This document shows positions 1 to 64,000 of a DNA stretch of 64,000 bases, in pieces; positions within the stretch are counted from its first letter, which is position 1; each line of letters starts with the position of its first letter. The stretch lies in NCBI GenBank assembly GCA_027919835.1, contig JANVFP010000020.1:930001-994000 (forward strand). Reading direction: 5' to 3'. A model generated the notes under the pieces. That model saw nothing but the letters and a program-made list of their open reading frames with translations. It searched no databases and was not told the origin of the DNA. The position numbers and the translations under genes were made by a program. This DNA comes from Lentinula raphanica (taxonomy: Eukaryota > Basidiomycota > Agaricomycetes > Agaricales > Omphalotaceae).

Positions 1-404
1 GTGATCTTGGATCTATCTCAGACTACGGCTACAACAGACTCAGTGGGTACGGCAGTACCATGTAGTCGTATATCGTATAGACAATCCGTCGTGTATAGTT
101 ACTATTGATCACCTTCAAGCCTGTCAGCGCTTAATGCTAGCTCATTCATGTCATGACTAAGCACTGGGTTTTGCCTAGCTTTGCTCGCTGTCATTGTAGC
201 ACTACAACAGATTACCTTTTTGGGCAGATGAATTACATTTTCAACCTTCTCATACCTTCGTCTACTTTCACCTATTCATACTCTTTCTCCTTCATGCTAT
301 TGGCAGGCAAACATATATTTATTGGCAAATCATGTCTTTTTCTATAGCTACAAGGGCAAACTGGGGGTGAGAGTTGAAAGAAATTGACGGTGAAGAGTTG
401 AAAT

Positions 405-543
405 GTGAGCATGAGATGCTGGAGCATGACTGTGAGGCTTCGGGATGTGAGTGTGAGGCATAAAGATGTGAGTGTGAGGTGTTGGAATGTGAGTGTGAGG
501 TGTTGGAATGTGAGTGTGAGGTGTTGGAATGTGAGTGTGAGGG
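405..543. repeat. 21-bp minisatellite
   Basis: Tandem array with unit gtgagtgtgaggtgttggaa plus t (21 bp). Clear unit starts lie at 447, 468, 489, 510 and 531; more diverged units precede them. Both strands stay open through it, which produces low-complexity reading frames that are not genes. Confidence 0.9.
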
Positions 544-588
544 CAAGGTACGAACATGAAGGTGTCCAAATGTGTTTACACCGTGTAT

Positions 589-746
589 GCCTCATGTATA
601 CCACATGCATGCCACATGTACACCTCATGTATACCACATGCATGCCACATGTACACCTCATGTATACTACATGCATGCCACATGTACACCACATGTACAC
701 CACATGTATACCACATGTACACCACATGTACACCACATGTACAGCC
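589..746. repeat. CATG-rich minisatellite (12/33 bp units)
   Basis: Array of ccacatgtacac-type 12-mers. At its left the 12-mers are organised into 33-bp higher-order units with cctcatgtataccacatgca, repeated three times. The self-complementary acatgt and gcatgc cores make the array rich in small palindromes. It lies between the first minisatellite and the broken end of a Copia fragment. Confidence 0.9.
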
Positions 747-940
747 TCATGCCCTGGATTTGCCTCATGGACTGCATCATGGACTGCCTTATGGGTTGCC
801 TCATGTTGTCCTGAGTCATATTGATTTGTCTTGTGTTCTGTGAGTTATAATGGTGATTGTTGAGTTGCTGAAATAAATATTCTGGAGTTTTGTAGTACTG
901 TAGAGAAATAGGCTGGCAAAGGTGGAATGAGATCCTGGTT

Positions 941-2650
941 TTAGGCAGGCAATGCAAAATGCCTGATTCCTGACAAGAAGTCCATAACCTCAAGTCCATC
1001 TATGATTCCACATTTGGCCATTAGACAAATCATATTGATATCTGCATGGCCAAAACGCGTGTGCCACATTTCAAGAGAACACGGCTTCGAGCGGGACCGT
1101 CCCGAGGCAAGCACAAAGGTGAAGTCGGGCTCCTCCTGTGCACGATGAAGACCAGAGCTCCGGCGATCCAGATCATCAACCACGTTGACCTGGTAGAGCC
1201 CATGTCCACCACGATGACCAGCAATACTATGGCCATCTACAATAACTTGCCCAGAAGCAGGATCACAAACATCGATCCTCCCGCTCCCCCACTCTCCCTT
1301 CAAGCTCTTTCTATCCATGCTGGGCAAGGACAGTAGATTCATAGCAAAGGTGGGAGTGTGAGATGCCAGAAATTGTAAACAATGAACTGATCCTTCATCT
1401 GTTTTCACAGTTATTTCTGCAATGCCATGTCCCTCAATCTTGAACGTCCCCAATGAACCCTCTGCCGCCATCCGTCCGACACTCTGCATTGGTGTATAAG
1501 TTACGAAGCGAGATCGCTCACAGATGCACCAATGTGAAGCACCACTATCAATAAAGGTAGGAACGTCCTTAATGACATTGACATTCAACAGACTGACTTC
1601 AGATACAGAGGATGACTGTACTCTACTCGCACTGCCCACCTCATCGCTCAAAAGGGCAAGATTTTCTTCAATTCCCAGTCTAGGAGCATGAGGATCAGGA
1701 GAAGTGGGCATAGGCGAGAGTTCAGTCATATCTCTGAAATCATAGTCCGAGAAGTCATAGATCGTCGCGGCGGCGGTGAAATTTTCCTCTTCCTCTTTGA
1801 TAGAAGCAGCGGTGATAGATTTGGCAGGGGGCTCTAAGCCCTTTGGAGCGTGATACCAATGGGGAGCTTTTCCTTCCCTCCCACCCCCTTTGGCCCAGCA
1901 ATTCTTCTTAACGTGGCCAGAACGCTTGCAGTTTTGGCATACAATGCCAGGATTTGATCGAGAAGGGACAGCAAGTGTGTTGGGAGCAACCAAAGTTGAG
2001 TTCAATGGAAGAGCGGACTTGACCATCATGTTGTACTCCACCAATGTACGCTTGAGATTGGAATAGGAACGGGAACCGTGGTTCTGGATAATCCAAAGAT
2101 TTTGTGGGGACAAGGAGGTAAGGAAACGCAATCTAAGATCATCATCACTGACGGTACAACCTATGTCGCTCGCAGCTTTACGCAAGCCTTTGAGCTTCTT
2201 GAAGTAATCCTCAAAGGGGGTGCCGTCATTGTAACAGAACTTTTGGATGCGCTCCTTGGCCAACGACTGAGCAGCGGCAGAGGAATTACTGTACTCCTTG
2301 GTAAGACATTCCCACATGTTGTGAGCCGTCATATCTTCAGTAATCCCTACAGATCTGGGATCACGGACGTTTTGGTAGATGATACCAGCAAGACGTCCAT
2401 CCCAAAGTTCCCATTCCTCAAGGGAAGGGCTTTGAGAATTGATAGAAGTCGGCGCGGGAGTTTTAGTACCGGGAGAAGAAGCAGGAGGCGAAGGTGCAGT
2501 GATAGTTCCGTCAAGATAACCGGTGAGTCCTGTGGCACAAGTAACACTCTTCATGTGGTCACGAAAGATTGCCCAGTTACTCAAACCAGCAAGTTGACGG
2601 TCCTCGGGGAAAGTGATGAGACCAGGGCGGGAGCTTGCAACAGCAGACAT
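941..2650 (-). pseudogene. Truncated Ty1/copia gag-protease polyprotein
   Basis: An open frame of 569 codons encodes the N-terminal part of a Copia polyprotein. It has a UBN2-like gag region, a CCHC zinc knuckle (CQNCKRSGHVKKNC, starting near residue 238), a retroviral-type aspartic protease active site (FIDSGASH, Asp near 368) and the start of the GAG-pre-integrase motif (WHTRFGHAD). The frame breaks off shortly after that motif, with no integrase, reverse transcriptase or RNase H. Minisatellite DNA follows within 200 bp. This is a 3'-truncated, dead copy. It belongs to a different Copia lineage from the intact pair at 51-64 kb: the gag differs and a zinc knuckle is present. Confidence 0.85.
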
Positions 2651-3219
2651 TTTTCGTTCAGGTTTTTCACAAGGTGTCAGTCTAGGTGAAATAAAGCAAT
2701 TCTGACTGCAAATCTGATAGATTCGCAGGATCTATGAGCCTATGTGAGTACACGCGAGAGCCTCAGAATGAACACAAGTTCTTGTTAGTTACCTATGAGC
2801 CTATGTGAGTACATGCGAGAGCTATAGATAACTATGGTTAAGATATATAGACAGGGAACCAGAATAAAAAAAAGACGTACCCTCAGAACGAACACAAGTT
2901 CTGAGGGGCGTCGCATGATTTCGTATACGTATAAATAGATAGTGAAAATTGTAAGTAAAATTTTACAGACCTTAAGCGAGTGACTCAAGTCCAGAACTAG
3001 GGTATCCTGAAACCTAGTAGGAATGAAACCGACACAGGGAGCAGTGCTCACGGAAGTATATGCTGAACGATGGTCCCAACGGCTGAGTGTATGCGTTTCC
3101 TCAGAACGCCAAACGCTCACGTGAGAAAACACGCTACGCGTTGGATCCAAACTCAACATGTGAGTTATAATATTTTTACTGATATCTACACTGTATTACT
3201 ACACTATACTATCTTCTAG
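2651..3219. other. Leader or LTR remnant of the truncated Copia
   Basis: No gene seen. This is the side where the 5' LTR and leader of the minus-strand Copia fragment should lie. A 30-bp direct repeat (2732-2761 and 2793-2822, one mismatch) starts ctatgagcctatgtgagta. A hairpin at 2881-2906 pairs cctcagaac with gttctgagg across an 8-nt loop. No LTR pair can be defined because the other end is missing. Confidence 0.4.
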
Positions 3220-3312
3220 ATGTTAAGGTGCACTAGTATCTTATTTCATATTCAATATCTCAAATTTCAAATTTCTGAAAACACTCAAAGTCTTCAGAGA
3301 AGCTCAAATATC

Positions 3313-3412
3313 TTTCAAAGATGTTCAAAGATATTCAAAGATATTCAAAGATTTTTCAAAGATGTTCAAAGATATTCAAAGATATTCAAAGATTTTTCAA
3401 AGATATTCAGAG
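3313..3412. repeat. 41-bp AT-rich tandem repeat
   Basis: Two copies of a 41-bp unit, starting at 3316 and 3357, are each built of 12-bp subunits ttcaaagatatt with variants. Neighbouring DNA on both sides (3220-3460) has the same tcaaag/gatatt flavour, so the array grew inside a simple AT-rich region. Confidence 0.8.
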
Positions 3413-3460
3413 AACATGAAAAATCTCAAGATATCTTCAGGATATTGGAAAAAACCTAGG

Positions 3461-5385
3461 CAGTTCAGAGTATCCAAGCTCTCTAGAGTATCTGAAGAGC
3501 TCAGGTTATTCTCAAAAACCTGGAGCATTTTGGGGATCTCTGAGTTACCTTTGAACAACTCAGAAACAATTTTGAAAAATTTCAAGGAAACTGAATTTTG
3601 GGCCCTTTTCCCAAAGAGTTCTGAGAGTCTAGATACTTTAAACTATTTGAAAGACTTTAGACTTTTGGGGGAATCTCTGGTGTCTTTGAAAGACCTCTGG
3701 TCAGGGGTATTTTTCCTGATGATTGTCTCAGAGAGGCCTATACAATATAGATGCTCCCTTACAATACTTATTTCTATATCTTGCTAGTACCGTTAAAAGT
3801 GCCGGGTGTACCAAATGGGTACCGGGTCCCAGACATGTGAGCCGACCTGACCCGCACAGTCCACCCAACCTGGAACCTGGCCCAACCCGGCTCACCCATG
3901 AGACACACTAATAATACATATCACTACTGTTCCAAGTTTTAGTATGTTAGGTGTGATAAGTACCAAGTGTACTGAACATATTGAGTAATAAAAATTGTTC
4001 TGAGTGTTCAAGGGTACTAGGTGTGCTAAAAATATTATGTACATCATATTTACTCAATGTTGTCAGTTTGGTGTGATTTTTAAGTGATATAAGCTATTCT
4101 GAGTGATTGAGGGTGCTAGAGGTGCTAAAAATAGCATATACATCATATATTCTGACTGTATAATGGATTTGGTATGATTTGGAATGATAAAATTTTGAAC
4201 ACTTGTCATGTATTTTTTTATTTTGCATTTTCAGGGCCAATGAGGCACCTCTGAATTTTTTGACTACTTTTATGATTTTTTTCAGATTTTTTGCTACAAG
4301 ATGACATTATAATCAATTTTTTTCTTTTTTGGTAATTTTGGTGTGCAGGTCCAGGCTGGACCTGCAATGGGCTCTCTACCATCCCTGAATATTTTTCGCA
4401 TTTTCAGTGATTTTTTGGGCAATTTTTAGTACCTAGATTCACCCTACATCGTTTTTGATTATATGAGGTCATTTGCTTACATACCCTGATCTGACCTAAT
4501 CTGGCTTTTTTAGGATTTTTTTAGATTTTTTATGAATTTTCAGATTTTTTTGAAAATGTACTGCTTATTCAATATCTGGATAATTATCAATTACCCAAAA
4601 TAGTAAATATAGGCCCCATGTGACAGGTGGTGACAGGCATGACCACCCCCGGAGCCATTTTCGGAGCCCCCTCCAAGTTATCGCAGGTTTTTTCAAACGT
4701 TCCTTGAAAACTCATCGGACCTTTTTACAAAAGCTTTACAGTATTCTGTGACATGCTCTCCCTCTTTATCAAACTTACCAGGGTAAATACCTCAACAGAT
4801 ACTGTAGATCATCTGGGATTTCAATGTGGACACTCTAAGAACTTCCCTATTTTATATACCTCATGTCCCCCAAAAAACCTCCACATTCCAGGAATGATAG
4901 TTCAACTCTTCACCTTTGCTTACGAGACTTCAGGCTGTCAAGCTGTGAACGACAAGAGGCAACACAACGTCTTGATCCAGATTTGACTTAATGACTTGAT
5001 CTTGTTCTAAGGAAGACAGTTGTCAGCAAGAGCTAGAAATTGGCTTAGGCAGCTGACAGTTATGAAGACATCGACAACTGACATGGTAGCTAGTAGCGGG
5101 TATCCATGTGTTAATCAACTTATGGACTCTCTGCAGACTACTGCTGTATACATAGCAATAACAATATGTAATGATCCTAGATGAATTCAATAGCATTGTG
5201 AGAGACACTTCAGTGACAGGCAGAATGAATACAATGACAGTTGACATGGTTGAAGAACACTGGAATTCCCAGGCATAGAGTTTATAAACCAAATGAATGG
5301 CCTTGATTTCCCCCCCCCCTCAGCAGCTACCTTTCATTGCAACGCACATTCCATTTTGTAATCATTCCAAAATACTAGTGATAAA
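3461..5385. other. AT-rich intergenic DNA without a gene
   Basis: No coding exon is recognised. Contents: a GC-rich patch near 3800-3900; a diverged direct duplication (about 4004-4058 and 4107-4162, both with gtgctaaaaata-type cores); a near-perfect palindrome at 4344-4366; and a poly-C run near 5310-5320. Confidence 0.6.
4344..4366. repeat. 11-bp inverted repeat (hairpin)
   Basis: tgcaggtccag and its exact reverse complement ctggacctgca are separated by one base. It is a perfect 11-bp stem in otherwise AT-rich DNA. It might be a terminator-like or transposon-end remnant; nothing nearby decides this. Confidence 0.7.
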
Positions 5386-5459
5386 ATGAGCACATTGAAC
5401 GCAAAGCAGTCTCATGCAAGGAATCAGGGTGGATATATCAATGGCAAGTCATTGTTTAA

Positions 5460-7534
5460 CCAGGAAAGCTGGTTATCTTAAATTTCACAGGAAGCCGATC
5501 TTACAATTATCGGGAGAAGTATGAGGATGATGCTAGAGAAGAATGGCTAGCAGAAAATGCTAGAGTTTGGAAAGTATATTTAGATGAAGCAGAGCTGAAA
5601 GATAATGAATTATTGGCAGGGTTTAAGGACACAATTGATGCACTTTTGATTTTTGTAAGGTTCATCTTTATTGGAAAGGTTTTCTTCACTCATATCCTTT
5701 CTAGGCAGCACTTTTTTCTGCAGTTGTGACATCCTTCATAATTTCCACAATAACTTCCCTTCAACCCAACTATACACAAATTACTGCAGTCCTTATGGTG
5801 GAGCAGGTAAATCTGCTAAGAGCTGCTGGTAACTTGACAGCAATCAATGCTATCCCTAATTCCAATGTCAATCTTGAGATGACAACTCCTGGCATGAAAG
5901 ACCTTTGGATCAATGGTCTACTTCTTGCAAGTCTATTACTTTCTCTTGCCACTGCACTTTTATCAGTGTTAGTCAAACAATGGCTTCAAGCATATGTTGC
6001 TATATCCTCAGGAAATGCAAGGGAACAGGCTATGCTTCATCAATTTAAATATTCAGGATTAATTCAATGGAAGGTCCCTGAAATAATTGGAACTCTACCA
6101 CTCATTTTGCATACTTCCCTGGGTTTATTTTTTATTGGCCTGTCATTGTATGTTCATGAGCTACACACTGGTCTCTCTTGGATTGTGATTGTTGTGACAA
6201 TCATTGCTGGCATATTGTATGTAGGGAGTATTGGTTTGCCTTCGTTCTGGCTTGATTGCCCATACAAAATCCCACTGCTTTTCATCCCAAGCAAATATAT
6301 TCTATATCTCATCAATGTCATTGTATGGGCTATAAAATGGACTAACAACAAGCTTTGGCATCTTCAGAAGGAGGATAAATATCCACAACTCTCCTTGAAG
6401 TCATTGCATAATGCTGAAATTGATTATATTTGGATTTTCAAAATCAATCAATCACTTTGGATGAGTATTCTTGATAGTCTTTGCTCAATTTCATCAAATC
6501 AATCAATTCAGTATATAGTAGCACAAGCATTCACTGGAGAATTTTTTTCATTTTCAAGGAATACATGGCCTCATCCTGATCATTGGGCAAGATTCCTTGA
6601 ACATCACATGGAATCTATTCAGAGTGTCATATGGAAAGGCCTTACTAATAAAGATAAAAATGTAGAACATTGGATGGATGTAATCAAGAAGTGGACCAGA
6701 CAATTAGTTTCCAATACTAGTCCATTGAAGGAATTTGATCCAATTCTAAAAAGAGAGCAGTTCTTTGAAGCTGTTGTGCAGGACAATCTTGAGATTGTAA
6801 AATTCCTAGTGCAAGATAAATATGTAGCTATTCATACTGAAGAAGTTACCATCACTGCATTACATAATGCTGCATTTAATGGAAACTTGGAAATGGTAAA
6901 ATTTCTGGTTGAAAAAGGAGCAAAAATCAATGGTCAAAATCAGGCATTGCTTAAGGCTGCAGACAGAGGCCACTTAGCAATTGTGGAATTTCTGATTGAG
7001 AAAGGTGCAGATATTGAATTTCAAGACCTGTTTCAAATGACTCCATTGCATACTGCTATACACAGAGGCAACTTAGCAATTGTTGAATTGCTGATTGAGA
7101 AGGGTGCAGATATTGAATCTCAAGGCCAGTTTGAAAGGACTGCATTGGTTACTGCTATAGACAGAGGCCACTTAGAAATTGTGAACTTGCTAATTGAGAA
7201 AGGTGCAGATATTGAATCTCAAAACCTGTTTCAAGAAACTCCATTGCAAGCTGCAGCTACCTCAGGGGTCTTAGAGGTTGTAAAATTGTTAATCAATAAA
7301 GGTGCAGATGTTGAAGCTCAAGGTGGTCGTTATGGTACTGCATTGATAGCTGCTGCAGTTAGAGGTCAGTTGGAGATCGTGAGGTTTTTAGTTGAAAAAG
7401 GTGCAGACATCAGAGTTCAACATGGTAAATATGGGACTGCATTGCAAGCTGCTGAGTCCCATGGCCATTCAGAGATTGTCACATTCCTAACTCGTTTAGG
7501 TGACAACACCACTGACACAATATTAGGACTGTGA
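5460..7534 (+). CDS. DUF6535 membrane protein with C-terminal ankyrin repeats
   Basis: The C-terminal exon (5705-7534) is joined to an upstream exon by a 50-nt intron at 5655-5704 (gtaagg...tttctag). Splicing gives the DUF6535 signature: RVWKVYLDEA and DALLIF on the first exon, then AALFSAVVTSFI on the second. The membrane part continues with LLSLATALLSVLVKQWLQAY and further hydrophobic segments, about four in all. The last 270 residues hold about eight ankyrin repeats of the LEIVxxLIEKGADIES type. DUF6535 is an agaricomycete domain of unknown biochemical role. Ankyrin repeats bind proteins, so a membrane-anchored receptor or scaffold is plausible but inferred. The true start is unresolved: an ATG at 5386 would need another intron, and the frame is closed at 5457. 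Exon 1 is certain only from about 5502. Confidence 0.8.
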
Positions 7535-8791
7535 ATATTAAGTACTGTGAAACATGTAGATTTATAACTGATATTTCATTCGAGCCTAAAGATATATGTG
7601 TATTGTTGAATGTTGAAATCAGCATTGAATTTGCAGAGTCAAATAAAGGTAACCATTCATAATCTTGAGTGATGTTGCAAAAGCAACCTCTTCAATAAAA
7701 CTCCCTTCCTTCCCTCCAATATACCCATCTTGAAACTGTATGTAACAGTGTACTTATCATTTGAACCAATCAATGTCATCAAATGAATCAACAGAGTGTA
7801 GTCCTCCAGGTGTAGATGATACTGCTATATAATTGATAAATCACAAGTGTAACTTGTAATCACTGACTTTCCTCATCACATCTCTGAATATGCATTTAAA
7901 GTGTATGTATCCACATATCCAAGTAGTTTGGAGCTTCATAAGCAAATCTCCTTGGGAGTTTTGAAACTTGTTTTTCTTTTCGATTTTGTGAATACCAACA
8001 CAATTTTGGCATGAAATGCCATACTATATTTTTCTTCGAAGGGGGTGTGTTTGTTTGTGGCACTCATCACAGCTGAATAGGGCACAAAAGGCGCAACATG
8101 GGAAAGAGCAAATGGAGGGGGTAATGCCTTAGCTTGGGGTTTGACACTGTGTGGACCACCGACTCGAAGCTCTATTCTTCCATCTTCCATATTGCATAAA
8201 CTGTAGATCAACTAGTCACACACAATGATGCTTGTTATTGAGATGATGATGTGGTTTGTGTCAGTGTTAGTAGATATGGTGGTTGCTCTGGGTATGGCTG
8301 CTGGTATGAGAGAGGAGGAACAGGTGCTGAGTTACACGCTGGGAATGGAAGGGTTAAGATTTATTCAGACCGAATGTCTGCACCTCAACCACTTCATGCC
8401 GAACCTTTCTCTGGTCATCTGGTGTTCTGGAGAAACATGGTTATTGCAAAAGGATGATCAAAGGCTTATCTTCCCTGATTGAATGGGAGGAACAGGCAAT
8501 TATCACAGACAGAAAAGAACATGACTCGCTGGGAATTGACAATCTCAGTGTGCATTGGGGCGCAAACTAAGTCAGTACTCACCAAAATTACTTCCCTTGA
8601 CTTACAAGGCTGGAATCTCAAACTTCAAAGGCATGAACAAGGCCTGGGTATAAATGTGAGCTGCTGGATTTACCATCTTCGTTCACCTGAATACAAGGTT
8701 ACATCGGATTAGACTGTTCCTCGCTCTCCTCAGAGTCTCTAATATCTTTGTCCGCTACCTCCACCCCTCACCTGCCTTCACCCCTGTTCAC
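7535..8791. other. Intergenic stretch without a recognised gene
   Basis: 3' flank of the ankyrin gene up to the CACTA-like element. Several 60-90-codon open frames occur (7936-8211 minus; 8225-8712 plus in shifting frames). None shows a recognisable motif or a convincing exon chain, so none is called. Confidence 0.5.
8787..8791. repeat. Left target-site duplication of the CACTA-like element
   Basis: ttcac directly abuts the left inverted terminus and is repeated at 15114-15118 directly after the right terminus. Confidence 0.65.
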
Positions 8792-9113
8792 CCCCAGTCA
8801 AAACCTGCAAAGGGATTGGCTGGGAAATTCTGGAAAGAAATGAAAATCCGAGTTCATCCGAGTATCAGTCAAAATGTGCCAGAAAATTGTCTATTTGCAT
8901 GGTATTGAGCGAGGTCATATGAAGGGAATAGGCAAACATGTGAATAGTATGATAAAACACGAATATAATCTGGTTATGAATGGGTCTATCTGCTATAGCA
9001 TGGGCGTCTGAGCATTCTCCAGTACGTCGTTGTATCCGTCCACTGATGAGCGTATTTGAATTCGGCCATTGCGCGCGCGCGCAGTGTTCTCGACGTATCG
9101 ATGTTAGACTACA

Positions 9114-9513
9114 TCAATGATTCTACAAAGACCGTTGCGTTAGTATACCAAATATACAGTATGGTTTCCACTCACCGTGGTATCGTTGGGTTCGTTGTCA
9201 TTGTGACCTGCTTTGCGCTTCTTGCTGAGCATGTTCCATGCCTATAAAGAGTTTAGGCAGTGAAATAGAACAAAACTTAGGTGGCATACCTTCTTCTCTG
9301 CCACCCCAAGTTTGTTCCAAATGGTTGTGAATTCCGATTTTGTACATTGGTTGGTCTTCAGATAGTCGATAGCGAAAAGGTTCCTGAATAACAGGGTTAA
9401 TGAGGATTCCATGGGGAAGCAATGATAACTCACCGAGCAGTTGTAGAGGAAGGGTCTGCGACCATCGGATCATCTTTTTTACCTCGGCCTGGCTTTGATT
9501 TCACGATGGCCAT
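9114..9513 (-). CDS. Small basic HMG-box-like accessory protein (82 aa)
   Basis: Four exons give one continuous frame: 9513-9434, 9383-9290, 9241-9176 and 9122-9114. All have gt...ag introns, and the last contains a tactaac branch-site match. The product starts MAIVKSKPGRGKK, then has NLFAIDYLKTNQCTKSEF, an IWNKLG segment and AWNMLSKKRK. This spacing of aromatic and basic residues resembles an HMG box or a small DNA-binding helical fold. No family was confirmed. It sits at the 3' end of the CACTA-like element, right after the larger accessory gene, and could instead be the last exons of that gene: the splice frame between them does not join cleanly. Inferred role: DNA-binding cofactor of the transposase. 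Confidence 0.5.
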
Positions 9514-9675
9514 TGTAGTTGATGTAGATGGTGCTGAGGGTGGTTCGACGATCGACGGAACACGAAAATCGGACCTAAATATGTTCAAGTTAGCTTACAG
9601 TTAGGGTGTATTCCAATGAGCAGTCAATGTACAATGGATTGAGCTGAATCCGAGCAATAAATCAGTGAAGGAAGT

Positions 9676-11242
9676 TTATAAAACAACGACACTTACTTTA
9701 GCAAAACGAGCAGGTACATGAGCTTCCGACGAGGGACTTGCGATTGGTCTGTTTGCGACATTTGCGGAGAGCAACGTTGAAGAATTGGGAGCTGGTAAAT
9801 TTGCAATGTTGGAGGTGGGCACACTTGAAACGTTAGCGAGAGATTTGTTCGGATTGAGAATGATAGAGTCGCAGTTGGTAACGCTCTCGTTATTGGACAG
9901 AGTAGGTGAGGCAGGATGTCCAGGTAAATTTGAGGCGGTTGAGCTCAAAATCCCCGGTGTAGCTGCACTTTTGAAGCCGGTGGTTGAAGGTGAGGATAAG
10001 AAAACAGGGTCGTCGTCAGATTGGGATGAAACCAAAACGTTAGGAAGGTCCGGAGAAGCATTGAATGCATTCGGCGTCGTCGGAACGTTGGTGACTCGAT
10101 CTGAAGAAGCAAGGATCTTGCGGCGTTTGTTTGAGTGAGTGGTCTTAGGTGGAGACGCGTTTGGAAACTGGGGTTTCTTTGTGTCGTTTTCCGAATATAA
10201 CGCTAGTTGACGTCGAGTTAGAAATGACAATTATGAGGGTAACCTCAACAACGCACCTTGCCAAGCAGGATCCCGGCTGAGTGTTCCCTTATCACGGTAG
10301 TCTCGCTTCCAGTCAGGATACTTTCCTATAGCATATAGACGAGCCTTCCATTTGCCATCGTTACAAAATCTGAACTCGGGAAATTCGGAGGCCATAGCGC
10401 GATAGAAATAATCGGCAATGTCAACTCTAACCTTGCCCCATGATTCGGCGTCAAGGAAGAGTGAATGGAAAAGGTTGAAAATTGATTTTGCGTGTTGATA
10501 GAAGTTGGATAGGCGCGCCGAATCTTCAACCACGTACACACCGTCTTCATCCTGGAGACATCGTAGAGTAGTCAAATTCTTGTTGCTGACATTCTTGCTT
10601 TGATTCCGATAATCCACCCAGTCTTTTTCGAAGAAGAAACGGATATTCGGGCAATCTGAGCGAGTAAGAAGTTGGAAAGAGTATTCGAGTTTGGGAAGTC
10701 GTTCAGAAGCAGAAAGAGAATTAGAGCCTTGATATAGACTGGAGGCAGCACTTGTAGCAAGAGGAGGAGCAGGTGAAGGAGCAAGCGAGTTTCGATTTTG
10801 AAGCATATAGTCAAAAGAAGTTTTGAACATTCTAATATGTATTTGAACGACAAGCATCAGTGTGATTGAGACATACAGCTCACTCTAGGGCTTTGACCTG
10901 AGCAGCTAGCTCGACATTGTGTTTCTTGAGTTCGTGGTATGCGATGTTGCCAGAGAAGTTCAACTCTCTTTCTGTCGCCTCATAGATAACTTGTAGCCGT
11001 TGATAGTTGATATGTCTTTGAGCTTGCGAGTTCTAGATGCAGACAGTGAGCATGCAATGAGGATGAAATTAAGTAAATCTAGGACTTGCATATTGTGTGC
11101 CAGAATACTGCATGTTACGGGAGAAAGATGGCGTCGTTGGGAAGGTGCGTTGATTAGATAGCGGCTCTATCATATTCTCATCCTCCTCCATGAAAGATCG
11201 AGGAGGTGAGCTGCCTTGCTGCGACCAAAAGTCCATGGTCAT
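9676..11242 (-). CDS. CACTA-like element accessory protein (about 467 aa)
   Basis: Reconstructed as exons 11242-11090, 11032-10884, 10831-10257 and 10202-9676, all in frame. The start is an ATG in MTMDFWSQQG. Exon 2 reads as a coiled-coil-like stretch (ATERELNFSGNIAYHELKKH). Exon 3 holds a conserved-looking globular part with FFFEKDWVDYRN, FYQHAKSIFNLFHSLF and GKWKARLYAIGKYPDWKRDY. Exon 4 is a Ser/Pro/Asn-rich tail with a KRRK basic patch. Intron 1 (11033-11089) begins gcaagt, i.e. it appears to be a GC-AG intron. I do not recognise the family. Such a second gene beside a Tnp2 transposase probably acts in end binding or regulation, by analogy with TnpA of plant CACTA elements. The last exon could be spliced at 9697 rather than stop at 9676. 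Confidence 0.6.
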
Positions 11243-11560
11243 TGTAAGAGGAGAAGAAGGGTTGGTGTGTGTTTGTTTGTTTGTACGTCGCTGTATGCGT
11301 GCAGTACACTTTCATATGATTTGTGACTTAGACAGCCCACGGAGCCTTGCCTAGATGAGGGGCTGGGCGTCCGTTGGCTGCTAAATCACAACTACAGAAA
11401 GAGACAGTTGGGCAGAAAGAGATGACGGTGATCGGTGATGCAGAATTAGACGACGGCGGTGGTTTATGGGAAGGATCAACCATGTCACATGTGCCAATTC
11501 AAAAAAAAACACAGATTTTTGGAAGAGTTATGTTTTTTATATCAAGAATACATACAGCAT

Positions 11561-14500
11561 TTACATATCTTCTTCATACCCTGTTTTGAGGCCATCATCG
11601 ATACCTGCTTTTTGAACTACAAACCACCAACCTACAAGATGTACTTCATGTGGAAACACTGGGAGTGGCTGCATGGACACGACTGACTGCAATTGACTTA
11701 CTGGTATTACATGTAAGTTTTGGGATCCAAGATATTCGCAAGCCCACAATGCATTGGATGACTGCTGCAGTAGGTCATGATCAGGCCGTCCGTAGATAGA
11801 GACAATTGCATAAGCCTGCTCATTTTCATCTAGGAAGTAGTACCACACTTCACCAAAGTCAGTGATACCATTTCGGCGAAGCTTGAAGGTAGAGCCATTA
11901 GTCGCGTTCAAAATCATGATAGTAAACTGAACTTACTTTTACATTTCGTGTGACACGAGGTTTGCGTTTCTTGTACAAATCTATCTCAGCATAATGCGAA
12001 CGAGCTATTTGTCCATTCGAGAGTCTGAATCGTGCCCATCGTAAGACACCATTGTCGTCTAGGTATTCTGACAGTAGTTCTGCCTCCTCTCCCTCAGTCC
12101 GATAGGGTGTTCGATCCCGAGGTCGCAAGAGAACCTGACCTTCTCCCAAGTCAAACGATCCTTGGGGTAGTTTCGATGAGCCACTGTCAGCATCAAGTTC
12201 AGGGTATATAGATTTGAGTGCATTGACTTGAGCACGACGAAGGGCTCTCTGAGCTAGATTTGCAAAAGGGTTTGAAGGCTGTCTAACTTCTTGACCTAAA
12301 TCGCCAATGGTCCGTTCCATGGGAAACTGCGTTGAATATGCACCTGGCCCAAGGCGAATGATTTCAGATACAGCATGTGCACCGACAGTGTGAATACATG
12401 GGCGACAAAAATGAAGGCGATCTTCACGGCGCTGATAATATAGATTTTCGTATCCTTGGGCAAAGTTGACCAAGTGGGCTTGAGCTTCTCGGATCTGGCT
12501 GCCTGTGATGCTCCAACGGAGAAGAGTATGCACACCACTTGCCAGCTTACAGAAGTTTTCCCAATGTTCTGCATTTAGTATGGTGCGAAATAGTCCGGGT
12601 CCAAGACCAAAGACATAGAGATAGAATTCGGTGGCTTTATAGCCACTGGATAGCTTCAGCGCAGGGTTACGGGGTGGCCGTTCGAAAGAACTGGGAAAGT
12701 ACTGTGTTGAATTAGCGACAGTTTCACCATGATCTTCCCAAGTTTTTCCTACAAGTTTGACCCAAGTCCATTCTTCAGTATCACTTTGTTCACGTTTGAT
12801 AGTCCCCCGCCAAAGAGACAGTAGCAAATCCTCGAGGTTGAGGAGGAGTAGATGCATTAGATCAAGTCCAAAGCATCTAGGGACAGAAAGAGAGTATTCG
12901 GAATGAAGGCCACTCAGTATACTTGGCTTTGACAGGCCTGTTAACTTCCGATTGCGCTTGTATTCAGTCATATCCTTCGAAATGCGGAGCTTTGAAATAT
13001 TCTCTTCATATTGTGCTATAGTCTGGGGCTCGAGCTGTTGTATATCTGTGTCTGGATGCTGGTTGTCAAATATAGAAGCGTCGTTGGGGCGTGCATGTAC
13101 AGCGTAGTAGTGCCCGCTGTTAGGTTTATGTCGACCCTTCATTGAGCATCCAAGTCTACAGCCCTGGGCTCCATGATGCCCAACGCGACCATCCCATTCG
13201 ACCATACCAAGTGCGTCTGCAAGACCAAGGAGGAAAATAACGCGTTGATATATGACTTCTTCTTTCAACGCGTCCCAGACTTTCATTCCACGTCCATCGT
13301 TCTCCTTCTGTAAGGCAGACAAGTGGTGTAGACCAGGAAAAAGAAAAGAGTCGGTGTGTTTTGGTTTGTTCGGACCAGGGATTATGACATTCGGAAGAAC
13401 TTTTTTCTTCTTGTAACGGATTTCAGGTGCGTAATCTTGTTGGATCCAGATTCCAATCCAACAATCCGATTTCTTGTTCTGGTATAGCTGTGCACCATCA
13501 ATAGAGGCAGAGATAGCAATGTCGTCCTCGGTCATGGTGATATTGTCCACAAGCTCACGTATATCTTCACCGCACCATATGTCGTCGTAGACCACATCAC
13601 TTTGACGATTGGTATATTCTTCAAACATTCGGTTGATGTCAGCAAGCTTGCGCGAACGATACATCCTGCTTTCTGACCCTTCGACTGACCGTCGGCTAGC
13701 CGCTAACTGCGGGCCAAGAAGTATCGTACTGAACCGAAGTCTTGGCACTCGGTCGCCTGTTTGTTGTAGATGGTGGGGATCGTATCTCATTTCCTTGCAG
13801 TAAAAACAGTACTCGAGGTCTTCCCAGGGACCAGTGAAGGCATGGCAGGAGTTGATGCACATGTCAGTGTAGATGTTGACAACGCCGGTGATATCAGTAA
13901 CAAGGGTTTTCACATTGTGGTAGGAAAGGATGTCACATTCAGGTAAACGATTTAAGACTGCTAATCGAATGTCGTTATACGTTGCCTCAGAGGCGTGGTT
14001 TATGGAAAGGTACATGTCAATAGAAAGTCGGGTGTCGGGATCGAGCTCGTGTGGAAGGTGTTCATGAGGATTTCGAAGGCGTTCAATGGTATGTTCATCG
14101 AGTCCACCATTGTTGAGCGTCGCTTCGCATATGAGCTGGATGAATTCGTCCGTGATGCGAATGTCCTCGATTGCTGACTTTGGTCCTATGTTGCCTTCAC
14201 GGTCCTCATCTTCGTCGTCTTCGCCATCGCCGCCCTCGATACCTTGCCCATTTCCAACTCCATGACCAGCACCTCCTTCATTGACACCGTCGCCGGCACC
14301 AAGTCCTTCATTCTCTTCAACATCTCTTTCTGTATCAAGACGCCGCATTTCAGGCTCTTCCTCGTCGTCCATTGGAGCTCCAAGGTCTTCATCGTCATTG
14401 TCCATTGGAGGACCAGGCCCTGCAGTGTCTTCAGTTTGAGCACCTGCATGGGATACATGACCTAATGCAGGGACATTCTCGGTCTCGAGATTTGCAGTTG

Positions 14501-14892
14501 GCGGTCGAAGGGTTGGGAATGGCATTAGAAAAGCTTCTTCAGGCTGTTCCCGTCGTCGCTTAGATTGAGGTTTGGGACGTGGAGGAGGAGGAGACAGGAG
14601 TTGGTGAGGCATAGGAGGAGGAGAAGGGGGTATCTCGTCTCCATCTCTAGGCATGGTCTGAAGAAACATGAAAACATGAGCCTACCTCAAGCTCGATTTG
14701 ACAAACACTTACAGGAGGAGAAGCCAGACGTGGTCGTTTACCAGCACGACGTTCTTCTTCTTTCTCGCATTGCTTCCGGTCCCATTGAGCGTGTCTTCGG
14801 ATGGTTTTGAGAACAACAGCAGGGCGCTGGCCACCACACCGAGAGCAGGTGCAAACCTGACGTACAGAGCCCGAGCTGGTAGATTCATCCAC
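11561..14892 (-). CDS. Tnp2-family (CACTA/EnSpm-like) transposase, 1073 aa
   Basis: Three exons, 14892-14713, 14657-11937 and 11881-11561, have two 55-nt gt...ag introns in phase 0 and add up to 1074 codons without a stop. Exon 1 carries a C-x-C-x2-C cluster (CTCSRCGG) and KTIRRHAQWD, the N-terminal pattern of mushroom Tnp2 proteins. The core has SIDGAQLYQNKKSDCW, NVIIPGPNKPKHTDSFLFPG, KVWDA and GHHGAQGCRLGC, which are Tnp2 hallmarks. A Pro-rich, acidic N-terminal region precedes it. It would cut and join the element's ends. The frame is intact, so activity is possible. The C-terminal exon (DFGEVWYYF onward) is assigned by splice sites and frame. Confidence 0.85.
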
Positions 14893-15113
14893 GGTCAGGG
14901 AGAACCCTATTCAGATGATTGCGAGTCGAATCGAAATGAGTTTGTTGAACGAGTTGATTTGAGATTATACAGAACTGACAGTGACAGTGGTACGGAAGAA
15001 AAGTACAAAATGCGATCACATGGATCCGTCATCGGCTATTCCCAACTCTGCCCGGATTCTCACGTATTCGGACCGCCTTCCTCGGATAATCTCTTTGCAG
15101 GTTTTGACTGGGG

Positions 15114-15118
15114 TTCAC
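15114..15118. repeat. Right target-site duplication of the CACTA-like element
   Basis: ttcac directly follows the right terminus (gactgggg) and matches 8787-8791. Confidence 0.65.
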
Positions 15119-15846
15119 CTCTCACAACCCCATCATCAAGCATCAAGCTTCAAGGCCGAACGTACACAACGAGTTTAGAATCCGGCTCCTCCCCTTCTCA
15201 ACCCCTCCTGTTTCTGCCCCTTCCTATATCTGTTCAACATCATCGAGCTCTTGATATTCTCTGAAGATGCACCCACAATCAAAGCCTCGATCTTCGTTGA
15301 TGAACTCTTTTCATTCAACTGCTTCATCGTGACAAGCAGGGATAGACGCGGTGCGGAATGCAGGAGGGGAGACAAGTCAGAAGCATTGGGCCAAGTCGAA
15401 CCTTTCTTGAATTGCGGTAGTCACCTCTCTTCAACTTCAACACACATACACACTTTGTCCACTCTCCTCACCCTCTTACCCACCCCCTCTTCCGCTCTTT
15501 CTCTTGCAAACCCTTCATGGAAAGTCACCATACAATGCCAAATTAGAACCCTGTGTTCTTCCTATCCTCCGCCTCCTCCCCCTTCTTCCTCCTGCAATGA
15601 CTCTGAGCAGGGATAGACTCAGCTCGGAACATGGAAAGGGCAAACACATTGCATATAGTAGGTCCCGGGCCAAGTCGGCCTTCAAAGGGGTCAACAAGAT
15701 TGCGACTGTCCTCGTCCCTAACGGAACCCATTCATCCTAAAACTCCACCAAAGCGGCCTGGCCTTTTTTAACAAGAAAGTTCCACGCTACGATGGGTAGC
15801 ACAATCACCAGTCGTTTGGGTTTGGATGGGGAAGGGGATGGAAGGA

Positions 15847-16580
15847 TGGCAGCGTTTCCGAAGCGTGCGGTGTTACAACATCACATGAACGGTCTTGATG
15901 AAGCATTGTTTGACTTGGTGGGACGAGGGGAGAGGTGGGGATCAAGGGAGCGAAATCGGGGTGAGGTGGGAGTGGATGGGGTATCGGACAGGGAGATGGA
16001 GAGGAGGGGAGGAGTGAGGATGGAAGCCGATGAAGATGACTTCCACGAATCCATCAAGTGACCCAACCCTCGAATCACCCCTCTGAGTTCATGAATGGTG
16101 GATGATGAGGGCACCACGAGTGCCGTCGACATGAAATCTATTGGACTGGTCTTTGGGAGCAGTGTTTCGTTACGAGTCTCCATCATGGGTAAAAGCAGAA
16201 GAGGTGGAGGTGGGGAGGCGTGGGGTTCGTGATAGGGTTGGTTTTGGGGAGGTATTTAGAAAATGTGGAACCGGGAAAAGGTGGGAAGGAGGGTGAAGTT
16301 AGCGGAGATATGATGATATGATGAACCGACTTCTTTTGAACGAAAACAGCGAGCGCAGAATCCATCAGTCCATGACCCACGCTGGTCACCTCTTTGAGAT
16401 CCTATGACGTGTTCCTTCTGCTGCCCCTCCTGCCTTACAAGTGTAACAGTCTGCGTTTATACGAAGGAGATTCCATCGTTGTGGGTGCATTCGTGTCCTC
16501 AAGGTAAGAGCTGAGATCGCCACTGTAGAAATGGAGTGAGCTTTATGAAAGAATGACGGGAATATCTTCACTCACCGTGT
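15847..16580. repeat. Diverged tandem duplication, copy 1
   Basis: Pairs with 16606-17547. Shared landmarks in order: tggcagcgtttcc/tggaagcgtttcc, ggagcgaaatc, ggatgatgagggcacca, gcagtgtttcgttac, cagaagag and ctcaaggtaagag. The copies differ by many substitutions and indels, so the duplication is old. Confidence 0.75.
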
Positions 16581-16605
16581 ATCTCTCCATGCCAGAATCC
16601 AGGAG

Positions 16606-17547
16606 ATGGAAGCGTTTCCAAGCGGGTGCTATATCCCAACATTGCATGACCAGCCTTGAACAAGCGTTGTTCGACTCGGTGTGACGAAGGGAGAGGTGGA
16701 GATCGAGGGAGCGAAATCATTGAGGTGGAGGTGATGGGATAGACGGGGCGACAGAGACGAGGAGAGAAACGATGAAACGGTTGCCGATGGAGATGACTGC
16801 CAAGAACCCATCAATCTACCAAAACCTGGTGTCGCCCCTTCTATGCTGGACTCCCGACATGGTCTTGTCTTTCTGATGCGTAGGCTTGCCTGTTGTGAGT
16901 ATTCATTGAACAAAACGAGTCTATTGATGGATGATGAGGGCACCATGAGTGCCGTCAACGCGGAATCTACCGGACTGGTATGTTCTTATTTATTGTCGCT
17001 AGCCTGCTAGAATGAGAACATAGAGCAGTGTTTCGTTACAAGTCTCCGTTGAATCAGTCGATGTCTTGGGTTCAAACAGAAGAGATGGAGGGGGGAAAGC
17101 AGGGGGGTTCCATATTGGGATCATAGGGTCAGTTCTGAGTCTAAGGAGAGATTTGGAGGACGAGGAACAGGGGAGGAGGTGGGGAGGAGGGTGGTGATAG
17201 TGACAAAGGAATAAGAGAAAGGAATGTAAGATGTGATGAATGCCCGAGTTCTTCCCAACAAATGCGACTCGGGATGAGTACCGGGGATTCACCACTCAAT
17301 GGCTCAAGACTTGTTCGCCCTTTTGACGGTTGGTTCATGCTCCTCGACAAATTTCTTCTGCTGCCCTACCATAACGGAATGTTTGAAGAAAACTGTGCAT
17401 CGGCGGTGTATAGGGAAATTGAGGTTCTGTCATTGTGGATATTGTGGGCACATTCATTTCCTCAAGGTAAGAGTTGAGATCGTCACTGTAGAAACAGAGT
17501 GAGCTTCATGAAAGAACGATGAATATCTTCACTCACCTCCGCATCTT
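16606..17547. repeat. Diverged tandem duplication, copy 2
   Basis: Partner of 15847-16580 in the same orientation, longer because of insertions between the shared landmarks. It ends with ctcaaggtaagagttgagat, as copy 1 does with ctcaaggtaagagctgagat. Confidence 0.75.
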
Positions 17548-17689
17548 CTGTCCCTCTGAAAGACATTCGTTTCGATAGTAAACACAGCCCACAGTCCGTG
17601 TAAGGAGTTCACGTTCACGTTCAACTTGTGTGGATTTTGGTAGAGGTTGGTAGAGGCCGGGTAGAGGTGAGAGTTTGCGATGAGACAAT

Positions 17690-19080
17690 CATAACGCCGA
17701 GGCTCGAGTGGATATTCGGTCCGATTAGAAACCCTAACCCCATTTCAGTTTAACTCTGAGGAGCGCCCACGCCCTTGCATCTCTCATCTTCTCCTCATTC
17801 GTTATATCATGCTCGTTCCAGGACCCATATCCAGTCTCGCCATTGTCATCTTATCAACGCCGACACTGAATCTTCGAAGCTTCATAGTAAACTCAAGATC
17901 AAGCTCAATCTTCTGGAGGTTTTACGTTGTATCATTGAAATCCGGTCTGCTCTCCAAAGCTCGAGCTCGATGAATGACGCGGTGATGATGAAGAGAAAGA
18001 ATGAGGGATTGTTGCTTCCATTGGATCTACTCTGAGCCTTCCATACATCACTGGGAGCACTCTGTGTACACCTTTGATGCCATCTTCGCATTTATCACAA
18101 CATTCCAACCTCTCGAATCATCGGTTATCGAATCAGGCAATCTTTCTTCGCCTTTTCGAGCCTTTTATACTCTCTAAAACTCCAATCTGCAGACTCGAGG
18201 ACGCCGAGAAAACGTCTCGCTCTACACGTCTCAGGAGATACGGGGTTCGCGTCCAATTCTACGCCTCTCACGAATCAAGTCCCTTCAGCACCCTTGACTC
18301 TCCGACACGACTCCTTATAGAATGAGTAGAGATCTCGTCTGGGCGATGTAATGAAGGGCGTCGCAAGCTCAAACCTAACTCATCCGTCTTTTGCTGGTAC
18401 GCGACTTCAAATGCTGTCTTTTGTGTACTGTTTTTAATCTTTGATCTCGACACTCAAGAATCCCCGAGCCGGCGCTGGAAGAGTTGCTACGTTGGTTATT
18501 CTCCACCTCAAAAGCAAATGCTGGCCGAAAACGCGTCTAGGCACAGTCGTGCTCACAAGATCGAGAGACAATCGAAGGTCAGAACTCCCAAGAATGAGTT
18601 AGCGAGGAATCGAAGAGTTGATGGCAGTTAGGATCGTTTGGTGAACGGCCGTTATCATCAGATGGTATGTTTTGTGCATCCTCTCTCCGTGTATCAAGCT
18701 CACCAAGGCTTATACCTCCGCAGAGACGGTTGACATTGTTGGACTCGGGATCTTGACTCTCTGTGAATCTCTCTATTGTACATACTTTACGCTCGAGGAT
18801 CAATTCACTTCACACAAATCTACGAACTGAACTCCTCCAAAACTTCAGCAACGATGGTCAAAGTCTTCGTTCTGCTCAAGAAACTGCAAGTAGTCTAGCC
18901 GTGAACGATGAGAGGAGACCCCTCCTTTCACTTCATATGAGGACATGTTCTTGTTGGATCCCGAGGAAGACGGTGGTTTCAACGAAGAGAGCGTTTAGAC
19001 GTGGATCCTGAGATCCGAATGTAAGAGGGAAGGTGCGTGTGTATATGAGTGCTGCGCTGTGTTCAGAATCGTGATATACA
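17690..19080. repeat. Dispersed diverged repeat, copy A
   Basis: Related to 28570-29780 in the same orientation. Shared landmarks: atattcggtccga, gaaaccctaaccc, catgctcgt, gacgcggtgatga, cgccgagaaa, aactcatccgt/acctcatccgt and ccgcagagac. Similarity is patchy. Neither copy has an intact long frame, so an old gene or transposon remnant is likely. Confidence 0.6.
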
Positions 19081-19962
19081 CCTAGATTTATACATAGTCA
19101 ATAAAACTCGAAAACTATCCTTGACCTGGCGTCCAAGAATCTCACACCTTTCCCAATTTCGCGCCAACTTCAATTCTCTTGAATCCCACTCCGCTGCTGC
19201 ACAAGACCTACGCTTGAGGCTGAATTGTTTCAAGGAGCCGATACTGATTCAAATCGTCGCTCTTCACCCAGGTTGGGATGATTCAAATGAGGAGGCTTCA
19301 AGTGCAGAGCAATGACCCGCGTCTCCTTTTCTACATACTGCAAACCACCTTCCTCTGCTCGTTCTCCTACAGTGCGTGCTTCTTTTTCCCGCATTCCGGT
19401 GTTCATCCAATCTTGGTACATATCACGAGCGGCACCAGTCGAAGACCCACCTCAACAAGTCAATGCCAAATCGATTGTCTTCATCTTACCACCAATCCCT
19501 CATCTCAATACCAAGCAGCAAGCTCGATCATCACTGGAACGTCCTGGCAGGTTCCGTTCTTCTTGATGATTTTTGACCTAACCATGGCACCCTCGTTCTA
19601 CTGCATAGGAGTTGATGCGAAGAACGGAAAAAGTCAGGGACCAGGTCGGAAGGCGGTGGTGTTCACTGTTCTATACGGGATTCCCGGTGACAGGTCTCTC
19701 GATCAGGCCAGAGTTCGACATGGGTCGCTCGGTTAAGCGCCCAAAATTCAAACTCCGCTAGGTGGGCTCCGGTTTCGCCCTCGCGCGCGGTCAACCGAAT
19801 CGACCAGCCGACGGATCGCTCGTCGTCGAGCTGGTCAACGCGTCTTTCGCTCACGCTGGTCAACAGAAATATGGGCGGCTAACAGACTTTCATCGCAGGA
19901 AATATACAGGTACAATCGAAAGTTACAAAGTTACTGGAATAAGTTATAACCCATACCTACTG

Positions 19963-21833
19963 CTACTGTCCCTCGTCATCACTGCTCATAATTTCAATAA
20001 AATCCTGCCTGCGCTGTACATCTGAGAACACGATAGATTCATCACTGCTACTCATGATCTCAATGCTATCAGAATCAGAGTCGACCTTGCGTTGTTTCTA
20101 TGTAGCGATGAGGTCAATCAAAGATGAAGCTTGATAAGAGTAGTCATACCATTGACGTGCTACCTTCATCTTGTCTGTTACTGGCTGGAGGAAGCGGCGG
20201 AAGAGTCGTCCCAAATGCGGTGATTCTGCGCTGCTGCATGATAGTTGCCATGATTGGGATTGGAACATCAACCCTGATCTCCAACTGAGATGTCGCATTC
20301 ATGCCCGTTTCGAGGACGAGTCCAGCAATATTGAATGTGACCTGTATCTTTTGATGAGATTTTCGTGCTTGTAGATGCGTTGGATTGAAGCTCTGTATGA
20401 TGGCCCTGGGTGTGCCACCACTATCTTCAGGGGATGTAGCAGTTAGCTGTACTTCCCGTGTAGAGGAGTCATATGAGGCTGCCTTCTATTGAAATTTGAT
20501 GTCAGCCTTGAGCGTGTTTGATAGGCTAGTGAATTCATACTGATTTAAGCATGAATAGTATTAATGCTGGCCAAAGGCTCTTGGAAAATCTCTTCAGAAG
20601 CTTCTGCTCATTGGACCACCCAATCTGATTGCGACAGAACTCCGTTATACCTCTTATGCTGGGGTGATGTTGATTCCAGCCTTCGATTCCATTAGAATCA
20701 TTTGACCACGTAGTCGGCGGGTCTAAATATGCCATCATACTGATAGGTGATGGAAACTGGGATCGGTTGAGTGCTTCGGCAGCTGCGGGAAGGCATGAAT
20801 GGAGTTTTTGCCTGCGATTCTCCCGGAGCTCAGTGACGAGGACTCGTTTGAGTTCCTGGAAGTAGGTAGTGAGTAGATTCGCAGACGGTGACCAGCGAGC
20901 ATAGCTTGTGACTAGGGACGGGCCAAGGCCAGCTTGTAGAAGTGCTGATACAGTCTGTATCCCGATGCCTGGCACTCCATTGTCGTAGTCATTTCCAACA
21001 AGAAATGCAAAGAAGATGAAGCTATCGCGAGTGAGCCCAAGCTCAGTTTGGATTTTGGACATCTCATAGATATTGACCATCAATCGAGTCTCTGTACAGG
21101 CCTCTCTGCAGGCTACACATGAGTTCGATCCTGAGGGAATGATTCTTGTATACTTACGTTGCGATAGTCATAATCCGTGGGGTCCCGAAGGCAAACGAAT
21201 CACTATCAGTGGTTAGAACGGCATCAACAATTCCCCGCCGATTCATTTCAGCAAGTTCAGCCTCAGCGTCACCAGCTGCCTATCATAGCGTGGCTCAATA
21301 CTATTGTAATGAAGTAGTGACTAGTCTTGGAATACACACCTGGTGAACATTGAATCCAAATAGTCGTGACAGGCTTCGTGCCTGCCTATAGAGTAAAGGC
21401 TCGTGTGCAGGGTCAGTAATGACTGCCCGTCCTCGCTTGTGCAATGCTCGTTGAGGTCCATCGAAAACTAACGTGCACTGTACACCAGCCCTATGGAACT
21501 GACAAAACCGTTTGAAGAGCTGTGCGAGCCCCTTATTGACAGGGGAGTGTAGTTGTGGATGGGCGTTCGTATTGGCTTGAATTGAATCGAGAAGGATGCT
21601 TAATTTTGCTTGGTAAGTGAATGGTTATTGATCTAAGGAAAGACTTACCTAGAATCGATTCCAATATGGTAGATTCGTGTACGGTTATAATTGAGGACAT
21701 ATCCTTCCAAAAGTGCAACGTCTGCGAGATTCTTTTGCACTCCAGTTTTCCGAACAAGCTATGTAAATGAGATCAATGTGAAAACTTGATATAATTTTCA
21801 GTAACACACCTGCCATATACCTGGGATGCCCAT
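19963..21833 (-). CDS. XPG/GEN1-like PIN-domain nuclease, 516 aa
   Basis: Seven exons (21833-21810, 21758-21649, 21598-21340, 21279-21158, 21105-20541, 20485-20150, 20097-19963) join in frame to 517 codons including the stop. The start MGIPGIW is the XPG-family N-terminus. Metal-binding acidic residues are in place: Asp43 (YHIGIDSS), Asp91 (LVFDGP), Glu137/Glu139 (GDAEAELAEMN), Asp156/158 (LTTDSDSFAFG) and Asp211/213 (VGNDYDNGVPGIG). The family cuts flaps, bubbles or Holliday junctions; GEN1-like members resolve four-way junctions. The last exon adds an acidic tail with two IEIMSS-type motifs that look like SUMO-interacting sequences. The gene starts 193 bp after the recombinase stop codon. 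It could be a host gene: PIN-domain-like XPG proteins are expanded in mushrooms. Confidence 0.85.
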
Positions 21834-22026
21834 GAGTCAAGCTTTTGGTAGGCGGTGATGCTGGTTCGAGAGTAAACAAGAAATGGCTCCTATAGGCACC
21901 TCCGGATGCAAATTTGTAAAGCAATGAACGAAGAGGTTTGTCAATGACCTGCTTTCCTTGAGCTCAGACAAACAACGGGTGAGAGAACACAATTATCATT
22001 CAAAACAGATTGGGACATGGATTTCA

Positions 22027-25000
22027 CTATGCTACATCCAGTTTGTGTTTCTTCAATGGGCGTCTTGGTGCAACTGCAGCTGCACGCTTCTTACCTTCCC
22101 TTGTCTCTCCTTCTATTGCCTCTGTTGGGTACACTATAGTTTCCTTCATAGCCATCTTCTTTCGCTCCGCAGCCAGCTCTGTCTTCAGTTGGTTGAGTCC
22201 CATCGTAGTTTTGAGTGACCGCTCTACTCCATCTATGGTGATCAATTTCTTCTGCTTACGACGGGCCTCTAATTCTTCAAGGACAATTGCTGGTGACACG
22301 TTTCGAGAGGCTACTTGTGCGTCAATATATTCTGGGATCTCACGAAACCGTTCCCAAATTTTTCCCTGAGGTCGGCTTGAGAAAACTTGTGTTCGACGAC
22401 AATGAATCAACGTACCGCGGGTTTACCTGGCCGCCATTTGTACTGAAAGTACTGTTTGACTAATCGCAAAGGTGGCCGAACTCCAGTTTGGACACCAGTA
22501 CTGTCTGTCTCAGGTTCACCAACAGACCAGCAGTGCCAGAGTTCACTGAGACTTTCCCACTGGTCCAGTGTCTTTGTTGGCTTGTAGAGATCCCAGAGTT
22601 GTTCTGGCTGCTGGACTTGTTTAAAAACATCGTCCCAGGTGATAGACTTCTGGCCGACATATGGGGGAAGGAGGAAAATTGGTCCGCCTGTGAGAATGAA
22701 ACATGAGCTTCATAAGGAGAGAAACGAGTCTCGATCTCACTCACCTGGCTTAGTATATACATCGACTGGCGGGAGCTTGAGGTCCACCTGCGTTCGAGGT
22801 CGGGGTATTCCACGCAATTTTGGAGACGGTGATACAAAAGCTCGATACGACTCATCTTCCAGCTGGTACATGCCCATGTCATCAGCATTGCATTCGGCAG
22901 GTGGCACTATGTTAGTGGTGGAAATGAGCGCAGTCGCAGGAATGATATCGGCGGCAGGAAGAAGTGCAGAGGAGGAGTCCAGTGGCAAACGATAGGAGAT
23001 GGTCGTTCGAGAATTTTTGACCGGCTTGTAAGCATGAGGAGAAAGAAGTTGTGTTCGGCGGTCGAGTTGAGCCGAGAGCTTCTGCATTTCGATTCGCATT
23101 CCAGTCATGATTACGCGCACCTCTTCGAGTGCGAGGCGAAGTGACTCATTTTGAATTCGCTGAAGGTCAACGGGACTTCCAGCTTTCGCCTGTATCAGAC
23201 TCAGTTGGGTTGGGAACTCAGTCTTCATCCAATTTGTAACGTCGCTATCCATAAATGCCGGTAATTTGAAGATGTTGGAATCGGGTACATGCTGGTAAAT
23301 GGCGGCACCACACTAGAGCGAAGACTCATTGAGAGATGAAGATGAAACTTGAAGAGGGAAACCATACCTGGAAGACATACGGCCGAAGGTCCATAACCAG
23401 CTTCCAGAAATTTGCAGCCCCACTTAAGTTTTGCTTACCTTGTGTCCAAGATGAGAGTTTGTACACAAGATTTTGCTTTGACCACTTACCGACCACTGAA
23501 TCATGAATAGCCTCAGCCATAGGACACACCAGAAGCAAGAACTGCTCTGGAATGTGAACATGTCGCCAAGGGGGGTCATAGGTTTCGTGTGCCTTATAGC
23601 CAGCACCACCTAGTACAGCCTGCATTAAATGAGCAAGAATCATTGAGTTGGGACAATGACACGAATCGTACAGTGACAGGAATCGCGGGAGCGTAAACAT
23701 CGTGATACGTTGAGCCGCGCGCCCACCCGAGCTTCGAGGTTTGATTAGAGTCAACACTATATATCCAGTCAGCGTAGTATTCCCATAGTGCAATAAAGAC
23801 AAACCCCATGGTTTCTTGACGGTAGCCGAGACAGTGTCGAGGAAGATGTACTTTGACCGGCGAATTGAATTCAGCCTTCTTGAATGCCCGCACATACAAA
23901 TTGTACATGCTCTGTTCCGAGAACGGCGTAGTGGGAGATTTTGGGCCATGGAGGACTCGAACGCCTCTCCAGCTCTTGTTCACGGACCAGTCGATGTCCA
24001 TCTTCTCGGTGAGACCTTCGTTGTAGTCGAACAGATAATGGAAGTACAGCGCAAAACTGCCGAGCGGACATTGCTCAGGATGGAGGTGGGCGATGAACGT
24101 CGTGTACGTTGGATTGATAACTGTGCGTAAACCTCGTTTACCCGCCTTCTCTTCGCCTTGAAGTCCGAGCATTGTGAAGATTGCCGTTTCCTTGTTTGGA
24201 TGAAGGAGGGTGTGGGGCTGAAGTTCCGCAAGTTTGAGAGCACGAATATCGTCACCGCGGTTGCCACTCGCATGCTGCGAGGTCCACGAGAGATGGCCCA
24301 GCACTGTGGACCGCACTGTGACGTGATTAGCATGCTGCATGGGCTGTACAGAGGATCAAAAGACTTACCTTCGCGATGCATAAGAAAGCCGTTGAGCCCG
24401 ATATGACGAATTTGTTCCTCTGTTATGGAGGAGAGAAACGTGTTCGCAATGATGTCTGGGGCATCTTCACCAGGAACTAAACCGCTCCGAGCACGATGTA
24501 AAGCCATATCCATGCGCGATTTGAGCAGGTCCCAGACGGTAACAGAGGTGGCGGGTCGTTTGGTACGTAGCGTTGGGTCGACAGCTTCCTGCTCCTTGCA
24601 AATTCGTAGGGCTGCAAAGAAAAGCTTTTTCTGCTGAGACTGTGAGAGCATGAGTATAACCAATGTATTACACAAGGTATACAACTCACTGCGCCAAGGT
24701 AAGTGCCTGTGATTTCGGCTCCACGACGTGAGCGTTTTGGACGTATCGCGTTATGTTCAATGAACTGGAGCAGGAAGGTTTCGTCGATGATTCTATCCCG
24801 AATGGTTTTTGCAAAGAGAGCCTTATCGATATATTCCTATCGAACACATGAGATACGAAGATAGAAAAAGATATTGGGCAAACCTCAATGAGTTTCACCA
24901 ACGCAGCCTGAGTTTTCCTACCACCAGCGCGTCGGTTACCCTCAGCAACACGGGTAGCGTCAACACGCAGCTTCTGCTGATAGGCCTCATATTGTCCGTC

Positions 25001-25632
25001 ATCTTCAAAATCCCAGTCCTCTGCACCTCCATCGTTCATATCGTCCTCATCGTATGCAAGGATGTCATCGCCCAAGCCATCTTGATCAAATTGTTGGATT
25101 AAGCCCACTTCGTCGTCGTCATCGCCATTGTTATCGCGTTCGCCTTCGGTGTCTGCCAAGGGTGATGCAGGAGTGGAACAAGGTGGTGGAAGTGATGTAG
25201 AAGGCTGGTGTTGTGCACAGGGGTACCTGCGAGCTTCTGTGAGTATTCATGTGGATAGAGGAAAGCATGATCACGCACCAGAACTCCAGCAATGCGTCCC
25301 GAAGTTTCTCCAAATTTGCCTTCTTCGTCACCTTCACGCCAAGAGAGTTACAGAGCTCGAACAAAGGTTGCTTCTTCTTGCAAATTTTTCTACCAGCCAA
25401 TGAGGAACATGTTGAATATCCAGAGCAGTGAGAAGACATACAGGCGGTTATACATTTCCAACCGAGACTCTAAGAGATGTCCATCTGGACCAACACTAGG
25501 TGCGAGGTTTTGGAAGGTGAGAGAAGATGGTTGAGTCGAAGGAACGCGTGGCGTGGGTGTGTTGAATTGTTGGTTCGCCGTTGATTCGATGTTGTCGGAA
25601 AGGATGGCAGGATCAATTGAAGTGTTGGCCAT
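22027..25632 (-). CDS. Crypton-type tyrosine recombinase (Ndc10-like core, GCR1_C-like tail), 1015 aa
   Basis: Twelve exons give one uninterrupted frame of 1016 codons: 25632-25442, 25389-25279, 25226-24884, 24836-24690, 24639-24369, 24315-23805, 23756-23672, 23619-23490, 23438-23368, 23312-22745, 22687-22427, 22385-22027. Order of parts: a SAP-like helix pair (CKKKQPLFELCNSLGVK), an acidic stretch, then the Ndc10-like recombinase core. Candidate catalytic residues are Arg374 (GNRGDD), His511/Arg514 (HLPRH) and Tyr542 or Tyr546 (GSTYHDVYAPA). A C-terminal GCR1_C-like DNA-binding region follows (SITWDDVF, ELWHCWSVGE, RLVKQYFQYKW, WERFREIPEYI). Crypton recombinases cut and rejoin DNA through a covalent tyrosine link. 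All sites look intact. Exon borders come from splice consensus and frame; the last acceptor (cacaag) is the least certain. Confidence 0.85.
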
Positions 25633-27087
25633 CAGATATATATACAGTTGCCAAACGTATCGCCGTAAGAAAATGAGTTGAAAATGCAGAGAATGTGATT
25701 GATAAATGGTACTTAGAGAGAGAGGCAAGTACAGTACAAAGGGAGAGTGAGGTATGCTATAGGAGACCTCGCCAACTATGATCCCTGCGTGCCCTTATCG
25801 AAGTCGCCCGAACTGGTGACCTGCGGCATTCGGCACGCGCTTGGTCGCCCTCGTTTGGAGACCCACTGCGTGGGAATGCTTAGGGGGTCCCTGTGTTCCA
25901 TGCGAGTGGTCACCACAGGGGGGTCCCGACCGAGAAATCCGATGAATCAACTGTACAAATGTCCGAAAATAACCGAAATCAAATGTGACCCCCTTAGTCA
26001 TCAATGCCGCGTAGCCGATGTGTGCTGCCGGTGCTGAGCTTCACGCTTTCAAACCCTCTCAGAAAATGCACCAAACCTGCAATATCTGCGACTCACTTAA
26101 GAGGATGCAGAGGTACTTGCCGTGGATAGTGCATGCACCATCATGCAGCACAAGGAAGGAGAAGGATTGGACCTTGAAGTGATGTCACTGTGCTTTGAGT
26201 GGATCAAGAAGGGGAAGTCATTAGCTGGTCATTAGTAAAAAAAATGAACGTTTATAGTAGACACATTGAGAACTGGGTTGAGAATATAAAGACAGATGAA
26301 AATGCACTCCAGAGACTACATGCTGAAGAATATGGATTTCCAATTGCATCTACGGTAAGTGAATGCCGAACAGCGGCAGTGTTACTGGGGGTACTACCGG
26401 TTAACTCGGGCTCATCTCTAGCCGGTAAAAAAAGTGCACCCCCCCAGGTATAGTTGATATTCGGCGCTTACAGAATGGAACCCCCCCGGGTCACCATATC
26501 CGTCAAGAAAACTCTTATCGATTGACCCTCAGCGTTCTTTTTCCGATGGTCGCTTCCTCGTTATAGCGTGATTCTGCTCGACAAGAGTCAGAAAGACAGA
26601 AGAAATATCATGTACTGAGTACTCTTGCGAGTCACATTTGTCAATGGGTTGCTGCCAGATTGCCAATGGTGCCACGGTCCACCAGATGGGATGTTCGTTA
26701 TGCATTGCCTTCTGCTAGCATCTTTATGACACATGCACATGGATCCTCGGTCATTCTCCACCGTGTTTAGAGTTATTATTGCTAGCGGATAACAGTCCCT
26801 TCATATAACCTTCGACTTGACGAAAAAAAGAGCGCTATTTAGACCCCGGCCCACTTTCGAGTGGCAACCCATCAGTGTTCAACACCGACCCCCATTCAAA
26901 AGACTCTTTTCTTGTTCTCTCGTGCTGGTCATAGAGAGGAAGTACTAAAAGGTCGACTTAGAGGACCATGTGAGTCATACTAAAGCTTTTCTTCCCCCAG
27001 TAGTACTCGTACTGATCAATTGGGTCTCGATCGCAGCTGATCATTTTCACCAAAACCAATCGTCTACCCTTGAAAGCCTCTTCGATC
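25633..27087. other. Upstream flank of the Crypton-like unit; no recognised gene
   Basis: Holds the recombinase 5' region, a GC-rich patch (about 25760-25950) with ggggtcccgacc-type runs, and a short plus-strand frame (26199-26453) that reads as a possible exon (NVYSRHIENWVENI) ended by a gtaagt donor. No domain is recognised. From about 26910 the DNA is the conserved 5' region of the first secreted-protein gene. Confidence 0.5.
26914..26972 (+). promoter_or_regulatory. Conserved 5' region of the secreted-protein family (copy A)
   Basis: ctctcgtgctggtcatagag followed by a gaagta-type core and a gaccatgtgagtc splice donor. The same block lies upstream of the other two family members (minus strand, about 33868-33912 and 35782-35836). 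Conservation of a non-coding block across three diverged genes suggests a transcription start or 5'-UTR intron with a shared function. Confidence 0.55.
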
Positions 27088-27930
27088 ATGTTTCGAGCAG
27101 GAGTAGCCGTTCAAGTTCTTGTCCTGATCTTGGTACCACTACTTTCGTTCTGCGACGCAATTCCTGTGAGTGCTCGGAGAAGAAACAGAGAGCTTTCCTT
27201 TCATATAGTTTTCATACAGATTCCTCCTGGTCACACGCAAGGAGTGCCCAGAGCTCCTTCTGCCCACCGTTCACCCTCTGGCTCACCGCCACCATATCAT
27301 CATAACGACGAGATTTTCGAAACACCCGATCCAGCCGCTGATTCACCGCTGCCACGATACGAAGACGGTCCCGGCTCAATGCTTGTCTCAGCATTCCCGT
27401 ACGCGTTCGAGGAAACACCACCGACATACAGACTGGTTCCAAAAAACAACTCTCACACAGACTCTCCCTTGCCTTCGCTGTTGATCTATCACTACATCGA
27501 TTACCCAGACTATCCAGCCGGAAGCGACTTCCAGTCATATCATCTGATCCATCCCGACCATGAAAACTACCCCGAGGAAACCGAGAAGGTTTTGCAACTG
27601 CAACAAGTACGAGAAGAGGTCAACGACATGCTCTTCATTTACACCCGGCAGGATGATATCAAGGAGATTGCTACTGAGCAGTTTCGGGCACAGTGTCATG
27701 GGCATGTGACAGGGAACAGAATCATTTATGCACACCGCTGGTACCCGTCTTATAGCTTGGAGCCTGGGGTTGAGGTTCATGCGAAGATCAAGACAAAGGT
27801 GTTTGATGAGATGAATGGTCAGGCGCTTCGTACGGAAGAGTGGTTAGTGACCGTTAAGCAGAACCCAGAAGGAGGCGTGCAAGGGGCGAAGGTCAAGGAT
27901 GTGGAGGGTGCAGTTTATCCAACATTATGA
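27088..27930 (+). CDS. Predicted secreted protein, family copy A (262 aa)
   Basis: Two exons, 27088-27165 and 27220-27930, are separated by a 54-nt intron (gtgagt...atacag). Exon 1 is almost exactly a signal peptide: a hydrophobic run VQVLVLILVPLLSFC ending near AIP. Exon 2 begins PPGHTQ, runs through a Pro/Ser-rich linker and reaches a conserved C-terminal domain (YHYIDYPDYPAGSDF, RWYPSYSLEPG, EEWLVTVKQ, VKDVEGAVYPT). Two paralogs lie at 32.9-35.6 kb on the opposite strand. The ATG used by them is TTG here (27070), so translation would start six codons later at 27088. I do not recognise the family. An extracellular protein of unknown function is the safest reading. Confidence 0.75.
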   Translation: MFRAGVAVQVLVLILVPLLSFCDAIPVSARRRNRELSFHIVFIQIPPGHTQGVPRAPSAHRSPSGSPPPYHHNDEIFETPDPAADSPLPRYEDGPGSMLVSAFPYAFEETPPTYRLVPKNNSHTDSPLPSLLIYHYIDYPDYPAGSDFQSYHLIHPDHENYPEETEKVLQLQQVREEVNDMLFIYTRQDDIKEIATEQFRAQCHGHVTGNRIIYAHRWYPSYSLEPGVEVHAKIKTKVFDEMNGQALRTEEWLVTVKQNPEGGVQGAKVKDVEGAVYPTL

Positions 27931-30900
27931 AGGGTCTAAAGTGTACTGTCATCATATTGTAGATCAATGAAGCTACCTCTCCTTCTCCTTCTCCTCCATC
28001 TTACAATGGCGGCCACTCCTCCCTCTCTATCCACTGAGAGACTCCATTTCTAGGTCGTGTACTTCGCCGAACGTGACACCCGGGCCACGCTCACACGCCC
28101 TCGCGATTCGGATTCGTCTGGTCCTGTTCGTTCTGACGATACTCCGTGACAGAAAGATGAGGAGATAGACTTTGGTTGATGGAAGTGTCGAAGGGGATAG
28201 AGATGAAAAGCACTGATGCAGGCTGTCGTACGGCGATGTTATGTATGCGGCTCATCGAACGATACCCGACATTCAAGTATCCTTGAATTATACCTAACGA
28301 AGATGACTACCGCAGACTCCATCGTCCAACTATGGCTCAGGTCCAGGCATTGCTCACTTCTCGGATCGAAAGCTGGCAGTGAAAACCGTGAGTCCATTCC
28401 AATCTTGCTAGCTTTAAATTTCATTGACATCGCCCTCTTGTCTAATCCTTCATGTATCATATATCATAGCTCAAGCCGAAGCCTAGAGCTCGGAGAGTCA
28501 TACCAACGTCCAGAAAAAGCATTGGTTTGAGAAGATGTGAAAAGAGAATCGATGAGAGTTTTACGAAGACGAACATAGCGAATATTCGGTCCGAGGTGAA
28601 ACCCTAACCCTGTAACGCCAAAAACTCTGATGCTTCAAAGCTTAAGCTTCAACTCTCGCGTCTCTTGCACTGCTTCTTCTCATTCGTTTACCATGCTCGT
28701 CCCATACCATCGTCATCCTCTCTATCAACGCCAGCACCAACCTCTCAGATGATTTGACTATGAACTTCAGCTAGCTTCGAGGTTCTCATATCAACGATGC
28801 CGGTTTTCTCTCGAGGCTTCGACTTGAACTGACGCGGTGATGAGAAAGAGGACTAGGAAAGGCTAGATAGCGTACAAAGGATCTCTCCAGGCCATATTTC
28901 ACTGTGTGAGTATGTCTTCTCTCACTCTATCCCTTGGATCTATCATCCTGACTACTTCAAGCATTCTCAGCTCACCTGGGCCTTCGATCTTCTCTGAAAC
29001 TTGCACCGCCGAGAAAGGTCTTCGCTCAGCAAGTAATAACAAACTCGGGTACCATATTCCTCTCTGTCGAGACCATTCTACTCGACCGCTGTGTAATCAG
29101 TGACCAGACGACGTTCCATAGAATCGACAACAGCAGCAGAGACCTCTCCGCGTTAGTGTCGTCAAGCTCCTCGCAGCATTAAAGCTGACCTCATCCGTTT
29201 CCGCTCTTCCCAGTGTGTCCTTCGTGTCTTGTTCTCGATACCGACAGTCTGCGAACGATACTCGACAACGGGTACCCATCCCCACAGAAACTCACGGTAC
29301 ACACACCGACAGATTCATGCGCACGCGTTCGGAAACGGTCCTGAGCAAGCATTCTTGAGGAGACGGATTAGAAGATTGACCAAAATTTGTTCAGCGATGC
29401 GAGAAATCTTCTCAAGTCGAAGTCAAGGAGGCATGGGAAGGGAAATGTTCTCTCAGTCTGGGATGTAGAGTGGCCAGGTACGTTTTACACGCGTGTTCTG
29501 GTCTATGTTCATGTCATTTTACTGACTTACCTCCGCAGAGACTGTGTACTTCAGCGTACTTGGGCTTTTCACAACACTCTCCTGTAGTAGACACTGCACG
29601 TGTCCACGGCTTGAGAAATGCTACGTCTACTGATTACTACCGAACCGATTCGTGTCCGATCCCAAGGCTCAGAACGACGATGGTCAGACAAGTAAATCTT
29701 TCTCAAGAAACTTCGAGAAAAGTTGTGACCTACACTGCCACCCCTTCCTTATTTTTCGATGTCCTACGACGTCGAGAACGTTGAACAACGATGAACAGTA
29801 ACACAGCTCATTTGTGATGAGATCGACTTTTCGTTTTAGGTGCGATACCAAAAAGTGATGTCGAGGGCAGTGACTAGGGAGTGCTGTTTCTGGATCCGGT
29901 ACGGTCAGTTTCGTTTTCCAGACTCGGAGAAAGCCATCGCCAACCTCACGAAAAGTGCACTACACCTCCGTATACGGTATGCGCCTTTCTCTCTGACCCT
30001 CAACCGAACTTTGGCGTCTGATGCTCGTCTGCTTCCAAGGCTTCACCTCGTTGTACACGCCATGATCTGTGCTTGAACGTCAAGAACGGGGCAATCTGAT
30101 TTGCGCTTGAGGCTTCATTACTCATTGTTTGGATCTGAAGACTGATTTAGCCCGCTGCTCTTCACGAAGGACGGTTCTGGTCCGGATGAGCAGCCTGGTT
30201 GTGCAGATAGAGATCAATAGCGTTTCCTCATCCAGCCAAGAGAAGTTCCTCGTCCAGTGGAAGCCTGCTTTATCAGATTGGAGTAGATCTCAAGCAATGA
30301 GGGTTGAGCTCGAAGTTTGAAGCTTTAGCTCGAGTTGAAGGTTGTCGTGTTGGTGTTGGTGGTCTAGCTGTGGTGAACGAGGGTATGGAGAGAGAAGGGA
30401 GGAAACGAATTGATCAACTGAATCAGATTTTGACGGAAATCTTATGATGAGGGAGCGAATTACGATTATGATCTTGCGTGGTCATCAATAGGGAGTTATT
30501 TGGTGTAGTACAGGGTGAGTGGGTTTTCTGATTTGCGAGACACGCGAGGCTCATCGTCTCCATAGAGAAGACCGACGTGCGCAAAGTATCAAGCTCCAAG
30601 GGACGACGAGCCCTATGATCTATCTCCCCCTAATCGACTCCCTTTCTTCCTTACCAAACGTCGCATCCCATTATCAGTTACCCTTTCTCAGCAGCTATCG
30701 ACGTTCTCTCGTTACCAAATGGTTCCGTATAAACAACACACCGCTAATGACTCATTCTCCCCTCTCGAACCATCTATCAAACTTGGTCTCTTAGACGTAC
30801 CGTCTTCTTCGAATGGAGTAGGAGAGAAACGGTCACAGGAACACGATATCGAGCTGTAGTGAGAACCACTGATACATTCGAACGATGGAACACAAGAGTA

Positions 30901-32887
30901 TCGATTGAGCTCTTGGTGGGTGGTATTCCCATCATCCACTCATCCCTGCTTACTCAGGATTTGTGCAGTGATAGTTCAACGTTCAACGTTCAACGACCAG
31001 TGCTCAACAACATCATTGAGCTCGAGCGCGTTTTCTCTTGACACACGCTCGGCCCCGCTTATACACCTTATGGACGTGCTTTCTGTATCATCATCGCTGT
31101 TTCCGTACTCTCACCCGGTACCTGTCGAATGATGACTGAGAAGTCCTTATTCCACTTTCACGCCCACCCTCGGCGTCTCGTCAAACCTATGATCATGTAT
31201 TCCCATGGGTTTTTCGTCAAATGGAACTGTTTCGGTTGACGGTTGAATCGTAGAGCTGGTGAGGGAGCTTTCGATAGGACAAGTTATGAAATTGGAGCTT
31301 CCTGGTGAGTATTCTCTACCGTTACTCATTCATTGATAGATATTGACTTCGTATTCGTAGTGATAGAACGGCCATCTGAGAGCTATAAAAAGTTATCATG
31401 GCTGATCGATCGCATTCGTAGGCCGGACGTAGGGTATTGGAATGATACTGGATGGCCATAGCTTCTCGGAAGTTGCTAGAGAGGAGAAGGCTTGACTCCA
31501 CGTTCAAACTCAACACCCCATCTCCCTCAACACCTGGGAACGACGTCAGTTCAGGACCCTCTCCCTCTGTCCTCTTCGAGCCCCTCTACTTTCTATTCCT
31601 TTTACTCAGATCATCGTTGACACGAATCACATTCACGAATTTGAGCGCAAGTTGAACTTCTGTCGCATTTTTGTATCCCTTTGCTCTTTCCTCGAGGACA
31701 CGAATGCACTCGCAACACTCGGACGGATTCAGTTTCGCTCGCACGAGATTTTCAAGCAGGGATAGAGATTCGCGTGGTCAGAAGGACCGTGACGTAGGCG
31801 CGGCTCAGGCTGGGGTAAGACTTGGGTCCATGGAGTATTCGTTGGAAAGAAAAGCCCATTTCCTCATCTATCACCGCCGACCCCGCCTTCACCCCGTGTC
31901 TCTCCCACCACACATCTCGGAAACATGCCTGCAAGACCAGCAGTGCAATGCTGAACCCCCCGCCTCTTCCTCTCCCTTCCTTCCCCTGCTGCGTCCCATC
32001 CATCAAATCTGACGTCTATCGCAGAGAGGATGAAGTGACGGAGGATAGGGATACACACCTTTCGCACTCCTCAATGAAAACAGAGGGGTGACTACCGTTT
32101 ACACACACAATACCATATTTACATACCGAATCCCATCGTCTCATTGTTCTGACGATCTTCGAGTAAGCGAACGGAAGCGACTTCTGGTCAAAGTCTTCCT
32201 GCTAGTCATTCGATGCGGGTACAATGAATCAACATCGATGAATGAGACCTAGGAAGGTCTACTTGTTTCAGTTTATCCTATCGATGGATAATCCCTCGTC
32301 CATTCCCGTCGTTGATTCTTCTGATTGTTCCCGGATTTCCTCGAGTCTTTCTGACTGACATCAATCCCGTAATGTGGGATTCCGATTAGGAAGGCCTCTC
32401 GCAAGGAATCCGTCGATACACATTTGTGGGATATGGACAGTACGAGTGAGTATCCGAATGACGCTCTACATCAACGTCGGCAGTCTGACCCAATTTTGAA
32501 GAGACGCCACTCGCATAGCTACATCTCAGCATCTTCTGGACATATATACGCTCCTCGAGGTCCCTTGTGAATGGTACAACTCGAGTTCAATGTGATCTAA
32601 CTGTCATCTAACAAACGTTCTCGCTCATTGTTTTAGATAAGAAAGATCAAAGACTTTCGGAAATAAATAGTATGTACAATCGACGAAGAGAAACTTTTCA
32701 TACTGAGTACGGACAGATTCGGTGATCAACGAGCAACACCTCCTGCTGTGGGTACTAGATCGTAGGGTCACCGGCTAAATTGTCATTCTTTTGTTCACCT
32801 CGGGAGGCTTTTACCGACACTCCTGTAAGTATAAATGGCCTTAGTGAGGTTGTGAGGGGAGGACATCATGTTCAGAAGCTGGCTCAC
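27931..32887. other. Degenerate repeat-rich DNA without a convincing gene
   Basis: Short overlapping frames only, none with a recognisable domain. It includes the second copy of the dispersed repeat (28570-29780). From about 32640 it is a block homologous to 34470-34760, the 3' flank shared by secreted genes B and C. Interstitial ccctaaccct-type telomere-like motifs occur near 28600. Confidence 0.5.
28570..29780. repeat. Dispersed diverged repeat, copy B
   Basis: Partner of 17690-19080, same orientation. Shared landmarks include atattcggtccga, gaaaccctaaccc, gacgcggtgatga, cgccgagaaa and ccgcagagac. It contains no intact long frame. Confidence 0.6.
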
Positions 32888-33726
32888 CTACTTTGACCCT
32901 TGCGTGAACCACCAGCTCGGGCGCAAGTTCTTGAAGAAGTCCTTCACCTTCTCCCACTTGTTCTTACTCTTCAGTGTCGGAAAAGCTGCGTCCTCGGCAT
33001 CCCTAACTCTCGCCCCTAACACCTGTCCTTTGCAGTTTTCACACCCATTACTCCTTCTCACAGTCGTCAACCACTTTTCCGTACGAAGCACCTGGTTATC
33101 GGTCTGGTTGCGCACCACGCTCGTCACCTTCGCATAAACCTCATTCCCAAACTTCAAGTGATAGAGCGGGTACCACCTTGCCGGGTCAATGTGCAGGCCC
33201 TGCTGTACTAGAACCCCAAACTGCTGCTTGAAAGGCCCGGTAACCACCTCCTCGCATTCGATATAGTAGAGGTAATCGAGGAACATCTCCATGACCTCGC
33301 TCAGTACATTCCGGAGTTGCTCGGTTCTCGTTTCTTCCTGGGTGGAGGGCTTAGCAGGAGGAGGTCCAAATGGCGGGAAGTGACTGCCGGGTGGATAGTT
33401 TGGGAATTCGAGGTAGTGATGAATGTTCACTGATTGCCCAGAAGAGGTCGGAGGCTCGGACATGCGATAGAAAACGCGCAATTCGCCTCCAGCCGGGCGG
33501 TGCTTCATTAAATGATGAACAGGAGCAGCTTCCGGCGTGTCCTGCGTATGACCAGGAGGAGTCTGGTGCAGCAAGTATATGTAAGGCAAACTGTCTATCT
33601 TTCCTTCGAATAGCAGTGACTCACAGGAATCGCATAGCAGAACGGAAGCAACAGCGGTACCAGGATCAGGACAAGTACCTGAACCGCTACTACTCCTGCT
33701 CGAAACTTGGCTGAAGCGGCGTTCAT
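32888..33726 (-). CDS. Predicted secreted protein, family copy B (258 aa)
   Basis: Exons 33726-33625 and 33562-32888 flank a 62-nt intron at the same position as in copies A and C, right after the signal peptide. Exon 1 encodes a signal sequence with the core VQVLVLILVPLLLPFC ending AIP. Exon 2 starts TPPGHTQ and has the family landmarks HYLEFPNYPPGSHF, RWYPLYHLKFGNEVYAKV, LRTEKWLTTV and VRDAEDAAFPTL. The C-terminus is extended and basic (KNKWEKVKDFFKNLRPSWW). It forms a tandem pair with copy C in the same orientation; flanking DNA on both sides is duplicated too. Function unknown. Confidence 0.75.
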
Positions 33727-33867
33727 CGGTAGACAATTGGAAATTGGAGTTTCGAGAACGAGAGACTCGTGTTGAAAAGCGAGCGATGATTCTGACTATG
33801 GCCAGCCGTGATCGATAATCAGTACGCGTACACAGATGAGAAACTCTTAGTACGACTCACATAGTCC

Positions 33868-33912
33868 TCTAGGTCGATCTTTTACTTCTTCTCTATGACC
33901 AGCACGAAAGAA
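33868..33912 (-). promoter_or_regulatory. Conserved 5' region of the secreted-protein family (copy B)
   Basis: Minus-strand tcgtgctggtcatagagaag block followed by gtaaaagatcgacc and a gactatgtgagtc donor. It is homologous to the blocks upstream of copies A and C. Confidence 0.5.
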
Positions 33913-34000
33913 GCAGAGAAAAGTTTTTTTTGGTTCGTCGGTGGGTTGAGACTCGAGAGTGGGTGAGTGGGTCTGAATGGCGCTCTTTTTTTGAGGTTTA

Positions 34001-34125
34001 TGACATGACCTGTTATCTGACACAGCCCGTCCCGCCATCTTTGATGAACAATCTTGAACAATGTGCATTCGAAGGCACCCGACGATAAGTGGCAAATAAT
34101 CCTCGAGTTTCCAATTCATTTCACT
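34001..34125. repeat. Direct repeat, copy 1
   Basis: Begins tgacatgacctgt and runs through tctgacacagcccgtcccgc, atcttgaacaatgtgcattc and aattcatttc. Its partner is 34162-34304 in the same orientation with scattered differences and one short insertion. It is non-coding DNA between secreted genes B and C. Confidence 0.8.
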
Positions 34126-34161
34126 GCTCCTTTTTTTCGAGGTGCAACAGAGGTTCAACTA

Positions 34162-34304
34162 TGACATGGCCTGTGCTCCACTATCTGACACAGCCCATCC
34201 CACCATCTTTGATGAACGATCTTGAACAATGTGCATTCAAAGGCATCCGCTGGCATCCTACGATAAGTAGCAAATATTCCTCAAGTTTTCAATTCATTTC
34301 TCTA
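34162..34304. repeat. Direct repeat, copy 2
   Basis: Partner of 34001-34125. It contains an extra tggcatcc in the middle relative to copy 1. Confidence 0.8.
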
Positions 34305-34776
34305 CTCAGAATGACGAACACAACCTTATTCCAGGCCTCAACCGTCTCGCGTCTCGACACCAGACTTGCATGGGTGAAGAGGGTTATCCACTGCTATTGA
34401 TTGGGATGTGATAACATGACCCCCGTTAGCTCGTGCATTTGGCAATAATCCCTCGTTCCTTTACATAAACACTACTTATGCAGAGTCGACGAGGAGAAAC
34501 ATTTTATACTTGGTATGGACAGTGAAAAATTGAAGAGAGTGGTAACGACTGTACTTCCATAAATATCATGAATATTGGAAAAACCAGCATCAGCATCCTA
34601 AACAACAAGCAACACCTCCTGCCACGGGTACTGGACCGCAGGGCAAACAGCTCAACAGCCACTCCCTTGTGAAGTGAACCCCAGACACTCCTGTAGGTGA
34701 GAATGGCCTCAGCAAGGTTTCGAGGGGGCGTTCATCACATGAAGTTGGCTCACCTACTATTCGCCTTGCATCAACA

Positions 34777-35648
34777 TCAGTTCGAGTGCGACCCAGGCTT
34801 CTTGAAGATCTTGTTGAGAATCTTCTTCAGCTTCGACTGTGGCAGTGGCACTTCTGGATAAGTTGCCCCCTCCACATCCTTAACCTGTGCCCCCAGCACT
34901 TGTCCTTCCTGTTTTTTACTCCCACTCATCCTTTGCAAGGTTACTAACCACTTTTCCTCACGAAGTCTCCGACCATGAGTCTCGTCGAACACCAATGACA
35001 CCATCTTAACATGAGCCTCATCCCCAGGCTTCAAGTCATAAGACGGGTACCACTCTTGGTCCCTGTTGAAATGGACTCTGTATTTTGATACATACCCAAA
35101 CTGCGCCCGAAACTCCTCAGTGGTAGATTCCTTGTCATCAGCACCCTGAATGTAAGTTGCGAGCCTCTTCCTGACCTCCTTCCGTACTTGATCCAGTTGT
35201 TCGAGTTTCCTTTGTTCCTTGGGGGAGTTTTTCAGGCCGCGATCTCTTTCGAATGACACAAAGTCACTACCGGCTGGATAGTCGGGAAACTTAATGTAGT
35301 GATAGATTATCACTGACGGGACAGAAGAGTTCCCTTGGCGGCTGTATCCTGGCAGCGAATCGTGACTTGGCTCGTCGTATGGTGGTGGAAGGTCATATGG
35401 TGGTGGAGGGTCGGTCGGTGTTGGTGGTTTAGAGGCTGATTCGGGGATAGAAGGACCTTGCGACGCTCCGAGTCCCTGCGTGCGAGTGAAAGGAGTCTGT
35501 CACAGACAGTGATATGTAAGCCAATGTTCCTATTTCTTCTTCTGGCACTCACGGGAAGCGCATAGCAGAACGGAAGTAGGGGTACTAGGATCAAAACAAG
35601 GACCTGGATTACCACTCGCGCTCGATACATCGTTGAAACGGCTTTCAT
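34777..35648 (-). CDS. Predicted secreted protein, family copy C (271 aa)
   Basis: Exons 35648-35553 and 35496-34777 flank a 56-nt intron (gtgagt...tgacag) in the family position. Exon 1 is a signal peptide (VVIQVLVLILVPLLPFCYALP). Exon 2 has a Pro/Tyr-rich linker with repeated DxPPPYD units, then the conserved domain: YHYIKFPDYPAGSDF, EQLDQVRKEV, EWYPSYDLKPGDEAHVK, REEKWLVTLQ and VKDVEGATYPEV. It ends with a lysine-rich tail (KLKKILNKIFKK). The start ATG is intact, unlike copy A. Family and function are unknown. The shared intron just behind the signal sequence supports descent by duplication. Confidence 0.75.
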
Positions 35649-35781
35649 TAGTAGACGATTGGAATTGCAGGAAACGAAAATGAGATGCTCGTATGGAAAG
35701 AGCGATGGTTCTAACTACGATCAGCAGTGATTGACAATCGAATCAGTATGAATATTCAAAGAAAGCTCTAAGCACGACTCA

Positions 35782-35836
35782 CATGGTCTTCTAGATTGAC
35801 TTGTTACTTCTTCTCTGTGACCAGCACGAGAGAGCA
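35782..35836 (-). promoter_or_regulatory. Conserved 5' region of the secreted-protein family (copy C)
   Basis: Minus-strand ctctcgtgctggtcacagag, agaagtaacaagtc and a gaccatgtgagtc donor, homologous to the blocks upstream of copies A and B. Confidence 0.5.
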
Positions 35837-35944
35837 AGAGAAAAGTTTCTTGTGGTATGAATGGGCGTCGGGCGTAAATCGTCGATGGGTTGAGACTGGA
35901 GAGCGACTCGTGGGGCTCTGAATGACAAAGTTTATGAAGAAATG

Positions 35945-35953
35945 TCCTGTGCC
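35945..35953. repeat. Left 9-bp target-site duplication of the Mutator-like element
   Basis: tcctgtgcc, repeated at 36623-36631. The match can be stretched to 11 bp if the first two bases of the element are counted. Confidence 0.8.
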
Positions 35954-36622
35954 TAGCCTGGTAACCAAACGTTCAGCTTGCTGAACGCTTGGTAAAAGTC
36001 AGCGATATTTTGAATTGGACATTTTTTACCGACGCTTAAGATTGGTGCCTGCAAATAGAGGCCATATAAGGCAGTTACGATAAGAAATGAGATAAGATAT
36101 ACTAGATTTGGAAGCATCGCGCCGTCATTGCTGGAATCTCTCTGTTCGACTACAAGCTCTATGCTCCCTTTTACTAGCTTTTACTTATTTTTGGGGGATG
36201 TATATCTTAATTCCAAAGCTGAAAAAATCTGTGCGCTACTTTGGCTTTGAGACCATTTCTACAAATGCCTCAAATTGCATACCATCTTTCTTTTGCAGCC
36301 ACTACATAGCACACAGAGGCCCTTTGGGTGAGTTGGATGATGAATCAATACATTCTGATGATGATGACACCAGGTTATGGGATAGGCACTGGATGGTGAC
36401 TGGCAGAACCCCAGCTATTGGCAGCAAGAGGATGGAGTCAGTGGATGATAGCGGCGCGATGCTTCCAAAAGTAGTATATCTTATCTCATTTCTTATCGTA
36501 ACTGCCTTATATGGCCTCTATTTGCAGGCACCAATCTTAAGCGTCGGTAAAAAATGTCCAATTCAAAATATCGCTGACTTTTACCAAGCGTTCAGCAAGC
36601 TGAACGTTTGGTTACCAGGCTA
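35954..36622. mobile_element. Non-autonomous Mutator-like element (669 bp)
   Basis: The termini are 171-bp inverted repeats (35954-36124 and 36452-36622). They are identical over about the first 150 bp and differ at only two positions in all. Outer sequence: tagcctggtaaccaaacgtt. A 9-bp direct repeat tcctgtgcc flanks it (35945-35953 and 36623-36631). Long inverted termini with 9-bp duplications fit Mutator-like elements. The interior is only about 330 bp, so it needs a transposase from elsewhere. Near-identity of the arms implies recent movement. Confidence 0.85.
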
Positions 36623-36631
36623 TCCTGTGCC
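36623..36631. repeat. Right 9-bp target-site duplication of the Mutator-like element
   Basis: tcctgtgcc directly after the right terminus, matching 35945-35953. Confidence 0.8.
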
Positions 36632-36737
36632 TAGGGCATCCTGGTTTCCCCGCTATGTAAAAGAAATGATAAATTACTTCGTCCGTCGGTGGTAAAGCAT
36701 TTATCCACCATGTACAATCTTGTATGTACAATGTACA

Positions 36738-36745
36738 TAGCATTG
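36738..36745. repeat. Left 8-bp target-site duplication of the KDZ element
   Basis: tagcattg abuts the left terminus and is repeated exactly at 46908-46915. Confidence 0.92.
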
Positions 36746-36986
36746 CACCTCATACGCCCATATAACGGAGTAAAAAGCCTTAGCCAAGGGGGGTACTTGG
36801 CTAAGGGTGTATCTATGGTTTTCTGTCAGTTCCCTATAGCGCAATAATTATCCAATAATTCATCTACTTATATACCGTAAAAAATCTCTCTGTGAGAGAA
36901 ATACCAGTATGTCATCACCCAGTATGGGTGCCCGATGGGCGCTATGAGCGCTCGCAAGCGGGAGACGGGAAGTGCGGCCATCATTC
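36746..36986. repeat. Left terminal inverted repeat of the KDZ element
   Basis: Pairs in inverse orientation with 46687-46907. The shared core includes gagtaaaaagccttagccaa, gggtgtatctatggttttct, ccctatagcgcaataattat and gcgggagacgggaagtgcgg. A ttagccaagg...ccttggctaa-like hairpin lies within each arm. Confidence 0.9.
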
Positions 36987-37148
36987 AGCCGATTCCCGCC
37001 TTCTTCCCGCCTTCTTCCCGCCGTCCTTTTCTCCCCTGTATTTTGAGCTTCTCCCTTAGTATCAAGTTCATGCAAGTACAGATACCATTGACTCAGTATG
37101 TTCTATAATGATTAAGATGGTTAAGAAACAGTACGATACTTGTGAATA

Positions 37149-39254
37149 CTAGTTATTTTCAACAGCATTACCCTCAACATTGAGGTTACTGCAGCCTCCA
37201 GAACCCTCTCCCCCCATAGCGTTGTCACCGTTGTTGTCGCTTTCGCCGCCTTGATCGCTGTCGTCACTGTCGTCGTTGATGAACTCGCGACTTTTGTACT
37301 GAGGAGGGAGTTGTTTAGCAATGCGCTCCCGCTGCTGTCGAGTAGAATTGTCCTTAGAAGTGGGGGCCGATTTCTTTCGACGTTTACGAGGACGATCCCT
37401 GTCCTCGTCTTCATCGTTCGTGGCCGCGACCTGACCTCCCCGTTTTCCTCTCTTCTTCCCCTTGTCGCTTCGCTCGGCTCGTTGCCTTCCAACAGTCCTA
37501 CCCTCAGCTGACTCTGATTCCATCCATTTCCTATGCTGTTCGATCTCATCATAGTTCATTGTTGCCCAGCAACACGTTCCAGACTGGAGCGCTGCATGGA
37601 GGTCTTGCAGTGTTTCTGTCTTGGAAATGTTATGAGGCTTGATGATTTCGGGGAGAGAGTCAGGAAGGCCAATGAGGCGGACGTGGTGTTGGGCAACGAT
37701 ACTGCGGTGATAGTTTTCGTAGTTCATTTTTGCATTCTTGTTGCGAAGCATGTAACCTATGGGAATCAAAGTAATCAGCCATAGCAGTATCGAACGAAGC
37801 ATAAAGACGTACGCAGGCCTGAGGCGATCATATTCGCACATTCGTTCTTGCATTCCAAGAAAGTCGGTGGCTTTGCTAAAGTCTGGTAAGGCAGTGAACT
37901 TAAGGCGACGGGAGGGCACATACAACTATGTTTTGAGTGGGCCCACAACTCCAGCAAATGAAGGAGGTCCCACATCTCAAGATTTAACTGTTGCCGAATG
38001 AAGTTTGGTGAATCCTTGCCGGTGACGAAAAAAACTGGACTGCCTTTGCAGTCACCGCTACCAGGTACCAGGAATCCAAAGCCCAACGCGCCGGTACGGA
38101 GGTGAAGCTTGACAAACTAGAAAACCAGACGAGGTTAGCACCTGTAAGAAAAAGGGAGGAAAAGTACATGCCTCGTCATGAAATCGTGCGGTCGTTGCCT
38201 GAAAATCCTTACCCGCTGCTACATTACTTGGCCGAGTACCTGACGTCGAAATGATCCTGTTCTCTTCAATCTCCTTGATGACTTCTTGAAGTTTTTCATC
38301 GGAGATCGACTGAAGTTCTTCATCGTCGGCCGCAAGGCGACTGAGAGCAGGAGCTTTGAGTCGACTACCAACAGCGAGGCCTACCATATAATTTGTTAGT
38401 TGTAAGATGCAGAAATCAAGAAGCATGCTCATACCTTCGTTAACCTCCTTGCCTTTCAGATAAATAAGAGCTTGCCCACGGCCAACAGCTTTCTTTTCCT
38501 TCATTTTCGAAACTGGGATAATCAGCTTCTTGATATAATCTGCCTCGACGCTGTACTTGGAGGCGAGTTCTTCAATAGCTTGCTCGTGCTTTTCCAGCAG
38601 GTCCACTATATCAGCCTTCAGTAGAAGGTTCTGGCGTTGTTTTGCAGCTTTGCCCTCCTGCATTGATCGAATCTGAGCTGTAGTAAGCGTTCTCTTTGGA
38701 GGACGCTGTTGAACCTCCTGAGTTGGAAGTAGAGGGTTTCGTTCTGCATGAGTTGTTGGCCGGTACGTTGGGAAAGGAGCGCTGCGGTCGAGCATTTTAT
38801 CCAGCGACGATGAAGAGGTCAAACGTGACAACTCCGGACTCTCCGATGTTGGAACCACTTCGGCTGATGACGACAACGAGGTGGGTGGAGGTGACAGGTG
38901 CGGAGTACCCGTTGTTGGAAGCACTTTGGCTGATGACGACGACGACGAGGTGAGTGGAGGTGACAGGTGCGGAGTACCCATTGTTGGAAGCACTTCGGCT
39001 GACGACGACGAGGAGGGGAACAAAGGTGACAGGTCCGTAGTCCCCGACGTTGGAAGTGGATGCTGAATACCGTCAGGAGGCAACGGCGCATTGTCGTTTT
39101 CAAGACCGGGAAAGGGCAGAAATGAACCACCGAAATCGAGGCCATTGAACGCAGGATCGTTGAAGTCGAATTGGATACCCCAGAAAGGATCATTGGGGTC
39201 AGCAAAAACTTCACCACTAGCAAAGTTGTTGGCAGGAAAAAATGAGTCGTTCAT
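37149..39254 (-). CDS. KDZ-element accessory protein (about 646 aa)
   Basis: Four exons: 39254-38435, 38380-38172, 38116-37813 and 37756-37149. They sum to 647 codons in frame. The N-terminus (MNDSFFPANNF) is acidic and aromatic, followed by three to four tandem Ser-rich units of the type LPTxGTPHLSPPxTS-SSSAEV. A charged, coiled-coil-like region comes next (LLEKHEQAIEELASKY, ISDEKLQEVIKEIEENR). A globular part holds HLRTGALGFGFLVPGSGDC and YHRSIVAQHHVRLIGLPDS, and the tail is basic then acidic (RPRKRRKKS, NDDSDDSDQGG). The tail suggests a nuclear protein. Intron 2 seems to use a GC donor (gcatgt); otherwise the frame shifts there. I do not know the family. Its place in the element suggests a transposition cofactor or transcription regulator. 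Confidence 0.65.
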
Positions 39255-39853
39255 GCTCAGGAAATTTAGGGAAGCAACGTCCAGATTGAGAGCACTTGGA
39301 CGTGCAAGTTTTGTGAGCAGAGCCAGAGAGAATTCATTGGAAATATATACTGAAAATCCATTAAACGAGTCTTGAAATTGTAGCAAACAACGCGATCGCG
39401 ACCACAAACGCGCCCTGCACAAATCACGTTGCGGAGAACTAGATCGAATCATATGGTCGCGCGTGACGGTGAGGAGCTATGATCTATAGAGATATCAGAG
39501 TCCAACGGGTCCAGCGATAGGTCCTACGGGCATTGATATTGAGGTCGGTAGGGTCTGAGTGTTGATATTGAGGCTGAGTGAGGTTTGGGTAGGGTTGAAA
39601 TGATGCGATGTCACAGCTGTGACAGGTGACGCTGTTTCTATCGGACCGCAAAAACCAGGCGAAAACCAAGAAATAAATCACTATCAAGTGAGTCGTATAT
39701 TTCCATCTTTCTTTCTTCCCTCCATCACCAAGCTTCTCTTAGTGTTTCTCAAGGAATGGCTTGTAAGTTTGATGCTTTCAACGTTCCTTGTTTCTTGCTC
39801 ATTGCGACTTTCTAACGATTATAGCTTTAAACTCAAGCTCAGATCGAGTTATC

Positions 39854-40966
39854 ATGATCTCAGATAGCGAGGATGAAGATGGTAGGTCGATCTTGCTTGT
39901 CAGTGCATTCTTACTGACTCCTGCTATTCCAGATGAACTGGCTCGAGCGATTTCCTCAATTTCTTGTGAGTGACAGTAAATTTCTGCTCTATCATTCTAA
40001 CTAATTCTTGGTCCTGACAAACGAAGTAAATCGAGCATCCCCGACGAAAGGAACAACCCAAGCGTTGCATGCAGTGAAAGGAGCACCTCCAGCCAAACGG
40101 ACAACTGAAGCATTGAAGATGCAAGACCATGTCATGGCTAAAATGTACGTAGAACAATCTCTAAGACACCCACCTTCTGATCGATTTCTCAACTATGTGA
40201 GGTTAGATTTCATGACCCGTCGGCGGTGTATGTCTTTCACCAGAGACAAGATGACCTTCATGCAGGGCCACCTCCACAGTACTCAGAGCCGGCGGAGCCA
40301 GGTTCGCCATCTGAGCTAGTTACGCCGTTGGAATCAATAGCGCCGTCGGATTCTCAGAGTCAATCTGATGCGAGTCCAGCTCCACCCTCTGTTGTGGCCC
40401 TAACTGCACCGCCCCCAGTTTACCCACCGCCACTTCGCCACCTTTGACTCCCCGTCACCGTCGTGGGCAGTTCAACGCATATGTCGTATATTCAGGCAAC
40501 GAGGCTCAAGTTTATAGAAGATGGTAAGCCCTCCGGGATTGATTGGACCTGTACTCAACGACCATTATAGGACTAAGGTCAATCAACTGAAGCAACAGGA
40601 TCCCAGCCTTGTGTTCAAGGGTTTTCCCACTTGGGAACTTGCACAGGCTTCGTGGGACGCAGCAAGGTCGACGGGCGTGGTAAGTGCACTACAAAGAGGA
40701 ATGGGACGAGGATATTGGGTGGTCATTCAAGGCGTCCACCCATCCATCTATCACAGCCCGTAGGTTTTTTGGTAAAACTTGTTACAACACCGTTGCTAAT
40801 ATCCTTTCACTCTAGCTGGGATGCACTTCGAGACGGTCTTGAATGGGGTGGGGGGTTTTTGACTGCGTTCTCCAGTAAGGCTGAAGCTCAAGATTATTGG
40901 AACACGCAGTCAAATGCTAGTCCATGCCGCATTATTTCTACTGCACGACCTGGATTTTTTGATTAG
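39854..40966 (+). CDS. Protein with two RNase H1 N-terminal (hybrid-binding/viroplasmin-type) domains, 260 aa
   Basis: Seven short exons (39854-39881, 39933-39965, 40027-40144, 40207-40417, 40471-40523, 40571-40759, 40816-40966) have canonical introns and total 261 codons. After a Pro/Ser-rich N-terminal half come two copies of a small domain. The first (from residue 131) has FNAYVVYSGNEAQVYRRW and VFKGFPTWELAQASW; the second has GYWVVIQGVHPSIYHS, then EWGGGFLTAFSSKAEAQDYW. This is the pattern of the RNase H1 N-terminal/caulimovirus viroplasmin domain, which binds RNA:DNA hybrids or double-stranded RNA. No RNase H catalytic domain follows. It lies inside the KDZ element between the accessory and TET/JBP-like genes. 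A role in R-loops or RNA at the element is inferred, not shown. Confidence 0.75.
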
Positions 40967-41672
40967 TGTACATGAGTATGAGCTTTGTAAAAACCCTTGA
41001 ATTCGATTTATGTTCTGCCCTTGCTTTCATGAAAAAAAACTGTGTGTGTGCAACTCTAAGAAACCATATTCTTCGTCGCATTTGTGTTAGGCGCCCATCT
41101 CATGTATCCCAGAAGGGTAAATTAACGCCCAGCGAGCTTTGTTTCCCGGTGGTTCTTACCTCGGCTATTGCATCTGGCACCGTATTTCTCAAATTTTCAT
41201 GCAACGACTTCATCAATAACCTGAAAGAGTACAGGAACTCTCAGCTACGTTATGAAGATAATTAACTGTATTTTTTTGAATGCCTCATTCAACAATCACC
41301 CCTTGGAACTCATAAAAGGTGTAAAAAGTTGACACAAAATCTGTAGTCAGTATATACAGCAAGCGCAGTGTTCTCGAATATGAAAGATGCTGTATATAGT
41401 CCAGAGAGCCAAAGAAAAAAATTGCAGCTCATGTATACAACACCCTCTTGCATGATAGGCTATGACATTTTCAACAATTTCACCTTATACTCTCTTCAGA
41501 AGACGGACCATTGAGATTTAGCAAATTTCCTTTGGCGAGCAGTATTGGATCGAATGAACTCAGATTTATAAACGAACTTGATTTTTTGTGATTTTCTAAG
41601 GTTGTACAACTCACTCGAAATTGCTACACCTCGAATGTATGCTTGGCATGTGTCCTAGGAAGTTATCTGAGT
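40967..41672. other. Non-coding spacer inside the KDZ element
   Basis: Convergent 3' ends of the hybrid-binding gene (+) and the dioxygenase gene (-). A 99-codon plus-strand frame (40966-41265) shows no known motif and is probably spurious. Confidence 0.55.
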
Positions 41673-43219
41673 TCAATCGATGATACCAGCCTTCAGTTCG
41701 TCTATCGTACTGAAGACATCTAATGCTTTTTGCCAACGCCCTGGTCTCTCCTTCAGCATTCTATCGTAAGCATCAGGGTCTTCGAATGCAAATGATTCCT
41801 CAGTGCGTCCTCCGTATTCCAACCAGCCATGAATTCCACCAGCAGTGTACTGAGTGAAAGATACTCGTTTATCCCCTTTCTGTACGGGAATGTTAGAATG
41901 CCGGAAGAGGGCAGAAGGTAGGAGAATCGTCGATGCAGGTGGAAAGTCGAAGATGAGTCGAAGGTCCCAGATGATGAGTTGACCGCCTTTAGTTGGATCG
42001 AAGGGTCCGCCAGCAGTAATCGCGCACGAACCAGGTGCGTTCCTCGTATCGCGATGGATGTAAGTCCATGTATCTGGACCGAAGTTGGCAGTGCAGCAAC
42101 TGAATACACTCCCTTCGATGTTTCCATCGAACTCGGGGATCTTCTCCTTCAGCTGTTTGTTACGGCGTTGATACTCTCCGTATGCCTTGGGAAACCAAAG
42201 ACCAAAGGTTGCTAATAAGAGGCGTCGGTTGAGAGTAGAGGTTCTGTTGGAGGAATCAACTCACCGCTCTGGTAGGCAGCAATTCGTCGGACGCATTTAT
42301 TCTTGATGAATTCTTCCATCAACTCTTGACGTTCGCCACCAAGCCGCATAGGTCTAGGCTGACCTTTGCCATAGGACCAACCGCAGCTTGCAGAGGCAAA
42401 CTTACCCCGCCTCGAGTTGAGCTCGGCTTTGGTCCAGTCAGTGGTTGAGCCGACTTCAAGCATCAGATCGGCCATAGTTTCGGCATCTTGGCGATATGTA
42501 GGGTCATTTGGTTGACCAACGGCAGAGAGTACGACGCGCTTTTCCGCATCAAGCACAGAAATAGGGACCCTGAAAATAAGCTGTTGAGTATCCCAATAGA
42601 AAGGGGCTCTCGTTTAACGTTACGCACTTTCCCTTCCACGGCACATGGGTAAAGCCCTGGCTTTTCAAAGTCTCCAGCTTTCTTTTCACTTTGGCGCCGT
42701 AGTAAGAACAATCGGTTGCCACCCAGCCTCCCTCTGCAATAGGGAGCTCCTCGCTCACTAAAGCCGTTTGAATAGGCTCTGCCACGAGAACTTGCTGTTC
42801 GAATGCGCGTCCGAATCCACGAGGGTGTCCGAGAGTCACCTTCTTTTCGGCACGTCGTTTGGCGCGTCGATGGTTATTTGCAGATTGTCCTTTTCTCTTT
42901 GAGGTCTCGCTCTCAGCAAACAGAGTAGGGTCCGGAGGAGGGGTCTCGTCTTCAGGCTCGAACTTTCGTTTGAGGCTCTTGGAATTGGATACGAAGCTTT
43001 GCGGCTCTTCGAGGATGGGGTTATCTAAATCCTCAATGGACTGTTTGGCCAGGGCGTTCATGTCGACTGCGAAGCCCAGCTGAAGTATGGCCAAATCATT
43101 TGGATCATCCTCAGCGAGGATCTCAATGTAAGGACGGCCAGACCGCGTCTAACGCATCATTAGCATATCGTCTGAGATCGACTTTTCAAACTTACCGTCC
43201 TTGAGAATCCTGAAGCCAT
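41673..43219 (-). CDS. TET/JBP-like 2-oxoglutarate/Fe(II) dioxygenase, 462 aa
   Basis: Exons 43219-43196, 43148-42628, 42569-42265 and 42211-41673 join in frame (463 codons, introns of 47, 58 and 53 nt). The C-terminal exon carries the catalytic fold: ANFGPDTWTYIHRDTRN with the iron ligands His336 and Asp338, FDPTKGGQLIIWDLRLIFDF, and RHSNIPVQKGDKRVSFTQYT with the third ligand His388 and Arg399 for 2-oxoglutarate. This order, with KGGxLIxWDLxL between the motifs, is what I know from the mushroom TET/JBP-type expansion. TET/JBP enzymes oxidise 5-methylcytosine or thymine in DNA. The N-terminal part (SGRPYIEILAEDDPNDLA, a basic RRAKRRAEKK patch) is probably regulatory. It is divergent from the transposase gene and inside the same transposon. 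No key residue is missing. Substrate is inferred. Confidence 0.8.
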
Positions 43220-43599
43220 TCAAACCTGAGTTCGAAGAACGAGAGTTGTTAGTGCTACATGTATTGCTCTGGGACCACCTCCAACTCCTTCGGTTATCGC
43301 GTTTGCCATCGAACGCGCCGTCTCCCCACATCCAGGGGTGAACGTGACAAGCGCGACGCGTTTGAAAGCTCGGCGTCCGAAGGAGATGAAGCAATAGAGT
43401 ACTCACCGACGGCTGTGAAACGTTGGATATTGAACACTATTGAACGTTGGATATTGAACGTTGATGGCCGGCTCGAGGGTTGAAGAGAAAGAAAGAGTTG
43501 TTGTTCAACCAACAATTGAGGGTTTTGTGTGGTTGTCACGTGATACAGCATGACCGTGTTAGTGACCGTGTCATCTTTTTTTCAGCCATTGTCCTCACC
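43220..43599. promoter_or_regulatory. Divergent promoter between dioxygenase and KDZ transposase
   Basis: 380 bp separate the two start codons. It contains a 24-bp-spaced direct repeat, cgttggatattgaac at 43421-43435 and 43445-43459, followed by a third partial gaacgttgat. Such iterated sites in a shared promoter could bind a self-encoded regulator; this is inference. An exon-like ORF seen here on the minus strand (43294-43551) is not needed for either gene. Confidence 0.45.
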
Positions 43600-46582
43600 A
43601 TGCCTTCAGCCTCCAAACGCAAAGGTTATAGAAGCTCGGGATCAAGCAAACGCCAGCGATTTGCTCTAGGTGCAGAGAGCATGGCCGACCTTCTTAGAAA
43701 CCCACTTAAATCCTACTCCCAAACTCAAATCACCAAACTCAAGTCCAGACAACAGATGCCGATCCCTTCCAACGTTCAATTTGGCAACGACGACGGTGAC
43801 GACGACGATTCGTGCGGATATGGTACCTCTCACGCTTGCGACGATAGGATGGAGGACGTTTTAGAAGGACGAGAGGCGTTAGAGCACAGTCACATTGGTG
43901 ACTTCGAGGACATTGCGGCAGGTTATTTTGACACAGATGCTGGGAAAAGGTATGTCCGTTATCCTCTCAGAGTGTTAGGCATCGAGTAAGATCAAACTTC
44001 AGGCAGAAGAAAGACTTCAGGACACGACGAGATCGCACTCATCGCCGCAACATACGCTTCGCTCCCCAAATGGAATCTATGACTGACGCATACATGGGTT
44101 GGTATGCGGAGTCTGGGCACGACGGTCACCTTGCTGGAATTCCTCCTGAGCTTATCGGCGCTCATACAAGCCAAACAGTCACCGTAGTTGATATCTTCAG
44201 TGAGTCTCTACAATTCATTTCAATTCCACCTAATTGTGTGCCCTAGGGTCTTATTACGCCAACGTTCAAGGTTCAGAGAATGACCCTTTCTGGTCGTACA
44301 GCCTCGTTCGATGCGGTCTTTGGCCATGCTCCCCCGGTCTTGCTACCGTCGCCGTCACCACAAGAACCTTGGAGCTCTTCCGGACACAATCCCTTCGCTG
44401 CCCCCGCCTCTCTATTCAAGCTTTCGTTAAATCGCTATGTGATCTGCAAGGGGTCCCTTTCAAACCATACCTATGCGAACAGTTCTCCATATCCTTCGAT
44501 CTATACCTTGATGTCAGTCTTCGGACCCGCACCCGCGTGATGAAGGCGCTTGGACGCGACTCGGATAACTGGAGGCTCATGAATACGTGCCCTTGCTGCA
44601 TGTATCGTGTAGAAGGAGAACCCAAGCTCCGTTTTTCGATTATTCTCGGGACCATGGACGGCAATAACTCACTCAAACGGCTTTATCGAAAAGACGCGAG
44701 TGATGAGGAAGGGATACCTGAGCAGTCGAAGGAGCGGACAGATTTGCGGTTCGGAGGCGGGGACTACTATCTATCCAGAGAGGAGGTTGACAAATGGTCA
44801 AGAGATGCTCTGCAAGAGGTTGTCGAACCAACTGGTGAGGCAGAGGAGTCGAGTCCCTGCGAGGAGAGGTGGAAGAACCTGAGTGAAGCTACAACAGCCA
44901 AGATGTGGGGAGTGTTTGAAGAGACAGGAATCTTTCTGTCCTTATGCCGCCACGGTTTCATTCTTCTCATTGCAGACATGGTGAGGAGTGGGGAGCTAGC
45001 AAAGTATCCACTTGCCATCGTCGATCGGTTGCTTGACGTGTTCGGAAGAGATCTTGGCATGGGGTACGATATCGGATGTGGATTCAAAGCCACGATCAAG
45101 AAGACCCCCTTGCAACCAAAAGCTGAAGAGCTCGGCTACACATCCCTAGTTGGGGCGTTTCATGGACATGCGCATTCCCGACTCTGTCAGACCTCACACC
45201 TTACGACGTACATTCCTGGGCTCGGACTCAAGCATCTTGAACAGTGCGAATCCTTCTTTTCTGAATCAAACGAACTTGCCTCCTCCACTCGCCATATGTC
45301 CACCTTCCATCGCCAACAAGCCATCGCCAGATTCAGCTACCACCACAACAACTTCGAAACTTATGCCCGCCTCAGCAAAATACTTATCGACAAGTATAAG
45401 CAAGCGTTGGAGATACAACAATCTGCTCCCGCGCTTGCTCATACAATGAACGACCTGGGTATATCATCGACGGACGTCTTCTCTCAATGGCTCAAGCAGG
45501 AGCAGGAATACCTTCAAGGCCTCAAGAAAGAGCCGCCGGAGGAGACGCTACAGATGGAATACTTTAGGAAGCTCGAAAAGTATACAACGGCTCAGAACAA
45601 GGTCAACGACCCCAATCGGGAGTGGATCACATACACACCCGATTCTATTCTCTCTGCCCTCGGTCGAAATGACCAGACCCAACATATAGAAGCCCGACGA
45701 CGGCATGCAATCGAGAATCGAGATGACCTGAAGGCTGAAGTGCAGGCATTGGAGATGAGGCTGGCTATCAAGACCCGGTGGACACCTGATTCAGACGAGT
45801 GGAGGGTTGCGAAGGATCTAGTTCACAAGGCGAAGTACCAGCGTGCTTTGGATAAGCTGGAAGGGCTGGTCGTTGCCCGACTGTTCGAGCTCTCGAAGAT
45901 GAACATGTCTCATACAGGCTACAAGCTCCGGAAACACATCGCCGACTCTCTCAAGGCTCGTTCGCAAGCTATTCGTACGGCGATCACAGCCTTCAACGAC
46001 GCCGCTTCTGAACTGGGCAGACCTACTCTTTCATGGGAGGAGGTTGTCGAATACTCATTCCTATCGGACTTCGACCTCCTTCGCGATGCTCGCTGTGACG
46101 TTTGGGGTGAGCTCTGGGCACAGCCTGCAGGCCGCCTTGCTATGGATCAGTACCACAAACTTGTCCATGCAGAGGAAGAAATCCTTCGACTGAACAAAGA
46201 AATCCTCTCACTAGTCACCTACATTCAAGAAGAATCAGCCTTTCTCTTACTCAAGGAGGATGAGGTACGGTCGTCAGATCCTCTTCTTGCTGCCCAGATC
46301 CGACGTTATGCTTGGGAACGTGGACGATGCAACGATATTCATATGTTCAGGCTCAGGAAGCTCGAAAAGATGAAGGGTTTTACGGGTTCATTGTCAGCAG
46401 GAAGAGGTCATCTCTACTCACAGATACAGGGAGCTCCAATGAACATACAACCAAATGCAATCAACGACCACACTACCGACGAAGATGCACCGCCAATCGA
46501 AGGCGACGACGACGACGACGAAGACGAAGATGTTGTGTTGAACGAGATGGCCGCAGTGATTGGGATTGCTATAGATAAGTAA
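43600..46582 (+). CDS. KDZ transposase, 960 aa, intact
   Basis: Three exons (43600-43949, 44003-44199, 44247-46582) give 961 codons. The start MPSASKRKGYRSSGSSKR is basic. Exons 2-3 show the CxC1-like N-terminal part of KDZ proteins (TVTVVDIF, then CPRLSIQAFVKSLCDLQGVP). The Kyakuja-Dileera-Zisupton transposase core follows: NTCPCCMYRVEGEP, MDGNNSLKR with Asp320, YYLSREEVDKW, MGYDIGCGFK with Asp457, HGHAHSRLCQ, and LEQCESFFSESNELASSTRHM with Glu514/517. These acidic residues fit a DDE-type RNase H-fold nuclease, but the exact triad is inferred. The second half is largely helical, and the tail is strongly acidic. It would excise and insert the 10-kb element. No frameshift or stop is seen. Confidence 0.9.
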
Positions 46583-46686
46583 CGTTGAGTACGACGTGTT
46601 GTCGCACCTGTATAATACATGATATACATATATTCAGGTAAACAGGCGGGGGCGGGATTATGGATACGGGATAGGCAGGAATCGGG

Positions 46687-46907
46687 CAAATGATGGCCGC
46701 ACTTCCCGTCTCCCGCTCTCAAGCGCTCCGAGTACCCATATTGGGTGATAACGTATCAGCCATTCTCATTTTCACGGCGTATAAGTACATGATTTATTGG
46801 ATAATTATTGCGCTATAGGGAATTGACAGAAAACCATAGATACACCCTAAGCCAAGTACCCCCCCTTGGCTAAGGCTTTTTACTCTGTTATATAGGCGTA
46901 TGAGGTG
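46687..46907. repeat. Right terminal inverted repeat of the KDZ element
   Basis: Inverse partner of 36746-36986. It ends ...ggcgtatgaggtg at 46907. Confidence 0.9.
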
Positions 46908-46915
46908 TAGCATTG
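46908..46915. repeat. Right 8-bp target-site duplication of the KDZ element
   Basis: tagcattg, identical to 36738-36745. Confidence 0.92.
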
Positions 46916-47661
46916 AGCAACACGACCCTACTTGGTCCTACTTGGTCGCAAACACAGGCAGGATTCCCGTCGGCGGGTCTATGTGTTAGAAACATGCTAC
47001 GCAAGCGGCAAGAAATACGTTACGAACCCTCTCTCACCACCTAGCACCAACCGACCGACGATACAAGTAGCAGAACTGCATAATATTTTCGTGTCTTGCG
47101 TTGTTGGTGACGAGTTCATGAGCAGAATGATACGGTGAGGTATCGATTCTCGAATGGTTTGGTTACCACCGGATTACTTTTACAATGAAGATTGTTTATC
47201 AAAGATGGCATTCTGCAGTGGGAGCCTGGAGGCAGTGAGCCCGTCGGAGAACGACGGAGGTCGTTCAAGAACGCAGAAGAAAAGTTAAAACACCCTAAAA
47301 CACAGCCCATTGACGTTCCAACGCTTCAATGCTTCATTCAAACGAGTTCTCTCCCAAAAGGGAGAAGATTTGAACTTACAGTGCGTGCGAATTGTACCAG
47401 CAGCTTTCACCTGAGTCTCAGCAGAACAGTCAGCAATATACGATTGAGATTTGATTTCGGAAAGAAAGAACGAGGATGGAGACTATACACGGTGAGAATG
47501 AGAATGATGTTCGATACTCTAACTCTACTTTTTGTCGAAAGTCGGTAAAAGACGTGATAAATGCGCCTGAAACAACGAGAAGAAGATTAGTCCTCGCTGT
47601 ACCTAATATCGTTGAGAGAAAACAGTATGGCTTACTTACGAAAGTTGGGAATCGCTATAAT
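46916..47661. other. Flank of the KDZ element, no recognised gene
   Basis: Short frames only. The one at 47192-47548 (+) lacks any familiar motif. The minus strand probably holds the 3' end or UTR of the interrupted secreted-protein gene. Confidence 0.45.
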
Positions 47662-50206
47662 TCACTTTGGACACACTTTTTGCAACAGCAACGGCAGGAT
47701 CTGATATCGCCGCAAGGAAACCCCACCATGAGCTTCAACATCGATCTCATCGTTATTTGCCGCCGTTGCTGTATCAGCCATCCCCTGGATCTGACCTGCG
47801 TAGTTTTTCTTGATATATTTACATTCCTCTTTCAGTCTTCCACCTTCCAGTCTCAATGTGGCGAAAATGCGTGACTCTATCGATGGGAACCAATTTGCGT
47901 TTTGCCTGAGTTTCTGGCGATGTTCTTCTTGCTATAGAAGTTCGAATGTCGAAAGAGGGTACAATAGAACAGGTATGAGGATTAGTGATGATTTTATCAA
48001 CGTTTCAAGAATCGTGAGCTCACTCTCTCTGCGGGGGTTTTCACAACTACTAACGCTCCTTCTTCTCCTCCACTAGTATTAGCTGCTCCAACCGACCCAC
48101 TTGAATCTTCATCAGGACGAGAAAAGCACATCAGGAAACCGGTCCTCAGAAAATATTCACAAAATTTCCGAAAGTTTGGCAAAATATTGTAAAATTCATG
48201 AATATTAATGAATATTATGAGATTTCAAAAGTTATCTGAAGTTACCTGATATTGGCCGGTCCCCCTTTCATATTCAGGGATATTAATCAATGTTAATTGT
48301 TATTACCTGATATTTCATAATAGATTGGTGAACATTAATCAATATTAATCACCAATTATTTCAAGTTTTCAAAAGTTTTCAGAAAATTTCGACCATTATG
48401 ATATAGTAAATCATATCCATTGAGCTCAGGTATCAGTAAATACATATACAGAAGTATCAACATAGTGATTTAGAGTATGGCTATCCACTAACTAACGTGA
48501 ATTCTTAAGGGCTACGCTCATACAACCAACAACCGAGTGTGCACAATGCAGGAACTTGACTATAAGAAAAGTGTGGTTATTTAAGTGAACAAGACAAGAG
48601 TAAAATCCATGACGCACCATCTTCCACCTAAGTAGTTTCTATGTGCAAGGAGATAAAGGGAGTCGGGACTCGGGATGAAGCCAGGGAACTAAGAAAACGG
48701 TCAGAAAAAAACCCAGGTGTTGAATATTTTCATGAAACACACCTATTCAGCGCTGAGCGCTGAGCGCTCGAACACCCACATGCCCAGAGACCATTGTGGA
48801 GAAAATTATTATTCTGCCTGTCTTGAGTCCTTTGATTACTGGTATGAGCAGGGTATGAGAATCAGAAAGGAAGTATTGAATGGATATTAAAAGCGACGTA
48901 CCATGAAATCAACAAACTTGAAAAAAATCCTGGTGGGAGGCTGGAGCAGTGAGTAGATGGACAAGAGAACAAGTTGAGTAAGAGCAGGTCATATTCTGGA
49001 GCTGCGCCAACACAGAGCTCAAGAGAGATAAGAAAAGAGAGGATCTGGTGCAGTTGTGTATGTGGATGATGAAGAAATGAAGACACAAGTCAATGCTGAG
49101 TCGACGGGCATAATTATTTGAACTGTACAGCTGTCGTGAGAAAGTTGATATTTATTACCACGCTGTCACTGACCTTCTGTTCCGATGCAAGTTTCCGGCG
49201 TCATTCATCCGCTCTCCGTTGCTGCCTAATACCTATAGCCCTACATTTGTTGTGGTCCATGGAAGACTCTGTGGTTACTATTTGTGTCTGCTACTCATCT
49301 ACCTTGCCACTATATATTTCTTCTAGTGCTATTCCAGGATGTATGAGGATGTATGTACTGCTTAGAGGTAAGACACAGTGCACACAATCATTGTTCATGA
49401 AAATACCCATTAATACCAGATAACTTTACATCGAAGACATTTTATGCCTCAAAATTATTGAAAATTATAGAAAACTTTACATTCAAGAGATTCTATGCCT
49501 CAGAATTTTCAAAAATTGTCAGGAACTTTCTGTTACTATCCGAAGTCCTATCAACATAGCATAAATCTCATGATATTTCCTTCGAATTGCGGCGTTATTT
49601 GGAATTCTATAAAATTCCGTAATATTTTCCCAGGACCGTTTTCCCGATGCAACAGCCACGCTTGGAGAGGGTAGCACGCTGTTGCTTCAAGTCGGTAGAG
49701 ACTTTGAGATCGAGCTAGGGAAGGAATCACAAGACGTGAGATCAATAGATCGAGAAACTTGGGTAGGTTCGTTTTACTCACGGCGCTACCAAGACTAGTC
49801 TTCTCATCGTACTCTGGATCAAACATTTGAAGGTCATCAGCGTCCTGAGAGACGCGTTCGAAGTTCACATGGAGGTAGATTAGAATTCTGTAAGCTATCG
49901 TGCAAAAAAAGCTCGAGAGGACTCGCATACCTGTCGAAGAACCACATCGCTATGGTCAACTTCTCCACGACGTCGGAGCGTAGTAGTATACTCCCAGTTA
50001 TCGCCTGCTCTGTTTATTGATTCCGATCCATCAGAAGAGCGACTCGGAGTTGAAGTCGGATCAGACTCGATGCTCATGAGAGCGCGAGGACGAGCTGTAG
50101 GGGCTGCAAGAACGCTGGAGGAAACTACGGCACTGAGAATGAGAATGGCTAGTGCCCTGCGAGATGTTGTGGAACGAGGTGCAGTTTTGGAACAGCTCGG
50201 AGTCAT
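47662..50206 (-). pseudogene. Secreted-protein gene interrupted by about 1.5 kb of inserted DNA
   Basis: The 5' part has three exons: 50206-49931, 49844-49782 and one from 49714 to about 49646. It starts MTPSCSKTAP and has a signal peptide (ALAILILSAVVSSSVLAAP), a Ser/Thr/Arg-rich stretch, and ends near LSKRGCC. Coding resumes beyond the insert (from about 48132 down) with CFSRPDEDSSGSVGAAN, an intron, then QEEHRQKLRQNANW and RLEGGRLKEECKYIKKNY, to a stop near 47662. Codon phase and composition on both sides look like one gene of roughly 250 residues. No domain is recognised. The break lies exactly where the AT-rich insert begins, so the gene is probably inactive unless the insert is spliced out. 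Confidence 0.5.
48133..49645. mobile_element. AT-rich insert with short imperfect terminal inverted repeats
   Basis: The left end aggaaaccggtcctcagaaa and the inverted right end gggaaaacggtcctgggaaa agree at 21 of 25 positions over the outer 25 bp. The interior is AT-rich (gaatattaat-type) and codes for nothing recognisable. It includes a 51-bp tandem repeat at 49422-49525 (units start aactttaca and aactttaca at 49422 and 49473). No clean target duplication is visible, so the exact ends are uncertain; a MITE-like or decayed DNA transposon is likely. Confidence 0.4.
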
Positions 50207-50857
50207 AGTTGGAGTAGATAGTTCTTGTACAGGTTTGTTGAGGAAAAGGACAACGGGGGTCGTTCGAATGATTTCAAAGTACGCCAGGCGTTGATTCGTA
50301 TGTTTTCGTGAGCAGAGACCGGCTCTAAGCTCTGATGTATATGGGATGTAGTATGTGAGAGGGAAGAAGAACAACGTCGGATCGCATGGGTTGAGGGTTG
50401 TTGTAGCGAAACAATCTCAATATTAGTAGAGGAAATCGCTCAAGTTTCCTCAAGAAGATGGGAACTGATAGTCATCAGAGGTGATGGGGATGGGTTATGT
50501 CTAGAAGCGGTGTACAGGTCAGGCTTAGGGATATGCGTGTAGATTCGAGTACATAATGCAAGTAAGAGTGATGAGGAGAGTGGCAAAGGGATCTGGTTAG
50601 GGTTTCGGTTAATGAAAACATTTTGATCGTTGTCCGACACCGCTCATTGAATATCTCCCATTCCACGCTCATTGCTCAAGCTCAAGCTCAAGGCTTGGTT
50701 GGACGCGCATTTTACTTGTGCAAAAGAAATACCTGCAAACGCTGAAATTTCAACATCACCCCTTCGCCCTCTCGTCCACTGGCATTCATCTATTCTTACC
50801 AGCTGCCTGTCGAACTTGGAACCCTAGTCCTCCACCTCCTTCCTGTCACATAAACCA
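50207..50857. other. Intergenic stretch
   Basis: Upstream flank of the secreted-protein gene and of the reading frame hit by the Copia array. Nothing is recognised apart from a ctcaag triplet run near 50680. Confidence 0.5.
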
Positions 50858-51131
50858 ATGTCGCTCAGCCTCGCACGAGCTTTTGACACAGTGATGAATA
50901 AATGCTGCTTTCTTCGTTCCCGTCGAGTGCACGAGCTTTTGACACAGTATTGCATGGCAATCGCTGCTTTCCCCAATTTCTGCGCGCATCTTTCTTTCGC
51001 TCAATCCATCACCCAACCCCATTCCATCATTCCTCTGTCGCAGACAAATTTCAGCCCAAATGCAATATACTCGACTCGAACAAAAGACAGGAATACAACC
51101 TCTTCATTCGAGGGAACCATCATGCCGAGTA
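50858..51131 (+). pseudogene. Host reading frame interrupted by the Copia array (5' part)
   Basis: Open frames run into the insertion. The frame that contains FLRASFFRS and SNKRQEYNLFIRGN reaches the duplication gagta at 51127-51131. On the far side (63809-63949) the same frame continues for about 45 codons to a TGA. The frame includes a 56-bp internal tandem repeat (gcacgagcttttgacacagt at 50873 and 50929). No domain is recognised, and the true start and exon structure are unknown. Confidence 0.4.
51127..51131. repeat. Left target-site duplication of the Copia array
   Basis: gagta immediately before the first LTR; matches 63809-63813. Confidence 0.9.
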
Positions 51132-51640
51132 TGTTGAAATTAGATTAGCGCTTAAGTCTATCTAATCATGATATCATGTGCGCTTATTTACTAAGCATAG
51201 CACTGACTATTAATGAGTGATCGACATGCAGCTATCATGTATTTCTTAGCCCTTTAACAATATTCTATTGTTATTTCTCATGCAACATACAGCCTTACTG
51301 CTGTATTTCATTTCAGCTTTATGCTCTCTTAATGCTATTCGCTCTACAGCTTTTGCAGTGTGCTAGACGAACTACATACACATGTTATATGTATTATTCT
51401 TTACACCTATGATCGTACTTTACTCATCTTACATGCTGTATACATGATTCATTATTATTCATCATTGTCATAGGGTGTTAACTCTTCTAGTATAAATACT
51501 GTAGATGTTCCTCTGTAACAATAAGCCTCTTATTCAAGAGTTTCTATCATCTCAACTTCGCTATCTGAAGTCTCCTCAGCAAGTTTATACTCGGTGAGTA
51601 AAAGCATCAACCTGTCGTAAGATTGATTGCTGTTTAAACA
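51132..51640 (+). repeat. LTR 1
   Basis: Begins tgttgaaattagattagcgc and ends ttgattgctgtttaaaca (TG...CA). It is 509 bp with a TATA box (tataaata) at 51491-51498, so transcription should start near 51520-51530. Confidence 0.93.
51491..51498 (+). promoter_or_regulatory. TATA box in LTR 1
   Basis: tataaata, 150 bp from the LTR end. The same site recurs in LTR 2 and LTR 3 (6084-bp steps). In LTR 3 it would fire outward into the host sequence. Confidence 0.65.
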
Positions 51641-51652
51641 GGTTATGGGCCC
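51641..51652 (+). other. Primer-binding site, half-tRNA(iMet) type, copy 1
   Basis: ggttatgggccc directly follows the LTR. It is complementary to the anticodon-arm sequence gggcccataacc of initiator-Met tRNA rather than to a tRNA 3' end. Priming by a 5' half of tRNA(iMet) is known for Drosophila copia and yeast Ty5. The repeat is at 57725-57736. Confidence 0.7.
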
Positions 51653-52287
51653 CGGTTAGCTCAACACTGGTCGTTACTCCACTGTGTTATCTTACGAGTG
51701 GTTGATCGTGTTCACCAACGCTTTCCTAATGCTCATGACCGAGTATTAAAAGTGTTTGATGTTGTGCTTGTGGTTTTGGTATAAGGTAATCCCTTAGATC
51801 GTCTTTATTCCATCCATCCGAGGGCTCTGTCTGTAATATAAATGACATCCCATTGAATAAAACTAACAGTAGTATACACAGGCAGTCCACATGAACGAGC
51901 TTTGCATTCTCACCTTTAATGGTGGTTTGTTAGAGGTCCGAACCCTCTTCCCAGGTAGACTTCTGCCAGAGTGTGAATAATCAAAAGCACTTCTGCGTAG
52001 GCTGGGCATTTGCGAACATGTGTGGCTTTCTTGGCCTCCGTATTACAGTACTGTTACACCATGTGTCTTAAGTCCCTTTTTACGCTACTAGTCTATTTGT
52101 GCTTAATATGTGCGTCTTCTGGACTGCACTATTAATGAACGATAGATGAATAGCTTTCAAATGACACATAGGATTTGTATATAGTTTTACATATATACCG
52201 AGTCTGATAGGAATGATCAGATCGGAGATGGATACAAGATGCGATCAACACCGTGATTTAAGTCAATGAGTAAAAACCAATGTTGAT
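51653..52287 (+). other. Copia leader (untranslated), copy 1
   Basis: About 635 bp between primer-binding site and polyprotein, AT-rich with many stops in all frames. It is the expected place of packaging signals, which cannot be identified by eye. The same leader is at 57737-58371. Confidence 0.6.
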
Positions 52288-55200
52288 ATGATCGAGGTTC
52301 ATAACTTGAAGGAACGTTCTAATCAAACTGTTCTTCTTCTTATAGAACTCTATTCATACAACATGTCCAACACTGTTGCCTTTGCCATTCCTGAACTCAA
52401 CGGCTCCAACTACAGCGAATGGGAGTCTACCATGATTGCCTATCTCCGCTTCTCTAGAGCTTGGGGTGTAGTTTCTGGTCGAGATGAAAGACCTAAAGAA
52501 ACTTATTCAGGAACTGGAGCGGACCGTGTAGAGACTACATCTGCTGAACTCAAGAAAGAGATTCGTGAGTGGGATGAAAAAGATGACTCAGCCATTGGTA
52601 TTATTACTCTCAAACTCCCGAAGGGTCTCCGAGAGAGTATGGTCAGAGACTCTGCTCAGGAAACATGGGACGAGATTAAAACACAATATGGTACACCTCG
52701 CGCTGCTGGCATCTTTGGAATTTTCAAAGAGGCAATCAACTTTGAGTTGAGAGAAGATGCTGACCCTGCAATGCCTATCGCCAGTTTGCGGTCAATCTTT
52801 ACTCGACTTGATGATTTTGGTCTCAAACTCACGGATCAGATTCAAGCCATGATTCTTCTTGCCGCCTTGCCTCGTTCATGGGATAATCTTGCCATGACTA
52901 TGCTGTCTCAATATGATGCGAGATCATTAAATCTCAATAACATCGCATCTGGCATTCAAGACGAGTATTCCCGTCGAACTTCCATTAAAAACTCGGAATC
53001 TTCTCTTACTGCCCGGCTCTCTGGTATTAAACGCTATGGTGATCATAATTCACAATGGCGAGACCAGAAGAAACAAAAAGGAGGAGCGCCCAAGTCTGGG
53101 CAGCAGACTCCTTCAGCACCTGCGCCGCAGAATAAGAACAAGAAACCCCGACGTGGAAAAGGCAAAGGCAAAGGAAAAGCGAATCAATCAGCACATGAAT
53201 CTGTTCAGCAACCTGATTCATCGGTGGCTCAATTCAGTTCCGCATATGTCGTCAATATACCTCATGCATCTTCTTCTACCCTCAAACTCGATGATCTCCC
53301 CAATTATGAGGATGAAGAAGAGGACCCTATTCTTGCTAACATGAAGCAGGAAGAGGAGGAGGTTAGATTGACATGGGCAGATGAAATGTACGATATGGAG
53401 ATTACAGGTGAAGGTGACGAGCGCCTTATGTACTGGCAAGTTCCTCTTTCTAAATTCAGGAGAAATACTATTAACAAATTGCACCGGACTAAACAGATGT
53501 TCTATGACACCATGCGATCATTCTCAAGGTCGAAAGACCAGCATGTATATAATATGAACTCTGTAGTTTCTGATCTCCTCGATGGAGATAATAAAATATA
53601 TTCTGATGTGCATTATGTCAATACTCCTAAGTTTGAGAACTCGCAAGAACAGTCTTTAAAAGACTTTTGGCTGCTTGACTCCGGTGCTTCTGCACACTTC
53701 ACTCCTCACATTGAGGACTTTGCTCAATATAGAGAACTTGAAACTCCAATTCCAGTACAAACTGCCGACATAGGCTCTAAAACCCTAATCAAAGGGGTTG
53801 GAACTGTATTTATTAAGCACCATAATGGTCTCAATTATACTCATACGACTAAATTATATCCGGTGTTTTACCAACCGCAATGCACACATCGCCTTTTATC
53901 TGTTGGTTTATTAAACCGACAAGGCTGCTTTGCAGTCTCTGATGAGGATAAAACTCAAATTCGTCGGAAATCTGATCGGAAAGTTTTAATGACATGTGCT
54001 CCTAAATCTTCTGGGGAAAATCTTCATTGGCTATCCTCTTCAATTGTAACTCCAGAAAGAGGTCTAGTCAATAAAATACCCCTAGATTACGACACATGGC
54101 ATAATCGCTTAGGTCATCCCAGTAAAGTAGTCTTACGCAATACACAACCCCATGTCAAAGGACTTCCCAAGATTTCTATACCTTCTGAAGATGCACCTTG
54201 CAAAGGTTGTGCTCTTGGAAAAGAAAAATCTCAATCCTACCCTAAGTCTGAGAAACGAGCATCGGAACCGTTAGATCTCATCCATACTGATATCAAAGAG
54301 ATACCTACTGTCTCTTATCATAAATTCAAGTATGTGATCACGTTTCTAGATGATTGTTCATCTCATGCTGTTTCAATAAAACTACGACGAAAATCAGAAG
54401 CCTTGCAATCTTTTAAGGATTTTAAATCCTGGGCTGAAAAGCAAACAGGCCGAAAGATTAAATGTCTACGTTTTGATCGAGGGGGAGAATTTCTTTCACA
54501 AGAATTCGAAACATTCTTGAAACAAGAAGGAATAGAAACTCATAAGTCGTCCGCCCATGTTCATCAACAGAATGGTCGTGCGGAACGAATAAATCGCACC
54601 ATGATGGAAAAATCTGAAGCAATGCGTCATCATGCATGCTGTCCAGAATCCTGGTGGGAATTTTCGTATAACACTGCAATGCATGTGTATAATCGCACAC
54701 CAATTCAAAGATTGAACTGGAAGACCCCAATTGAAGTTTTCTTCGGAAAAATACCTGATGTTTCTTATTTCAGAGTATTTGGATGTGCTGCTTATGTCTT
54801 TATTCATCCTGAAAAAAGGAAAAATAAACAAGCACCGCATTCCGAATTGATGATCTTCATTGGTTATGACAAGGGTACAAAAGGATATATGTTCATGCGT
54901 AATGACAACTCTATCTATTTTGCACCACAAGCAACTTTCTACGAACAATGGTTTCCACGATGCAAAGATAGTACAAAACCCTCTGAACCTGTCCTATCTA
55001 ATCCCAGAGAAAACCATGATAAACGACCAACGAATGGTATTGATGCAGATCTACCATTTGATCCGGATGAAAATCCACATAACGTTCCTTTTACATTGCC
55101 CGATGAGGATTCACGAGATCCACCAAATCTACCTGGTGATAATGATCAAAATGATGATCATTCTGATCAAGAATCAGATAATGGTTCCCCACCTTATCAC

Positions 55201-57171
55201 TCATCTCGAGCACCATCTCCTCGGACTCCCACACCACCTCCCGAAAATGATAGACCTCCTTCACCAGTTCGTCCAAATCCATTTAGTTATGATCCAGACG
55301 AAGTGGCTGAATGGAAACGATTACATCCTCGTAGAATTCCTAAACCAATTAACCGTCCTGATATGGTACCGTCATCTGGAACACATAGTGGTTGGCGTCA
55401 AATACGTCCATTACCTCGTAGAAATGAAGTCTACGAACCACGTGTTCCTCCTGTACCAGAAGTTCGGATGCGTTCACCATCTCAGGAATACGATATGGAT
55501 GTAAACATATCTAGACTCATTCAGGAAGGGGGAGTAGAATTTATAAATCATTTGCTTGCACAATCGGATGTTATTCCTGAAAGTTTCTTAGACATGAATC
55601 CAAGGGATATTCTTACCAAAGATAATCCTAACTCATGGAATTCACAAAGAGACTATCGTCATTTGCCCCCTGACATACGGGCTAAATGGAATAATGCTTG
55701 CAAAGAGGAGATTGATGGTTTGAAAGAACGTCATGTATATGAGGAAGTTACACTACCTCAGGGTCGTAAACCTATCAAATCCAGATGGGTATTTAACCGA
55801 AAAAATGATGGTCGATATAAAGCCCGACTTGTCGCAAAAGGTTTTTCTCAAGTACAAGGGATAGATTATAACGAGTTGTTTTCGCCTGTAGCGCGATTTG
55901 AAACCGTTAGAATTCTTCTTGCTTTAGCCGCCCTAGAAGACTGGGAAATCCAGGCTCTTGACGTCAAACAGGCTTTTTTATATGGCAAGCTTGATGAAGA
56001 AATCTATATGGAACAACCCGAAGGCTTCGTTAAGGACAAAACCAAAGTTTGGAGGTTACACCGAGCGCTTTACGGTCTAAAACAAGCAAGCTTATCCTGG
56101 TGGAAGGAATGTAATGCTTCCATGGGAAAACTAGGATTCAAGCGCTGTGTTTCTGACGCTGGTGTATATGTCTTCAAAGAGAATGGGCAAACCGTAATTG
56201 CTGTAATCTATGTTGATGATGCTTTATTTATGGGATCAGACAAAGATCTCATTATGAAGAAGAAGCATGAGTTCATGAATGTATGGGAATGTCGTGATTT
56301 GGGAGAACCAAAAGAATTTCTTGGTATACGCATATTCCGCGACCGTAAAAAGAAAATCTTAAAATTGGATCAAGGAGCTTATCTTGATAAAGTCATATCT
56401 CGTTTTGGCATGACAAATGCTAAAAAAGCTCAAACTCCTCTTCCTACATCATGGGTTCCTCATGCAAATACTAAACCAGTAAATGCTGAACTTCGTCGAC
56501 GCTTTCAAAGTGTCATTGGATCTTTGTTATATCTAATGCTTGGCACACGTCCTGATATTGCTTATGCAGTAATCAAGTTAAGTCAGTATTCTGCTAATCC
56601 TAGCAAAGATCATCTTGCAAAAGCGCTATACATAATCCGATATCTTTTATACACTCAGGATTATGCGCTTGTCTATGATGGATCTTCGCAAGAAGGATTT
56701 ATTGCATATTCTGATTCTGACTGGGCATCTGATTCAAATGATCGTAAATCCCATACTGGGATGATTGTGACATTTGCAACAGGTTCAGTAAGCTGGACAA
56801 GTCACAAACAAAAAACTGTTGCGTTATCATCCACTGAAGCTGAATATATGGCTGCTTCTGACACTAGTCGACAGTTGATGTGGATCAAAACCTTATTTAG
56901 TGAAATAGGTTTTAAACTCGGATCAATGCCTTTGATGGTTGATAATCAAGGTTCTTCATTCCTTGCGTCAAATCCTGTGCAGGAACGTCGAACTAAACAT
57001 ATTGATATTCGCTATCATTTTATTCGAGAAAAAGTAGAAGCTGGAATAATCGATCTCTACTATATTCAAACTGAGGACAATGTTGCAGATCTTCTTACAA
57101 AGAATCTAGCACTTGTCAAGTTTGTAAAGCTAAGAAATCGTTTAGGCTTATTTTTTAAACACATCCATTAA
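52288..57171 (+). CDS. Copia gag-pol polyprotein, copy 1
   Basis: 1627 codons; the more likely start is Met26 (52363, MSNTVAFAIPELNGSNYSEW). Order: UBN2-type gag; a lysine-rich segment (KPRRGKGKGKGKA) where a CCHC zinc knuckle would be expected but is absent; protease (LLDSGAS, Asp464); GAG-pre-integrase (WHNRLGHPS...CKGCALGK); integrase with Asp668, Asp730 and Glu766 (D-x35-E); a Pro/Asp-rich linker; reverse transcriptase (KARLVAKGFSQVQGIDY, YVDD at 1308-1311); RNase H (YSDSDWASD, STEAEYMA). Protease-integrase-RT order is diagnostic of Ty1/copia. No stop or frameshift, so coding capacity is complete. The single frame implies processing by its own protease. Confidence 0.95.
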   Translation: MIEVHNLKERSNQTVLLLIELYSYNMSNTVAFAIPELNGSNYSEWESTMIAYLRFSRAWGVVSGRDERPKETYSGTGADRVETTSAELKKEIREWDEKDDSAIGIITLKLPKGLRESMVRDSAQETWDEIKTQYGTPRAAGIFGIFKEAINFELREDADPAMPIASLRSIFTRLDDFGLKLTDQIQAMILLAALPRSWDNLAMTMLSQYDARSLNLNNIASGIQDEYSRRTSIKNSESSLTARLSGIKRYGDHNSQWRDQKKQKGGAPKSGQQTPSAPAPQNKNKKPRRGKGKGKGKANQSAHESVQQPDSSVAQFSSAYVVNIPHASSSTLKLDDLPNYEDEEEDPILANMKQEEEEVRLTWADEMYDMEITGEGDERLMYWQVPLSKFRRNTINKLHRTKQMFYDTMRSFSRSKDQHVYNMNSVVSDLLDGDNKIYSDVHYVNTPKFENSQEQSLKDFWLLDSGASAHFTPHIEDFAQYRELETPIPVQTADIGSKTLIKGVGTVFIKHHNGLNYTHTTKLYPVFYQPQCTHRLLSVGLLNRQGCFAVSDEDKTQIRRKSDRKVLMTCAPKSSGENLHWLSSSIVTPERGLVNKIPLDYDTWHNRLGHPSKVVLRNTQPHVKGLPKISIPSEDAPCKGCALGKEKSQSYPKSEKRASEPLDLIHTDIKEIPTVSYHKFKYVITFLDDCSSHAVSIKLRRKSEALQSFKDFKSWAEKQTGRKIKCLRFDRGGEFLSQEFETFLKQEGIETHKSSAHVHQQNGRAERINRTMMEKSEAMRHHACCPESWWEFSYNTAMHVYNRTPIQRLNWKTPIEVFFGKIPDVSYFRVFGCAAYVFIHPEKRKNKQAPHSELMIFIGYDKGTKGYMFMRNDNSIYFAPQATFYEQWFPRCKDSTKPSEPVLSNPRENHDKRPTNGIDADLPFDPDENPHNVPFTLPDEDSRDPPNLPGDNDQNDDHSDQESDNGSPPYHSSRAPSPRTPTPPPENDRPPSPVRPNPFSYDPDEVAEWKRLHPRRIPKPINRPDMVPSSGTHSGWRQIRPLPRRNEVYEPRVPPVPEVRMRSPSQEYDMDVNISRLIQEGGVEFINHLLAQSDVIPESFLDMNPRDILTKDNPNSWNSQRDYRHLPPDIRAKWNNACKEEIDGLKERHVYEEVTLPQGRKPIKSRWVFNRKNDGRYKARLVAKGFSQVQGIDYNELFSPVARFETVRILLALAALEDWEIQALDVKQAFLYGKLDEEIYMEQPEGFVKDKTKVWRLHRALYGLKQASLSWWKECNASMGKLGFKRCVSDAGVYVFKENGQTVIAVIYVDDALFMGSDKDLIMKKKHEFMNVWECRDLGEPKEFLGIRIFRDRKKKILKLDQGAYLDKVISRFGMTNAKKAQTPLPTSWVPHANTKPVNAELRRRFQSVIGSLLYLMLGTRPDIAYAVIKLSQYSANPSKDHLAKALYIIRYLLYTQDYALVYDGSSQEGFIAYSDSDWASDSNDRKSHTGMIVTFATGSVSWTSHKQKTVALSSTEAEYMAASDTSRQLMWIKTLFSEIGFKLGSMPLMVDNQGSSFLASNPVQERRTKHIDIRYHFIREKVEAGIIDLYYIQTEDNVADLLTKNLALVKFVKLRNRLGLFFKHIH

Positions 57172-57207
57172 TCTATCATGATTCAATGATTCGCTAGGTC
57201 TTTAGCG

Positions 57208-57215
57208 AAGGGGAG
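57208..57215 (+). other. Polypurine tract, copy 1
   Basis: aaggggag directly before LTR 2; this is where plus-strand DNA synthesis would be primed. Repeated at 63292-63299. Confidence 0.75.
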
Positions 57216-57724
57216 TGTTGAAATTAGATTAGCGCTTAAGTCTATCTAATCATGATATCATGTGCGCTTATTTACTAAGCATAGCACTGACTATTAATGA
57301 GTGATCGACATGCAGCTATCATGTATTTCTTAGCCCTTTAACAATATTCTATTGTTATTTCTCATGCAACATACAGCCTTACTGCTGTATTTCATTTCAG
57401 CTTTATGCTCTCTTAATGCTATTCGCTCTACAGCTTTTGCAGTGTGCTAGACGAACTACATACACATGTTATATGTATTATTCTTTACACCTATGATCGT
57501 ACTTTACTCATCTTACATGCTGTATACATGATTCATTATTATTCATCATTGTCATAGGGTGTTAACTCTTCTAGTATAAATACTGTAGATGTTCCTCTGT
57601 AACAATAAGCCTCTTATTCAAGAGTTTCTATCATCTCAACTTCGCTATCTGAAGTCTCCTCAGCAAGTTTATACTCGGTGAGTAAAAGCATCAACCTGTC
57701 GTAAGATTGATTGCTGTTTAAACA
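57216..57724 (+). repeat. LTR 2 (shared middle LTR)
   Basis: 509 bp, same termini as LTR 1. It serves as 3' LTR of copy 1 and 5' LTR of copy 2. Confidence 0.93.
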
Positions 57725-57736
57725 GGTTATGGGCCC
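57725..57736 (+). other. Primer-binding site, half-tRNA(iMet) type, copy 2
   Basis: ggttatgggccc directly after LTR 2, identical to 51641-51652. Confidence 0.7.
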
Positions 57737-58371
57737 CGGTTAGCTCAACACTGGTCGTTACTCCACTGTGTTATCTTACGAGTGGTTGATCGTGTTCACC
57801 AACGCTTTCCTAATGCTCATGACCGAGTATTAAAAGTGTTTGATGTTGTGCTTGTGGTTTTGGTATAAGGTAATCCCTTAGATCGTCTTTATTCCATCCA
57901 TCCGAGGGCTCTGTCTGTAATATAAATGACATCCCATTGAATAAAACTAACAGTAGTATACACAGGCAGTCCACATGAACGAGCTTTGCATTCTCACCTT
58001 TAATGGTGGTTTGTTAGAGGTCCGAACCCTCTTCCCAGGTAGACTTCTGCCAGAGTGTGAATAATCAAAAGCACTTCTGCGTAGGCTGGGCATTTGCGAA
58101 CATGTGTGGCTTTCTTGGCCTCCGTATTACAGTACTGTTACACCATGTGTCTTAAGTCCCTTTTTACGCTACTAGTCTATTTGTGCTTAATATGTGCGTC
58201 TTCTGGACTGCACTATTAATGAACGATAGATGAATAGCTTTCAAATGACACATAGGATTTGTATATAGTTTTACATATATACCGAGTCTGATAGGAATGA
58301 TCAGATCGGAGATGGATACAAGATGCGATCAACACCGTGATTTAAGTCAATGAGTAAAAACCAATGTTGAT
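57737..58371 (+). other. Copia leader (untranslated), copy 2
   Basis: Same sequence as the leader of copy 1 at a 6084-bp offset. Confidence 0.6.
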
Positions 58372-61300
58372 ATGATCGAGGTTCATAACTTGAAGGAACG
58401 TTCTAATCAAACTGTTCTTCTTCTTATAGAACTCTATTCATACAACATGTCCAACACTGTTGCCTTTGCCATTCCTGAACTCAACGGCTCCAACTACAGC
58501 GAATGGGAGTCTACCATGATTGCCTATCTCCGCTTCTCTAGAGCTTGGGGTGTAGTTTCTGGTCGAGATGAAAGACCTAAAGAAACTTATTCAGGAACTG
58601 GAGCGGACCGTGTAGAGACTACATCTGCTGAACTCAAGAAAGAGATTCGTGAGTGGGATGAAAAAGATGACTCAGCCATTGGTATTATTACTCTCAAACT
58701 CCCGAAGGGTCTCCGAGAGAGTATGGTCAGAGACTCTGCTCAGGAAACATGGGACGAGATTAAAACACAATATGGTACACCTCGCGCTGCTGGCATCTTT
58801 GGAATTTTCAAAGAGGCAATCAACTTTGAGTTGAGAGAAGATGCTGACCCTGCAATGCCTATCGCCAGTTTGCGGTCAATCTTTACTCGACTTGATGATT
58901 TTGGTCTCAAACTCACGGATCAGATTCAAGCCATGATTCTTCTTGCCGCCTTGCCTCGTTCATGGGATAATCTTGCCATGACTATGCTGTCTCAATATGA
59001 TGCGAGATCATTAAATCTCAATAACATCGCATCTGGCATTCAAGACGAGTATTCCCGTCGAACTTCCATTAAAAACTCGGAATCTTCTCTTACTGCCCGG
59101 CTCTCTGGTATTAAACGCTATGGTGATCATAATTCACAATGGCGAGACCAGAAGAAACAAAAAGGAGGAGCGCCCAAGTCTGGGCAGCAGACTCCTTCAG
59201 CACCTGCGCCGCAGAATAAGAACAAGAAACCCCGACGTGGAAAAGGCAAAGGCAAAGGAAAAGCGAATCAATCAGCACATGAATCTGTTCAGCAACCTGA
59301 TTCATCGGTGGCTCAATTCAGTTCCGCATATGTCGTCAATATACCTCATGCATCTTCTTCTACCCTCAAACTCGATGATCTCCCCAATTATGAGGATGAA
59401 GAAGAGGACCCTATTCTTGCTAACATGAAGCAGGAAGAGGAGGAGGTTAGATTGACATGGGCAGATGAAATGTACGATATGGAGATTACAGGTGAAGGTG
59501 ACGAGCGCCTTATGTACTGGCAAGTTCCTCTTTCTAAATTCAGGAGAAATACTATTAACAAATTGCACCGGACTAAACAGATGTTCTATGACACCATGCG
59601 ATCATTCTCAAGGTCGAAAGACCAGCATGTATATAATATGAACTCTGTAGTTTCTGATCTCCTCGATGGAGATAATAAAATATATTCTGATGTGCATTAT
59701 GTCAATACTCCTAAGTTTGAGAACTCGCAAGAACAGTCTTTAAAAGACTTTTGGCTGCTTGACTCCGGTGCTTCTGCACACTTCACTCCTCACATTGAGG
59801 ACTTTGCTCAATATAGAGAACTTGAAACTCCAATTCCAGTACAAACTGCCGACATAGGCTCTAAAACCCTAATCAAAGGGGTTGGAACTGTATTTATTAA
59901 GCACCATAATGGTCTCAATTATACTCATACGACTAAATTATATCCGGTGTTTTACCAACCGCAATGCACACATCGCCTTTTATCTGTTGGTTTATTAAAC
60001 CGACAAGGCTGCTTTGCAGTCTCTGATGAGGATAAAACTCAAATTCGTCGGAAATCTGATCGGAAAGTTTTAATGACATGTGCTCCTAAATCTTCTGGGG
60101 AAAATCTTCATTGGCTATCCTCTTCAATTGTAACTCCAGAAAGAGGTCTAGTCAATAAAATACCCCTAGATTACGACACATGGCATAATCGCTTAGGTCA
60201 TCCCAGTAAAGTAGTCTTACGCAATACACAACCCCATGTCAAAGGACTTCCCAAGATTTCTATACCTTCTGAAGATGCACCTTGCAAAGGTTGTGCTCTT
60301 GGAAAAGAAAAATCTCAATCCTACCCTAAGTCTGAGAAACGAGCATCGGAACCGTTAGATCTCATCCATACTGATATCAAAGAGATACCTACTGTCTCTT
60401 ATCATAAATTCAAGTATGTGATCACGTTTCTAGATGATTGTTCATCTCATGCTGTTTCAATAAAACTACGACGAAAATCAGAAGCCTTGCAATCTTTTAA
60501 GGATTTTAAATCCTGGGCTGAAAAGCAAACAGGCCGAAAGATTAAATGTCTACGTTTTGATCGAGGGGGAGAATTTCTTTCACAAGAATTCGAAACATTC
60601 TTGAAACAAGAAGGAATAGAAACTCATAAGTCGTCCGCCCATGTTCATCAACAGAATGGTCGTGCGGAACGAATAAATCGCACCATGATGGAAAAATCTG
60701 AAGCAATGCGTCATCATGCATGCTGTCCAGAATCCTGGTGGGAATTTTCGTATAACACTGCAATGCATGTGTATAATCGCACACCAATTCAAAGATTGAA
60801 CTGGAAGACCCCAATTGAAGTTTTCTTCGGAAAAATACCTGATGTTTCTTATTTCAGAGTATTTGGATGTGCTGCTTATGTCTTTATTCATCCTGAAAAA
60901 AGGAAAAATAAACAAGCACCGCATTCCGAATTGATGATCTTCATTGGTTATGACAAGGGTACAAAAGGATATATGTTCATGCGTAATGACAACTCTATCT
61001 ATTTTGCACCACAAGCAACTTTCTACGAACAATGGTTTCCACGATGCAAAGATAGTACAAAACCCTCTGAACCTGTCCTATCTAATCCCAGAGAAAACCA
61101 TGATAAACGACCAACGAATGGTATTGATGCAGATCTACCATTTGATCCGGATGAAAATCCACATAACGTTCCTTTTACATTGCCCGATGAGGATTCACGA
61201 GATCCACCAAATCTACCTGGTGATAATGATCAAAATGATGATCATTCTGATCAAGAATCAGATAATGGTTCCCCACCTTATCACTCATCTCGAGCACCAT

Positions 61301-63255
61301 CTCCTCGGACTCCCACACCACCTCCCGAAAATGATAGACCTCCTTCACCAGTTCGTCCAAATCCATTTAGTTATGATCCAGACGAAGTGGCTGAATGGAA
61401 ACGATTACATCCTCGTAGAATTCCTAAACCAATTAACCGTCCTGATATGGTACCGTCATCTGGAACACATAGTGGTTGGCGTCAAATACGTCCATTACCT
61501 CGTAGAAATGAAGTCTACGAACCACGTGTTCCTCCTGTACCAGAAGTTCGGATGCGTTCACCATCTCAGGAATACGATATGGATGTAAACATATCTAGAC
61601 TCATTCAGGAAGGGGGAGTAGAATTTATAAATCATTTGCTTGCACAATCGGATGTTATTCCTGAAAGTTTCTTAGACATGAATCCAAGGGATATTCTTAC
61701 CAAAGATAATCCTAACTCATGGAATTCACAAAGAGACTATCGTCATTTGCCCCCTGACATACGGGCTAAATGGAATAATGCTTGCAAAGAGGAGATTGAT
61801 GGTTTGAAAGAACGTCATGTATATGAGGAAGTTACACTACCTCAGGGTCGTAAACCTATCAAATCCAGATGGGTATTTAACCGAAAAAATGATGGTCGAT
61901 ATAAAGCCCGACTTGTCGCAAAAGGTTTTTCTCAAGTACAAGGGATAGATTATAACGAGTTGTTTTCGCCTGTAGCGCGATTTGAAACCGTTAGAATTCT
62001 TCTTGCTTTAGCCGCCCTAGAAGACTGGGAAATCCAGGCTCTTGACGTCAAACAGGCTTTTTTATATGGCAAGCTTGATGAAGAAATCTATATGGAACAA
62101 CCCGAAGGCTTCGTTAAGGACAAAACCAAAGTTTGGAGGTTACACCGAGCGCTTTACGGTCTAAAACAAGCAAGCTTATCCTGGTGGAAGGAATGTAATG
62201 CTTCCATGGGAAAACTAGGATTCAAGCGCTGTGTTTCTGACGCTGGTGTATATGTCTTCAAAGAGAATGGGCAAACCGTAATTGCTGTAATCTATGTTGA
62301 TGATGCTTTATTTATGGGATCAGACAAAGATCTCATTATGAAGAAGAAGCATGAGTTCATGAATGTATGGGAATGTCGTGATTTGGGAGAACCAAAAGAA
62401 TTTCTTGGTATACGCATATTCCGCGACCGTAAAAAGAAAATCTTAAAATTGGATCAAGGAGCTTATCTTGATAAAGTCATATCTCGTTTTGGCATGACAA
62501 ATGCTAAAAAAGCTCAAACTCCTCTTCCTACATCATGGGTTCCTCATGCAAATACTAAACCAGTAAATGCTGAACTTCGTCGACGCTTTCAAAGTGTCAT
62601 TGGATCTTTGTTATATCTAATGCTTGGCACACGTCCTGATATTGCTTATGCAGTAATCAAGTTAAGTCAGTATTCTGCTAATCCTAGCAAAGATCATCTT
62701 GCAAAAGCGCTATACATAATCCGATATCTTTTATACACTCAGGATTATGCGCTTGTCTATGATGGATCTTCGCAAGAAGGATTTATTGCATATTCTGATT
62801 CTGACTGGGCATCTGATTCAAATGATCGTAAATCCCATACTGGGATGATTGTGACATTTGCAACAGGTTCAGTAAGCTGGACAAGTCACAAACAAAAAAC
62901 TGTTGCGTTATCATCCACTGAAGCTGAATATATGGCTGCTTCTGACACTAGTCGACAGTTGATGTGGATCAAAACCTTATTTAGTGAAATAGGTTTTAAA
63001 CTCGGATCAATGCCTTTGATGGTTGATAATCAAGGTTCTTCATTCCTTGCGTCAAATCCTGTGCAGGAACGTCGAACTAAACATATTGATATTCGCTATC
63101 ATTTTATTCGAGAAAAAGTAGAAGCTGGAATAATCGATCTCTACTATATTCAAACTGAGGACAATGTTGCAGATCTTCTTACAAAGAATCTAGCACTTGT
63201 CAAGTTTGTAAAGCTAAGAAATCGTTTAGGCTTATTTTTTAAACACATCCATTAA
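58372..63255 (+). CDS. Copia gag-pol polyprotein, copy 2
   Basis: The frame is residue-for-residue the same as copy 1 as far as I can see. The likely start is at 58447. Protease, integrase, RT and RNase H motifs lie at the same residue positions, and no inactivating change is seen. Identity of both copies and all LTRs implies very recent origin or a collapsed/duplicated assembly. Confidence 0.95.
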   Translation: MIEVHNLKERSNQTVLLLIELYSYNMSNTVAFAIPELNGSNYSEWESTMIAYLRFSRAWGVVSGRDERPKETYSGTGADRVETTSAELKKEIREWDEKDDSAIGIITLKLPKGLRESMVRDSAQETWDEIKTQYGTPRAAGIFGIFKEAINFELREDADPAMPIASLRSIFTRLDDFGLKLTDQIQAMILLAALPRSWDNLAMTMLSQYDARSLNLNNIASGIQDEYSRRTSIKNSESSLTARLSGIKRYGDHNSQWRDQKKQKGGAPKSGQQTPSAPAPQNKNKKPRRGKGKGKGKANQSAHESVQQPDSSVAQFSSAYVVNIPHASSSTLKLDDLPNYEDEEEDPILANMKQEEEEVRLTWADEMYDMEITGEGDERLMYWQVPLSKFRRNTINKLHRTKQMFYDTMRSFSRSKDQHVYNMNSVVSDLLDGDNKIYSDVHYVNTPKFENSQEQSLKDFWLLDSGASAHFTPHIEDFAQYRELETPIPVQTADIGSKTLIKGVGTVFIKHHNGLNYTHTTKLYPVFYQPQCTHRLLSVGLLNRQGCFAVSDEDKTQIRRKSDRKVLMTCAPKSSGENLHWLSSSIVTPERGLVNKIPLDYDTWHNRLGHPSKVVLRNTQPHVKGLPKISIPSEDAPCKGCALGKEKSQSYPKSEKRASEPLDLIHTDIKEIPTVSYHKFKYVITFLDDCSSHAVSIKLRRKSEALQSFKDFKSWAEKQTGRKIKCLRFDRGGEFLSQEFETFLKQEGIETHKSSAHVHQQNGRAERINRTMMEKSEAMRHHACCPESWWEFSYNTAMHVYNRTPIQRLNWKTPIEVFFGKIPDVSYFRVFGCAAYVFIHPEKRKNKQAPHSELMIFIGYDKGTKGYMFMRNDNSIYFAPQATFYEQWFPRCKDSTKPSEPVLSNPRENHDKRPTNGIDADLPFDPDENPHNVPFTLPDEDSRDPPNLPGDNDQNDDHSDQESDNGSPPYHSSRAPSPRTPTPPPENDRPPSPVRPNPFSYDPDEVAEWKRLHPRRIPKPINRPDMVPSSGTHSGWRQIRPLPRRNEVYEPRVPPVPEVRMRSPSQEYDMDVNISRLIQEGGVEFINHLLAQSDVIPESFLDMNPRDILTKDNPNSWNSQRDYRHLPPDIRAKWNNACKEEIDGLKERHVYEEVTLPQGRKPIKSRWVFNRKNDGRYKARLVAKGFSQVQGIDYNELFSPVARFETVRILLALAALEDWEIQALDVKQAFLYGKLDEEIYMEQPEGFVKDKTKVWRLHRALYGLKQASLSWWKECNASMGKLGFKRCVSDAGVYVFKENGQTVIAVIYVDDALFMGSDKDLIMKKKHEFMNVWECRDLGEPKEFLGIRIFRDRKKKILKLDQGAYLDKVISRFGMTNAKKAQTPLPTSWVPHANTKPVNAELRRRFQSVIGSLLYLMLGTRPDIAYAVIKLSQYSANPSKDHLAKALYIIRYLLYTQDYALVYDGSSQEGFIAYSDSDWASDSNDRKSHTGMIVTFATGSVSWTSHKQKTVALSSTEAEYMAASDTSRQLMWIKTLFSEIGFKLGSMPLMVDNQGSSFLASNPVQERRTKHIDIRYHFIREKVEAGIIDLYYIQTEDNVADLLTKNLALVKFVKLRNRLGLFFKHIH

Positions 63256-63291
63256 TCTATCATGATTCAATGATTCGCTAGGTCTTTAGCG

Positions 63292-63299
63292 AAGGGGAG
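63292..63299 (+). other. Polypurine tract, copy 2
   Basis: aaggggag directly before LTR 3. Confidence 0.75.
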
Positions 63300-63808
63300 T
63301 GTTGAAATTAGATTAGCGCTTAAGTCTATCTAATCATGATATCATGTGCGCTTATTTACTAAGCATAGCACTGACTATTAATGAGTGATCGACATGCAGC
63401 TATCATGTATTTCTTAGCCCTTTAACAATATTCTATTGTTATTTCTCATGCAACATACAGCCTTACTGCTGTATTTCATTTCAGCTTTATGCTCTCTTAA
63501 TGCTATTCGCTCTACAGCTTTTGCAGTGTGCTAGACGAACTACATACACATGTTATATGTATTATTCTTTACACCTATGATCGTACTTTACTCATCTTAC
63601 ATGCTGTATACATGATTCATTATTATTCATCATTGTCATAGGGTGTTAACTCTTCTAGTATAAATACTGTAGATGTTCCTCTGTAACAATAAGCCTCTTA
63701 TTCAAGAGTTTCTATCATCTCAACTTCGCTATCTGAAGTCTCCTCAGCAAGTTTATACTCGGTGAGTAAAAGCATCAACCTGTCGTAAGATTGATTGCTG
63801 TTTAAACA
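63300..63808 (+). repeat. LTR 3
   Basis: 509 bp, same termini as LTR 1 and 2. It is followed by gagta and host sequence, with no primer-binding site. Confidence 0.93.
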
Positions 63809-63813
63809 GAGTA
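63809..63813. repeat. Right target-site duplication of the Copia array
   Basis: gagta, identical to 51127-51131. Confidence 0.9.
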
Positions 63814-63949
63814 CAGACAGGAGGATGTATGGGATAGCAGGAAAACTCAGAACGTCGGCCAGAAGGAAATGGGGGAGAAGATCAGGGCGAGGTTCAACTT
63901 GTTTCCGAGTCGACCTTTCACAACCAAGCACAACCAGACTTTACGTTGA
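63809..63949 (+). pseudogene. Host reading frame interrupted by the Copia array (3' part)
   Basis: Starts with the second gagta and stays in the frame of 50858-51131: QEDVWDSRKTQNV, then EKIRARFNLFPSRPF, with a stop at 63947-63949. Continuity across 12.7 kb of inserted DNA, with one duplication only, shows that the array entered a frame that was open. Confidence 0.4.
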
Positions 63950-64000
63950 CTCAAAGATCGCAATTTGGCAGGATACATGATTACTGTGTCTCGCATGCGA

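Follow-up and report, generated by a model that had tools for sequence, protein, structure and literature searches.

A probable multi-gene KDZ-type cut-and-paste transposon of Lentinula raphanica with TET/JBP-like, hybrid-binding-domain and accessory genes

In the genome of Lentinula raphanica, a wild relative of shiitake, a KDZ transposase gene and three further genes lie together between inverted ends. Do the four genes belong to one mobile element, and is this copy still able to move? The locus was examined within a window of 64,000 nt, which corresponds to bases 930001-994000 of contig C20 (assembly of 49.06 Mb in 75 contigs). An earlier note on this window had described an apparently intact, possibly autonomous KDZ transposon whose full gene set may form a defined module. 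Expansions of TET/JBP genes have reportedly been treated together with KDZ transposons by Iyer et al. in 2014 (PNAS).

The element, designated A, is a DNA transposon with inverted ends that spans window positions 36746-46907 (10,162 bp, exactly the length first noted). Its termini, CACCTCATACGCC... at 36746 and ...GGCGTATGAGGTG at 46907, start with CA and finish with TG. Left (36746-37041, forward strand) and right (46632-46907, reverse strand) terminal inverted repeats (TIRs) align over 296 and 276 bp, respectively, with 239 identical columns out of 304; in the outer 137 positions, 9 mismatches and one gap column separate them. Score of the TIR alignment is 172.5, while the maximum among 100 shuffles of one arm is 27.0. 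Comparison of the flanks reveals a target site duplication (TSD), TAGCATTG, at 36738-36745 and 46908-46915. The two copies match in 8 of 8 positions, which bears out the perfect duplication noted before.

Own-genome search was performed with a query consisting of the 300-bp flanks of A fused with one TSD copy. It returned 19 rows: two true flanks, 16 matches within the left 190 bases, all of them copies of a neighbouring repeat, and a single match crossing the junction. The latter (C20:684713-685084) is located on the same contig as A and bridges the junction with only one TAGCATTG, embedded in a 19-base identical stretch, ATGTACATAGCATTGAGCA. Overall identity of this alignment is 67% (289 of 433 columns, with gaps in 95 columns). 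The site is a paralogous rather than allelic empty site. In the vicinity of A, an element of about 670 bp with 171-bp inverted arms (98.8% identity) occupies window positions 35954-36622 and ends 124 bp left of A; its arrangement recurs at C49:95118-95784, and its arms are found elsewhere as well.

Genes of A were spliced by hand and compared with those of a sister element, B1 (see below). The KDZ transposase gene (43600-46582, forward strand; exons 43600-43949, 44003-44199 and 44247-46582) encodes 960 aa. Residues 316-550 match the KDZ domain PF18758 with 256.1 bits (cut-off 26.6; E 3.5e-76), and a match to CxC2 (PF18803) is weak (E 0.14). Together with TIRs, TSD and empty site, this supports the view that the element is a KDZ transposon, as had been noted. 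The TET/JBP-like dioxygenase gene (41673-43219, reverse strand) comprises four exons (43196-43219, 42628-43148, 42265-42569, 41673-42211) and encodes 462 aa. Transposase and TET frames are open, with no internal stops. The HBD gene (39756-40966, forward strand), which codes for the RNase H1 N-terminal, hybrid-binding domain PF01693, yields 272 aa in an eight-exon model. The accessory gene, ACC (37149-39254, reverse strand), yields 630 aa from five exons (38435-39254, 38172-38380, 37924-38116, 37813-37875, 37149-37756). Lengths of transposase and TET protein are thus precisely those given in the earlier note, whereas its values for the HBD (260 aa) and accessory (646 aa) proteins differ from those of our models.

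Of the two profile assignments foreseen, the KDZ one is well above its threshold, but the TET protein of A matches Tet_JBP (PF12851) below cut-off (18.1 versus 34.9 bits; E 0.0017). Matches to PF12851 at E <= 1 were obtained for 11 of 25 rows of the TET alignment, the best having E 0.00014, and the domain is precomputed for two (P0028 and P0043) of at least 78 database TET relatives. In TET/JBP dioxygenases, the HxD...H residues are ligands of Fe(II) and an arginine binds 2OG. All of these are kept in A (H336, D338, H388 and R399), in columns that are at least 90% conserved in the 25-row alignment with 24 relatives. The available text of PMC12730594 assigns the same roles to these residues. 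The motif in A is HRD, and the HxE of PE-type TET (PMC12730594) is absent. Sequence search with single, 2-row and 25-row TET profiles matched no TET structure among solved structures, and residues G331 and D337 of CcTET are therefore not placeable on the protein of A.

The HBD protein exceeds the PF01693 cut-off of 21 bits both in A (34.1 bits) and in B1 (39.8 bits), and five of six database HBD proteins match this domain at E <= 1. Pfam reports one domain; comparison of the two halves of the protein by hhalign gave probability 1.8 and E 0.027, with 23% identity over 44 columns. ACC of A contains no Pfam domain, and among 12 proteins of the ACC family, including P0007 (model of the B1 gene) and P0008 (model of the A gene), the best match has E 0.074 and nothing of note appeared. 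By eye, part of ACC resembles a helix-turn-helix. Predicted structures are of low confidence (mean pLDDT 42.5 for ACC, 12 rows, and 36.4 for HBD, 6 rows). At E <= 0.001, and with models of the present elements counted in, database relatives of HBD number six, all from L. raphanica. Those of ACC number at least 12 (Lentinula, Rhodocollybia and Gymnopus) and those of TET at least 78, with named sources among mushroom-forming fungi; these searches scored the candidates sharing most words with the query (7,999 for ACC, 7,996 for TET).

We wondered if the same gene set also occurs at other sites of the genome. Two sister elements are present on contig C36: B1 (C36:98533-108488, 9,956 bp) and B2 (C36:118845-128791, 9,947 bp). 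Both share the four genes of A in the same order and on the same strands. B1 and B2 are 99.88% identical, differing by one substitution and three indels (1, 1 and 9 bp); their match stops at the element ends, the flanks are different, and each copy has its own 8-bp TSD (CTAGAAAG in B1, TTCTTGTC in B2). Near-identity at two sites suggests that a close relative of A has probably moved recently. All four genes of B1 are open, and P0007 is identical to B1 ACC along its full length. In B2, one of the 1-bp indels shortens a run of C by one base and shifts the TET frame; this could be a true mutation or a fault of the assembly. Joined flanks of B2 retrieved no empty site in the own-genome search. Identity between A and B1 in aligned DNA is 72.9%, and no full copy nearer to A than B1 and B2 was found among the own-genome matches listed. 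The second copy that the earlier note had called for thus exists as a sister family, accompanied by the paralogous empty site, but not as a full copy of exactly A's family among these matches.

For 11 elements, both ends were located; 9 of these carry a perfect 8-bp TSD, namely A, B1, B2 and six elements of 1,682-1,778 bp (L015-L020, on C36, C4, C9, C29, C1 and C24); L014 and L022 lack it. L015-L020 are of near-constant length and share the outer ~120 bp of A, and three of them (L015, L017 and L019) are internally related and partly palindromic. Stop-free stretches in the eight small elements reach 114 codons at most, which makes these elements probably non-autonomous. A transposase at C7:45807-48159 is decayed and contains stops. 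C42:80698-82084 contains a TET gene whose pieces are 49-73% identical to that of A; among the matches listed, no KDZ or transposase gene occurs on the same contig, and it is perhaps a solo copy.

An alternative would be that TET, HBD and ACC belong to the host and neighbour a transposase by coincidence, the inverted repeats around them having arisen by chance. Little support comes from the 62 of 86 listed TET loci that are more than 8 kb away from any listed KDZ gene. The TSD, the empty site and two near-identical copies elsewhere, in which the match ends at the same element ends, speak against a host locus, and owing to the empty site and the B1/B2 copies we rejected this explanation as next to impossible. 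Perfect TSDs, the empty site, the KDZ domain, the B1/B2 pair with the same genes and the small elements that share these ends but lack long reading frames all back a transposon. We consider it likely that A is a multi-gene KDZ-type cut-and-paste transposon of L. raphanica, in which the roles of TET, HBD and ACC are putative. In this reading, the KDZ transposase would bind the inverted ends, excise the element and join it to a target with an 8-bp stagger. The TET/JBP-like enzyme would oxidise 5-methylcytosine on the element and in this way counter silencing by the host. Judging by its domain, the HBD protein may bind RNA:DNA hybrids or double-stranded RNA at the element, which could protect its transcription or interfere with RNA-directed silencing. 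ACC might be a DNA-binding or transposase-assisting subunit, although this is a weak guess.

Is copy A itself intact? Compared with B1, its HBD gene carries two additional nucleotides in a proline-rich stretch, which changes the frame. At the position of this break, B1 (P0001), P0002, P0005 and P0006 read through PATP...(Y/F)NAYVVYSG; the database model P0004 omits the stretch and is uninformative on the frame. The HBD gene of A is open only if an extra intron of 53 nt (40418-40470, GTTTAC...CAG) with a weak donor, GTTTAC, is spliced; such splicing would restore the frame and retain the hybrid-binding domain. Further, the second intron of ACC has a GC donor in A (adjoining 38172) and GT in B1. 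Database models of the two A genes, P0003 (HBD) and P0008 (ACC), differ from our hand models around the HBD break and the GC donor. A may no longer produce all four proteins, and it is probably not fully intact, contrary to the first impression of the locus. These two features, the broken HBD frame and the GC donor, also make the autonomy proposed for A doubtful, and B1 appears to be a better candidate for the autonomous element. In the outer 137 TIR positions, A has 9 mismatches, compared with one each in B1 and B2. Such divergence suggests that A was probably inserted earlier than B1, and copy A looks older than its sisters.

These observations lead to the question whether A is a dead relic, unable to move alone, with leftover frames and with proteins supplied in trans only by B1/B2, or by none. 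The HBD frame break, the GC donor and the diverged TIRs fit this, as does the absence of a nearer full copy of A among the matches listed; on the other hand, the transposase (960 aa) and TET (462 aa) frames are open, and both ends and TSD are perfect. That A is such a relic seems quite possible, albeit somewhat doubtful, to us.

To characterize constraint on the transposon genes, A and B1 were compared pairwise (NG86). dN/dS equals 0.078 for transposase (dN 0.102, dS 1.311), 0.080 for TET (dN 0.119, dS 1.478), 0.157 for ACC (dN 0.186, dS 1.184) and 0.144 for HBD (dN 0.231, dS 1.605; model with the extra intron); these values are rough, as synonymous divergence is close to saturation (dS 1.2-1.6) and the ratio for HBD depends on the extra intron. 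Even as rough estimates, the four ratios lie far below 1, and selection seems to have protected each of the four genes in the comparison of families A and B. From this protection it follows that the four genes probably work together, either in jumping or in escape from silencing.

The distribution of the four genes in the whole genome was examined using loci merged from own-genome searches with ACC, HBD, TET, transposase, PF01693 and PF18758; scored candidates were 92 of 125 in the TET search and 48 of 128 in the transposase search, and part of 162 matches was covered for PF18758. This resulted in at least 113 KDZ/transposase, at least 86 TET, 13 ACC and 17 HBD loci. With A, B1 and B2 excluded, a listed KDZ locus lies no more than 12.5 kb from 12 of 14 HBD and 9 of 10 ACC loci, and no more than 5 kb from 8 of 14 and 2 of 10, respectively, the distance limits having been chosen post hoc after viewing the list of loci, which are not independent of each other. 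When HBD loci that are likely copies are collapsed, 7 of 9 remain within 12.5 kb and 4 of 9 within 5 kb of KDZ. Chance adjacency of HBD and ACC with KDZ was rejected under a uniform chance model, with the caveats of post hoc limits, of likely copies among the HBD loci and of the low ACC count at 5 kb. As for orientation, HBD and transposase share a strand at each of the 12 loci within 12.5 kb (15 of 15 with A, B1 and B2), and ACC lies opposite to the transposase in 11 of 12 loci overall (8 of 9 without A, B1 and B2). Among the matches listed, 24 of the 86 TET loci have a KDZ locus no farther than 8 kb away; in 21 of the 24, TET is on the opposite strand.

The order ACC-HBD-TET-transposase is found in A, B1 and B2 and, judging from coordinates alone, also at C20:221909-234907. 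Two relatives have partial sets. C1:617796-628479 contains ACC, HBD and transposase; no TET match was found there among the 92 of 125 scored candidates, and the DNA between HBD and transposase (619534-622686) was inspected. C2:1665831-1673715 contains ACC, TET and transposase, with no HBD match better than E 0.027, and the ends of this distant element were not locatable. The HBD relative P0005, used as query, retrieved no regions beyond those on C1, C20 and C36. Relatives with no detectable TET or HBD suggest that the wider group does not depend strictly on either gene. The proposal that the full set is a defined module is supported in part: identical genes, order and strands in B1, B2 and (by coordinates) C20:221909-234907, together with low dN/dS, favour it, while undetected TET on C1 and HBD on C2 do not.

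The same partial sets bear on the possibility that TET, HBD and ACC are loose passengers of a KDZ transposon, captured, decaying and without a role in transposition. Undetected TET at the C1 locus (among scored candidates) and HBD at the C2 locus, possible lesions in HBD and ACC of A and the shifted TET frame of B2 would fit passengers. Yet the A-B1 comparison puts dN/dS of each of the four genes at 0.08-0.16; order and strands are the same in the three elements A, B1 and B2 and, going by coordinates, at C20:221909-234907; and each of the 12 non-query HBD loci with a KDZ locus no more than 12.5 kb away has HBD on the strand of the transposase. We regard mere passengers as unlikely, and prefer a transposon whose four genes cooperate.

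At five of the HBD loci (C1:284061, C26:43855, C27:105778, C28:407378 and C4:1712976), a KDZ gene is located 1.9-4.2 kb away, and no TET was found within 11 kb among the 92 of 125 scored candidates. HBD could thus be a wider partner of KDZ than TET. One may speculate, at rather low confidence, that KDZ transposons of mushrooms carry a conserved anti-silencing kit, composed of TET, an upstream stand-alone HBD on the transposase strand that would guard RNA:DNA hybrids or double-stranded RNA, and a new antiparallel accessory family.

How does A relate to known elements? The connection of TET/JBP genes with KDZ, pointed out in the earlier note, is already published: complete TET-bearing Kyakuja and Zisupton elements of Agaricomycetes were reported by Kojima in 2025 (PMC12730594), where the gene linkage of Iyer et al. 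2014 is also retold. As in those elements, a KDZ transposase and a TET/JBP gene are joined in A within one mushroom element. The Kyakuja families that this paper introduces have a 7-bp TSD and CA..TG termini and lack TIRs, whereas Zisupton has an 8-bp TSD and TIRs, according to its available text. A, B1 and B2 agree with Kyakuja in their CA/TG ends but differ in their 8-bp TSDs and in TIRs aligning over 259-296 bp. The 8-bp TSD and TIRs of A match Zisupton, the comparison being one of ends; the ends of A fit Zisupton, not Kyakuja as described there. The role of TET against silencing is, in the same available text, a proposal without experimental validation. The words "RNase H" and "hybrid" are absent from the main text of PMC12730594 (term search).

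In Cryptococcus neoformans, KDZ1, KDZ2 and KDZ3 (~11, ~9.2 and ~10 kb) are mobile; their TIRs measure 241, 139 and 169 bp, and insertion into a reporter gene produced TSDs of 8 bp (KDZ1) or 4-8 bp (KDZ2, KDZ3), according to the available portion of PMC12810828. A resembles them in its size of ~10 kb, long TIRs and 8-bp TSD. That portion names KDZ and CxC1 domains, and TET, HBD or an accessory gene do not appear in it; furthermore, KDZ1-3 are experimentally mobile, while A is known from sequence alone. In KDZ-type transposons of Pleurotus ostreatus, a CxC2 region precedes the transposase (PMC7641404, as available); A resembles them in its KDZ transposase, for the CxC2 region of which there is the weak PF18803 match described above, and the available text of that paper does not mention TET, HBD or an accessory gene. 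In the open-access literature searched, a scope that does not extend to the supplements of PMC12730594 or to Iyer et al. 2014, no paper was found that connects HBD or the present accessory family with KDZ elements. The family of A is a joining of TET cargo with long-TIR KDZ features, to which HBD and ACC are added. HBD and ACC would be two further genes that selection appears to have kept in these KDZ elements. The B1/B2 pair, open B1, defined ends, the empty site of A and the small elements offer material for an assay of transposition and demethylation.

Other repeats and genes are present in the window. Two head-to-tail Copia-type LTR elements (51132-63809) contain identical 1,627-aa frames at 52288-57171 and 58372-63255, the first of which includes RVT_2 and a copia-type gag. 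They share LTRs (a 510-bp repeat present in three identical copies, at 51132, 57216 and 63300) and are 100% identical over 6,594 bp; either recombination into a tandem array or duplication by the assembly would account for the pair. A fragment of Copia-type gag lies at 941-2650 (reverse strand). A 923-aa frame at 11898-14669 (reverse strand) matches Transposase_21 (PF02992) weakly, with a score under the cut-off, and is perhaps another DNA transposon gene. Finally, a 602-aa protein with DUF6535 and ankyrin repeats is encoded at 5726-7534 (forward strand).
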